From NCBI GenBank assembly GCA_008477525.1, contig SPDT01000003.1, forward strand, positions 2,170,001-2,234,000: a DNA stretch of 64,000 nt, written 5' to 3'. Origin of the DNA: Hypomyces perniciosus. Taxonomy: Eukaryota; Ascomycota; Sordariomycetes; Hypocreales; Hypocreaceae. Position 1 is the stretch's first letter, and each line of letters opens with the position of its first letter. The notes under the pieces were generated by a model. The model was not told the origin of the DNA and did not search any database. It was given only the letters and a program-made list of their open reading frames with translations. The translations under genes and the position numbers were made by a program. This document shows, in pieces, positions 1-64,000 of this stretch.

Positions 1-53
1 TCGACACTCTTGCTGATCCCAAGTTAGGTGGGAAAAGCTGTTGCTTAAATACA

Positions 54-65
54 TGAAAACTTGCT
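54..65. repeat. Left copy of the LINE target-site duplication
   Basis: The 12-mer TGAAAACTTGCT here is repeated exactly at 5978-5989, directly after the LINE poly(A) tail. The uninterrupted site is visible in the sister LTR near 17370-17405. Confidence 0.9.
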
Positions 66-3000
66 ACAGCTTCCCTCCTATATCTACAGGTACCCCTACC
101 TTTAGGTGCCTACTTACAGTAAAAATCACTACCTTTTAACTAGCTACTAAAAAAATACTTTTAAATCCCCTTTTACTTTTCTTAAGCCCTTTAAGTAAAA
201 TAGCAACCGCCTTTACCCTTTTAGACGCTTAACCTACTTAAATTACTACTACTACTAGGCTAGCAATAAACCTTTAAAACTAACGAGAGGCTACTTTAGC
301 TCTTTTAGGCATCGCAAACCTATTTGCACTACTTATTACACCTAAAAAGCGCTTAATTAAAGAAGTTTGCTTTAAAAACGCTAAAGCTTTAAAAATCAAC
401 TTTAGTAATAAAATCCTTAAACCTAGCCTTAAAGGAACAGCTAGCCTATATAAACCCTTTAATATATCTCTCTATAGCCGCTTAATAGAATAATATATAA
501 AAGAAAAAGTAATTTAAAATACTTATAAGAAAATATTATTAAATATATTTAAAGCTATTAATAATTACTTTATTATATTTAAAGGGAAATACTATAAAGC
601 TGCTGCTTTATAAGTTATAAAAGCCTTTTAAAAGTCTTTTATTAACTTTACTGCTATTTAATACTATAACCTAAAAGGTATTTTAACTTTTAAGGAATTA
701 GGCATTAATAATAATAATATTTAATATTTTAAGGCTATAAAAAAGTAAGCTTTTATTAGCTTATATAACTTTATAAGCTTTACTTTATTAAATAAAGATA
801 GCCTATTTTTACTTATTAGTAAACTAGGTAAAGGCTTTATAGTATTTTATATTAAAGCAGTTAAGTGAAGTATATAACCTATTAAAATCCCCCCCCCCCC
901 TTTTTGCAATAATTAAATAAAAAGAAAAGATAATAAAAATATTAAAAATAATTTAAAGAAAACCTTTAATAAAGATCCTGGCTTTAAAGCTTTTAATAAT
1001 AGGATTTTCCTTTAAATCCCTTTAAATTATATTTAAAGAAAGAATACTGCTATTAAGGCTAAAAGCAGTATTATTAAATTTTATAGACTTAACTATATAG
1101 ATATTATATATATATAAAAACTATATATAGGCTTTACTATTTAAATTAAAAATTAAAAATCCTGTAATAAACTTTTCTTTTTTAAATTAAAATTTACTAA
1201 AAAAGGGATAAAATTAAAGGAAGCAGAAAATTAATAAACTTTTATAATATAAAAAGTCCTTTATTATTTTATTAATATTAAAAGGATTTATTTTATTAAT
1301 TTTTTAATTACTATAAAAGTATAGCTTTAAGCTAAGTCTAGCGCCCCTTTTATTAAATATAAACTATTATAATATAAGGAAAATATTAACTTTTAAAACT
1401 GGATTATTTTATTTAAAGATAAAGTTAAATTTAGCTTTAGATTATTTAAATACTCTGCCCTTGCAAAACAGTTAATCTTAAAGGTATAAATTACTTAATA
1501 TAACTATTACCTAGGCTTTTATAACCTTAAGGCTTATAATTATATAAAATACTATAAAAAGTACAGTAGGTTATTATATAGAGAGTATATAAACCCTACA
1601 TAATATATTAACTGTAATAAACTTTATTTATTTATAGCGCTAAACTGTATAGTATATTTAAAATATAAAAATAGCAGGATTAAATAGCCTATTAAAAATT
1701 AACTTTAAGTTATTTAGAAATTTAAAATAATTAAGTTTATTAAAATATACCTAAATACTAGTATAAATAAACTTAAAGTAATCTTTTAAAGGATAACTTA
1801 AAATAAAAATACTTATATTTATATTTATTTTATAAGAGCTGCAGGAGTAATATAAAACCTATATATAAAGGGCACTTTTACTTTAGCCTTTTAAAGCTAA
1901 GATAAAAGGCCTACTATAAATAATAGTAAAGGTAAATTAATTGTTTTTACTTTAATGAAAAGCTCCTTTATACTTTAGCCTATAGGCCCTGTAAACCTTT
2001 ATTTAAACTAGACTCCTGCCTTATTGCAATTAATATTAAAAGTTTTAATAAAGTCCTTTATCTATATCTTATTAAATGCCTTATCTTTATTAAAGTTAGC
2101 TATTCAAGTTGCTAATAATAATACTAATATAGATATTAAATAAATAGTATACCTTAGTGATTAAACTGCTAAAAATATAGCCTTTAGGTCTTATAGGTAA
2201 ATATAAAATAAAAACTAAAATATTATAATACAATACTTTCTTTTATATAAAAGGGCGGCTTTAATATTATTTTAATATAAGAACTATAGGTAAAGTAAAA
2301 CTATACCTCCCTATATAGATAAATAAAAAATTACCTAAAGTATAAAACCTTTAACCCTTTAAAGGACTAGATATAAAACCCCCCTTTAATTTTTATATAT
2401 ATTAAAATCTCGCTTAACCTATTAGCGATTTAACTTTAACTAATTAGCCTTAAAGACTGTAATATACATTAGATATAAGTCTATAATTATATTATTATTA
2501 ATATTTACTGTAAGGCAATAAAAACTATTATAATAAATATTTTTAAAAGGTAAGGGCGCCCTTTTTTAAGAACTATTATAGCGGGGGACTTTAATATAAT
2601 ATACTAGACTTAGTAACCTGGCAGTAGGATTAATACTGTGGAAACTAAATAAAAGAATAGGTAAAAGGAGTAGGTCTCTTTCCCTGCTTTATTAATATAT
2701 TAACTAACTAATACAGTAATATAATCAACTTAATCTTTATTAATATAATTATTTAAATAATAATAGATAAATAATTAAACATAAAGTTAAATTACTTTAT
2801 ATTTATTACTACTTTACTAGACCTAATAGCCCTGTTAACTATTAAAGGCAAGCTTTATATCCTATTTAAATCCCTTTTAAACTTTAATTAATTTATATAT
2901 AGCTATAAATCCTATTTACTAGACCTAGACTTTAATAGTGCTATATAAAAAGACCTAGATAAAGCGGCCTAAACTTTATAAAACCTTTTTATTACTATTA

Positions 3001-5977
3001 TAATAAATACTAGGAAAAAAAGGCATTAAAATAGCTATAGCGCTTTATAGTAAAATTATAACTGCAGAGAGGTATAAAAGGCTATAATAGTAATTATTAA
3101 TGCATTTAAGGAAAGAGAAGCTATTAAAAGACCTTATATATAACTATCTCGCGAAAGAAATTAGCCTATTAAAACTTAATTATTATTGCAGTAAAACTAG
3201 GTAAAGGTATATTTTAAGTAGTTAAATAAAGGAAAGCTATTAATTGGTTTTAACTATTACTTTTAATAAATAGGGACTATTAAATTATAAACTTAATAGA
3301 TAAAGCTGCCTTCCTATAAAGGATAGTTCTTAAATATAAAAAAGTATTTAAAGATATTAATAACCTTTAGGATTATTTAGTTTACCCCTTTAAAAATATT
3401 GTATAGAATAAAGAACTAAGTAAAGAAAAAGTAATAAAAGCTATTACTAAAATAAAGAATACTGCCTTTAAAATAGATGGGATTTTAGTAAAACTTTTTA
3501 AAATAGCCTGGCTAGTAGTCTATAATTTTATATATAAGCTTTTTAAAAGATATTTAAAGATTAAATATTACCTAGCCCTTTTCTAAAATATTAAAGTAAC
3601 CTTTATATTTAAGCTAAATAAATTAAATTACTTTATATATAAAGCTTAACAGCTAATCTTACTTTTATTATATATAGGCAAAGGCTTAAAAAGGCTATTA
3701 GTGTAAAAGATTATAAAAGATATATTTAAGTATAAAATACTTTTAAAGTAATATTTTAAAGCTTTATTAAAAAAGAGCGCTATAAACCTCTTTACTTATT
3801 TTATTTATAATATAACATTAATATTTTTTAAAGGAAAAGAAATATTAATCTTTACCTTTAATATTTTAAGAGTTTTTAATATTATAATAAAAAACTGTAT
3901 AACCTTTTAACTTAAAGAACAAAGGTAGTTAAATTAGTGTATTAAATAAGTAAAGTCTTTTTTAAATAACTATATAGTCTTTATTTAAAAAAAGGACAGT
4001 ATTACTTTCCTTTACAGTAAACTTGAATATAAAACTCTTTAAAAATCCCCTTTTTTATTAATTTTATTTATATTATATATCGCTTTACTTTTAAGAATAG
4101 GATAGGCTAGTAATAAATACTTTAGCTATACAGATAATATTGCCTTCCTAGCTATAGGCCTTTATATAGGCTATACTTTAATAATATTATAAAATAAATT
4201 AAATAAAGTAGTTTTATAAGGCTAGGAAAATATAATCTTTTTTACTTTAAATAAAGCTAAACTCCTTTACTTTTATAAAAGATATAGACTTAATCTTTAA
4301 TACTTAGTTATATTAAAAAGAAAATAGGTTAACTTTAAAAAATATACAAAATAGTTTAGTATTATTTTTAACTTTAAGCTATTATTTAAAAAATATATAG
4401 AGATTTAAGCAGGTAAAGCTTTAAAGACAGCTAACTTCTTTAAAAGTTTTAATAAAACCTAAAAAGGCTCCCCTTTTAATATAATAGCTATAGCAGTTAA
4501 GGTTTATATATTATTAATTGCTTTATATAGTATAAAGGTATAGTAGCCTGGCTTAAAGAAAGAATTTAAAAGTAATTTAAATAAGATAGTAAATATAAGC
4601 ATTAATAACTTTACAGTAAAACTAAATAAAGCCTTTAAAACTGCAGCCTATATTATCTTTTTAGTTTAAAAGATTACCCCTATTCTAGTATTTTATAAAA
4701 AGTCTAGTATCTTGCCTATATTTATAATATTTGCTTAAATAAAGCTAAAAGATTTTATTTAATTTACAAGCCTAAACTATTTTTATTTACTGGCTAATAG
4801 GATTAATAAACTAATTATTTAGCTTTTTATAATATATTTATAAAAGATAGCTAAATGTATTAGTAGGTTTATTTAATTTACTTTTTTTTACCTATAAACC
4901 CTATTTTATGAAAGCTAGCCTAAGTTTTAAAATACTTAAAAAAAAGATAGCTATATAAAAGTACTTTAAACTAATAGATTTAATACCAGCCTTAACAGTT
5001 ATAGTTTACTTAAATAGCTTTTAACTTAATAAGAAAATAAAATAAAAAGCAGTAGTATACTATAAAGCTAAAGTCTATAAAAACTGTAGGCTATTTATTA
5101 ATATAGAGGTTTATAATATAGATATTATAAAAGCTATTAAAGTAATTAAAATAATAGCTAGATTTATAAAAAATAACTTTAAAGTTAATAAAATTTCTTT
5201 TTTTTTAATAATATATTAATAGTTAAAGGCCTATTAAGTAAAGCTTTAATTGTATTATAAAAAGAGTTTATATAGTTTTAATATATAATAGAAAAGATAT
5301 ACCCCTGTAAAGTATTTATTTCTTAAGTGCTAGGCTATAAGGATATATAAAGTAATAAAATAATAAATAAATTAATAAAAAAAGGGATAGTTTATAACCT
5401 CCCCTTTTAAAGGTAAAGCACTTTAGTATATATTAAATGCTAAGTAAAAGCAGAAAGAATAACCCTTTAGGAAAAGTATTAAGACGCAAATGCCCTAAAA
5501 AATTATTAACTATAAAGCCTAGGAGCACCTATAAATCCTTTAAAATTAAAACTCTTTTAATTTATTTTATATAAACTGCTAGCAGAAAAGTCTAATTATA
5601 GAGACTTTTAAAGCTACTATAACCATTTTAGCTTTAATATGTAATCCTATTATAAATACAGTTCCTTTAAAGAGCTAAAGCACTTTACTAAATATTATAT
5701 AATAAAGAGCTTCTTCTTTAAAATATTAAAAGGTAAAAGACTAATTATATACCTATTAAAACTTAAAAGGAGTAAGGCTTTTTAAAAGCTGGTAAAGGAG
5801 GTAAACCTATATAGCCCCCTTTTATAAAATATAGATTAAGAATATATTAAAACTTTCCTTTATCCAGTGAAATATAGCGAACAGGGTCTAAACCCCTAGC
5901 TTTTACTGACCTATTGCCTAAATAAAGCTGTTATACTTAGATATAAAGTAGTTATAAATAGTACTAAAAAAAAAAAT
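66..5977 (+). mobile_element. Tad1-like LINE (non-LTR) retrotransposon, RIP-degraded
   Basis: About 5.9 kb, complete in length, bounded by a 12-bp target duplication and ending in 11 A residues (5966-5976). Conceptual reading of the plus strand, ignoring stops, shows the clade's order: a gag-like part with zinc-knuckle cysteines mostly turned to Tyr (about 1470-1660); an APE-type endonuclease with A-G-D-F-N (about 2578-2596); a reverse transcriptase with the I-G-K-G-L-x-R-L-L block (about 3675-3705) and F-S-Y-T-D-N-I-A for the usual Y-A-D-D site (4119-4142); and an RNase H domain (about 5040-5510) ending in a degraded G-N-E-x-A-D-x-L-A-K motif. Ala-to-Thr and Asp-to-Asn at the active site are G-to-A changes as RIP makes. 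No intact frame remains. A run of ten C at 891-900 is unusual for so AT-rich a stretch. Confidence 0.88.
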
Positions 5978-5989
5978 TGAAAACTTGCT
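5978..5989. repeat. Right copy of the LINE target-site duplication
   Basis: Exact second copy of TGAAAACTTGCT following the poly(A) tail; pairs with 54-65. Confidence 0.9.
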
Positions 5990-6153
5990 AATTAATTGAT
6001 TATAACCACCCGGATCTAGGAAAACTAGCTGTTATGATATTGTTATTAACTTATAGATCCGGCTATTATTGCAAGCTAGTTGGGAATTAAGGAATGTTTA
6101 TTGGAATAAAGGAATATACTGTAATATAAAACTATCTGTTATTAAGGTTAATA

Positions 6154-7135
6154 TACCCCCTTAAGTTAAACGATATTTAGACTGTTAATAAGAACAGTAA
6201 AGTGATAGTTATTGAATTGCTTATTAAAAGGAATAATAGAATGATAACTGTTTAAAGAACTAGACTAGTCTATATCTAAGTCTTCCTAGGCTTTAAAAAC
6301 ACTGCGTATATCGATAAGACCTAATTGTTTGATAAAGCGCTTAAATTTCTAATTTAGAAAGACTTTAATTAATCTATTAGCAATTATTTAATTAATTAAA
6401 GTATATACTACTTTATATAATTTTTATTAATAAGTTTAATGAGCCTAGCAGCTATATATATTAATATACTTAAGCTGTATTTTTAGCTAGGGCTAGTCTG
6501 GCTTTAATAGCCTGATTGTTTAATAGTTATTATATTTAATAACTAATTAGTTATTTAGTTAGAGCGTTATTTAGTCTATTAGTCGTTAAATTGCAATAGC
6601 TTCCTTTACTATATAATTAAAGGCAAGAAGCTTGGCTTTAGTTAATAATATTATAACTATTGGTTATTTACCAGCTTTCCAGCTAATTAGTCCGCTGAAT
6701 AGGATTATAATATATCCTTATAATAACTTCCTGGTTTAAGGATTGTCTGCGAAAGCGGTGTCAGAAGCAATTCAAAGATCCCTTATACTAGGGCTTAGTC
6801 CCTTACTTAGTTATACTGTATTAATGCGGCCATTAAATTTAATAGCTAGATATTGTATTGACTAAAGGTATTTTAATAGCTTAATAGCGAGATTAATATA
6901 TTAGTCTAATAGGTTAAGCAGGAATTCAGCTAGCTTGGCTGTTAGCTTAGCTATATTTAGTCTTATAATAACTATTATATAGTTAATAGATCTTATCTTC
7001 TATTAATATAGAAGCATTATATTCTTAGGAGCTTAGTTTTCCTGTTATTTTAATTTATTAAAAGGGAATAGGCTGCCTTTAAAGTGTTTTTTTTATTAAT
7101 CTAGAATCAGTTAGCGATTTTTTTAATATACTTAT
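6154..7135 (-). mobile_element. 3' part of Copia A internal region (RNase H end of pol and 3' leader)
   Basis: Lies between the left LTR of A and Copia B. On the minus strand the segment next to 7135 continues the Copia pol frame that leaves off at 14258, which fixes it as the RNase H side of A. It has numerous stops. The last five bases, 7131-7135 (CTTAT), are the left target duplication of Copia B. Confidence 0.7.
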
Positions 7136-7401
7136 TGTTGGGTTGAGTAGGCCGGGGCCCTACTGCTTGCCGGCGCTAGGGAGCTCTTATCTGCTATATA
7201 AGCAGATACAAGCTGACATATACACTGCGTAAGCGATATATTAGACTATGCAGGCGCTTCATAAGCGCCTGCATACAGCTTCTTCTTTATATTAGCTATA
7301 TATATATATAGCGAGGCCACTACAGTATATTCTCTTTTATAGAATTAAGCTTTATTTCCTATCTCTCTATACTCTATATAGCTATACTGCGCTCCGCTAC
7401 A
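7136..7401 (+). repeat. 5' LTR of Copia B
   Basis: 266 bp, starts TGTTGGG and ends CTACA. The next bases, GTTATAAGCC, recur after the LTR ends of two other Copia copies here (34175 and about 42913) and are therefore the likely primer-binding site. CACA and TGTG steps kept in the 3' LTR are TATA here, so this copy took far more RIP. Confidence 0.9.
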
Positions 7402-10400
7402 GTTATAAGCCTAGGTAGTAACTATTAGAGTTACTAGAAACTTCTACTTTAATATTATATCTCTCCCTATACCCTTTACCCTCGCCTTTAAGCTATTAAA
7501 GCTATCTTTTATAATAAATAGTGCAAGGGATATTGCTTTTATAAAGCTAAAATTAATAGTCTAGTAAATTAAATAGATTACTATTCTAACCAACTATATA
7601 ACTACTATTAAAGTTTAAAACAGGATTAATTTTAATTTCCCTAATTAGCCGAATAAATATTTCCTTACTATTAGGCCATTTACTTTAATAAAAGTAAAGG
7701 AGTATATAGTATAAGAGTTTAGTTTTAATACCTCTGCAGCAGATATCTCTATTTACTATAATAGTATACTTTAAAAGTATTAATTTAATATTACTTTAAA
7801 TAAAGAAAAGAGGAAGGCTAGCGATACAATTCTAAATTAAATCTAAAAAACGGTTAACTCCAGCATCTATACTTTAATCTTAGCAGACCTTAAAGCCGCG
7901 GCCTTAGCCTCTGCTACTATTAAAGCAGCCTATAAGAATAATAGGGACTTTAATGCTAAGTTTACTATTCGCTAAATCGTTAAAAAGCTTAAAGATTAAC
8001 TAGCTTTTTGCGAAGATATAATATATAAAGAAGTATATTTATTTTATTAATATATACTGTATAAAGCAGAGTATAGGAATATTAGGCTAAAAGTATAGTA
8101 TATTTACTAAATATATATTTACGCGAATATAGTAAAGTATAAGCTTTTAAAGGTTATAGGAATAGTTTCTTAAATAGCTTTCTTTAAAGCTATTAGAATA
8201 TACTTTACTTTAAATTTCACTGCCTACTATTTATATTATATAGACAGCCTAATTAAAAGTAGTAAAATAAATAAAATCTTCTCTATTAATTAGCTTAGAT
8301 AGCTTTTCTTAAATACTTTAAAGAATATAAAGAATTATATTTATAGCTTTTATACAATATTTAGTAACTGCTCTAATAATATAATAGGCAATAGTAATAT
8401 ATACTTAAAGCCTCCTATTAGTAAAAAGTGCCTTTATAAACCTAAAAGGTATACTTAGCCTTTAAATAACTATAGTAAAGTATATACTGCATTTACTGGA
8501 AAGCCTAATAAAAAAGGGAAATATACTTTTATACTTAAATAGGCTATAGAGATTTGCGCGCGCCTGTAAAAAGATAATAGTAGGTTACCTGTAAAAAGCT
8601 TAGTAAAAGGGGTATTAACTTTACTGCCTTAATATAAGGGAAAACAGCCTTAACCGTTATAGCTGCTTTAATCTCTTTAAACCTAATTAATAAAGAAAAT
8701 ACAAGCCCTGCAGTATACTTAATAAGCATATTAATATACATTAATATATAGGATATACTTTACTACCTCTTTTAAAGTACCCTTTTTAATATATATAATG
8801 CTATTTATCTTATAAATAGTAGGAATTACTTTATTCCTAGCTCCTTTATCTTAAATGCAGAAAAGGATTATATTAAAGTAAAAGGAGCTAACTATTTAAT
8901 AGTTAAAAGAGGTTATTATCTGCTAAAGGATACTCTTTATAATTTATATTAGAAAATAATATGTTTTATTAAGCTTTTAAATATAGCTATAGTTAAAGGA
9001 TTTTATATTAATATTATATTTGTATTAAAGCTTTAGAAAGCAGGGATTTAGCTAATAAAGTATAATAATATACTTTACATTAATATAGCCAGTTTAAATA
9101 CTATTATAAGGAAAGTAAAGTATAAGTATAATCATTTATTTTATTAATATAAGCCTTTATTGCTTTATATTGCCTTTATCTTTAAGTATACTATACTAAA
9201 TAGCTTAACAGCTCTTTTTATTTTTCTTAATATAGACTATAGCATTTATATAGCATTAAAAAGTAGGAGAAAACTAATATATAATCCCCTAATACTATAA
9301 TATAACTCTAAATAACTCTAGCATCTATAATTAGGATATTTAGGCCTAAAAGCACTTAAAGCGCTTATAAAGAATATAAGGAATATATATATTAAAGGAA
9401 CTACATATATAGAATATAAGGCTTATACTTTTATATACGCAAAACAGGTTATCTCTTGCAGACTATCTAATAAATAAACACTAAAACTATTCTTTAAAGT
9501 ATACTAGGATCTTTAAAACTATCTTAAAGGCTATAATAAAGATAACTAGCTTTTAATACTTAAAGAAAAATATACTATATAGCTATATATACGCCTTTTA
9601 CTAAATAAAAAATAGGAAATTGTTTTTAATACTTTATTTAACATTATAAATATAGTAAAGATATAATATAATGTCTCTATATACTTTTTTAGGTAAGATA
9701 ATAAGAAAGCTATAATTATAGTTAAAAGCTTATTATGCTTTTAGATTTAGGTTAATATAGAGGGTATTATCTTAAAGCTTGCCCTTTCCTATATATATAA
9801 GCTAAACAGCGCTTTAGAACAGGCAGGTTAGGAAGTTATAAATAAGTCGATTAAAATACTGGAAGCTATAGGTCTTTTAATTAACTTATAGCCTAAAAGC
9901 GCAAAAGCTGCAGCGTATATTATTAATATAAATCCTATATACAGCCTTAATATAATATTACCTATTAACAAATTAAAGTAATAGTTCCGCGACTTTACGC
10001 CCTTTCCAATAAAGGAGCCTTCTGCAGATTTACAGCCAGATTAAAGCAGGCTCTATATATATAACTACCGCGCCTATATACTAAATAAAGACTATAAAGC
10101 TAGCTAGAAAAAAAGAGAATTTAAAACTAAGCCTAAAGGGCTAATTAAATATTTTATTAGCTATACTATAAATAATATATATTATATTTAGTTACCTTGC
10201 CTAGTAAAGGTAATTATTATAAAGAATATATAGTTTAATAAAACTAGCTTCTTTAATAGCTATAAAGAGATCGCGGATAAGCTGTCTATAGTTAAGTTAA
10301 ATAAACTATTTAATAAAGTTAAAGAAAATAAGCTAGAATTTAAACTCTTCTTTATATATATTCCTACAGTAAAAAATACCTTTATAGGTAATATAGAAAA

Positions 10401-13154
10401 AGAGAGTATATTTTTAAGGGTAGTAGAGATATAAAGCATTAAAGACAGTTTAATAAACGCTTTAAATAAGCTATTAGCGTACTTAAAAGGACCTTTTAAT
10501 CTTTAAATACTAAAGGCTACCCTAGAATAGTTAATCTCTATAGATAATATTAGCGTATTAATAGGAACCCTAGGCAATGCTTTAGCGAGTAACCTACCCC
10601 TCTTTACAGAAAGGGATATAGCAGAAGAATAGCCTTATATATTAAAGGTATATAACCTAATAAAAGAGGATAGTCTACTAAAGCTAAAAGTAAACCAGTA
10701 TATAAAAGACTTACCTATTTCTATAAAAGAAAAGCAGACCTTTAAAGAAATACTAGCTAATAATCCCTTAAATGGCAGAGCAGTAGTTAATACTTACAGG
10801 AGTTTAAAACTTTAAAAGAAATAACCTGCGAAAAAGGTTAATAAATACCTCCTAGTATATAAAACTAAAACGCGCACTTTAAATACTACTTTTAAAGATA
10901 ATAAGCTTAATATATACTTAATAATTACTAGGCTTTTTAGTTTAATACTATATTAACTGCTGCCTAATTAATAGAAGCTAATAAATAATAAATTAAAAAG
11001 CGCGGAAATAGTATTTACTGTTTTTAATATAGTAATAAACTATAAATCTTCCTTTTAGAAAAGTATAGCTTTTAATAAATTAATTATTTACTAGGAAAAC
11101 TTAATGAAACCGCTAAAAGATTAAAAGGAGCTTATAAAATATCTATTTAAAGATAGGTTTAAGTAAACTGCATATAATAAAATTAACTTTCTGCGCGCAA
11201 AAGGGACCTAGCAAGAGATATTATATTTAAAGGCGATAATAAAGCTATTACCAGTATATTAGGTTTTTACTTATAAGTTTAATTAAAATAGAAATCTAAA
11301 ATACTGTAAAGTTTATTTTATAGTTTATAGGGATTTAAAAAAGCACTTTACTATAGAGAGTATATATACAGTTATATTAGCAGCGCGTTCTTTTTATATA
11401 TTTATTACTTTTATAGTAAAATTCAACTATAAGTTAAAGCAGTATAATATTAAAAATACTTTTCTTAACGCTTTAAAGGATAAAAACTTAAAACTAGTTA
11501 TATATAAGCTCCCTAAGGGTTTTAAATAGCTGAATATCTATCTAAAGCTTGCAAAAGCCTTATATAGCTTAAAAGACTCGCTAAAGCTATAGTTTAATAA
11601 ACTATCTTTAACTTTAAAGTAATAAAAGTTAATCTTAAACTTTAAAGAGCCTTATCTCTTTTATAATAAAGCTTAGAAAATCTTTATTATATTCTATATA
11701 AATAATATCTTAATTATATATTATTATAATAATAAAGCTCTTTATATTAAACTATTGAATGCTTTAAAAGCGAAGTATAAGCTTTATAGTAAAGGAGATA
11801 CACAGTAGTTTTTAAAGATTAAAATTACCTGCAACTATATAAAGTATAGGATATACCTTTCCTATAAAACCTATCTTAAAAAAATTGCAAAATGATTTAG
11901 GCTTAATAAAAGAATATAGTTTTTTATAATTCTAATACCTATTATAAAGCTTTAGAAAAGTATATTGTAAGCTTTAAAAGTAACTATTAAAATATATTAA
12001 AAGAAAGTAAGATTAATACTCTATACAGCTATTATAATAAGGCTTAATATAGCTGATAGCGCCTTAGCTTTATTATAGTTTTTAATTAACCTTAGTAAAA
12101 AGCACTTTAAAGCAGTTAATTAACGAATCTGCTATTTATATATATAGCGTTTTTTAGCTTTTTAATATAAAGGGCGCAGGGAAATATAGGTTTTAACTGC
12201 TTTAAGTAATACTTCCTTTACTAATAATATAAATATTTAAAGATTATTTTAGGGGTATTTTATTATACCTTTTTCAAGCTTTATTTTATAAAATATAATA
12301 CGCTAAAGTACTATTAATATATTTATAATAGAAGCTAAGCTATTTACTTTTACTTAAATAATAAAAGAGGCTATAGGTTTATATTACTTTTTCTAAGAGA
12401 TAAAGTTTAACCCTGGCGCTAATTAAAATATTAATTATAACAATTAACTAACTATATACCTTATAATCAAAGAAAGTACGTAAATTAATACTCGCCTGCA
12501 TTATATTAATACATAAAATATATAGCTTTAACAGGAATACTAGAAAAGATTATTTATAGTTTTTTATCTTTCTATTAACCTTATACCTACTAATAGGCTT
12601 ACTAAAGCCCTACTATAATAGCGCTTTAAATACTTTAAAGTACTATTAAACTTAGCAAATATATAATTACTAGAATAGAATATATAAAAATACAGGAAAC
12701 CGGTTAATTTTGGCCTATAAGCTATATACTATAAAGGGCATATTCTATTACTGCAATAACTATTCTCTAAAAGCTTTCTAGCCCTCGCGCGCCTGCGCAT
12801 AAAGGGCGTCATTATCGTTATTGCTGCTGCCTAAAGCAGCAGCCTCCTTAAAGTAAACTAAGTTCTCCTCCTCTAACAGGTCAAATTAAAGGCGCAATGC
12901 CTTTTTACACTAGGTTACTATCTAATTATATAAGCTTATAAGCGTATAAAGAAAAGAGAGTATATTTACTTAGTTATCCTCTTTACTTACAGCTTAAAAG
13001 AGCTAGCATACAATTCGTGCAAGTATTAAACAACTGCAAAGTATATAATTAAATAAAGTAATACAGGCAAATTAAAGAGGAGTTTATTAAAGGTATATTA
13101 GTGATTACTATTAAAGTAAGTAGCGCATTGCTAAAAGCGGGCAATGGAAATATA

Positions 13155-13508
13155 CTAGGAGAAGTCTTTTTTACCAGCAATTGCCGACTTTAGACAACCC
13201 TCATAAAAAGGGGATAACAGCACAGCAGTAAAGGTAGCGGCAGTAGCAGAGGCAGAAGCAGAGGCAACCGCAGGAGCAGCCACCAGAGCAGCAGCAACAG
13301 GGGCAGGGGCTAGAGCAGAAGCAATAACTGCCTCAGCAGCGAGGCATACTTTACGAGCAACAGCCAAGCGTGCATTAAAAGCAGCAAGAGCCGCAATACG
13401 CCTTGCAGGAGTAGGAGCAGGAGCCAGAGCAGGAGCCGGCGCAAAAGCAGGAGCAGTAATAGGTATAGCCGCTCGGCCAGCCAAGCGACTAACGCCGCGA
13501 CAAGCCAC
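13155..13508. repeat. GC-rich GCA/GGAGCA-type repeat in the 3' untranslated part of Copia B
   Basis: Between the end of pol and the right LTR lies an imperfect run of GCA, GAG, GGA and AGC triplets (densest about 13226-13470). It reads as Ala-rich on either strand, including an open minus-strand frame of 117 codons, and is followed by a TTA/ATG-rich microsatellite (about 13630-13690). I regard the open frame as a by-product of the triplet repeat, not a gene. It is notable because CpA steps survive here whereas the rest of the element has lost them. Confidence 0.6.
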
Positions 13509-13986
13509 CTTTAAGGGGCGACCATAACCACGCTTTACCGATAAGGTATTCTTCTTCTGCGATTTTACTGTTAACTAATAAACACACAGCGCAAAGGGAA
13601 TTAGTCGGAAGTATAATACTTACAGCGGGGGCTATATTACTGTTAATGTTATTGTTGATGTTAATGATAATGATGTTAATAACTGAAGAAGAAGAGTAAG
13701 GAATAAAAGCTAGGGGGGCAGCTAATATACCCATTCTAGCTATTCAGGACCGATTCACCTACTTGGGAGCTTTATTATTTAACTTCCTATTATCACAGAA
13801 TAATAATAGCTATAGCGCTTATATTCCTTTCACCTCTATAACAGAATATCGATACGTGTTTACAATAAGGAGCTTCTGACTAAGTAAAAGAGGCTCTAGG
13901 AGCGCGGCTAGACAGTCACAATACTATAAATAAACTAGGATAGCAGTCAATAAGGCACTGGGAATAGCCTCATTAACTGGGGGGTG

Positions 13987-14252
13987 TATTGGGTTGGGTA
14001 GGCCAGGGCCTTACTGCTTGCTGGCGCTAGGGAGCTTTTATCTGCTATATAAGCAGATACAAGCTGACACACACACCGCGTAAGCGATGTGTCAGACTGT
14101 GCAGGCGCTTTATAAGCGCCTGCACACAGCTTCTTCTTTGTGTTAGCTATATGTATATATAGCGAGGCCACTACGGCATATTCTCTTTCATAGAATCAAG
14201 CTTCGTTTCCCATCTCTCTATGCTCCACATAGCTGTGCCGCGCTCCGCCACA
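13987..14252 (+). repeat. 3' LTR of Copia B
   Basis: 266 bp, same length as the 5' LTR, ending CCACA. Its first two bases are TA instead of TG, a single G-to-A change. It keeps runs such as ACACACACAC and GTGT that are TA-rich in the 5' copy. Confidence 0.9.
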
Positions 14253-17200
14253 CTTGTTTTAATAGAGCTATAGCTTTTGGGCTACTTTGTTATACAGGAT
14301 CTGAATTCCTAGGAACTATTTAAGCTCCTTTAAGTCATTTATTTTATATTGCGACTTTAATTGCTTAATAAAGATTTTAATATTAGCGGTATACCTAGGT
14401 CTATATAGAAGAATAATATTGTCAATAAAGAAGAAAACAGTTAGCTAGTTATTATTAAAGAGATAGGGTTCTTTTATAGATTATTATATCCTAGCTATTT
14501 AAATATAGCTGTAAAATCCTTTTGCTATAGCAGTAGTGATCTCTGCAGCCTATAGAAAGCTTTAAGCAGCTTTAATACTTATCCTTTGCGTTTAAAGCTA
14601 TTTAAAAACTATATAAATATATCTTTATTAAGGAAGCTATTTATAAATATATTAACAGCATCTAGCTATTATATATTAAGATTAAATTTAATAGTAGTAG
14701 CTATTAATATTTAAAAAAATCTTTTAGTTAATATAGCAGTAAATATTTCTTTTAATTTAATTTATTAAAGATCTTTTTAAATATAAACTCTAGCCTTAAA
14801 TTTTATTAAAAAGCTGTATTTATTGAATTTATATTTATAGACTTAAGTTAAAAGAAGGATTTAACCTTTAACTTAATCTTTCTATATCAGCTTAATTATA
14901 CTATAAGTTTAAAGCTGGTTTTATTTAATCTTTATAGCTTTATAAAACTAGCTTTTATATTTATAGCCAATTAATTTACAGTAATATTTTAGCTTAAAAG
15001 GAAGACTTTATTAATAAAGTTATTATTTGCAATTAATAATAAAGCTAGCTTTATAATAGGTAAAGCTATTTTAAGGGTATTCTACGCTAAAAGTAGAATT
15101 TATAGCTTATTATATTAGTTTTCGAATTTAGGTTAATTATTAAGGCAGTTAAAGAACTTAAGGTATTATTGCTTTACAAACTTCTTCTTTAATTATTAAA
15201 TTTAAAGGTTCCTAGTTAAAGCGCTTTACTTTTTAATTCTTTAATATATTAGATTTGCAGATTTAATGTATTTATTGGGTTTAAGTATTAAATATAGTTT
15301 TTATTACTGCTTTTTAGTATTTCTAGCAGCTTTAGGTTTAGTTAGATTATTTAGTTAATCTATGGATTTATTAGAATTATTTTATATAAGTTCTTTAATT
15401 AGTTTATCGCCTAGTCTTTTACCTATTTAAATTATTAATTAAATATCCTTTTTTTTTATCAAACTTAAAGTTTATTTTCATATAATCCGGAAAAAGAAAA
15501 TAAAATAGTTTTGCGGCTTATAATGGCTTTTCCTGATAATTAGCAGGATTATAGAAAATTTCTTTATTAAAAGTTATATCCTTAACTCTTTAAACCTTAT
15601 TTCTTTTAAAGATCTAGATTTTAAAAATATTTATAAAACTGTATTGAATTAAATAGCCGAGTTTAATATAAAGTCTAGTCTTTAAATTCTTTTATTATAT
15701 ACCCTATAGTGCTTTTATCATTAGTGGATAAGCCCTGCAACTAAATACCTTAAAATATATAATATTAGGCTATTATTTAAAATAGCCTAAGTCTTTATTG
15801 TTAGTCTAAAGCTATTAATAAAAATATTAAAAAGGCTAGATTTAGCGAGGCTATATTTATATAAAAATCGGGAATATATATAATATTTATTAGCTTAAAA
15901 CTGGCTTTAAGACCGATTTTAACGATAATATCGCTGTATCCTTAAATCTTAAAATATATATTCCTTTTATATAATAGTTTTAATACTGGCTAAAAGGTAT
16001 TTTTAATAAATCTGGCTTTATTATTATAAATATAGAAACTGGATCCTGAATTTAGAATAAAAGAGTCTTTTAATAGATAAATAGCTATTGCGAATAATGC
16101 TTTTATCATTTTTAATCAAGTTAATAGTGATTTTAATATAAAAAAAGCGCCTAAAATAACTAGTTCCTTTTATTTTTTCTGTTTTTCCTGTTATTTTAAG
16201 TTTTCCTTAGTTAAAGACTTTAACTTTTTAACTTATACTCTAGCCTTATTAATATATTCTTTAAGTTTATTATTTTTAAGCTTTTTATTAACTTTTTATT
16301 GCATTTAAGCGTTTAAAACCTAGCCTAATAGTTAGATTAATTTCATAAAATAGTAGTAGGCGGAATATTAATAATTCTGGCTATAGAGATATTAGGAATT
16401 CGTATTTGATTTATTTTTTAATAAAGGAGTAGGTTCTTCTCCCTAAAATATAAGAAATGCTCCTTTAAATGCATTTATCTTTAATTTATATTAATAATTA
16501 AAGATTTAACTGATAAAGATAGCATTATATTTCTCCTGCTATTAGTTATTGGATTTCGTTAATCTTTTCTTTTTAATTTTACTAATCTAGTTATTTACAA
16601 AAATTAGATTAATCTTTTAAATAATATTTAAGAGATCTCGAGTTAGTTAAAGGTTTTTAGTCTCCGGCAGGTTAGCTTTAATAGCTTCTTTAAATGCTAT
16701 CTGCTAACAGCTTAGTTAATTTTAAATTTTTATTTATTTAATGCCTTTAAAGGCTTTTAAGTAAACTTACTTTACTTTATTTTATATAGCTTAATTATTT
16801 AGCTTAAATTAGTCTTTAAAAGCTTAAAGTTACTTAAAGACTATTACCTTTTTTAAGATTATATAGTTTTAGGGACCGCCTATCTCTTAAATCTGGATTA
16901 TAAGCTTTCCTAAAGCTTTAAAACGGTTACTATACTGTTTATATTAAAAATCATATTTTTCTTTAAAGAGTTTAAGCTTAAATAATTTATTAGTATTTAG
17001 ATTAGTAATATTTATTATTTCCGGCTAGATTATTTAAAGAGTAGGTGCCTTAGGCTTAATAATTATAGGCTTATTGCTAATATCTAGATTAATATATCTC
17101 TAAATATTATAGCTAATAGCTAGCTGTTTAATAGAGTTAATCTAAAGATCTTAGTTATTTAATCCTTTTAGAATAACCCGGGAAAAGGTTGACGTTATAT

Positions 17201-17321
17201 TAATAGTATTGTTATTGCAAAGTAGAAGCTATATGGAAAAACCCGATATAGACCAGGCTTATAACTATTAATTACAGATTAACAGTATAAGGGCTTATTT
17301 ACAGGTGTATAAAATAATAGA
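14253..17321 (-). mobile_element. 5' part of Copia A internal region (gag to reverse transcriptase)
   Basis: Begins with the right target duplication of Copia B (14253-14257, CTTGT) and runs to the right LTR of A. On the minus strand the part nearest Copia B encodes the reverse transcriptase core (about 14270-14480, with D-N-I-I-L-L-Y and then F-L-G-I-Q). By Copia order, integrase and gag should lie toward 17321; I could not place their boundaries because RIP has removed most landmarks. Confidence 0.75.
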
Positions 17322-17552
17322 ATTTAATACTCTTGCTAATCCTAAGTTAAGTGGGAAAAGCTATTGCTTAAATATATAAAAACTTACTAACTAATTAATT
17401 ATAACTACCCGGATCTAGGAAAACTAGCTGTTATAATATCGTTATTGACTTACAGATCTGGCTGTTGCTGCAAGCTAGTTGGGAATTAAGGAATGTTTGT
17501 TGGAATAAAGGAATGTGCCGTGATGTGGAACTATCCGTTACTGAGGTTGACA
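17322..17552 (-). repeat. Right LTR (5' LTR) of Copia A, uninterrupted
   Basis: About 230 bp, ending GGTTGACA on the plus strand (TGTCAACC on the minus). It matches the split left LTR and preserves the empty LINE site. It is less RIP-mutated toward 17552, where the gene island starts. The 69-codon minus-strand frame at 17431-17640 crosses the LTR end and is not a gene. Confidence 0.85.
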
Positions 17553-18019
17553 ATAAAGTTTCTTTATAGTCTTGTGAGAGAAATGGACTCTTTTTTTTAT
17601 ATTTACATGACTTCTTCTGTGTATTGTTTATCTCGTACAATGAATCATGAAGGCACCAAGTAACGCTCCTGTAAGAGGTTCTGACTTAAAGTAATGGTCT
17701 AAACAGTAACTTTGTCAAAACGAATAGCTACTTGGCGGGTTGACCACGTAAGTCGGGCACATAACCCGTAACTTGCACCAATACATAACCGTCTATCTTG
17801 ACTCTAGGTTAACCTCCTAACACTATCTATAACTATATTAATCAGGGAAAATAATAGGCAATGGTCTTCATTTAATAGAATTTATGAATATACTTCTTGT
17901 AGCTATGTGTGAAAAGGTTGAATTAATATAGACTTTTAAAGTATATAGAAGGGATATAAGCGCATTTTAGTACACTGATTTATATACTTACATTAACAAT
18001 ACATAACGTTAAATAACAC
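17553..18019. other. Non-coding left edge of the gene island
   Basis: Moderately AT-rich sequence without RIP-level decay and without a frame I can support. It separates Copia A from the 33-bp repeat. Confidence 0.5.
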
Positions 18020-18118
18020 GGCTTTGATTAGTTTAGCAGCTTCGAATAATATGGCCCTGATTAGTCTAACAGCCTCGAATAATACAGCATTAATTAGTCT
18101 AGAAGCTTAAAACGCGGC
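18020..18118 (+). repeat. 33-bp tandem repeat, three copies
   Basis: Three head-to-tail units of 33 bp (starting near 18020, 18053 and 18086) share the core GATTAGTCTAGCAGCTTCGA, with mostly C/T and G/A differences between units. A fourth, inverted copy lies at 18148-18174. Confidence 0.8.
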
Positions 18119-18147
18119 ATGAAAATATTATAGCTTTAAATAGAATG

Positions 18148-18174
18148 TTCAAAGCTGCTAGACTAATCAAGGCC
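18148..18174 (-). repeat. Inverted copy of the 33-bp repeat unit
   Basis: TTCAAAGCTGCTAGACTAAT followed by CAAGGCC is the reverse complement of the tandem unit core, about 30 bp after the array. The arrangement could fold into a hairpin with any of the three direct units. Confidence 0.8.
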
Positions 18175-18189
18175 ACGGCGCTTAAGCCT

Positions 18190-18762
18190 ACATATATAGT
18201 CGGCTCGGAGCTCTTGGAGCATTGATATTGACGAAGATCCGGATTCACCACCCATCAAATTTGTAATCTGTATTCTAACCGGTCAAGCTGTCGCACAAGA
18301 TATTTCCATAGTCAGCAGTTATGACACTAGACAGGGGCTGGTTCCACCTGTATTCCAGATCAACTGATCTCCGTGAGCGTAGGCCCATGTGTCTGTTCCT
18401 CTCATCCTATCTTATTTCTCGGCCAAGAAATTTCCAATACTACTGCATATGTGACCCGACGCGTTCCCCTGTACATCTCATTAGACATGCCGTCACGGCC
18501 CACCAGGTATTCTTTCGTAATATTTCGTTTTTATCTGACAAACGCGACGTACCAATACGCTTGCTTGAGTTTACCAAGCATCTACTTATCTAAAATATTT
18601 TTGGCCATCTGTAGCTGTGGAGGGCAATTTCAGTCGCTCTGTATGTTGGAAAATCATCTGGATTATAGAAGGCTTGCACGATCTATGGAGGAGAGGGTAT
18701 TCGGGCGGCTGCCGAATGCGCTATTTCTTTTTATAAACATTGGGTCACTGTGGGGCGGCTAG
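18190..18762 (+). pseudogene. Possible gene remnant, unrecognised
   Basis: Base composition is that of coding sequence, and a frame without ATG at 18190-18369 contains an acidic, proline-bearing stretch (D-E-D-P-D-S-P-P-I) that looks like protein. It ends in TGA. Two overlapping plus-strand frames follow (18321-18593, 90 codons; 18373-18762, 129 codons), but neither shows a domain, signal peptide or convincing start. I cannot join them with good splice sites. A decayed or truncated gene at the island edge is my best reading, with low confidence; it may simply be non-coding. Confidence 0.2.
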
Positions 18763-19184
18763 CTCCTTGGTGGTTTAGTAATATAATACTACTCCGTTGT
18801 CTTACGCCAAGCTTAGGAAAATGATAGGTTTATAAATCAATATTTTCATGTACTTAAGCAAACAAGTGATGATTCGGGAGTTCCACTGCTCTACTCTGTA
18901 CTTTCTGGAAATGGATATTTTATTAAGTTATTGAGAGGATTGGGCGAGTGTATAGTTGCAGTATCCTTCTAATGTCATCATCACGGCACCACCAATATGC
19001 AGGTAAAGCGGAATATGAAATCACAAGCGAGGGTGCTTCTTGACTGTGGAGGTAATAGAGCGAGAACCGAACGTAAACCTAAGGGAGGCTGGTCTGCGCT
19101 TACACGAGCTGCCAACACGAGATATCTCGCCAGATAAAGCCAGCACCCCGGATATTTTCTTATTCATTAGCCTACAATAGGCTA
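18763..19184. other. Intergenic, no supported gene
   Basis: Downstream (3') flank of the secreted-protein gene. The 60-codon minus-strand frame 19021-19203 overlaps the end of that gene in another frame and is rejected. Confidence 0.5.
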
Positions 19185-19574
19185 CTAACAACGGTAGTAA
19201 CATTTAAGGGACCTTATCTTGCCATTTTTCGCATTGCCACAGCGTTTATACCACCCGAAAATGCCATTGGGAATGGATCCACTCTGTTGGGTACAGTTGT
19301 CATCCGAATACATTACACAACTAGTCCCAAAAACGCCATCCCCAGAAGCGAGAACACTTCCAATATCTCGAAATGCTTGGTAGCAATTTCCTTCGCACGT
19401 CGGTCGAAATGTGACGAAAGGATTTTGCGTCTTGCCGTCGGGAAAAAGGTCACAGCCCTGTTCTTGGTAAAGCTTGACGCATTCACCATTAGCAGAGCCC
19501 GGAGACCCTCTACAGTTGGCCGCATAAGCAATCGGGGCTGCTAAGATGGAAACAAATAAGATAGCGGACTTCAT
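19185..19574 (-). CDS. Small secreted cysteine-rich protein (candidate effector-like)
   Basis: An intronless frame of 129 aa. Residues 1-18 form a classic signal peptide: Lys at position 2-3, a hydrophobic core, and A-Y-A before the predicted cut. The mature chain of about 111 residues holds ten Cys (positions 21, 32, 41, 60, 64, 86, 94, 112, 125, 129), an even number suited to five disulfides, and one N-C-T glycosylation sequon at 93. The last residue is Cys. This size, secretion signal and cysteine density are those of fungal small secreted proteins, often effectors or antimicrobial proteins; I recognise no named family. It lies 1.6 kb from a RIP-degraded transposon block, the usual setting of such genes. 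The start is the only ATG that gives the signal peptide. A function in host interaction is inference from type and location only. Confidence 0.75.
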   Translation of the reverse strand: MKSAILFVSILAAPIAYAANCRGSPGSANGECVKLYQEQGCDLFPDGKTQNPFVTFRPTCEGNCYQAFRDIGSVLASGDGVFGTSCVMYSDDNCTQQSGSIPNGIFGWYKRCGNAKNGKIRSLKCYYRC

Positions 19575-20649
19575 TGTTTTGTGGCTAGTAGAGCAAGGAG
19601 GCCAAGTTGTTAGCTAAAATAATATTTGCTTCATCGTATTGTTTGGGTAGCACTTACATTGAAAGAAGTCGACAAAAGATATAGAGAACAGAATGTGAAG
19701 CAGTATACCAAGTATATTATACTTTGCTTTGTATGGTATTAAAATCACACTTTGAAAGACTGCTAGGAAAGCATCTACTTATATACTCTAAAATTGTTAT
19801 ACTATGAAGGGATTATGGTTCCTGGCTAGAACCATAATATTAAACCCTAGTTTTAACGATACTTACAATCGCAGGGGCTATATGCATATTACAGGCATTG
19901 TCTAGATCTGTATGGTTATTCATTAAAGATATATGGAGTAAGAGTAATGGTTACGACCTAACCACAGGACAAGGGAACGGCCGGAATATAACGCAACCAT
20001 AGGACAGGCCCAGAACAAGAGTAAGCGCGATTAACTAGTCAAGACAAGGTTCTGGTTGGATCACCGACGAAATCACGATGCAAGTAAGCAACACGATGTA
20101 CAAGTCCCGGAGGTAAGGAGTCAATGCATATCTAGAACCAACAGGGCTCGAGATTTAAACGACGTGATTAATTGGTCCGCATACTAAGCAACCTCCGTAA
20201 TACAAGCAGACGTTTCATTGAGGTACAGGGAGTACAATAGCCCTCTACTACCTGGCTATATACATGGATGCGGACTCATCTCTCTCAGATATGAGCTCAA
20301 GTAAGAAGTGGTTGTCTTCTTTATAGACCTCCTAAAACGATAATAGTCAGATGACTTTGGATTTCAAAACCATCACCACATTGTTTTCATCGATATCTCC
20401 GGTAAACCTTCCCCTTAGTTCAATCAACACTCAAATCAAAGAGGCCATTTCCAGGTGCACCAAGCCAACCACCGTCACTGTCAACGGACCGGCCGTCGGC
20501 TTTCACCTCACGATCACTACGTCAGTCCCAGCAGAAACATAAGCGTTGGTTAGTTGGCGCGACTTGACTCATGGCAAGACATTCTGAGGCATGTTAGCAT
20601 TTGGTTTCTCGCGATGCCTTACTCCTGTTGCTCAGCCTACTTCAAATGC
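19575..20649. other. Intergenic region, no supported gene
   Basis: Holds the upstream region of the secreted-protein gene (19575-19800, AT-rich) and, at about 19950-20300, sequence of normal composition without a usable frame. A 63-codon plus-strand frame at 20351-20542 lacks any recognisable feature. Confidence 0.5.
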
Positions 20650-21420
20650 CTAAAATAAGACTCGTCTGGCCTTGTCGATGCCAGTGATATCCCAAGGCTC
20701 TGGCTTTGTACGCCTCATCCAAGCCATCCAATCGCGGTCAGAAGATGGCTTCATCATTCTGGCGTATTCCCAATAGTCGGGATACCATCCTGCACTCTCC
20801 CAGTCGATGAGACCCAATATCTGGCCGTCCTTGTCCACCATGATATTCCGTGGAGCAATGTCCCCGTGTGTGAAGACAGCCTTGTCTGAATGGGGGATCA
20901 TACTAGGCAGATCCTTGCCATCGGCATACGAGAGTCCATTGCACTTCACATACCGGGCGAATATGCGGTCGCGCAGGGCCGCATCGTCGTGAAGCGGTGG
21001 TGTAATGTCTTTTTTATCGCCTAGAAGCGGGTCCAAAGTCGGAGAGCCATCGGCAGTGCAATAGAAGGAAGCGTCGAGGTGTGCTGGACGGGGGATGGTG
21101 CGGATCTTCTCCACCAAACTCCAGATATCACGACAGATACACTCCTTTACCGTATCGTCGAACGAATCCCATATAGAATCGAGAGCGACGCCTGGTAAGA
21201 AATTCATATATATCTGGCCCATGGGAAAGCCATCTGAAAGGCCGAACCAGGAGTCATAGACGTGGGGGGCGGGAACTGAAGGCGCATGCTCTCTGACGAG
21301 ACGGATTGCCGCTTCTTCGTTAGGTCGGACCCTGGAGCCCCATTTCAAGACGACATCGGGCGCGAGCTGTGTGACTTCACATCCACCCTGTTTCGCAAGA
21401 GTACGCGGCTCCATCTCCAT
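20650..21420 (-). CDS. Aminoglycoside phosphotransferase (APH)-family kinase-like protein
   Basis: 256 aa, intronless, close to the usual 250-300 aa of fungal APH-type (choline-kinase fold) proteins. Visible landmarks in order: V-V-L-K-W near 26, with Lys as the probable ATP-anchoring residue; the N-E-E-A-A helix near 34-38, with a candidate paired Glu; the catalytic loop T-H-G-D-I-A-P-R-N at about 184-192 (Asp187, Asn192); and G-L-I-D-W-E at about 203-208, with the metal-binding Asp206. All key residues are present, so it is probably an active small-molecule or protein kinase; the substrate is unknown. Fungi carry many such paralogues, and the antibiotic-resistance name should not be read as function. 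The start at 21420 (M-E-M-E-P) is the first in-frame ATG after a stop just upstream; the second Met, two codons later, is an alternative. Confidence 0.85.
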   Translation of the reverse strand: MEMEPRTLAKQGGCEVTQLAPDVVLKWGSRVRPNEEAAIRLVREHAPSVPAPHVYDSWFGLSDGFPMGQIYMNFLPGVALDSIWDSFDDTVKECICRDIWSLVEKIRTIPRPAHLDASFYCTADGSPTLDPLLGDKKDITPPLHDDAALRDRIFARYVKCNGLSYADGKDLPSMIPHSDKAVFTHGDIAPRNIMVDKDGQILGLIDWESAGWYPDYWEYARMMKPSSDRDWMAWMRRTKPEPWDITGIDKARRVLF

Positions 21421-22037
21421 CTCTTCGGGATCCGAGGCTATACATCATCAGCAAGCGTGCGACATTGAGTCTAGGGGTCCTACCGGACATGGTTGGCATT
21501 TACCATAGCCTCGTATCGGAGAGGGGTGAGCCTGTTGACTTGGCCAGGTACGAAAAGGCCGTGTTATGAGAATATCACCGATGTCGGAACTCCTGCTAGG
21601 ATGTATAAAAGCGGTGGCAGTGTTGGCTCCGTTTTAAGTATGAGTGGAAGACAATGTTCCAACCTCAATAACCTCTAATCCCATGAAAGAAAAAAACATC
21701 ATCACCAGTAAGTAGGAGATTTTGTGAGACAATATATAGCCATTTACAGCGCCGCCATACGCTCCAAACGTCAATTAGATAGCCAAACATGGCCAACAGA
21801 CCACCGAGAGTACGGCGTGAAACTCGACAAATGGCTGCAGACAGCACTGTGCTTCATCGACAACACAAACTGGAGCCGCGTTCATCGGAGCCCTATCAAC
21901 CGTCATTCAAATATAAGGCACCCCCAACCTCGGTTTCCTATAATACTCACCTATCAGAGCGCAGAACATGAACTACGCTCGCGTTCTTGGAGGACTCTTG
22001 GTCCCGGTGGAAGTATAATAAAGGGCATCTGGTAATT
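21421..22037. other. Intergenic region between the APH-like gene and the 566-aa protein gene
   Basis: Contains the promoter side of the minus-strand APH-like gene. A TATAAAA box faces right at about 21604-21610, but no convincing gene follows: plus-strand frames 21493-21678, 21724-22035 and 21789-21971 are short and featureless. Confidence 0.45.
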
Positions 22038-23845
22038 CTATCCAAGTCGAACTACTTTCCACATCTGAAGGCATTCCTGTAGATCCGTTGACAGTGTACC
22101 CTCCAAGGCTTCGGAGGTATCCTTGATCAGGGCGATTAATAGAGTAGCCTGAGCGAACGTGGACTGGCTGTCTTGAATGGTCTGATAATCCAGCTTCTTC
22201 ATTCCTCCCATATCGGCCCATGCTTTCCAAGCGTCCAGCATGCTGCAAATAGCAGAGGTAAACTCACCATCGCGAACCATCCGATGTAACATGAATCCCA
22301 CAATCTCGTTCATGGTTAAAGAATCACCCCAGATAGCCTGAGCTTTAAGCCACTTTAGGGAATACTCTGCGACAAGTTTCGTATCCCATTTTGGACTCTG
22401 CAGAGCTTCCATGGCCCGCTGGTCACGTCGCTGCTGGTCCGATCTCATCTTGTCGCGCACTGCATTGCCTTTCTAAGTAGAATCCAAGGGCTTCGTTCTA
22501 GGATAAGAGACTTACTGTCTTGCATCCGCTGCTCCGTCTCCCTGCGCATTCTGTCCCTAACTGCTTGCTCCCGTTGAGCAGGGGCCATCCGTGCTTCTGC
22601 CTCCATGGCCCGACGCTGTTCACGGCTTCTCTGGGCGAATTGATCAAGTGAAGCGCCATAATCGTTGTGTGTTGTTGCCCATTCCGGGGTCTCTGACTCA
22701 TCCGCCATGCCCAGCAGTACCATGATGCCACATGGGACCGTGTCCTTTCTCGCAAAAGATAGGATTTCGTCTGGAATCTTGTAATTCCAAAGGATTGTCT
22801 GACTTGAAGTGCCGTAAGCGGTGGCAGCGCTGGCAAACCACACGCCATCCAGTTTTTTAGATTGGGTGCGGAGATGATTGATGTAGAGGCTCTCGGGTGT
22901 GGTGTTCTGATGAAGGCCGTCTTGGACCAACGCGGTAACAATGCCCGACATGGATATCTGACAAATTATGTCGCTCTCAAAGTTGGAGCTAACTTCATGC
23001 TCGATGGAATCAACCTCAGACTGGCTGGCTCTCCCGCTGGTGCCTTCATCCGCAGCCTGACCTTGATCAGTGCTCTGGGCCTTTTTCTCTTCTCGTTTTC
23101 CCCCAAGACCGCCACGAGACCTAGGCCTCTCCAGTTTGCCTGCTGGAGTTGGCAAGCGGACCCAGTACGGCGGCAGCTGTGCGTAATCTCGTGTGATCCA
23201 CGAGCTGGACCAAGCCACGGCTAGAGACAGATGTCCGTCTGAATCGTCCAATGGGCCAACGGTCAGGGCCTTTTCCCTCCCATCTGGGGACATCATCAGT
23301 GCGCATCCTACTGGTGTCCACAGCCCAGTAGATCTCAACAACTTCCAGCCGTGGGGGTCCGGAACGGCCCCAAGGTCCAGCAGGTAGCATACGAGCTCAT
23401 CAAAAGCGATCTCAACCTGAGGTTGGCGCACCTGATCAGCATACTCAACGCGCTGAGTCTTCATGCCAATGGCTTGAGTTTTCCAATTGAAAGCAGTCCA
23501 GCTGCCACCGGGAATGGAGCTGGGATGGCGCGACAGACTCCAGTACTGAAGTCTGTGCTGAAACCTATCCAAAGGCATTACCGCGTACCGCGGCAATTCG
23601 ATCTCAATGACGCGGTTCACGACATCGCTACGTGTCAAGGCAGTCAAACGACTGCGTCGAAGCATGCGTTTTATGCGCGAAAGAGAGGCAAGAGTCGCAA
23701 ACGTGTTGTAGAGAATAGGGAGGACTACAGCATTAGGGACAATATTACATTAGCTAAGAGAGAAGCATCGCATACCTCCTAGGACAGCCAGCGGCACACC
23801 AATGTAAGTGATGATATCAGTCGCTGATGTTCCATTGTCGGACAT
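22038..23845 (-). CDS. Membrane-anchored fungal protein of unknown function (566 aa, three exons)
   Basis: Spliced model: exons 23845-23776, 23724-22516 and 22459-22038, giving 566 codons plus stop. Intron 1 (51 nt) has GTATGC and ends CTGTAG; intron 2 (56 nt) has GTAAGT and ends GCAG. Phases match across both junctions. Residues about 10-35, formed across intron 1, make one hydrophobic segment (V-P-L-A-V-L-G-V-L-P-I-L), so a single N-terminal membrane anchor is likely, followed by a basic stretch. The next 200 residues are rich in Trp, Pro and Leu with a P-G-G-S-W-T motif; a Lys/Glu/Ser/Gly-rich linker lies near 210-250; a basic coiled region with two similar V-R-D-R/K-M-R segments spans intron 2. 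I do not recognise a catalytic domain. I have seen similar N-terminal layouts in uncharacterised fungal proteins. Acceptor choice in intron 2 has one alternative eight bases upstream that keeps frame (ending AAAG). Confidence 0.75.
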
Positions 23846-24607
23846 ATTGTGAACAGGCAACGAGTGATGTGCAGGAAGTAAAGAAGCAGATGGTTTGTCG
23901 ATTGAGAGAATGAATCGAGAAATAGGGGAGGCTGAACTCGATGAACAGCAGCTAGCCTCAATTAAGCCCCCCAAGTATCTATCTAGTACTTAACCTGCTG
24001 GGGACTGAAGCGCCTAGCGTCCTTCCAGCACATACGAGTAGTCACTATTGAAGACAGGATGCATAGGCTGGGCCTGCTCGAGTCAAATCCGTGATCCCAC
24101 AAGGCACCGTCTTGAAAGCCCAGCGCGCGACGCCAAAAAAGAAAGATAAAGCCTTTAATCCTGCGCTTATATGTATGAATGTCACTGAATAGGAACGACG
24201 CCAGCGTCATTTTGTGGTTGCAAAAGCACCAATCTGGGCGAATCACAAAACGCCATGGGCCAGCCATGTGTTGTACTCGTAGAGATGTCGTCGTTTACCT
24301 AGTCCAATGAACTTGCTAGATACGAAGTATAGCTGTTTGGACATCAGGGATCAATTATTGCAGCCCCCCCGCCAAGCCAGCCTCGTTGATGCCCAACGTA
24401 ACGTGGAAATTCTATCCAGAGTAAAACATTATAGATAGCGCTCAAAGCTGTGTTCTATGAAACCGCAATCAGGAGTGTCCAGGTGCTGTGAATGAGAAGA
24501 TGTGCGTCCTCACGTATACCAGACTTTACGACTTGGTTCGCCTTATACATCACCAGTCCCATCAAAGGCATTGAGGTGCTCGCCGCGACACACAAGACAC
24601 ACAAAAC
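23846..24607. other. Divergent intergenic region upstream of the 566-aa protein and gasdermin-like genes
   Basis: 762 bp between two genes that point away from each other; must hold both promoters. The 94-codon minus-strand frame 23983-24267 has no recognisable feature and is not accepted. Confidence 0.5.
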
Positions 24608-25489
24608 ATGGCCGTGGAGCTTACCTACCTACTCTCCCCGAAGTTCTATTTCAAGCGAGACGGCCCAATCTCGCTGGGCAGTATCGTCGCTGACCCGTTC
24701 CGGCCACACCTCGTGCTGACAACCGTGGACGCTGCCACCCTCGCCGAGCGCTACCCAACGGTCAGGACGTTCACAGATTTCGACCAGAACCTGACGAGCA
24801 GCCATGGGAGGGGTGCCTCCGTGTCGGCCTGGCTCGAGTTCCTGCAGACCGCCAGCGCGAAGGTCGGACTCGCCCGCCAGAAGCAGCGGCTTGACCAGTA
24901 CACCATGACCTCGCTCGAGACCGAGTATTTTCTAGAATTCCCTAGCAAGGAGGAGATCAAGACGCGTGTCAAGGTTGACCGCGTGCGTGAGGTGATCAAG
25001 GCCAGCTTCTTTCCCGGCGTCCGGCAGCCTGTGTACATGGTGACTGGGAGGAAGGTGGCCAGAGGATTCTCTGTGGTGCATGAGAGCGGGAAGCAGACGG
25101 GGGGCGAGGCTAAGGCTGGAGGTTTGGCTCCCACGCCTGCGGGAAACGTGGCCATCCAAGGTGGTGCGTCTAGGCACACGGCAAGGGAGTTGCAGACCGG
25201 GTGGAGGGCCGAAGACGAGCTTGTGTTTGCGTATCAGCTTATGAAGATTGATGTCAAGGGCTGGAAGGACTCTAAAGTTGAATACGACGAGTTCAGGCAC
25301 GAGTCGGCACTTCTTTGTAACGACGATGAAGACGACGAAGAGGAACAGGATGAGGATGTCGATATTGACGTGCATATCGGTACGGCTACCCCTGCTGACC
25401 TGGCTAGAGTGGCGTATGATGGGGCGATGGTCACGGTCGAGGTTGGCGAAGGTAAACAGAGACTGTTTCTCGTTTCAACACGCGATTGA
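24608..25489 (+). CDS. Gasdermin-like pore-forming cell-death protein (RCD-1/HET-Q1 type), candidate
   Basis: 293 aa, intronless, near the size of fungal gasdermins. Two stretches fit the gasdermin N-domain: residues 17-37 (R-D-G-P-I-S-L-G-S-I-V through P-x-x-L-V-L), like the conserved first-strand pattern of animal gasdermins, and residues 139-158 (P-V-Y-M-V-T-G then hydrophobic alternation), like the L-Y-V-V-T-E membrane strand. A charged amphipathic stretch (about 83-130), a Gly/Ala-rich loop (161-187) and a strongly acidic run (239-252) before a short C-terminal tail follow. Family knowledge: fungal gasdermins are kept inactive by a short C-terminal part and act at the plasma membrane after proteolysis or allelic interaction. 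The convergent subtilisin gene 139 bp away is the best contextual support (HET-Q1/HET-Q2 arrangement). The frame is open and shows no RIP damage. The ATG at 24608 is preceded by an A-rich context. The call rests on pattern and neighbourhood, not a database hit. Confidence 0.65.
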   Translation: MAVELTYLLSPKFYFKRDGPISLGSIVADPFRPHLVLTTVDAATLAERYPTVRTFTDFDQNLTSSHGRGASVSAWLEFLQTASAKVGLARQKQRLDQYTMTSLETEYFLEFPSKEEIKTRVKVDRVREVIKASFFPGVRQPVYMVTGRKVARGFSVVHESGKQTGGEAKAGGLAPTPAGNVAIQGGASRHTARELQTGWRAEDELVFAYQLMKIDVKGWKDSKVEYDEFRHESALLCNDDEDDEEEQDEDVDIDVHIGTATPADLARVAYDGAMVTVEVGEGKQRLFLVSTRD

Positions 25490-25628
25490 TGATTAGAAAC
25501 GTGTAATCTTTTATTTATTTTTTCGAGATGTCTAGTCAATCTCGGCTAAAGCGTCTTCAAATTTTGCCCATCGCGGCACTTCATCGATACGCAGAAGCTT
25601 ATCTAGCGACACAACGAGATGCCCTTTA
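25490..25628. other. Shared 3' intergenic region of convergent gasdermin-like and protease genes
   Basis: Only 139 bp separate the two stops, so 3' ends of the transcripts probably overlap. An AT-rich TTTTATTTATTTTTT tract (about 25508-25522) could serve 3'-end formation for the plus-strand gene. Confidence 0.5.
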
Positions 25629-28573
25629 TTACCTATGTAACGAGCGTACTGCCAGAGACCTGAACATCGCGAGCATCCCTGGCTGAGTTTTAAGTTTCCT
25701 GATGATTTCTGAGTTTCCGCCTTTCCGCACTTTCCAAGTCGCATATTCGAGCAATACCGCTGCCATTCCAGCCGCGATCGCCGTCGCCACGGAGGAGCCC
25801 GACCGAGGCTCCATAGTGTGACCTTGGCGGATTGATGCCCCTGGAACATCTACGCCCAGTGTTCCAAACACTATTCCCTCGTCCTCCTTCCGTTGGGGGT
25901 TAAAGTCTGGAAAGAAGCCATTTGCGTTGGAGCCGCGCATGGAGATGACGGATGAGAATCGCGCCGGAAACATCTCCGGCTCTCTCACCCCAAAGTTGCC
26001 TGCTGCTGCAAAGAAGAGGATCTCTTCATTACGTGAGAATACGCCGCCGAGGATTACTTTCTTAATCTTCAGTTTATCTTTCCTATACCCAAAAGACATT
26101 GAGATAATATCAACTTTCCATTCTTCCAATGCCCATTTAATTGCCTGTGGCCAGTCAGTCGCAGAACATTGGCGGTCCGCCGAATAGAGTGACGCTGGGA
26201 ACGCTACCTTTACCACAATCTCGTCGCCTGCAACCTCAAGTCCTTTCTGATCTTCGGCGACCCGTGCCACGTAGATATCAGCCTCCGGGGCGACCCTCAT
26301 GATCACAGACACGACGTGCGTCCCATGTCCCGCCACATCGATAAAGTCTGGAGAATCTTTGGCCCAGTCTTTCCAGAGCTTTAGTCGGCGGTGACGAAGC
26401 GGCAGGTGGAAGAATACAGCATCATTTTTGCAGCCTGTGTCTAGTACTGCGATCTTGATACGGGCCGGCAGACCGTCAGATCGTTTTCCAAGCCCTCCAA
26501 TGATGTGAGAGTTGAAGTGGTCTATATGACGGAGCCATTTTTCGGACAGTTTTTGTTCGCGTATCGTCGAGGCGTTCTTCGGCGTCGCCGGCTCCGGCTC
26601 CTGTATAGCTGGTTGCGGCACTTGTGGTAAATCCACAGGGCCCAACGCAGACAGGTCGTCTATCCATCCGGTTGCTCGGACAAACTCTTCTAGAGGAGCA
26701 ACAACCTTCTCATACAACAGCTTCCGCCGTTTCCTTATAGCCTCAGCCTCCTCTTCTGCTTGCGTGTCTACGTTTTCGGCCGGTGCTTTGGCATTCCGAA
26801 GCACACTTTTGACCTGGCCTATGTTGCTGCCCGGGGCTTTGACACTTTTCATCTGCGAGTTTGCAGCTTGCACCTGCACTTTCACACCAGGGTGCAATGT
26901 AAAGTTCTCGCCCTCGAGACAGCACCTTGTCACAGTTCTATAAGTTGGGAAGTGGAAGTTAGGCCACGGCTCCTTCGAATCCGAATAGTTCTTCGCCCAT
27001 AACAAGACTTGGTTTCTCCTGGCTGTCTCCGAGCCTTCTTGAACCCTGTTCTCAAGTGATATTCCCCTCCCAATCTCCACCAGCATGACCCCTGATGCTC
27101 GGATTCGAGGATAACGGTGAATGTCGCCACTGCCGACGCTGCAATCGCGGAAATGGACATCATTCTCGCCGAAACGGACTGAAAAATAAGGTTTCCATGC
27201 AAATATGCCATTCTGGGCCTCGGCTTTGCTGCCGTCTAAGTGGCTTCCGGGGATGAATTGGATGGCGTCGCTATTCCACTGCATGTTCATCCAGTCTGAT
27301 TCGTAATACTGCCAAACAGACTGAGCCACTATATACGCCAGGACACCCTTCATCGCCGCTCCCAATCTGTAATTTTCAAGGAGCTTGGAAAGGGAGATGC
27401 CCGGTTCGTTCTCGACGATATACTTCAGTTGGCATGGGTTATCTCTGAACAGCTCGCCACTTTGAATTGTTAGGCGGAGTCGTGAATTCTCGCGGAGTCT
27501 TATCAACTCGCAGAATTTTCCCGACTTTACTTTTTCAAAGACTCTACTGGTAGGCTTTCTTGGCTCTTGGTCGGTGAACCCTACCTTCTTCTCTCTTCAG
27601 TCGAGGGTAGTCAGTAGGCACGCAATAGGGATGATGCTGCGTTATTTGGGATGAATACGTTCTTACCGAGGTACTAACACTTGCACGTCTTGCCACAAAC
27701 ACTGCCCTTTTCCGCGCTAGCTTGAAAATGGTTCGTCGGAGTCTGGGAGAGTAGAGAAAAGCATCTCAAATTCAGCCTGATCCTCCGGCGTATAGGACTG
27801 TGTCCCTTTCAATAGTAGTCGGGCGATATGCATGTGTCCTCGTGGCTTTCCTTCATTATCACAACACAAGCACCTCGTGTGCCTCCTGAGAATTGTGTAT
27901 ACCAACATCTTCACCTTGGTTGAATACTCATCGGGTGTAACCGTTGGCCCGCTTGCAATGTCCGCGAAAACGGGTCGTCTGACGCCGTAAAGGCTGGAGA
28001 ATTTCTGGAAGTGCTTAATGGCTGCCTTGGCAAGAGAGGTTCTTCCTTTGGCATTCGCGTGCAAGCCGCATCGTATCTTTCGTTCCGTGCGAACATAAAG
28101 CAGAGAACCCTCTTCTTCTGTTCCAAGATCCCTCATGCATGTATACTGGTGTACCCCGGGTATTCTCGTCAGAGGCTAAAATCGCAGTCAGAGTGAGCTT
28201 TTATCATTGCAATAGATCTTCCATAGAGCCTTGCACAATTTTGCAAATGTGGAAGCGATAGCCACACATGTTGCTCTATACGTAGCTGGAAAGCTACCCG
28301 GCTCTTCCAAGGATGCAGTTGGAGAGAAGGGTAGGCCGCACTTACAGTTACAGAGCAGACTTTTTCTACATCTTGTAAGAGCTTCAGCACCAATTCCTGC
28401 ATGCTCTTCTCATCTTCTGGCATCATCGTATTCAGGGCGCACCAGACAATGAAGAGCTCACCCCCAAGACTGCGGCAGAGCTTAAGTCCCTTCTCCGCGC
28501 CCAGCGCCAGTGCGATATTCGATACGCGGAAGATTGCCACCTGGGCAATCTCAAGCAGGTTTGAGTCGTCCAT
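25629..28573 (-). pseudogene. Subtilisin-like (S8) serine protease with fungal DUF7580-like N-terminal region, HET-Q2-like, interrupted by a nonsense codon
   Basis: Model: exons 28573-28346, 28145-27667 and 27594-25629, 891 codons in phase. Intron 2 (72 nt) has GTAAGA, a CTGAC branch and an AAG end. Intron 1 is less sure: the long form (200 nt) is modelled; a 60-nt intron from the same GTAAGT plus a further one is possible. The N-terminal half is a helical fungal module of DUF7580 type. The protease domain follows a K/R/E-rich linker with all catalytic residues: A-V-L-D-T-G (Asp about 621), G-H-G-T-H (His about 659), A-A-G-N (oxyanion Asn about 769) and G-S-S-V-A-T (Ser about 837). The frame is broken by TAG at 27717-27719 (codon about 219), explained by one C-to-T change in a CpA step on the plus strand, as RIP makes. 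No splice site seems able to remove it. If functional, it would cleave the adjacent gasdermin-like protein. Confidence 0.75.
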
Positions 28574-28823
28574 CGGACACGCTGTCTCGAATCGCGAGCA
28601 TCAACTTGGCCAGCAGCGGAAAACTGCCTGTCGCAAGCAAGGGAGGGGACTATATGCATCGTTAGGCATCAAGCACGTGTAGCACGTGAGCATGATGCAT
28701 GATGCATGACACCAAATCGGGCAGCCAGCCAACCTGTGGTTTTTGTTTGGCTGCATGGCATCCCTGTTGGGTAACATGCAATCCTTCCTGAGTTTAAGTC
28801 AGACTGAAATACGGGATACAGCA
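28574..28823. promoter_or_regulatory. Compact bidirectional promoter of the protease and NLR genes
   Basis: Only 169-250 bp lie between the two divergent starts, depending on the NLR ATG. Two palindromic E-box-type CACGTG sites sit nine bases apart (28674-28679, 28683-28688), and ATGCAT palindromes occur at 28654-28659, 28695-28700 and 28702-28707. Shared bHLH-type control of both genes is an inference. Confidence 0.5.
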
Positions 28824-31800
28824 ATGTCGAAGAATGAGTCTATCCTTTACGACGCCACCGCGGCGTGCCGCAAGAGCCTTCAGGAGTGCGTCAAGATTGA
28901 CAAACTCATGAAGGACAAGTGGGCTGCGCTGCGGCTGGCGGATTTCAACCTCTGGGCCGCTGGAATTGGCGCATCCGCACGTCACAAGGCATCTCTTGAT
29001 GCGAGGCTGTCGCTTAAGCCGGACGTTCGAGACGCGGTAGCTAAGATTTTGCAGATGCTCACGGAGAGCCTAGGCACCTGCAGAAGTAGGTTAGATCCGC
29101 CCTAAGCTGCTTATTAAATATAGCTAACTTAGATGCTATTCTCCTCAGCTATTTTAAATATAGTTCTTTCACTTAATAAAGATAATAATAGTGAAGATAA
29201 AGATGCCTGTAGTCGGACTTAATCTTTAGACGACCTATCAGATTAAGCATTTTCACTTTAGCCGGGTAAATTAAGCTTTAAATCCGAGACGGAGTTTAGC
29301 AGTTTACCTGCCGGCATAGATGCTCGTCTGCTTGAAACAATGAGAACTGTAGACTCGATATTAGACCAGCTGGCCAGGATCGCAGTCGCCATCCGCCGGT
29401 CAGGGGCTCGCTCTCGGCTCCAGAAGGCGGATCGTTCGTTCAAGGCTGAAGAACACAAAGAATTGGAGGACCACCTAAAGGCAATTGTCCTCTACCGTCC
29501 AGGAATGACATTGGATGACTTTAACAAGAAAGAACTGGGCGAAGTGCAACGGCGTCTAATCAAGTGCAATCTTCAACGTCGTCACCGCTTTATATACGCA
29601 CAACGTCACGCAATAGAACTGGAACAGGTGAGACCTGCCCAGAAACCCAAAAAACAGTTTGCAACTGTCTTGCAAACAAAGGAGCGAAACAGTCCAGAAC
29701 AAGGCGATCTTGCATCCCAGAGTGTCGCTAATGCTCCGCGGGCAAATACCAAGCCCATCGTCTCCGCGCAGCCAGCAGCGCGACCTCTGAAGATGTCAGA
29801 AATTACGGGAACCACTGCCTCTGCTGTAAGCGAATCCCTTACCCTGCGACAGGATCCGACGCCATCACAAGCTGCGCCTACACTGGTGTCTACTACTGCG
29901 GCCAAAATCGATTATCCTAGGCCACCACTTGAAGCGCAGAAAGGGGCATTCTTTTTCCAGTGCCCATGCTGTTGTCAGACCCTTCCTGTCATGGTTGCTA
30001 AAGGCAACAGCTGGAAGTACGTTCATCGAGAAATAAGTCTGAATTCCGAGCTAACAGGTCAGCAGAAAACATCTCGCAGATGATGTCTGTCCCTACACAT
30101 GCGTCCTAGAAGACTGCACTAAAGAGGACGTACTATACACGACCAAGGAGGCTTGGAAGACACACCTCATTGAAAACCACCGAAGCACCTCGTACTGGGC
30201 CTGTTTTCCCTGCGGTGGTGACGTGCAACTTCCTACAGAAGCCGCCTTCATCGCACACACCAAAAAGGAACACCAGGAAACCATTTTGGAAGATCAGATA
30301 CCACTCCTGTCGCCCATATGTAAACGTTCGGTCCCTGCAGATATCGTTACATGTCCATTGTGCGATGTATGGACTCCTAAAGAGACAAATGAACTCGACA
30401 GGGAAGCTTTGATAAACCACATAGCTGAAGAGGTTCACTCCTTCTCGCTTAAAGCCTTACCTTGGCCACCCGAGGATGACGATTCTGGGTGTGAAGAGAG
30501 GGTTGGCGGTGCTGTGCAGACCGTCCAGGACTGGCTCATGAGATGGAACTTATCAATTCAGGGCGCAAAAGCACGCCCGCCGTACCGCAGGCAACGAGGA
30601 ATGCCTGATCCTTCTCACTATTTCAGAAGCCACCCATACTTCGCAGAAAATGGTGGGAATGACAGCACCAGCCGAGGCGACTCCGAAGATTCCGCAGCAA
30701 GTAATCTTACATTGCTCCAGAACGAGGGATCGTTGACCTTCACGGACTCTGGAGAGGGGCAATTGCAGGACCAGGGCAATCTGGACCAGCAGGCTGTTCT
30801 CCGTTGGCTCACCCCACTCGATTATGGCCCTCAACAGAGCGACCTGATTCATCGGCGGCAAGAAGGAACCTGCCAATGGTTTCTCAATTCGCTAGAATTC
30901 CGTTGCTGGTTGGAAACGAGCCAGCGGACATTGTTTTGTCCAGGTCTCCTTGGAGCGGGGAAGACAATCCTTATAGCAATCCTGATCGACGACCTTTGTA
31001 CTCGGTTTCAAGACGATATGAACATCGGCATTACATACATCTTCTGCAACACTCCAAGGCAAAGTGAACAGAGAGCTGATATGTTACTGGCAAACTTGCT
31101 GAAGCAGTTAAGCCAGCAAAGGTCTTCTCTACCAGCTGCCAGTGTGAAAGCTCTCTATGACAAGCATAAGAATGAACGGACACGACCGTCACTCCGCGGA
31201 ATTTCGGAAGCCCTTCAGTCTATTGTGTCTATGTATTCCAGGACCTTCATTGTTCTCGACGCCCTTGATGAACTAGTGGATGACTGCCGAACGAGATTCA
31301 TGGCAGAGGTTTTCTACCTCCAAGCCCAGAGTGGAGCAAATGTCTTTGTGACCTCGAGATTTATCCCACATATCACTAGGCAGTTTGAGGGAACTATCTC
31401 GCTGGAGATTCGTGCCAGTGAAGAAGATGTGGGAAGATATCTTGATGGCCAAATGTATAGACTCCCATCCTTCATAAATGGGAGACCTGAACTACAAGAG
31501 GAAATCAGGACTATAATTGTCAGGACTGTCGACGGAATGTATATCACACTTCCCACAATGATGTAAAATCTACTAACATCGCTAGGTTTGCCCTTGCACA
31601 ATCTTATTTTGATTCCTTGATCGATGAGTGTACCCCTAAAGCTCTTCGGGGTACTCTGCGCAGACTCTCTACTGGTTCCGACGTATATAGTGATATTTTC
31701 CAGCATACAATGAGGCGTATTGAAGGGCAACTTAGTGCAGCGAGGAATCTTGCTAAGCAAGTTTTGTCATGCATCACCTGCGCACAAAGACCACTCACCG

Positions 31801-33680
31801 TAACAGAGCTTCAGCATGCACTTGCCGTGGAGGTTGGCGAATCTCAACTTGATGAAGATAACCTCCCAGATGTTGAAGACATGATTTCGGCATGTGCTGG
31901 GCTAGTTACCGTCGATAAGAGAAGTAACGCTGTCCATTTTTCCCACTATACAATGAAGGAATACTTTGAGCAAACACAGACATGCTGGTTTCCAGATGCA
32001 GAGACTGGTATTACAAGGATCTGCCTCACCTACCTCTCATTTGACGTCTTTGAGAGCGGATTCTGTCAAACAGACGCTGAGTTCGGGGAACGACTGAAAT
32101 TGCATGAGTTTTACGGATATGCTGCTCGCTACTGGGGACATCATGCTTACAGGACATCAACTCTTTGCCAGGAAGTTATAGACTTTCTAAAGGGCGGGGC
32201 AAAGATGGAGGCATCGATCCAAACACTAATGGCCATTAAGCAAGAACCATCAAGCTCAAAGTACAGTCAAAAGGTTCCAAGGCAAATGACAGGACTGCAT
32301 TTAGCGGCATTCTTCGGCATTGAGAACGCTACGCAATACTTGCTGGGAAGTGACAAACCAGACTTGAAAGATAGCTATGGTCGGACACCGCTATTGTGGT
32401 CTGTCGGGAGAGGGCATAAGGCTATCGTACAGCTGTTGCTCTCCACGGACAAGGTCAGGGTTAACTCGAAGGACAAGGATGGACGGACACCGCTTTCGTT
32501 GGCGGCCAGGGTAGGGCACGAGGATATCGTACGGCTCCTGCTCGCTACCGACGGGGTAGAGGTTAACTCGAAGGATAATGATGGCTGGACACCGCTGTCG
32601 TTGGCCACGAAGAGAGGGCATGAGGACGTTGTACGGCGTCTGCTCGCCACGGGTAGGGTTGAGACTGATATGGATAATGATGGTGAAGCAGCGGGAACTG
32701 ACATAACTAAGATTCGCAAGGTAGGCCACTTATCTCTCTTAACATCTTCCCCTGCGCATACATTGGTCAAGTAATGGTATCCTCACTGACATCTTTTTCT
32801 GCTAGGTCATCCAAAGCCGTGGGGACCAAACAGCTACTCAGATCGACACCGATACAACCACGGAAGGTGATGCATCCCTTAAAAAACAGTCAATAATTGC
32901 TTTTTACATGGTTGTTCTACTCTGTGGTAAGTTTCCCCATTAGCGTGTTTGTTCTTTTAATCCCTTAACTAACTGCACCGCATGCTCAGACGATAGCTCT
33001 TCAATGTTAGTAGGCACCCGCATCCATGACATGATTGAGCTTGTCATGCGCATTACTCGTATCTTCGTGGTTTTTTGTCCTGAGGGCGACGGAATACGTT
33101 TACAATTGATCAATGGTAATCGCGATTTGACGATCGGCTTGGATCTTCGACAGGTCGCAAAAGTTTTATCGAGAATCAGACTCCGCGGGAAAAGTAAGAT
33201 AGGCACAAGCCTTAGAAAGAAGATTCTTAATCCGCTGGTATACGACACCATCAACAGTGGTGATGAAGTCAAAAGACCTTTGTTGGTATGTATCATTACC
33301 GCTAGTGGTCCGACTGGGGAAGCAGGAGACACTCTTAAGAATGAGATATTGGATTGTATGTCCTTTGTTGAGGACCACGGTAAGTCATCATTTAGTTACT
33401 TTCTCAGCCTCACTCACTTTAAGTTATGAATGCCCTTTTACTGAAACGTATCTGACAAAAGCTGTCAAATTCGTCATCTCCCACCTCGGTGATGATAAGA
33501 GGGCTTGCTATTTTGTTCTCAGCCTTGATGGTGATTCAAACCTTAATGACGTGTTGTATTGCGACTGTGGTAAGTGATCCCGCGTACAAAGCTCATCAGA
33601 GATTGCTAAGAGCAGCCTACTCCTCAAAGATCGGCTTCATAAAGGTTACATGGAGTTACATGACAATGAGATACGCCTAG
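28743..33680 (+). pseudogene. NLR-type STAND gene: N-terminal helical domain, C2H2-like zinc region, NACHT, ankyrin repeats, vWA; three in-frame stops in a RIP patch
   Basis: Exons: 28743 (or ATG 28824)-29085, 29149-30016, 30063-31538, 31586-32720, 32806-32926, 32990-33379, 33462-33569, 33616-33680. All phases agree (about 1474-1501 codons). Order, numbered from ATG 28824: a helical domain (A-D-F-N-L-W) to residue 87; an acidic linker; a Cys/His-rich zinc-finger region (about 360-440); NACHT with P-loop G-L-L-G-A-G-K-T (about 670) and Walker B F-I-V-L-D-A-L-D-E (about 772); three full and one partial ankyrin repeats (about 1100-1220); and a C-terminal vWA domain with MIDAS D-D-S-S-S formed across intron 5. 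TAA at 29220 and 29244 and TAG at 29259 lie in frame in an AT-rich patch with Asp-to-Asn and Glu-to-Lys-type changes. A 29086-29319 intron (ending CATAG, in phase) could skip them. The last exon is the weakest; translation could end at 33577. The protein is a likely cytosolic sensor. Confidence 0.8.
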
Positions 33681-33872
33681 AGCGATGGGTATGCCGAAGC
33701 TTTTCAAATTTCGTCATTATGCCCTCTAATTTGGTGTTACTGATTTTTATACTTACACAGCTACTTAATACTCTTACGGGGCCTCTTTTAGCCGTACTTC
33801 CTGAAATACGCAACAACAATACCACAAGGATGGATAGGAAACCACTGAAATAACCCAATTTATCAGGCTTAC
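33681..33872. other. Right edge of the gene island, non-coding
   Basis: 3' flank of the NLR gene before the Copia LTR. No supported frame. Confidence 0.5.
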
Positions 33873-34174
33873 TGTTGCTAACTGGCCGAGAAGAGTTGCT
33901 GCTTAAATACATAAAAGTTGTTTGGGGGTATAGCTACTTAGTACATATGGCGGAACGGGCTAGGTCTCCTCCATTGACCACCAGGCAATTCAGTGGTTGT
34001 GTAATACAAGAAGTATAAGGATGAAGTGCGCACAGCGTTATTGGTTAGATGCTTCATTATATAATCACAGGGGTTATGCAACGCATATATAGCAGGGCCT
34101 TTAAGGCATATACTTTTACACAATTCAAGCCATAATCTTATACTTTAATGCAAGGTGCTTGTAGCTGTATAATA
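33873..34174 (+). repeat. 5' LTR of a third Copia-type element (C)
   Basis: Starts TGTTGCTAAC, holds a TATATA box near 34085 and ends TAATA directly before GTTATAAGCCCGG, the same primer-binding-site-like motif that follows the LTR ends of Copia B (7402). Only weakly RIP-mutated next to the gene island. The boundary on the left is the least certain. Confidence 0.55.
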
Positions 34175-36180
34175 GTTATAAGCCCGGATTACTTCTAAAG
34201 TATAAAAATATATCTAAAAACTCGCTTTTTATTATTTTTAAATATACTTTATAGTTATTATAGACGCTAATAAAGATTCCTATAAGCTGCATATAATATT
34301 TAAACTACAAATAAAAAAGGATTAAGTAAAATAGATTAAAATCTTTAAATACTATATTAATAGTTAAAGGATTTAATACTAGATAAATCTTTACTGCTTT
34401 AATTATAAAAATAACTACTTTTTACTTTTTAAATAATTTATATAAAGTAATATAATAAAAAAGCTTAGCTTTAAAATTATAGATAATAAAAATACTGCTA
34501 TAAATTAAATAATTATAGTAATTTCTTAAATAATCATCTTAAAAGTATAGTAAACTTAATTTTTTGCAGGAAATAAATAAAAAAAGAATAATATTATCTA
34601 TATATAAATATTAAAGACTATTTTATAAAGCATTTATAACCTAATATTAATAAAGGAATAAATATTTATTATTTAATAAATAGTAAAGAGGAAATAATTT
34701 ATAATAGCTATTATAACTATAACTTTAAATAATATATTATTTTTAAGTATAATTAACCTTTAAGCAGATAACTTTAATAATAATAATATATATATAGCTA
34801 TTATTATATATATACTCTTTAAAGTATTAAAAAAGACTTTAGCTTTAAGTGCTTTAAGTATTAAAGAAAACACTTAAAGGAATTATAAAGCAATTTTCAA
34901 TAAAGCTTAAAGCTTAAAAATTAACTTATATAATTAATCTAATAAATAGTTAAAAGCTTATATATTAATAGTAAAATATAATATTATTAATATTTAAAGG
35001 AATAGCACGATTTCTATTTTCTTTATAGCTATAAATAGCTATTTGATATTTAATTAAACTATTAGTAAATATAATAAATTTACTAAAAAAGAGGCTAAAG
35101 ATATAAACAATATTTTAACTTTTATACTATATTTAATTATTTATATAGCAATAAAAAGCCTAATATATATATTATTTTAAAAGGCTGCTTTAATTAAATA
35201 AAAGATTAATTAAAAAAATACCCCTATAACTATAAATATTAATAAACACTTAAATACTACTAGATAATAATATATATATAGTTTATTGGGGGTAACTGAT
35301 ATGCCCAACGCACCTGCATTTTTCTTGTTAGCTTACCCGAGAAAAGTCAGCTGCTTATTTAAGCAGCTACTGGATTAAGAAAGCACAAGAAGTATAAAGA
35401 TATATAGATAGACTTAGTTTAATGCAACTTAACCTCCTTCCCCTTTTTATATATAACCCTACCTATAAGTTTACAGCTGCTAAGGTATATAAAGGTAACT
35501 GTTAGTTGCTTTTAGCTGCTGGCATTATAATTAAATAATCCGCAGTATCTTTTAGTCCCTATATTACTTAATTGCCGCTTTGTGGTTCTGTTAAGAGCGC
35601 GGTTCCCGCGCTTAATACCAGGCATTATATATAGGTATATATGTATGTTGTGTATATGTTTAGGAGTGCCAATTCCCCCTCGATAAAATAGACTAGCAAA
35701 ATAAACCTATTACAGCAAAAACAATTAACATTTAATTAAATAAAAAAGGTTTATAAATGCATTAATAAAAATAAATAGGCAAGTCTATACTTAAAGCTAA
35801 AAAATAAAATATAAAAAAGGAAAAGAAACTATTTAAATAACCTTACTGCAGCCTTAATTAACTTAACTTTAATTAATTCCTTTAAATTAAATATAAAAGT
35901 CTTTTCAACGGTTAAAAGACAGGCTTATATACTCTCTATAAATATACTCCTTAATAACTGCAGCGCTATATATATAGTAAATAATAAAAGCCTACTTAAA
36001 CCTAATACTTTTATATTAAGCGAATTAAAAAAAAAGTTAAAGCTAATATAACCTCCTTTAAAGTATTTAAAAAAGGGATATATAAACTTAAAAAGCTTAT
36101 AAATAGTATAAAAGGTATATAGATTAAAGATTTTATATTAAAAGATATTATTATTTATTAAAATAACAAGGTTATACTGA
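34175..36180 (+). mobile_element. Copia C internal fragment (gag and protease part), split by a Gypsy LTR
   Basis: Begins with the primer-site-like GTTATAAGCC. 34190-35283 is RIP-degraded with gag-like composition but no sure motif. After the inserted LTR (35284-35685), plus-strand reading of about 35910-36170 gives a Copia protease-like stretch (N-N-C-S-A-I-Y-I-V-N-N-K for the usual D-S-G-A-x-x-x-I-V-N-N) followed by L-K-D-x-x-x-x-K. Integrase and later parts are missing, so the element is truncated on the right. Confidence 0.45.
35284..35685 (+). repeat. Lone Gypsy-family LTR
   Basis: 402 bp matching the LTR family at 43282, 51298 and 62999. It starts TATTGGGGG (from TGTCGGGGG) and ends CTCGATA. 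It is followed by no Gypsy primer site and preceded by no polypurine tract, so it is a solo or recombinant LTR. Its five-base flanks (TAGTT, AAATA) do not match. Confidence 0.8.
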
Positions 36181-36600
36181 ACCTTATGTATGTAAGGCTT
36201 CTAGGAAGCTGCATATAACGCAGCAATAAGGAAGCGACTAAGAGTCTAATTGGGTTAACAATAGATAAACAATTGAATTATAACTAAACTAATAGCTGGA
36301 AAGCTATAGAATATCTAGTGTATATGCGGCTGTTGTAAAAGTAATTGTATAAAAAATAGCTTTATCTTCTATAATAGTCCTCCGACCTAATAATAGGCGT
36401 GCAGTAGCAGAATTGGGTTTATGGCCGCATTCCTATTTTCCGCAAAATTCATTTTTATATAAAATCGCTTAAATTAACTCACGGCTATATAAACGGGAAA
36501 CCATTTTAGTTAGATTTCTTATAATGCCTATAATAATAATTATAATAATAATATCCCATTAACGTCCTATAGTAAAGGCCACTAATCCCAGTAAAGTAAA
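36181..36600. other. Unassigned repeat-like sequence
   Basis: Less AT-rich than its surroundings with no coding signal; may be an untranslated end of the minus-strand LINE or an LTR piece. Confidence 0.3.
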
Positions 36601-39600
36601 AGGATATACTATACTAGGTTTAACTACAGTATTACTAATAAATATACAAGCTCCTTTATATAGCATTTTATCGCTTTAATAGGTATAGTCTTCTAGCTCC
36701 TCTCCTATTAGTAAGTCAAAGAGATATATAAGTCTTGCATAATATATTAAGTAATTAAAGTTGGCTTTAATTAAAGGTTTAGCCCTTATTAATTTATAGG
36801 CGATTTAATATTAAACTATAAATAAATCCCTTAAAGGATAAAAAAGAAATAAAAGAAAAAATTAAAAGATTAAAATTAATATTAAAATTAATTAAGGTTT
36901 TTAATAGTGCAGGTATATTTTAATAAAAAGCTAAAAGTCTATACTGTTTAAAAGAAATAATTATAGCTAGACTTTAATAGATAAAAGGTCAGTTTGCAGA
37001 TTAAAGGGGCTAGTCTTTATTATTATACTTTACTAATCTCCCTGTAAAAAAATTATAATTATATACTTTCTTCCTGCCGCAACTATAGGTTACTAATGCG
37101 TCTTTATACCAGAAGCGCTTATAATACTGTATAAAGTCCCTATACTAGGATTTAGCAGTTAATAAATAATAGAGTTCCCCCTATAAAATTATTAGTTCTT
37201 TGAAGTATTTTAAGTCAGCTATTAATTTAAATGGGCGATATATATTAAATATATTCTCTTCCTATTAGCTTTTAAAGCTAATCTTTAATTTTACTTTAAC
37301 TTCCCATTAAAGGAAAACAAATATAAGTATTGCATTAAATAGCTTTAATTACTTATAGCTTAATTTTACTAACTAATCTACAGCTTTATTGCCCTATATC
37401 CCTTAATAGCTAAGGCATTATTAAATATATATATTTCCTTTATATATACTTTTTAGTCTTTAAAATTTAATAAAGACCTATTATAATAAATCTAAAAGTA
37501 TACCTTTTAAATAGTATATTACAGCTATATTATCTAGACAGACAATAATATCCCCTATATTATTATTATTAACTAAAGCAGCTTTAAATCTTTCTAAAGC
37601 CCTAGCCGCTTTACTATTAAATACTTTTATTAAGCTAAATTAATTAAATCCTATTAAAACTTCTTTATTATCTCGCTATATTAAAAAGCTATAGCTAATA
37701 GCTTTTATAGTAAAATATAAGCTATTTATAAATACTATTATATTTTAAAGGGCTACTATAGCTATCTAGTTATTAACCTCTTTAACAGCTTTAACATTAC
37801 TATTTTAATAAAGGTTCTAAGTTTTAGTTAATTTAAGGAAAAAAGCTAATTTTAGGCAACTTTTAATAAATTATATAGTCTACGATAACTTTATTGTAAG
37901 TATTACTATAGTTTATTTATATATATATTAATTTAATTAAATCCTGTAAATAAAAGGATATTAATTATTTAAGGACAGTAGTTTAATAGTAAATTAAAGC
38001 TTTTAGGTATTAAGGAGTTATATTATTAAAAGGATCCTACTTTCTCTATATAAAATTAATATAAAAGTTATCCTCTATATAAAGAGGATAGCCTTTATAG
38101 CTATTCCAAAGACTAAAGCTATATAGTTAAAGAGGTATTATATTCTATATATATCTAGGCCTCTATACTATACTTTAAATCTATAGCAGAATACTAGTTC
38201 TATATATATATAAACTGCTTAGCGCATTAAATATAAAGTAGCCCCTTAAATAGAGTTTAAGAGATTATATAATATATTTATTACTATATAGGCCTTTATA
38301 TCCTATTACTTAATATATATCTTAAAGCTAAGCTTCCAGTTAAAGAAAACGCCTAGCCATTTAATTACCCCTTTCTTTAATACTATTTTTTTAATATTAT
38401 TATATATTACTAATAGGTTATCTTATATATAGTATTTTAAAAAAATATATTACTTTTATTTTCTTAACATTAAATAATATTACATTATTTTTGCCTTAAT
38501 ATTAAAGTTTCTAGATTATAGCTATAGCCTAGGCTGCTATTTTATTAAAAGAGTTACTAATAAATAAAAACACTATATTATCTATATAGCTAAACCTTTA
38601 TAATTTATTAAAAAGGGATTATTTAATAGCTATTACTTAAAATTAAATAAAGGCAGCGAATAAATAATATATTAAAGCTATATATAGCAGGAAAAAGATT
38701 AAAGATATTAGCGATTTTTAAAAAAGGCTATAGCTTAAAGGGAACAGTTAAATCATTATTTCTTATAGTCTCACTTAAGCTTTATAATTAATTATAAAAG
38801 AAAAAGCCTATCTAGCTATACAGTTAAGCCAGCTTTATTTTTATAATTAAAGGGTTAATCTATTAGCAAGGATTATATTAAAAGCCTTTTAGATATTAAC
38901 TGTAATAAAGGTAATTACTTTACTATTATAAAAAGCTAATTTACCTTTATAGACTAAGGCTATAACTAAATCGATACTAAATCTTTTTAGGAAAGCGCTG
39001 GCTTATTTAGTATATAGTATTTACTATATAATTGCAGTATATATAATTCTTTATGCAATAAAGCGTTTAAATCCTTTACCTAAATAAAAAGGAGGGAGAT
39101 TAGCCTTTAAGCTCTTAGGGATAATAAATCTCTTTTCCTTAGTTTAAGGATTATTACTACTTCAGTTAACTTAAAAGCTAATAAATAATGCCTAATTTTA
39201 AAGTAGGTTTTATAAAGGGAGTAAATATATTCTTTAATTATTAGCCAGTAAAGCTATAAAAGGTTTATTATTATATTATTAATACTTAAGGATATATTTC
39301 CTATATATATTATAACTGCTACTGCTTTATTTAGCGAAACTATTAAAGAAAGTTTAATCTACTATTATTAATTAATTAAAGACTATAAGTCTTTAATATT
39401 ATTAGCTACTATATATTTTTTAAGTATAGTATTATAAAAGGCAGTAGCCCTTTTTTCTTAAAAAGTAAAGATTTAATTGCTAATCTATAATAGCAGTAAT
39501 TAAAAGATTAGCAATAGCTTTACTTAATAAACTATATAAAAATATCCTTACTCTCTTTAATAGTATTAATAATATTTCATTAATATACCCTTTTAGCATT

Positions 39601-42200
39601 TTTAACTATCTTTTTAAAGGATTTCCTAGTATTATAAAAATAAATGTTTAGTAGTATAGCTGCAGTTTTTTAGCAGCTAGGAAAGCTTAATAGCTTTTTT
39701 TATATTTAGCCCCCTATTATAGTTAAAAAGGTAAATAATTTAATAGTTAGTTTATTATTTTACTTAATTTCTAAAAAAGTAATAGTAAAGCTTTAGCTGT
39801 TTAGTTTATAGCTATTATTATTAATTAAATAAAAGGGAGAAGCTAAATCCCTTTTTTAATTAATATTAAAAAGCAGTCTTTATTATTATCTCCATTAACC
39901 CTTAATCCTTTAAAGGGTATTAAATAATAGGCTAAGGCTAAGATTATAATATTTAATATAATATAATTAAAGCTAGTAAATAAATATTCTTGTAGTATAG
40001 CTTTTACTAATAGGATATTTAAAAATACCAAGTTAATTATATTATTAAATATATATATTAAAGTATTTAAAGGGTTAAAAAGAAAGAGGCTAACTTTAAA
40101 GGCCTAGTTAGTTATTAATACACCTTAATTTTAATTATTAGCTATCTGCTATAAAGAGTATATTATATTAAAGTCTTTTCCTATTAAATAGTTTCTGGTA
40201 ATTAACTATATAAATAAAGTTATAAAAATATTATATATACTATATTCTTTATAAAGGTTAATAGTTATAATTCTATTAATATAAACTTATAATAAGTCTT
40301 AAATAGTTTTAATAAATAGCTGCTTTATTAAAATCTTTACTCTTTTCTTTATATATATAAAGACTTAAGGTTAAATATTATAATTAATTTAGGTTATTAC
40401 TAGAAAGAAGGTTTAAAATTCTTTATATAATACTATATAGCAGCAGCCTTTTTAAGTAATATTAGTATATAGTTTTTATATTATAATAATATTATAGCCC
40501 TTTTTAACTGTAAAGGTAAAGGCAGTATTATATACTAGCTTTACTTTATTAATATTAACTTAAAATATCCTTTAGGTTTTATTATTTCTGCAGTTTAGGT
40601 TTAATCTTTTAGTATTTATTTAGATTATTAAAGGTTACTGTCTTTAAATATTGCTTTTTTATTATTATTTAAAACTGTAATAGCCTCTTTACTGCGGCTA
40701 TATATAGTAATAAAGGGTAGCTAGTAGCTATTGCGTTTTAAGTAAAGTTTAAAGGCTTAGGTATTAAAGGGTACATTTATTTAAAGCTCTTTACTCTTTA
40801 TTACTATACTTCTTATAGTTTTATATTTAAAAGGTATATTAGCTTTCTATAACTGCAGAAACGTTTAGCTCGGCACTCTTAATATATAGCTTTATATAGT
40901 TTTAAGCAGTTAATATATTAAATATTTAACAGGTAAACCTATATTTTATATTGAAGGCTGCTGTAAAAGCAGTATTTAGGTTTCCTTTTATATATTTATT
41001 AAAGGTAAAAGTCTTAGCAGTTTTTATACTATATTAAGAGATTAGTTTTCTATATTAGTCTTACTGTCTCGCTAGCGTTAAAAAAAGTAAATCTTTTATT
41101 AAATAGTTTAAAGAAAAAAAGCAGTACTATTTTCTTTTATTAATCTTTATATAATTATTTTAAGAATTAAATATTAATTAGGTTTTAGCCAGTTTATATT
41201 TTTGCCTTTAATTTAGTAGCTTTAAGGAAATCCACTTTTATATTAAAAAAGAGCTTATAAATTTTTTTATATAGCTTAAAACTATATATATCAACTATTA
41301 TTAAGCTGCTTTAACCTTTATAGCGCCTAAATAGGCATTAATTTTATTCTCTTTATTAAAGAGCTATTATTTAATCTGTTAATTAATTAAAGTTACCAAC
41401 TATCCTATTTTCATTAAAAATATTTAAAGGACTATTTTAAATCTTTATTTAATAATTCCTATAACTATTATATAAATATAATATACTTTATATTACTATA
41501 CTATTAATCCTAGGTCTAACATAATAAAAATATATAAGTTTTCCCTAATACTAGCTAAAGGGATTCTTATCTAATATACCTTAAAAGCTATAAAAGTATA
41601 TATTTAAAGGCGCGTCTAATATAATATATTGAGCAGGAGGCTAATATATAGTTTACTAGTATAAAAGTCTTAAATTGCTTTAAGCTATAATTTAATAGTA
41701 ATATTATTATTAATATAGTAATTAATAAAGCTTTAGGTTATTTAAATAGCAATATTATATCTTTTTCCTGCTAGGAACTATACTATAGTATTATAAAATA
41801 CTCTGCAGACTATATAAAAAACAGCTATATAGTCCTCGAATAAAGCCTAACTATTAGCTTTAACGCTTTCTAAGGCTTTAAAAGCATTTATTCTAGTATT
41901 TAGTTATATAAAAGAGACTAAAGGGGAACTTAATAGACTAGATATTAAGGAATTGCAGTTACTATTAGTATTAGGCTCTAAAGTTAAATATATTTTAATA
42001 TACTAGCCTTCCTTTAACTTAATACTAGGCTTAGCAGTAATAATATTAATGCAAAGTTCTATTTCTGCCCCTGCAAGGATAATGTTCTTTACTTTCTACT
42101 ATAGTTTCCTAAACGTATATATTCCTAGGTTAAAGGAACCGCTGCTCGCGGGCTTTAAAGCTGTCGCAAGTAGAGGTTTTAATATATTATTAGTATATTA
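36600..42200 (-). mobile_element. Tad1-like LINE retrotransposon (second copy), RIP-degraded
   Basis: Minus-strand reading, ignoring stops, shows a LINE reverse transcriptase active site F-S-Y-I-D-N-I-V (about 38564-38590) and, 3' of it, an RNase H domain (about 37330-37700) with V-C-L-D-N and a degraded H-x-G-I-x-G-N-x-A-V-D motif. The order (right to left) fits gag/endonuclease at about 39700-42200, then reverse transcriptase and RNase H. I could not find its poly(A) end or target duplication; both ends are approximate. It differs clearly from the LINE at 66-5977. Confidence 0.65.
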
Positions 42201-42319
42201 GTAGTATTGCATACAAAAACATTAACATAAGGTGCCAAAACCTAGTATTATAGGGAAAAGCTTATCTTATAATGCCTATTATAAGCATTATATTAAGTCT
42301 AGGGTAGGCTAGATAGCTG

Positions 42320-42490
42320 GTCCTAGCTTAATTATTATCGTTAAAGATAATAGAAATTTCTTAACTTACACTAAAGTTCCTTTAGGGACTTGGTCCTAGC
42401 ATTAGGCCTAATTCTAGGTCTAGCCAGAATAGGAAGGTTACCTAGATACACTAAAATCCTTGCTTTTTTAGCCCTCCTTTTTAATATTAT
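42320..42490. repeat. Dispersed repeat R, copy 1
   Basis: Shares about 170 bp with 63405-63575, including CTAGCATTAGGCCTAA and GGTCTAGCCAGAATAGGAAG. Family unknown. Confidence 0.7.
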
Positions 42491-42837
42491 TATAAAAGGC
42501 TTTTATATAAATATAGTATTAAAGGTAAAGCTATAAAAGGTTAATATATAATATTAAAGGTAAAACTACTTTTTGTATTTTAAAACACTTAAGTAAAATA
42601 TTATTATAGTAAACTTTAAAAGGAAGTATAATTTAATCTTTTTATAATATAACCTTTTATTTACTTACATTAATCTCTTAAATAATTACATTAATTTAAT
42701 ATTATACTATATTACTTTTATACTTAAAATCACTCTTAAACTAAAAAGTAATATACTAAATATATACATAAGTCTTTAAAAGATCCTTTACTTTTCAAGA
42801 ATAATTTTAAATATCTTTAATATATATAATTAAAATA
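42491..42837. other. AT-rich, RIP-type sequence without recognisable content
   Basis: Lies between repeat R and the Copia B fragment; no frame, no repeat match noticed. Confidence 0.4.
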
Positions 42838-43281
42838 ATATATTCTTTACTAAAATTAAACTTTATTTCCTATTTCTCTATACTTTACATAACTATACTG
42901 CGCTTTATTATAGTTATAAGTTTAGGTAGTAACTATTAAAGTTATTAAAAATATCCCTTTTAATATTATATTTTTCTTTATACTATTTACCTTTACCTTT
43001 AAATTATTAAAGTTATCTTTTATAATAAATAATATAAGGGATATTACTTTTATAAAGCTAGAATTTATAGTTTAATAAAGTTAATAAATTACTATTTTAA
43101 TCAATTATATAATTACTATTAAAGTTTAAAATCAAATTAATTTAAATTTCCCCAATTAATTAAATAATAATTTCCTTACTTTTAAATTGTTTACTTATTA
43201 AAAGTATAAAGGATTATTAGTAAAGAATTTAAAGATAATATTACTTTAACTAATATTTTTATTTACTATAATAGTATACTT
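42838..43281 (+). mobile_element. Truncated copy of Copia B (LTR end and gag start)
   Basis: Aligns with about 7328-7767 of Copia B: the last 75 bp of the LTR, the primer-site-like GTTATAAG and the start of the internal region. It is more RIP-mutated than B and is cut at 43281 by the Gypsy LTR. Confidence 0.8.
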
Positions 43282-43682
43282 TATTAGGGGTAACTGATAT
43301 ACCTAATGCACCTGCTTTCTTTTTCTTTTAGCTTACCTAAGAAAGGTTAGCCGCTTATTTAAGCAGCTACAAGATTAGGAAAGTATAGGAGTATAAAGAT
43401 ATATAGATAGATTTAGTTTAATAAAGAGTAACCTTCTTCCCCCTTTAATATATAACCCTACCTATAAAAATATAGCTGCTGAGGCATATAAAGGTAACTG
43501 TTAATTGCTTTTAGCTGCTGGCATTATAATCAAATGATTTACAGTATCTTTTAATCCCTATATTACTTAATCGCCGCTTTATGGTTTTATTAGGAGCGCA
43601 GTTCCTGCGCTTAATACTAGTTGTTGTATATAGGTGTATGTGTGTTGTATATATGTTTTGGAGTGCCAATTCCCCTTTAATA
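43282..43682 (+). repeat. 5' LTR of the plus-strand Gypsy element
   Basis: 401 bp, start TATTAGGGGTAACTG, end CCTTTAATA; followed by AAACTAGTGATTGAGAT, the counterpart of the leader beside 62999. Confidence 0.85.
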
Positions 43683-46600
43683 AAACTAGTGATTGAGATA
43701 GGGGGAAATCTTAGGGATTATATCCTAAAAAGTAATTACTAAAGGCATTTTTACGCTGCTACTAAAACCTACCTTTACTTAATTACTAATAAAATTATAG
43801 GCTAGCTTTACTTAATCTCTATATAAATATAAAATAATTAGGTAAAGGAAATAGCTTAAAACCCTTTCTATAATTATTTAATATAGATTAGTATAATATT
43901 TAACTTTAAAAATGCAGGTTATTTAATTGCAATTTCCGAAAAGATATTAAGATTAGTTAATTTAAGTATAATATACTAAAATATAATAAAAGAGCAGAAC
44001 CTTAAAAAACTATTAATTAACAATACTTATTAATTAAAAGTTAAAATTTCAGGGAAAATTACTAAAAGACTAATTGCTATAGTAAAAGCAAATATATAAA
44101 TAAAACAGTTAACACTATATAACCTAAACCCCTTTAAACTATTAATATACTATTATAACCTTTATTTTACTTACTAGCAGGTAAATTAATAGGTAAAACA
44201 GCTATAAAGGGCTAATAAAGGATATATTAATTATTTAATCTTTTAATATAAAGACTTTATTTTAATTTTATTAATATTTTTAGCTGGGTTTTTTTTAATT
44301 CTAGATAAAAGTATTATTTTTATTATTTTTATAATCTTTAATATATAGGCTGTCTTTACCTATATTAAAGACATTTAAAGAAGATATATAAAGGATAATA
44401 ATTTAATATTTTATAACTAGTATTAATATAGGAAACTATTTTTAAAAGACTAGTTAATGTCTTTATTTTAAATAAATAAACGCAACCTTTCTTTTTTGCA
44501 AAAAAATTCCTTATATTAATAGAATATATTACTATAGCTCTTTTATTAAAGGAATATATCCTTTTTTCAGCTAATAGAGTAATACTCTTTTAAAGGCTAG
44601 TTATTTAAGTTAAATAACTTTAATCTGTAGGAAAAAGGGTATTTTTTTATTAAAAAACGATTTAATTAAGACTTTAATAATTTACTTTAACTTAAAGTAG
44701 AAGAGTTTAAATTAAATTAATAACTTTATTTTACTAGAATACTAGATATAACCTTATCTTTAACCCTTCAACTTAAAGAATTATTTAATTATATATTTAA
44801 CCTAATATTAATAATATTTATATTTATTATAATAAAACCTAGGGAAAGATTAAGCTTTTTAGTAAAAAAAGGGAAATTACTATTTTAAAAGTTCCTCTTT
44901 TTTATTTAAGCCTTTAAAAACATTTAAAGTATAAAGCTACTAATAAAAATTAACTTTATAAATAAATTTAATAATAAAAATATATCCTAGTTTTTAAAAA
45001 ACTATAAATAGGAAATAGAAAATCAGGGAATTTTAATTAAAGATTAAAGGAGGTATTTAAAACTATTTATAAAAGTAATAGAATAAAAAACAGTTTAGAT
45101 TTTTATTAAAGAAAGCATTAATTAAAATAAAATAAAAAAACAAATTTTATAATACTATAGGTAATAGGATAAAGATTAATTGGACTTATATATAATGCAA
45201 CTTTAAAACCTTTATTGCTATAAACCTATAAAAATATAATTTATAATAAATTAATTACTTTAATATTAATATCTTTATTAAAAGTTTAATAAAAAAAATT
45301 AAAAGATAGTAATACTATATTCTTATAATATTATGAAAGTAATACTACTAAAGCTACTTTAGCTAATAATAGCTTTTAAAAGGATTAAAGAAATTAATAA
45401 TTTTAAGGATCTAGTATATATTAAAGTTTAAATACTTTTTTATAATAAAATACTAGTAGAGTTTAATATTTAAAGAGCCTATTTTTAAGAGTTTAATAAA
45501 GGATTATTTAAGATTAAAGATTTATTAGATTTATCCAAGTTAAAGTTAAACTTAAAGATAAAAAAGTAAAAAAAAGAATAGCCTAAACCTGCAGAATTAA
45601 CTTTAACTTTATAGCTTAAAGATTAAATAAATACTTTATTTGAAAAATTTAATAAACTAAAGATTTAACTCCTTTAATAGAAAAAAAAGCAATTAATTTA
45701 AAAGAAGGAGAATATTATTATATTACTACTAGTAATAATAAACCTAGATAAAGACTTTTTACTTTAATAATTGCTATTAATAATATTAATATAATAGACC
45801 TTTTATATAATAATATATTAAATACTTTCCTTATTTATTATCTAAAGGCAGTTATTAATATTAAATACTATTAGTATTATAAAAATAAAGACTATTTTCT
45901 ATAAAACTATATTAAATTAACCTATAATAAAGGCTGTAAGTTTATAATATATAACCTAACAGTAAAAATAATTTAAGTAAGCCTATAGAAAACCTTAGTC
46001 CCACCTTAATTTATTATATTAATTGTAACTATTAGGATTTATATATAAAAAATATTAGTGCTTTAAGTAGAATTGTTTAAAGCTTAAAATAAGGTTTCTT
46101 TAAGCTTATTATTTGCAAAAAAGATAAAACTTAGCTTTTTTAACTAAAAACTAACTACTTATAAGGCTAAACTCTTTAATATTATTTATAATAAAATAAT
46201 ATATAGGGAGATATTTAAAATTTAAGTATTATAAAGGTTAAATATAATTCCTGTAAAAAGATTAATAATAAATATTATATATATTACAGGCAGAGATTAA
46301 ATAATTGCTAATAAAAGGGATAATATATAAGTAAAAAGGGTTAAAAGTTTTTTTATAAACTTAACTAAAATAGCCTCTTTAAAGGAACCTTTAGATAAAT
46401 ATAACTAGGCCAGCTTAACTAAAGAATTATTTAATTAAACTCTTTTTATTAACTTTATAACTAGGAGAGGATAAAAGTGTATTTAAATAATTAATAAAGC
46501 GGATAAATAAAGTAAAGAGGAGCTATTACTGCTTTAATTAAAGTAGCCGATTAAGAAAAAGTAACTGGATTTAAACCTTATATTTATAACTTTAAAGGCT

Positions 46601-49600
46601 ATATTATCTAGACTGCGATATAATAAAAAAGGCGGAACTAAAAGCGCTAAAAATAAAGAAGAATTACTAAAAGTAAAGTAAATTAAAATAATAATCTAAA
46701 TAGTAATTTTAGATAATGCAATTAAACTTAAAACTAGCATTTTTTTAAATATTATTTTAAAACTTACAAATACTTTAAAAGCAGACTTAATTGTAAAATT
46801 ATAAAGGATTACTGAAATACAGTTTTATAAAAAAACTAACTTAACTGTCTTTAAATATACTTTATATTAAGTAATATTTATTTTTATATATAAATACCCT
46901 TTAAAGGAAAAACTAGTAAAAAGATTAAATATAATAGCTATATATATAGAATTAATTATATAAATTATTTAATTACTATAAAATTAACCTTTTAAAGCTA
47001 TAACTTTATAACTTTTACTAGTAAAGGGATTATTAAATAATAAATTATTTGATTTTAAATATTTAAATTTATTATTACTTTTAAAAATATATGTTTATAA
47101 ATTAAAGTAATTAAATATAGCTATTAACTATAAGGCAAATTAATTATAAAAGTGTATAACCTAGATTTATATAGTTTAAATAGGAAAGATTTTCTACTAT
47201 TTATAAAACCTATTATAAATATAAGTATATTTAAAAAAGCTTAATAATATATTTATTAAAGTATTCATAGATTTAAAGTTAAAGGGAAATATTATCTTTT
47301 ATTAGCTAGCTATAAAATATAATATAATAATATACTTTTATAAAGCAGTTAATATTATATTTAATAATAGGCAAGTAAATATATATAGCGAAACTATTAT
47401 TTAGGTATATATAGGCAATGCCTAAATAATAGCTAGATTTTATATTATATTTAATAATATTTTAATGCCCTTTATCCTTAAGATATTATTTATTTAAGCT
47501 GTGCAGTTAATATTTAATTATATATTAAAGAAGAGGGATTTATATATAAAATGCAAAATAAAGAATATTTAAGTTATTACTTTTACTGCTGGAGCTATCC
47601 GTTAAAAATATAAAATGGAGGTATTATATAACTTAAAGTTAAAATAAATATTAACTTTATATTTAAATATAAAGTTAATAAAGTAGAAGAAAACTTAAAA
47701 AACCTTTACTTTACTTTTAAAGAGGAGGTTTTATATAGACTATTAAAATAAGCTAAGGAAGATTTAATTTAGCTGCTATTGGCTAATAAATTGAAAAATT
47801 AAATAAAAGCAATAAAGAAAGCAGTAAAAGAATTTAAAAAAGTAAAGGAATAAAAGAGAAGGTTTTAAAAGAAAATATAAAAGCGTAAATAGATTAAAAC
47901 TAATACTATATATAAAAAGAAAGGCATAAAAATCCATTTAATGGATAATACTTTATTTAATAGTTTTATTCTTGCTAAAAGTCTTTATTAAAAATAAAAA
48001 AAGTAAGATAAAGTTAAAGATAATTTAAACCCTAATACTTTATTTACTGAATATATTACTTTAAAGTTTTTACCAATTAAAGCTAGGTTAAGACTTACAT
48101 TAAACTGCCTGGCAGCAATCTTAAAGACAGTAAAAAAGAAACTAATAATATAAAAAACTGCAATATTAATGCAGATCTTGAAAAATAAAGAAATAGTATT
48201 TTCCTGGGATTTTATAGAATATAAAAAGCTAAACTTTAAAATTACTTTATTATAGACTATTTATATAATAGAATATAACGTTTAGCAAAGCAGCAGTATT
48301 TTAATCTTTAAAGGTATAAAAAAGAAAATAGTTAACCTGCTATGAATATATATTAAAAAAGGTCTTTTAAAGGAAGGCTATAGGCTATATAGAAACTTGT
48401 TTTTCTTAATATAAAAGAAAAATAATAGCCTTTACTTTATTAATTTTATTGTATAGATAAATAAAGTAACTATTAAGGATACCTTTATTCCCTTAAACGC
48501 AGATTAATTTAGCAAGGACTTTATAGGTTATATAATACTATTATTACTAGACTTTTTCTTAAGCTATTATTAAATCCTTTTTAATAAAAAAAGCTAAAAT
48601 ATAACTATATTTATAAGCCCTATTAGCCTTTTAAAATACTATACTCTTTTAAAAGGCGCTATAAACTTAATAGCGCAATTTTAATATATTATTCTTTTAA
48701 ATACTATTTAATTTTATATTTACAGTTTACTGACTATTCTTAGATAATATTATAGTATAAGGTTTAAAGTCTACCTATAGCGGTAAAAAAGTAATACCTA
48801 GGGTTTAATACTATATTTTAAAGTATTTGTAAAACCTAGATAAAACTTTAATAAATATTAAATTATTAGGATATATAATTTTAATAGTAAAATCAGTCCT
48901 TTATTTAAAATCTGCTAAATTAGTAAGGTATTTATATAAAATAGAAAGGCATTAACTAGCTATAGGCAAAATTATTAAAATTAAAGAATAAAAAAACTGT
49001 AAAACTATTGATAAAGTTTAATTTTTTTTTAGTTTAGTTAGCTATTATAAATACTAAATTAAACGTTTTATATAGATTATTAAGCCTTTAATGACTTTAT
49101 TAAAGAAAAATACCCTTTAAAAGTAGATTAAGGAATAATAGCAAGCTATAAATAAATTTAAACAGCTTATTATTTCCGCCTTAATACTAGTAATATTAAA
49201 TATAAATAAAGATATAGGGAAGTAATCTGTATAGTTAATGCTAGTATAGTAAATTAAAGGGCTATTTTAATATAGATTATAAAAAGGAAAAGACAACTAA
49301 TTCAATATAAAAGTGGATACTGGCTTCTATTAGAAATAAAGTATAATGCTATAAAAAAAGAATATAAAGCTTTACTTTAAGCCTTTAAAAGGCTATATAC
49401 TTATATCTATAAACTTTTATTTATATTAAAAGCAGATATTAAGGTAGTTATTAATTAAGTAATAATAGAATTAATAATATCCCTAGCAGGTATATAATTT
49501 AATAGATTAATTATATCCTTCTTTTTAACTTTACTATTAAATATATCTTTAAAAAAGAAAATATTATAGTAAATACTTTATTTTATAAACTAATAACTAC

Positions 49601-51297
49601 TATGAATAAGGCTAAAGCTAAGAAAAAAAGGGATTTAGAAGATTTTATAAATATATATTTAGGCACGATTTTGTTTATACTGCTAAGGGAAAAGTATAGT
49701 AAAGAGTTTTAATAAATTGCGCAATACCTTTAAATAATATAGAGATTATTTAATCTTTTAGCTGCAGACTTTTAGCGATTTAGGAATAAAGTAAAAAGGT
49801 TTATTATAAAAGATAGGAAATTATAGGTAAAATTAATAAAATACTGCTGCTAGCCTGTATTTATCTTTAATAGCTTAACTTTAAGGCAAATAGCTATTTA
49901 ATAATGCTATATTAAATTAGGCTATAAAGGCTAGGAAATAATTTTCTAGTTCTTAAAGGAAAGATATTAATGGCTGCAGATATAGAATAATATATATAAA
50001 GCAGTTATATTATACCTTTAATATTAAAGCTTTAATCTATACTGCTTTAAAGAGCCAGCTATTGCAATAAAATTAACTAGGCCTATAAAAAAGGTCTATT
50101 TTAATATTTAATATATCCTAAATAACTATAAATATATTTACCTATTTAAAGGAAAATATAACTTTTATAGATAAATAAAAGTAAAACTTATATTTACTTT
50201 ATTATTAACAGTAATAATAAAGTTTATATTTAAATAAATATACTGATTTAGTATAATAATTTAGGCTGTTATAAATAAGGGACTAAATATAAAAAAGATA
50301 CTTTTAAAGCTATTAGTTAATCTAAAAGTTAAAATTATTGAAATATTAATATATAACTTTAAAGTTAATACTGCAGTAAAGGTTAACTATTAAAGTTTAA
50401 TATTAATATTAATAAAAATAGCTAGGCTTAATAAAAAGTGGTTCCAGAACTTAAATAAAGCGATTATAGCTGATAAATATATAGTGAAAAGTTTAACAAG
50501 GTAGTTTATATTTTACTTATTATTTAACTAAGAACTGATTTTTCCTTTAAAGGTAAAATTACCTATTTGGCGGCTAATTGACTAGGATAAAGTCTATATA
50601 ATAGAAAATTAATTAATAGTGTATATTTATATACTTAAAAAAAAGGAAAATATTAAAATAGCCTAAGAGAAAGTAACTGCATTTCGCTAAATATTAATTA
50701 AAAGGATAGATATTAATAATTAATATTTGCTATAAAAAGCAGCTAAACTACTTTTCTTTAATAACTTTATTTTACTTTATAATATAAAGCGCTAAAAAGA
50801 CCTTTTAAAAGATATAAAATTAAGGATATATTAGCTAGGCCTATTTAAGATTAAATTTTAAGCGGATATAATAAAAGTATATAAACTAACAATATTAAAT
50901 AAAGTCTTGTTTAATAAATTTTATTTAAGTAAATATTTAAAGAAGTTTATAAAAGATAGATTTAGCTAGTAAATAACTAAAAATAATAAAAAAACTTTTA
51001 TAGATTAAGACTTAAAGGCAGATAAAGATTTACTTAAAGATAAAATAGTTAATAAAGTAATAATTAAAGTTATTAATAATTAAAAACTTAAAAAGCTTTA
51101 TAGTAACTTTTTAATTACTAAAAGAATATATAGTTAATAAAATTAAATAGTTTAGCTAAAAATTAGGGTATATATTTATAAATTAAAGGAAGAAAAGATA
51201 TTTTAACTAAAATATAGTCCTTTATAATACTTTAAAGTAGCTATTTTTAAAATAGACTAAATAAGTTGGGATAATTACCTTTATATAGAGGATATTT
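43282..51297 (+). mobile_element. Gypsy-type LTR retrotransposon (plus copy), RIP-degraded, 3' end missing
   Basis: 5' LTR 43282-43682, then a leader matching the one next to the LTR at 62999. Plus-strand reading, ignoring stops, gives a Gypsy reverse transcriptase with F-L-D-N-I-I-V (about 48736-48760) and, further on, an H2C2-type integrase zinc-binding region (about 49899-50010, G-x-K-G then L-K-x-R-Y). Reverse transcriptase before integrase is the Gypsy order. Similarity to the minus copy runs to about 51295, where an inverted LTR begins; the 3' untranslated part and 3' LTR are absent. It interrupts the Copia B fragment at 43281. Confidence 0.8.
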
Positions 51298-51701
51298 TGT
51301 CGAGGGGGAATTGGCACTCCAAAACATATACACAACATACACACACACCTATATACAATAACTGGTATCAAGCGCAGGAACCGCGCTCCTGACAGAACCA
51401 TAAAGCAGCGATTAAATAATATAGGGGCTAAAAAGATACTGCAGATCATTTAATCATAATACCAGCAGCCAAAAGCAATTAACAGTTATCTTTATATACC
51501 TCAGTAACTGTATTTTTACAGGTAAGGTTATATATTAAAAGGGGAAAAAGGGTATTGTTCATTAAACTAGGTCTATCTATATATCTTTATACTCCTATGC
51601 TTTCTTAATCCAGTAACTGCTGAAATAAACAGCCAACCTTTCTCAGGTAAGCTAATAAAAACAAAATACTAATATATTAGGTATATTAATTACCTTTAAT
51701 A
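51298..51701 (-). repeat. 3' LTR of the minus-strand Gypsy element
   Basis: 404 bp, starts TGTCGAGGGGG on the plus strand and ends ACCTTTAATA. The 75-codon minus-strand frame 51222-51449 crosses its edge and is not a gene. Confidence 0.85.
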
Positions 51702-54700
51702 AAACCCTCTTTATAAGTATTCGCGAATGAAAGTAGTGAATTTTAATAAAACACTTTCTTTATTAATCCCTTTAATATTAATATAATAATATTTAAGGAA
51801 AATGTAAATAATATAGGAAAGTAGCGGAAAAAGTATTATTAAAAGAAGAAAAAAAAAAAAAAAAAAGGGAAAGAAAATTAAAAGCAGAATTACTGCCGTT
51901 TATATTACTAATTCCTCCCTATCCAATCTATATCAAATTATTCCCTTCCTGTTAGAATTATTATAATTAAATAGTCCCCTTTTATTAATCTCTTTATCGC
52001 CAGGCATTTTAAACTACTATCCGCTTATTTTATATCAGTTATCCTATTATTTATATAGGTATATAAACTTATTCTCAGATATTGTCTTAAGCTAATTCAT
52101 TTATTAGCCTAAATAAGGTTAGGCTGCAGTATATATTTAAAGCTGTAATTCGCTAAACCTAAGAATATTAAAGTGCAGTTTTCCCTATTACTGCTGCAAA
52201 GGCCACTATTATAGCTTGCCCTCTTTCGCCTAGTTTTAAAAAAGCCTTTTTATTATCTTTAATTACTCGCCAATTAAATTCAATAATAACTCTTAAAACT
52301 CTTTTATCCTTTAAGTCTTAATTATCCTTTAATACATTAAAAGAGCTACTACTTTCTTTAAAGGAAACCGACTTTATATTTAAAGTTTTAATATTATTAG
52401 CGACAGCTAATATAGTTAGCGGGGGTTTTATAGGTTATAGCATTACCGAAAAATACATTAACCTACTTTTAATCATTAATCTTACTACTATTTTTATAAA
52501 AGATACTGCTTATATTACTAGGCTAGCAGTATTATTTTATTTCTTTACTATTAATACTATTTATAAAGTAAAAGAAAATACTTTTCTTTTCCTTTACTAT
52601 AACTGGCTTAGCTGTATAGCTAAAGGTATAGGTATTGTCAGTATAGGAAGTTATATTCTAAGTGCTAGCTACTATTATTAAAATCTTCTTTAAATGCCTA
52701 GAGGTAAAAAGGCAATTAATTATTAAAAAAGACTATTATTATAATAGATTAACCTATTCTCTTTTATAGGGTTATTTACTAGTACTCCTAAGTCAGCTAA
52801 GCACTAACCACTAATTTTTATTATATTCCTCCTATAAATTATTCCAGGAAAAGCCTATTAGCCTTAATTTAACTTAATTAAATAATACCTAATTAAAAAA
52901 GGTAAGATATTTTTAATATTTATCCTAGAATTTATAATAGTAAGTTTATTTACTATTAAAGATTAGTGCAAAACTTAAATAATATTTATACAGCTTTTAG
53001 CTAAATATTTAAAGTATAGGTATTAGCACTAATCCTAAAGTAAAAGTTTAAATCCCTTTAAGTTAATTATTTTATACTTTTTAAAGCTAAAAGAAATAAG
53101 GATCCCGCTTAAAGGTCTTGCTAGTTAATTTAATTTAACGCCAATAAGTCTATAAAGCGTTTACTAAATTTAAAACAGGCTTAAATAGCTATATTTATTA
53201 GCTTTAGGTTATTCTATATATAGGACTATATAAAAGCTGAATAAATAAAGAAATCTAGCTTTCTTGACTATATAGGCCTATAAATTAAAGAACTGCTGCA
53301 CTTAGCGCTTACAGTTATATCTATAAAAGTCAAAGTAGTAAAGGTACCTGCATTTATTAAAAATATAAGTATACTAGTGTTTAAGGAAATAAATTAACCC
53401 TATAAAAATTTATTATCCTTTAATAAAATACTGGAAATTCTATAGTCTATTATAAATACTAAAAGCTTAAATTATTATTTAATTAAAGGTAAAGGCACCT
53501 TTAAAAATATCTATAAATACTATTATCTTAGTTTAGGCTGCTTTTATAGTTACTAATCCTTTTATTACTATATAAAGTATTGCCTGTAAAGTAAAGTTTA
53601 ATACTTATCTTTTATAAGAAAGGTTATATAAAAAGTTATAAATGTCTTTAATATAAAAGTACTATTTATTTACTTTAAAGTCAGGCATTAATATAAAATT
53701 CTTATAGTAAATATAGTTTAAAGTAATTATTGTTTTAACTAATAGTTATAAATAACTGGTAGTATACTAGTTAAGTTAAAGGTAAATCTATAATAGTTAA
53801 TAATTATATTAATTTATAATAGGATTAATAGTAAGGTTTTATTTATTTAGCTTGAAAAAGTTCCTAGCGCGGCTTAAAGATACTTAGCTAATATAGCAGG
53901 GGAGTAAAGTTTTTAATTTATTTTCTATAAGCTAGAAAAATAAAATAAAAGGGTAAAGGTCTTTCTTTAAATAGGATATTATAGTAGAGAAAGAAAAAAG
54001 GTATAATTAAATAGTTTTAAAGCAGGATTTAAAGTAAAGGCAATATTTTAATTATAATAAAACAGGATTATATTTAAGTAAATAAAAAAAAGAAAAAGAG
54101 GTAGAGTATAATATTATTTTTGTCTTTTTATAAGTATAGGTATACAGTTTAGTGTATAGGGTAGTTTCTTTATTATATATAAATTACTGTTTGTTTAAAG
54201 TAGCCTCTATAACTTATTTTTTTTTTTTCTTTTCTCTCTCTCTCTTTTCTCTTTTTCCTAATCCTTCCTTAGCTATTATTTAATTATAAAGGATCCCGCT
54301 AAAAAAGCCTATTATTAATTGCCTAATATAGCCAACCTTGTTAATATATTTATTACAGGCAAGAAAACCTCTAGCAAGATTTCTTTATCCTGGAAAGGTT
54401 AAACCTAGCTTTATCTTTTTACTTAGCCGTCTACTTTAAATAAAGCTTTAGTAAATAAGTATTATTTAATCGGCATCTTTATTTTAACTTTATCTAAATC
54501 TAAAAGTATTTTACTATTTAAATCATAAGTAGTATTAATATTAATCAATTAAACTTATTAATCTATTTAAAGATTACTTTCTCCCTTTTATTTATATTAT
54601 CTTTATTACTCTTATTATTTATAAAAAGTTATACCTTTAAAGAATATTTTTAGCGCTATACTTTTAAAGGCTTTTAGTTATATCTTTAAAATATTACACG

Positions 54701-55430
54701 CGCTATTAAAAGAAAGCTTTTTAAGTTTATCTATATCCTAGCAAAGATTTTATATATTTATAGGTAGTTTTTTTATACTCTTTTTAAGTAAATAAAGTGT
54801 ATTAAAGCCTTATTTATATTATTTTATAGACAGTGCAATCCTTAATTTTGCTAGGGGTATTTTTAGACTTAGTTTATTATTATTATAACTGCTAAAGAAT
54901 ATATTTTATTCCCTTTTTATAACTATATCTTTATCCTAGGTTTTTAATAAAAGGACTATTTAAATTGCCTTTAATTTAAAGCCTTTTTTTATATTTAGCG
55001 ATATTTTTTTAATTACTAGCCTTAATAAACTAATTAAAGTATAGCTACTACTTTCCTTAAAAAGGATTAAATACTTACTTTTATTAAGCTAGTAGTCTTT
55101 AGTTATTTTAATCTTTTAATAGCCCTTTATTTTATAAAGGACTTTCCTTATTTTAAAAGAAATAAAAAGGCAGAAAGTTAGGCGATTTGGTAGGTTTAAA
55201 AGTTTATTTTAACTTTTATTATGAAAAAATAAACAGTTAATAAAGAAATATAATTAATAAATTATTTAATCTTATAGTTCTCTTCTTTATAATATACTTA
55301 GGTTATATTTTTTATAGGTAAGGCAGTAAACTTTAATTAATAGCTATCTCCTCCCCCTTAAAAACAGCACTTAATAGCTGTTTTTTAAAAATATTGCCGC
55401 TTATCCTCTTTTATATATCCTTTATATAAA
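51702..55430. other. Extra 3.7-kb segment between Gypsy pol and its 3' LTR
   Basis: RIP-degraded. Contains an A18 tract near 51849-51866 and a T/CT-rich tract at 54218-54254. Minus-strand reading at about 52130-52390 gives a long protein-like stretch with few stops; plus-strand reading from about 54290 also looks protein-like. It may be a third ORF region of the element or another nested insertion; I cannot assign it. Confidence 0.45.
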
Positions 55431-58400
55431 GGTAATTATCCCGATTTATTTAGCTTATTCTAGGAATAGCCACTTTAAAGTATTATAAAAGACTATATCT
55501 TAATTAAAATATCTCTTTTTCCTTTAACTTATAAGTATATACCCTAGTTCTCGGCTAAACTATTTAATTTTATTAACTATATATTCCTTTAATAGTTAAA
55601 GAGTTACTATAAAGCTCTTTAAGTTTTTGGTTATTAATAACCTTAATTATCGCTCTATTAACTACTGTATCTTTAAATAAATCTTTATCTGCCTTTAAGT
55701 CTTAATCTATAAAAGTCTCTTTATTATTTTCAGCCACCTACTAGCTAAATTTATCTTTTATAAACTTCTTTAAATATTCGCTTAAATAAATCTTATTAAG
55801 CAGGACCTTATTTAATATTTTTAGTTTATATACTTTTATTATATCCGCTTAAAACTTAATCTTAAATAAGCCTAGTTAATATATCTTTAGTTTTATATCT
55901 TTTAAAAGGTCCCTTTAGCGCTTTGCATTATAAAGTAAAATAAAGTCGCTAAAGAGGAGTAATTTAGCTATTTTCTGCTATAAATATTAATTATTAGTAT
56001 TTATCCTTTTAGCTAATATTTAGTGAAATGCAGTTACTCTCTTTTAAGCTATTTTAATATCTCCCTCTTTTTTATTAAATATATAAATATACGCTATTAA
56101 TTAATCTTTTATTATATAGACTTTATTTTAGTTAATTAGCTGCTAAGTAAATAGTTTTACTTTTAATAGAAAAATCGATTCCTAGCTAAATAATAAATAT
56201 AATGCAGAATACTCTATTAAGCTTTTTACTATATATCTATCAGCTATAATTGCTTTATTTAAATTCCAGAACTACTTTTTATTAAGCTTAGCTATCTTTA
56301 TTAATGCTAATATTAAGCTTTAATAGCTGACCTCTACTATAATATTAGCTTTAAAGTTATATACTAATACCTTTAAAAGTATTTTTTTTATTTTTAGTCC
56401 CTTATTTATAATAGCCTAAATTATTATACTAAATCAATATATCTATTTAAGTATAAACTTTATTATTACTATTAATAATAAAATAAATATAGGTTTTACT
56501 TTTATTTATTATAAAAGTTATATTTTCCTTTAAATAAATAAATATATTTATAGTTATTTAAGATATATTAAATATTAAAATAGACTTTCTTTGTAGGCTT
56601 AGTTAATTTTATTATAATAGCTGGCTCTTTAACGCAGTATAGATTAAAGCCTTAATATTAAAGGTATAATATAACTGCTTTATATATATTATTCTATATC
56701 TGCAGCTACTAGTATCTTTCTTTTAAAAACTAGAAAGTTACCTTTTAGCCTTTATAGCCTATTTTAATATAATACTGCTAAATAGCTATTTTCTTTAAGG
56801 TTAAGCTATTAAAGATAAATACAGGTTAGCGGCAGTATTGTATTAATTTTGCCTATAATTTCCTGTCTTTTACAATAAACCTTTTTACTTTATTTTTAAA
56901 TTACTAGAAGTTTATAGCTAAAAGATTAAATAGTCTTTATATTATTTCAAAGTACTGCGCGATTTATTAAAACTTTTTACTATACTCCTCCCCTAGTAGT
57001 ATAAATAAAATTGTATTTAAATATATATCTATAAAATCTTTTAAATCCCCTTTTTTCTTAGCTTTAGCTTTATCTATAGCAGTTATTAATTTATAAAATA
57101 AAGTGTTTACTATAATATTTTCTTTTTTAAAGATATACTTAATAGTAAAGTTAAAAAGAAGGATATAATTAATCTATTAGGTTATATACCTGCCAGGGAT
57201 ATTATTAATTCTATTATTTATTTAATTAATAACTACTTTAGCGTCTATTTCTAGTATAAATAAAAGCCTATAGATATAAGTATATAGCCTTTTAAAGGCT
57301 TAAAGTAAAGCTTTATATTTTTTCTTTATAGTATTATACTTTATTTTTAATAAAAGCTAGTATCTACTTTTATATTAAATTAATTATCTTTTCCCTTTTA
57401 TAATCTATATTAAAACAGCCCTTTAACCTATTATACTAGCATTAACTATAAAGATTATTTCCCTATATCCTTTACTTATATTTAATATTACTAGTATTAA
57501 AGCGGAAGTAATAAACTCTTTAAATTTATTTATAGTTTACTATTATTTTTTAGTTTACTTTTAAGGGGCGTTTTTCTTTAATAAAGTTATTAAAGGCTTA
57601 ATAATCTATATAAAATATTCAATCTAGCATCTATAGTAGCCAACTAGATTAAGGAAAGATTAAACTTTATTAATAGTTTTATAGTTTTTTTATTCTTTAA
57701 TTTTAATAATTTTACCTATAGCTAATTAGCGCCCTTTTATTTTATATAAATACCTTACTAATTTAGCAGATTCCTAATAAAAGATTAATTTTACTGGTAA
57801 AATTATATATCTTAATAGTTTAATATTTACTAGGGTTTTATTTAGGTTTTATAGATACTTTAAAATATAGTATTAAACCTTAAATATTGCTTTTTTACTG
57901 CTATATATAGACTTTAAACTTTATACTATAATATTATTTAAAAATAGTCAGTAAACTATAAATATAAAATTAAATAGTATTTAAAGAATAATATATTAAA
58001 ATTACACTACTAAATTTATAGCGCCTATTAAAAGAGTATAGTATCTTAAAAGGCTAATAAGGCTTATAAATATAGTTATATTTTAGCTTTTCTTATTAAA
58101 AGGGATTTAATTATAGCCTAAAAAAAAGTCTAGTAATAATAGTATTATATAACCTGCGAAGTCTTTATTAAATTAGTCTATATTTAAGGGAATAAAGGTA
58201 TCCTTAATAGTTACTTTATTTATTTATATAATAGAGTTAATAAAGTAAAGGCTATTATCTTTCTTTTATATTAAGAAAAATAGGTTTTTATATAGCCTAT
58301 AGCTTTCCTTTAAAAAACCTTTTTTAATATATATTTATAGTAGGTTAATTACTTTCTTTTCTATACCTTTAAGGATTAGGATATTACTACTCTGCTAAGC

Positions 58401-61400
58401 ATTATATTCTACTATATAAATAATCTATAGTAAAGCAATCTTAAAGTTTAGCTTTCTATATTCTATAAAATCCCAGGAAAGTGCTATTTCCTTATTTTTT
58501 AGGATTTACATTAAAATTGCGGTTTCTTATATTATTAATTTCCCTTCTACTATCTTTAAGATTACTGCCAGGCAGTTTAGTATAAGTCTTAACCTAGCTT
58601 TAATTAATAAAAACTTTAGTGTAATATATTTAATAAATAGGGTATTAAAGTTTAAATTATCCTTAACTTTATTTTACTTTTTTTATTTTTAATTAAAACT
58701 TTTAATAGGAATAGAACTATTAGATAAGGTATTGTCTACTAGATAGATTTTTATGCCTTTTTTTTTATATATAATATTAGTTTTAATCTACTCGCGCTTC
58801 CGCGCTCTTTTTTAAGACCTTCTCCTTTATTCCTTTACTCTTTTAAATTCCTTTACTATTTTCTTTATTGCTTTTATTTAATCTTTTAATTTATTAGCCA
58901 GTAATAGCTAAATTAAATCCTTTTTAATTTACTTTAACAGTCTATATAAAACCTCCTCTTTAAAAGTAAAGTAAAGGTTTTCTAAGCTTTTTTCTATTTT
59001 ATTAACTTTATACTTAAATATAAAGTTAATATTTATTTTAGCTTTAAATTATATAATACCTTTATTTTATATTCCTAATAAATAGCTTTAGCAGTTAAAG
59101 TAATAACTTAAATATTCCCTATTCTATATTTTATATATAAATCCCTATTCCTTAATATATAATTAAATATTAGCTGCATAGCTTAAATAAATAGTATTTT
59201 AAAGATAAAGGGCATTAAGATATTATTAAATACAATATAAAATCTAGCTACTATCTAGGTATTACCTATATATACTTAAATAACAGTTTTACTGTATATA
59301 TTTATTTACTTATTATTAAATATAATATTAACTACTTTATAGGAATATATTATTACATTATATTTTATAGCTAGCTAATAAAAGATAATATTTCCCTTTA
59401 ACTTTAAGTCTATAAATGCTTTAATAAGTATACTATTAGGCTTTTTTAAATATACCTATATCTATAATAGGTCCTATAAATGGCAGAGGATTTTTCCTAT
59501 TTAAATTATATAAATCCAGGTTATAGACTTCTATAATTAATTTGCCTTTTAGTTAATGGCTATATATAATTATTTTAGCTTATAAAAGTATATTTTTAAA
59601 GGTAGTAATAGGTTTAAGTTTTTAAGATTAAATAACTCTTCATTTAATAATCCCTTTATTAGTAAAGGTTATAAGGTTATAGTTTTAAAAGGTTAATCTT
59701 ATAGCAATTAAACGACTTATATAGTCGGTTCTATATATATAGCTATTACATCTAGTCTTTTTAATAGTTTTTCCTTTAAAGGATATTTATATATAAAGAT
59801 AAATATTACTTAATGCAAGGTATATTTTAAGATAGTTAAGTTAATTTTCCTATAAAACTATATTTTAGTAATCTTTTATAATTTTGCAATTAAATCTGCT
59901 TTTAAGGCATTTACGAGTTTTAGAATAGTATTTAAAAGAGTGCTAGTTTTAAGCTTAATTGCATTATCTAGAATTACTGCTTGGATTACTATTTTAGCTT
60001 ACTTTACTTTTAGTAATTCCTCCCTATTTTCAGCGCCTTTAATTCTGCCTTCTTTATTATATTGCAGTCTAGACTGTATAGCCTTTAAGGTTATAGGTAT
60101 AGGGTCTAAATATGGTTACTTTTTCTTAATTGGTTTTTCTACTTAAAGTAGTAATAGCTCTTCTTTAGCTTACTTATCTACTTTATTAATTATATAAATA
60201 CACTTTTATCCCCTACCAGTTATAAAGTTAATAAAAAGAGTCTAATTAAATAATTCCTTAATTAAGCTGGCCTAATTATATTTATTTAAAGGTTTTTCTA
60301 AAGAGGCTATTTTAGTTAAGTTTATAGAAAAATTTTTAACCCTTTTTATTTATATATTATCCCTTTTTTTAGCAATTATTTAATCTTTACCTATAAAGTA
60401 TATAATATTTATTATTAATCCCTTTATAAAAATTATATTTAACCTTTATAATGCCTAGATTTTAAATATTTCCCTATATATTACTTTATTATAAATAATA
60501 TTAAAGAGTTTAGCCTTATAAGTAATCGGTTCCTAGTTAAAGAAGCCAGGTTTTATCTTTTTTATAAATAATAGGCTTAAAGAAACCTTATTTTAAGCTC
60601 TAAACGATTCTCCTTAAAGCGCTAGTATTTTTTATATATAAATCCTAATAGTTATAATTAATATAATAAGTTAAGGCGGGACTAAGGTTTTCTATAGGCT
60701 TATTTAAGTTATTTTTACTATTAGGTTATATATTATAAACCTATAGCCTTTATTATAGGCTAATTTAGCGCAGTTTTAAAGAAAATAGTCTTTATCTTTA
60801 TAATACTAATAGTATTTAATATTAGCAACTACCTTTAAGTAATTAATAAAGAAAGTATTTAGTATATTATTATATAAAGGGTTTATTATATTAATATTAT
60901 TAATAGTAATTATTAAAGTTAAAGGTTTTTATTTAGGTTTATTACTACTAATAGTAATATAATAATATTTTCTTTCTTTTAAGTTAATTGCTATTTCCTT
61001 TTATTAAAAGAGCTAAATCGCTAGTTTATTAAATTTTTTAAATAAAGCATTTATTTAATCTTTAAGCTGTAAAGTTATAGTTAATTCTGCGGGTTTAGGC
61101 TATTCTTTTTTTCGCTTTTTTATCCTTAAGCTTAACTTTAACTTAAATAAATCTAATAAATCCCTAATCTTAAATAATCTTTTATTAAACTCTTAAAAAC
61201 AGGCTTTTTAAATATTAAACTCTATTAATATTCTATTAGAAAAAAGTATCCAGACTTTAATATACACTAAATCCTTAAAATTATTAATTTTATTAATCCC
61301 TTTAAAAGCTATTACTAGCTAAAGTAGCTTTAGTAGTATTACTTTCGCGATATTATAAGAATATAATATCACTATCCTTCAATTTTTCTTATTAAACTTT

Positions 61401-62998
61401 TAATAAAAATATTAATATTAAAGTAATTAATTTATTATAAACTATATTTTTATAGGTTTATAGCAATAAAGGTTTCAGAGTTATACTATATATAATTCTA
61501 ATTAATCTTTATTTTATTATTTATAATATCATAAAAGTTTTTATTTTATTTTATCCTAGTTAATACTTTCTTTAATAAAAATCTAAATTATCTTTTATTC
61601 CTTTACTTTTATAAATAATTTTAAATACCTTTTTTAATCCCTAGTTAAGATTCTTTAATCTTCTATTTCTTATTTCTTATTTTTTAGGAACTAGGATATA
61701 TTCTTATTATTAAATTTATTTATAAGGTTAATCCCTATTAATAACTTTATGCCTTAAATATTCTTAAAAGCTTAAATAAAAAAGAGGAACTTTTAAAATA
61801 ATAACTTCCCCTTTTCTATTAAAAAGCTTAATTTTTCCTTAGATTTTATTATAATAGATATAGATATTATTAATATTAAGTTAAGTATATAATTAAATAA
61901 TTCTTTAAGTTAAAGGGTTAAAGATAAAGTTGTATTTAATATCCCAGTAAAAAGAGATTATCAATTTAATTTAAACTCTTTTATTTTAAGTTAAAGTAAA
62001 TTATCGGAGTCTCAATTAAATAGTTCTTTAATAAAAGAATGCCCTTTCTCCTGTAAATTACAGTCATTTAACTCAGATAACTAGCCCTTAAAGGAGCATT
62101 CTTCTCTCAGCTAAAAAAGGGATATATTCCTTTAATAATAAAGCTATAGTAATATATTCCGCTAATATAGGGAGTTCTTTTATAAAGAAAAAGGGTCGCG
62201 TTTATCTATTTAAAATAAAGAAATTAACTAGTCTCCTAAAAATAGCTTCCCGCATTAATACTAGTTATAAAATATTAAGTTATTATTATTCTTATATCTT
62301 CTTTAAATATCTTTAATATAAGTAAAGACAGCCTATATACTGGAAATTATAAAAGCAGTAAAAATAATACTTTTATCCAGAGTTAAGAAAAACCTAGCCA
62401 GGAATATGAGCAAAACCAAAATAAAGTCTCTATACTAAAAGATCAAATAATCAGTATATCCCTTATCAGCCCCCTATAGCCATTCCACCTATTAACCCAC
62501 CTACTAATAAATAAAATAAGGGTTATAATAGTATATTAATAGTTCAGGGGGGCTTAGGTTATATAGTGCTGACCGTTTTACCTATATATTCGCTTTTACT
62601 GTAGCAACCAGTCTTTCAGTAATTTTCCTTAAAATCTCAGCTTTTAATTAGCAAGTATTGTTAACTAGTAGTTTCTTAAGGTTCCGCTCTTTTACTATAT
62701 TTTAGCGCGTTACGCCTAGGTTAACTAATCCTGATATCTTTTCGGAAATTGCAACCAGATAACCTGCGTTTTCAGAGTCAAGTATTATACTAATCCATAT
62801 TAAATAGTTGCAGAAGGGGTTTTAGGCTATTTCCCTCAGCTAATCGTCTTGTATTCATACAGAAACTGGGTAAAGCTAGCCCGTAATTCTATTAGTAGTC
62901 AGGTGAGGGTAGGTCTTAATGGCAGCATAGAAGTGCCCTTAGTGATTACTTCCTAGGATGCAATCCCCGAGATTTCCCCCTGTCTCGGTCACTAATTT

Positions 62999-63401
62999 TA
63001 TCAAGGGGGAATTAGCACTCCAAAACATATACACAACACATACACACACCCACACACAACAACTGGTATCGAGCGCGGGAACCGCGTTCCTAACAGAACC
63101 ATAAAGCGGCGATTGAGTAATATAGGGGCTAAAAAGATACTGCAGATCATTTAATTATAATGCCGGCAGCCAAAAGCAACTAACAGTTACCTTTATACGC
63201 CTCAGCGACTATATTCTTATAGGTGGGGTTATATGTTAAAGGGGGAAGAAGGTTATTATTTATTAAACTAGGTCTATCTATATGTCTTTATACTCCCGTG
63301 CTTTCTTAATCCAGTAGCTGCTTAAATAAGCAGCCAACCTTTCTCAGGTAAGCTAACAAGAAAAAATGCTGGTGCGTTGGGCATGTCAGTTACCCCCGAC
63401 A
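62999..63401 (-). repeat. 5' LTR of the minus-strand Gypsy element
   Basis: 403 bp, the least RIP-mutated copy of this LTR family: CACACACCCACACACAACAA survives where other copies have TATATA. It ends CCCCCGACA on the plus strand. Confidence 0.9.
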
Positions 63402-63575
63402 AACTAGTCTAAGCTCGATTATTATTGTTAAGGATAAAAGAGAATTCCTAACTTATACTAATGTTCCTTTAAAAGTTAGTCCTAGCATTAGGCCTAACTT
63501 TAGGTCTAGCCAGAATAGGAAGGTTATCCAATTACACTAAAATCCTTACTTTTTAGCCCTCCTTTTCAATACTCC
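63402..63575. repeat. Dispersed repeat R, copy 2
   Basis: Matches 42320-42490; the similarity begins directly at the LTR edge, so R was probably the insertion target of this LTR. Confidence 0.7.
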
Positions 63576-64000
63576 CTCTAAAATAAATACTATCCTATAT
63601 AACTTTAAAGTAGATATAGGATCTTAAATATAGGAAAGTAACTAGGATATAGAAAATAAAAAGAATAGCTAAAATAGCTAAAAATAATAAAAATAGCTAA
63701 TAGTTATAAAAGAATAGCTAATAACTATAAAAAGGAAAAGGATAAAAAACCTTAGGTATAGACCTTAAATAAAAGTTTAAGATTAAGGAGATTTATAAAG
63801 TTCTTTAACTTTTAACCTAAAAAGGGCTTAGTATGCCTATTAGCAATTATTTTATTAATTTCTAAATAGTTAACTGTAATAACACTATTTTTAACCTATT
63901 CCTTTATATAATTAAACTGTAATAAAGTATATTTTATTCGATTATAAAGGGTAGGGTTATTTTAAGTAGAAATAGTACCTGTATTATTATTAAATAAAGA
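63576..64000. other. AT-rich low-complexity sequence
   Basis: Repeats of TAGCTAAAATAGCTAAAAATAA type (about 63665-63720) and RIP-type decay; no gene. Confidence 0.5.

What the first reader, a model, noticed from the sequence alone, without database searches (positions are those of the whole stretch)
24608..33680. Candidate cell-death cluster: gasdermin-like gene, subtilisin-like protease gene and NLR gene side by side
Seen: a 293-aa protein with gasdermin-like N-domain patterns, a convergent S8 protease with complete catalytic residues and a fungal helical N-terminal module, and a divergent NACHT-ankyrin-vWA gene. Known: Podospora HET-Q1 (gasdermin) is cleaved by the adjacent subtilisin HET-Q2, and Neurospora RCD-1 is a gasdermin controlling allorecognition. 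Inference: this is a HET-Q-type module with an NLR as an added sensor, a three-part arrangement I have not seen described.
Basis: partly seen in the sequence, partly recalled or inferred. Interest (0 to 1): 0.9.

Follow-up and report, generated by a model that had tools for sequence, protein, structure and literature searches.

The report
Three-gene fungal gasdermin death module
In this fungus every gasdermin (cell-killing pore protein) gene that I found sits beside a protease gene and a third gene for a receptor-like protein with swappable sensor domains, which suggests that a cell-death pathway usually described in fungi as a two-gene unit also exists as a three-part sensor, protease and pore system.

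Summary
The three genes are real. The 293-aa protein is a gasdermin (profile match to RCD-1 5e-11, HET-Q1 1e-4; best fold match the RCD-1 pore). The convergent gene is a subtilase (S8) fused to DUF7580, a possibly kinase-like domain. The divergent gene encodes NACHT, winged-helix and ankyrin domains; its vWA end is not established.

The third gene is not a chance neighbour. All five gasdermin loci found in this 44-Mb genome are such trios. What they share is not the NLR but a roughly 550-residue N-terminal module (helical part plus C2H2-like fingers); the C-terminus varies (NACHT-ANK, TPR; in relatives also WD40, kinase, PI-PLC, annexin, PUF). Module and protease distances correlate at r = 0.98 over 11 clusters. 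Glutinoglossum has the trio on consecutive locus tags. The module also pairs divergently with DUF7580 proteins at four loci without a detected S8 or gasdermin.

Best reading: a split pathway, receptor to DUF7580-protease to gasdermin. Linkage and covariation are shown; activation is inferred. In this strain the protease is probably broken (in-frame stop, late frame shift). Reviews I could read describe two-gene gasdermin-protease units; one adds that such pathways come as two- or three-gene clusters. The primary 2022 paper was not held.

The parts
24608..25489 (+). Fungal gasdermin, 293 aa, single exon; N-part net +5 (residues 1-230), acidic C-tail net -15 (231-293)
25629..28573 (-). DUF7580-S8 protease gene (HET-Q2-like); exon 1 28573-28346, exon 2 28175-27667, exon 3 27594-25629 (splice points by eye); probably a broken allele
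   Evidence: relative P0087
27717..27719 (-). In-frame TAG stop in protease exon 2, where intact relatives read through
25535..25645 (-). Last ~37 residues of the protease as conserved in relatives, in another frame than the upstream ORF (second probable defect)
28574..28823 (.). Short shared upstream region between the divergent protease and third-gene start codons (starts 251 bp apart)
28824..30760 (+). Third gene, N-terminal module (two helical parts and C2H2-like fingers, residues 1 to about 550); exons 28824-29085, 29320-30016 and start of 30066-31538
29086..29319 (+). AT-rich 234 bp with stops (GC 0.36, TpA/ApT 1.45): intron, or decayed coding linker
30865..33680 (+). Third gene, receptor part: NACHT (NPHP3_N), winged helix, ankyrin repeats, weak vWA-like end; 3' end uncertain

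Best explanation
The locus is one copy of a three-gene fungal cell-death module. SHOWN: a gasdermin, a protease made of DUF7580 (possibly kinase-like) and a subtilase domain, and a third protein made of a conserved N-terminal module and an exchangeable C-terminal part are encoded side by side at all five gasdermin loci found in this genome and in relatives, and the three genes vary together. INFERRED: the C-terminal part of the third protein (NACHT-ankyrin here) senses a trigger; its N-terminal module passes the signal to the DUF7580 half of the protease; the protease cuts the gasdermin before its acidic tail (roughly residues 228-245, by comparison with HET-Q1, whose reported cut removes about 40 C-terminal residues); the freed N-domain forms pores and the cell dies. 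It would be the split counterpart of published clusters in which sensor and protease are one protein, and closer to the animal order of sensor, separate protease, gasdermin. In this strain the protease is probably non-functional, so the window copy may be a null or decaying allele.
For: Gasdermin identity. Gasdermin and S8 gene side by side at 5 of 5 gasdermin loci found; DUF7580 on the same strand at all five, in one ORF with S8 in the window and in neighbouring exon ORFs at the other four. N-module gene beside all five, its start 0.3-4.9 kb from the gasdermin start. DUF7580 loci by Pfam: 11, of which 9 have an N-module gene within 3.2 kb, 8 of the 9 divergent; 0.03 pairs expected by chance with 11 module genes, 0.75 with 300. 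The other two are HeLo-DUF7580 proteins. Start-to-start gaps of the 8 divergent pairs 251-592 bp. Distance correlations: protease vs module r 0.98 in 11 clusters (Mantel P 5e-5); in the 5 clusters of this genome r 0.87-0.97 (P about 0.025). Relatives: Glutinoglossum FGG08_005307/005308/005309 = protease/gasdermin/NLR; equal contig lengths join the third gene to a protease or gasdermin row in 6 cases (one of them a 2.96-Mb contig, weak) and gasdermin to protease in 14. Receptor swap: relative P0205, which as held begins at module residue 320, is 77% identical over 320-550 and 21% after. Acidic tail: mean net charge -13.5 in the last 60 aa of the 82 homologues, +2.2 before.
Against: No interaction, expression or cleavage data. 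The module also pairs with DUF7580 proteins at four loci without S8 or gasdermin match, so its bond is to DUF7580 rather than to the gasdermin as such. The window protease has an in-frame stop and a late frame shift, and the third gene has a doubtful 234-bp stretch. The module's fold match to NLR coiled-coil domains is below the level the tool calls safe, and unrelated helical proteins score almost as high. In cluster B (C22:686k) the module gene lies on the gasdermin side, not divergent from the protease. The queries for the module came from these clusters, which favours finding their kin; the DUF7580 map does not depend on them.
Confidence: 0.6

Rival explanations
1. The third protein restrains the pair instead of activating it: the protease is the sensor or is active by itself, and the N-module protein holds it off through DUF7580, like a guard or antidote.
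For: Same linkage and covariation; short shared upstream regions fit balanced co-expression; HET-Q2, a 388-aa S8 protein, was enough with HET-Q1 in yeast (PMC10989679, passages).
Against: Exchangeable NACHT, ANK, TPR and WD40 C-termini are typical of sensors, and the same repeat classes are fused directly to HET-Q2-like proteases in published clusters (PMC10197012 section 15).
Confidence: 0.22
2. The window copy is a relic: with its protease disabled it does nothing in this strain, or survives as one state of an allorecognition polymorphism in which the gasdermin meets an active protease only after fusion with another strain.
For: In-frame stop and frame shift in the protease; stops in 29086-29319; the locus borders AT-rich deserts with RIP-like indices; a degenerate protease copy sits on C3. 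PMC10197012 describes pseudogenized partners as a route to allorecognition (passages).
Against: Gasdermin frame and NACHT exons are open and not RIP-like. It does not explain the other four trios. Strain polymorphism could not be tested.
Confidence: 0.55
3. The NLR is an unrelated neighbour in a region rich in immune genes.
For: The genome has many NACHT genes (103 match rows for NPHP3_N).
Against: N-module genes at 5 of 5 gasdermin loci and 9 of 11 DUF7580 loci, distance correlation 0.98, consecutive locus tags in Glutinoglossum.
Confidence: 0.02
4. The gasdermin acts like RCD-1, by meeting an allelic variant, and needs no protease.
For: RCD-1 is the closest solved structure.
Against: An S8 neighbour at every locus and a conserved acidic C-tail past the pore domain fit cleavage as in HET-Q1.
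Confidence: 0.08

Closest known systems
HET-Q1/HET-Q2 of Podospora anserina and the HET-Q2-like (Q2L) two-gene clusters
   Same: Gasdermin gene beside an S8 protease gene, short C-tail, probable proteolytic activation.
   Different: A separate third gene covaries with the pair; the protease carries DUF7580; the sensor-like repeats are on the third protein, not on the protease. HET-Q2 is a 388-aa S8 protein (PMC10989679, passages).
Fungal NLR-protease receptors beside gasdermins ('contracted' pyroptotic-like pathways, PMC10197012 section 15)
   Same: NLR or repeat sensor, protease and gasdermin in one locus.
   Different: There the protease is part of the receptor; here receptor and protease are two proteins.
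RCD-1 of Neurospora crassa
   Same: Gasdermin fold, closest solved structure.
   Different: RCD-1 is activated by the meeting of two allelic variants, not by cleavage (PMC12881547, passages).
Two- and three-gene amyloid NLR clusters (nwd2/het-S; PP cluster of Chaetomium globosum)
   Same: Clustered sensor and executioner genes; three-gene versions exist (PMC12881547, passages).
   Different: Signalling there is by amyloid motifs to HeLo-type executioners; here a protease and a gasdermin.
HeLo-kinase-like proteins (MLKL-like architecture)
   Same: Two HeLo-DUF7580 proteins in this genome share DUF7580 with the protease.
   Different: They have no S8 domain and no N-module partner found.

Membership tests
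Fungal gasdermin (fGSDM) | Sequence profile match to RCD-1 or HET-Q1 | tested here: met
   RCD-1-1 5.4e-11, HET-Q1 1.1e-4
Fungal gasdermin (fGSDM) | Gasdermin pore-domain fold | tested here: met
   Foldseek RCD-1 pore 1.9e-9, bacterial gasdermin 9e-7, human GSDMD 4.9e-5; model of moderate confidence (pLDDT 61)
Fungal gasdermin (fGSDM) | Pore formation and cell death | not testable with these tools
   needs expression
HET-Q-type gasdermin-protease cluster | S8 or CHAT protease gene within 10 kb of the gasdermin | tested here: met
   convergent S8 gene next door; 5 of 5 loci found in the genome
HET-Q-type gasdermin-protease cluster | Complete S8 catalytic residues | tested here: met
   VLDTG, GHGTH, AAAGN, SGSSVA in P0002; but the gene has an upstream in-frame stop
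HET-Q-type gasdermin-protease cluster | Protease gene intact in this strain | tested here: not met
   TAG at 27717-27719 and late frame shift
HET-Q-type gasdermin-protease cluster | Cleavage of the gasdermin near its C-terminus | not testable with these tools
   only the conserved acidic tail was seen
NOD-like receptor | NACHT domain with superstructure repeats | tested here: met
   NPHP3_N 1.8e-30, winged helix, ankyrin
   VWA_2 E 0.053, no PDB sequence match
Kinase-like (MLKL-type) regulator for DUF7580 | Relation of DUF7580 to protein kinases | tested here: inconclusive
   In L053 the stretch matching DUF7580 (1.4e-8) also matches Pkinase (9.4e-5, under its curated cut-off) and LIM kinase 1 (0.002); no kinase match for the protease ORFs themselves
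NLR coiled-coil / CC-R / HeLo four-helix bundle for the N-module | Structural match above the helical-bundle background | tested here: inconclusive

The most novel reading that the evidence does not exclude
Fungi use one interchangeable signalling pair, an N-module receptor with swappable sensor domains and a DUF7580 partner, and wire it to different executioners: to a gasdermin through an S8 protease domain (pyroptosis-like), or to a membrane-helix protein through the N-terminus of the DUF7580 protein (necroptosis-like), in the same genome. The window would be one gasdermin-wired copy of this split inflammasome-like system.
Probability: 0.4. Interest if true: 0.88.

Novelty: new variant of a known kind. 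Interest (0 to 1): 0.74.

Why it matters
The two reviews that treat fungal gasdermin clusters at length (PMC10197012 section 15; PMC12881547, passages) present the protease as the sensor and the functional unit as gasdermin plus protease, although the second also says that fungal death pathways often come as two- or three-gene clusters; it calls the nature of the stimuli a major open question. A third, covarying gene whose C-terminus alone is exchanged gives a handle on that question: it names the likely sensor, the likely signalling module and the likely receiver. It would also make the fungal pathway more like the animal one (separate sensor, protease and gasdermin). The same module and DUF7580 pair at loci without S8 suggests that one upstream module can be joined to different executioners, which is testable by domain removal in yeast.

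Tried and rejected
Chance neighbour: rejected. NLR as the constant part: rejected. PDB profile of the full third-protein alignment: the 60 rows shown were swamped by WD40 chains, so uninformative for the module. PDB profile of DUF7580: the rows shown match only the attached S8 part. Foldseek of the N-module model: nothing at 0.001, best E 0.72. vWA: not established. The similar hydrophobic start of three S8-less DUF7580 partners has no Pfam HeLo match, so the membrane-helix reading is a lead only. In the count I left out the weak or C-terminus-only rows (C3:1964k, two rows; C8:1495726; C3:4622586), none of which lies near a DUF7580 row. Literature: no held paper contains DUF7580. The listings (4 of 4; 12 of 108; 15 of 6,090; 1 of 1, unrelated; 8 of 446) showed no title or abstract on a gasdermin-protease-receptor trio in fungi; most of those papers were not opened (PMC13304501 and PMC9119436 among them). 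Papers seen: PMC12881547, PMC10989679 (passages), PMC10197012 (passages and section 15). Bacterial gasdermin operons: listing only, not followed. The primary paper on gasdermin-protease clusters (Clave 2022 PNAS) is not held and is known to me from these reviews and from recall, so a mention of the third gene there cannot be excluded. The species was not identified, and no fungal genome collection was available for a proper synteny survey.
Full report
WHAT IS THERE. The window lies in a 44.0-Mb, 23-contig genome and has fungal gene anatomy (short introns, fungal relatives). At 24608-25489 (+) is a single-exon 293-aa protein without a Pfam hit. phmmer against PDB sequences finds RCD-1-1 at E 0.0019; a profile of 42 sequences finds RCD-1-1 at 5.4e-11, RCD-1-2 at 1.1e-9 and the HET-Q1 pore 9uv9 at 1.1e-4. 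The AlphaFold model is of moderate confidence (mean pLDDT 61, pTM 0.53). Foldseek ranks the RCD-1 pore first (1.9e-9), then bacterial and Trichoplax gasdermins; GSDME and GSDMD follow (4e-5 to 5e-5), mixed with other pore proteins such as pleurotolysin. It is a gasdermin.

Convergent to it, 25629-28573 (-), is a gene with S8 (3.1e-20) and DUF7580 (5.3e-13) domains and the S8 catalytic motifs. Its frame carries an in-frame TAG at 27717-27719 in exon 2, and the last ~37 residues of relatives P0087 and P0092 match the window at 25645-25535 in another frame than the rest. The gene is therefore probably broken in this strain; intact relatives exist.

Divergent from the protease, with starts 251 bp apart, is the third gene, 28824 to about 33.6 kb (+). 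Its spliced model is open from exon 2 onward to the last exons. The first gap, 29086-29319, is an AT-rich intron or a decayed linker (GC 0.36, TpA/ApT 1.45, against 0.50 and 0.67 in the flanking exons). The gene encodes NACHT (NPHP3_N 1.8e-30), winged helix and ankyrin repeats. The vWA end is not established (E 0.053). The exact 3' end could not be fixed.

THE THIRD GENE BELONGS. The gasdermin query found four gasdermin loci in the genome, and the protease query an S8 gene beside each. Reading a further S8 locus turned up a fifth gasdermin (C8:3093375-3094406); searches with two more gasdermins found no others. DUF7580 lies beside S8 on the same strand at all five, in one ORF in the window and in neighbouring exon ORFs elsewhere. 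NPHP3_N matches (103 rows genome-wide) lie 6.3 and 7.4 kb from two of the five gasdermins and 82 kb or more from the other three. But the N-terminal 461 residues of the window NLR find a related gene beside every one of the five. Four loci have the order gasdermin, convergent protease, divergent N-module gene; in the fifth (C22:686k) the N-module gene is divergent from the gasdermin, starts 321 bp apart. The C-termini differ: NACHT-ANK (window, C8:4043k), TPR (C22:686k, C22:4767k), none recognised (C8:3093k).

A map that does not start from the clusters agrees. Pfam DUF7580 finds 11 loci. Nine have an N-module gene 1.4-3.1 kb away, eight of the nine divergent; 0.03 such pairs are expected by chance with 11 module genes, 0.75 with 300. 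Start-to-start gaps in the eight divergent pairs are 251-592 bp, with start codons picked by eye. The two DUF7580 loci without a module are HeLo-DUF7580 proteins (HeLo 7.2e-42 and 6.3e-33). Four of the nine pairs have no S8 match and no gasdermin match; in three of these the DUF7580 partner begins with a similar hydrophobic stretch, which has no Pfam match. The fourth (C3:4048k) may be partly degraded, since its matches contain stops, though introns could explain them.

RELATIVES. Among 82 gasdermin, 109 protease and 50 third-protein rows, 14 contig lengths join a gasdermin row to a protease row and 6 join a third-protein row to a protease or gasdermin row; species names agree in five of the six and the sixth is unnamed. 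Equal length is taken as the same contig, which is an inference, and one of the six is a 2.96-Mb contig. Locus tags settle one case: Glutinoglossum FGG08_005307 protease, 005308 gasdermin, 005309 NLR. Pseudogymnoascus V499_01822/01823 are protease/gasdermin; Pyrenula Q9160_006646 and 006648 are protease and N-module-TPR. Against: 44 of the 50 third-protein rows show no such link (many match only the NACHT-ankyrin half), and Clarireedia has a module protein and a DUF7580-S8 protein on contigs of different length.

COVARIATION AND SWAPPING. BLAST-score distances of protease and N-module correlate at r 0.98 over 11 clusters (Mantel P 5e-5, the floor of 20,000 shuffles). For the five clusters of this one genome, where species history cannot explain it, r is 0.90 (gasdermin-protease), 0.87 (gasdermin-module) and 0.97 (protease-module), each with P about 0.025; raw exon frames were used for four of them. 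Relative P0205, which as held starts at module residue 320, is 77% identical to the window protein over 320-550 and 21% after it (E 9e-4), where it has another NACHT type. Other relatives carry WD40 (precomputed Pfam), kinase, PI-PLC, annexin with BAG, PUF or TPR after the same module; among 16 of them, similarity mostly stops near the module end unless the C-terminal type is shared.

MECHANISM. I infer receptor, then DUF7580-S8 protease, then gasdermin cleavage, then pore. Shown: the parts, their linkage, their covariation and the exchange of receptor ends. Not shown: sensing, contact, cleavage, death. The main rival is that the third protein restrains the protease.

KNOWN WORK. [quoted passage not shown] the only three-gene example in the passages I saw is an amyloid (PP) cluster of Chaetomium globosum (PMC12881547, passages; PMC10989679, passages; PMC10197012, section 15). 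PMC10197012 calls NLR-protease fusions 'contracted' pathways; the trio here would be the split form. I saw no description of a separate, covarying receptor gene with gasdermin and protease in the listings, which are capped, and the primary paper (Clave 2022) was not held, so this is not proof of novelty.

VERDICT. A real and recurrent three-gene module: a new variant of the known gasdermin-protease clusters, with a probably disabled protease in this copy.

Noticed in passing
G000:C23:971501-979000 (L048), C5:1748501-1756000 (L049), C14:633001-639500 (L050), C3:4048001-4053000 (L051): Divergent DUF7580 / N-module gene pairs without S8 or gasdermin match; module C-termini TPR (L048) and GAS2 (L049). 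Three DUF7580 partners start with a similar hydrophobic stretch.
   Followed up: partly
L052 (G000:C23:2594001-2599000) and L053 (G000:C22:2727001-2732100): HeLo plus DUF7580/kinase-like proteins, an MLKL-like architecture, without an N-module neighbour found.
   Followed up: partly
G000:C3:1521801-1522724: Degenerate copy of the window protease (71% identity, 5 stops) beside very AT-rich DNA (GC 0.18 nearby).
   Followed up: partly
window about 1-13250, 14250-18250 and 33750-63000: AT-rich deserts (500-bp windows under GC 0.38, most near 0.2; window mean 0.30) with RIP-like dinucleotide indices where computed (33900-36000 and the whole window); the trio lies in a GC 0.5 island at their edge.
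   Followed up: partly
window 20650-21444 (-): ORF that looks like an aminoglycoside phosphotransferase/choline kinase-type protein (by eye and recall only, not searched).
   Followed up: no
G000:C3:1964421-1964974: Relative of the unannotated C-terminal part of the C8:3087k third protein, so that part has kin elsewhere in the genome.
   Followed up: no
P0198 (Botrytis), P0219 (Phialocephala), P0196 (Glutinoglossum): Near-identical internal WD40 or ankyrin repeats in third proteins (by eye), as in fast-changing fungal incompatibility receptors (recalled).
   Followed up: no
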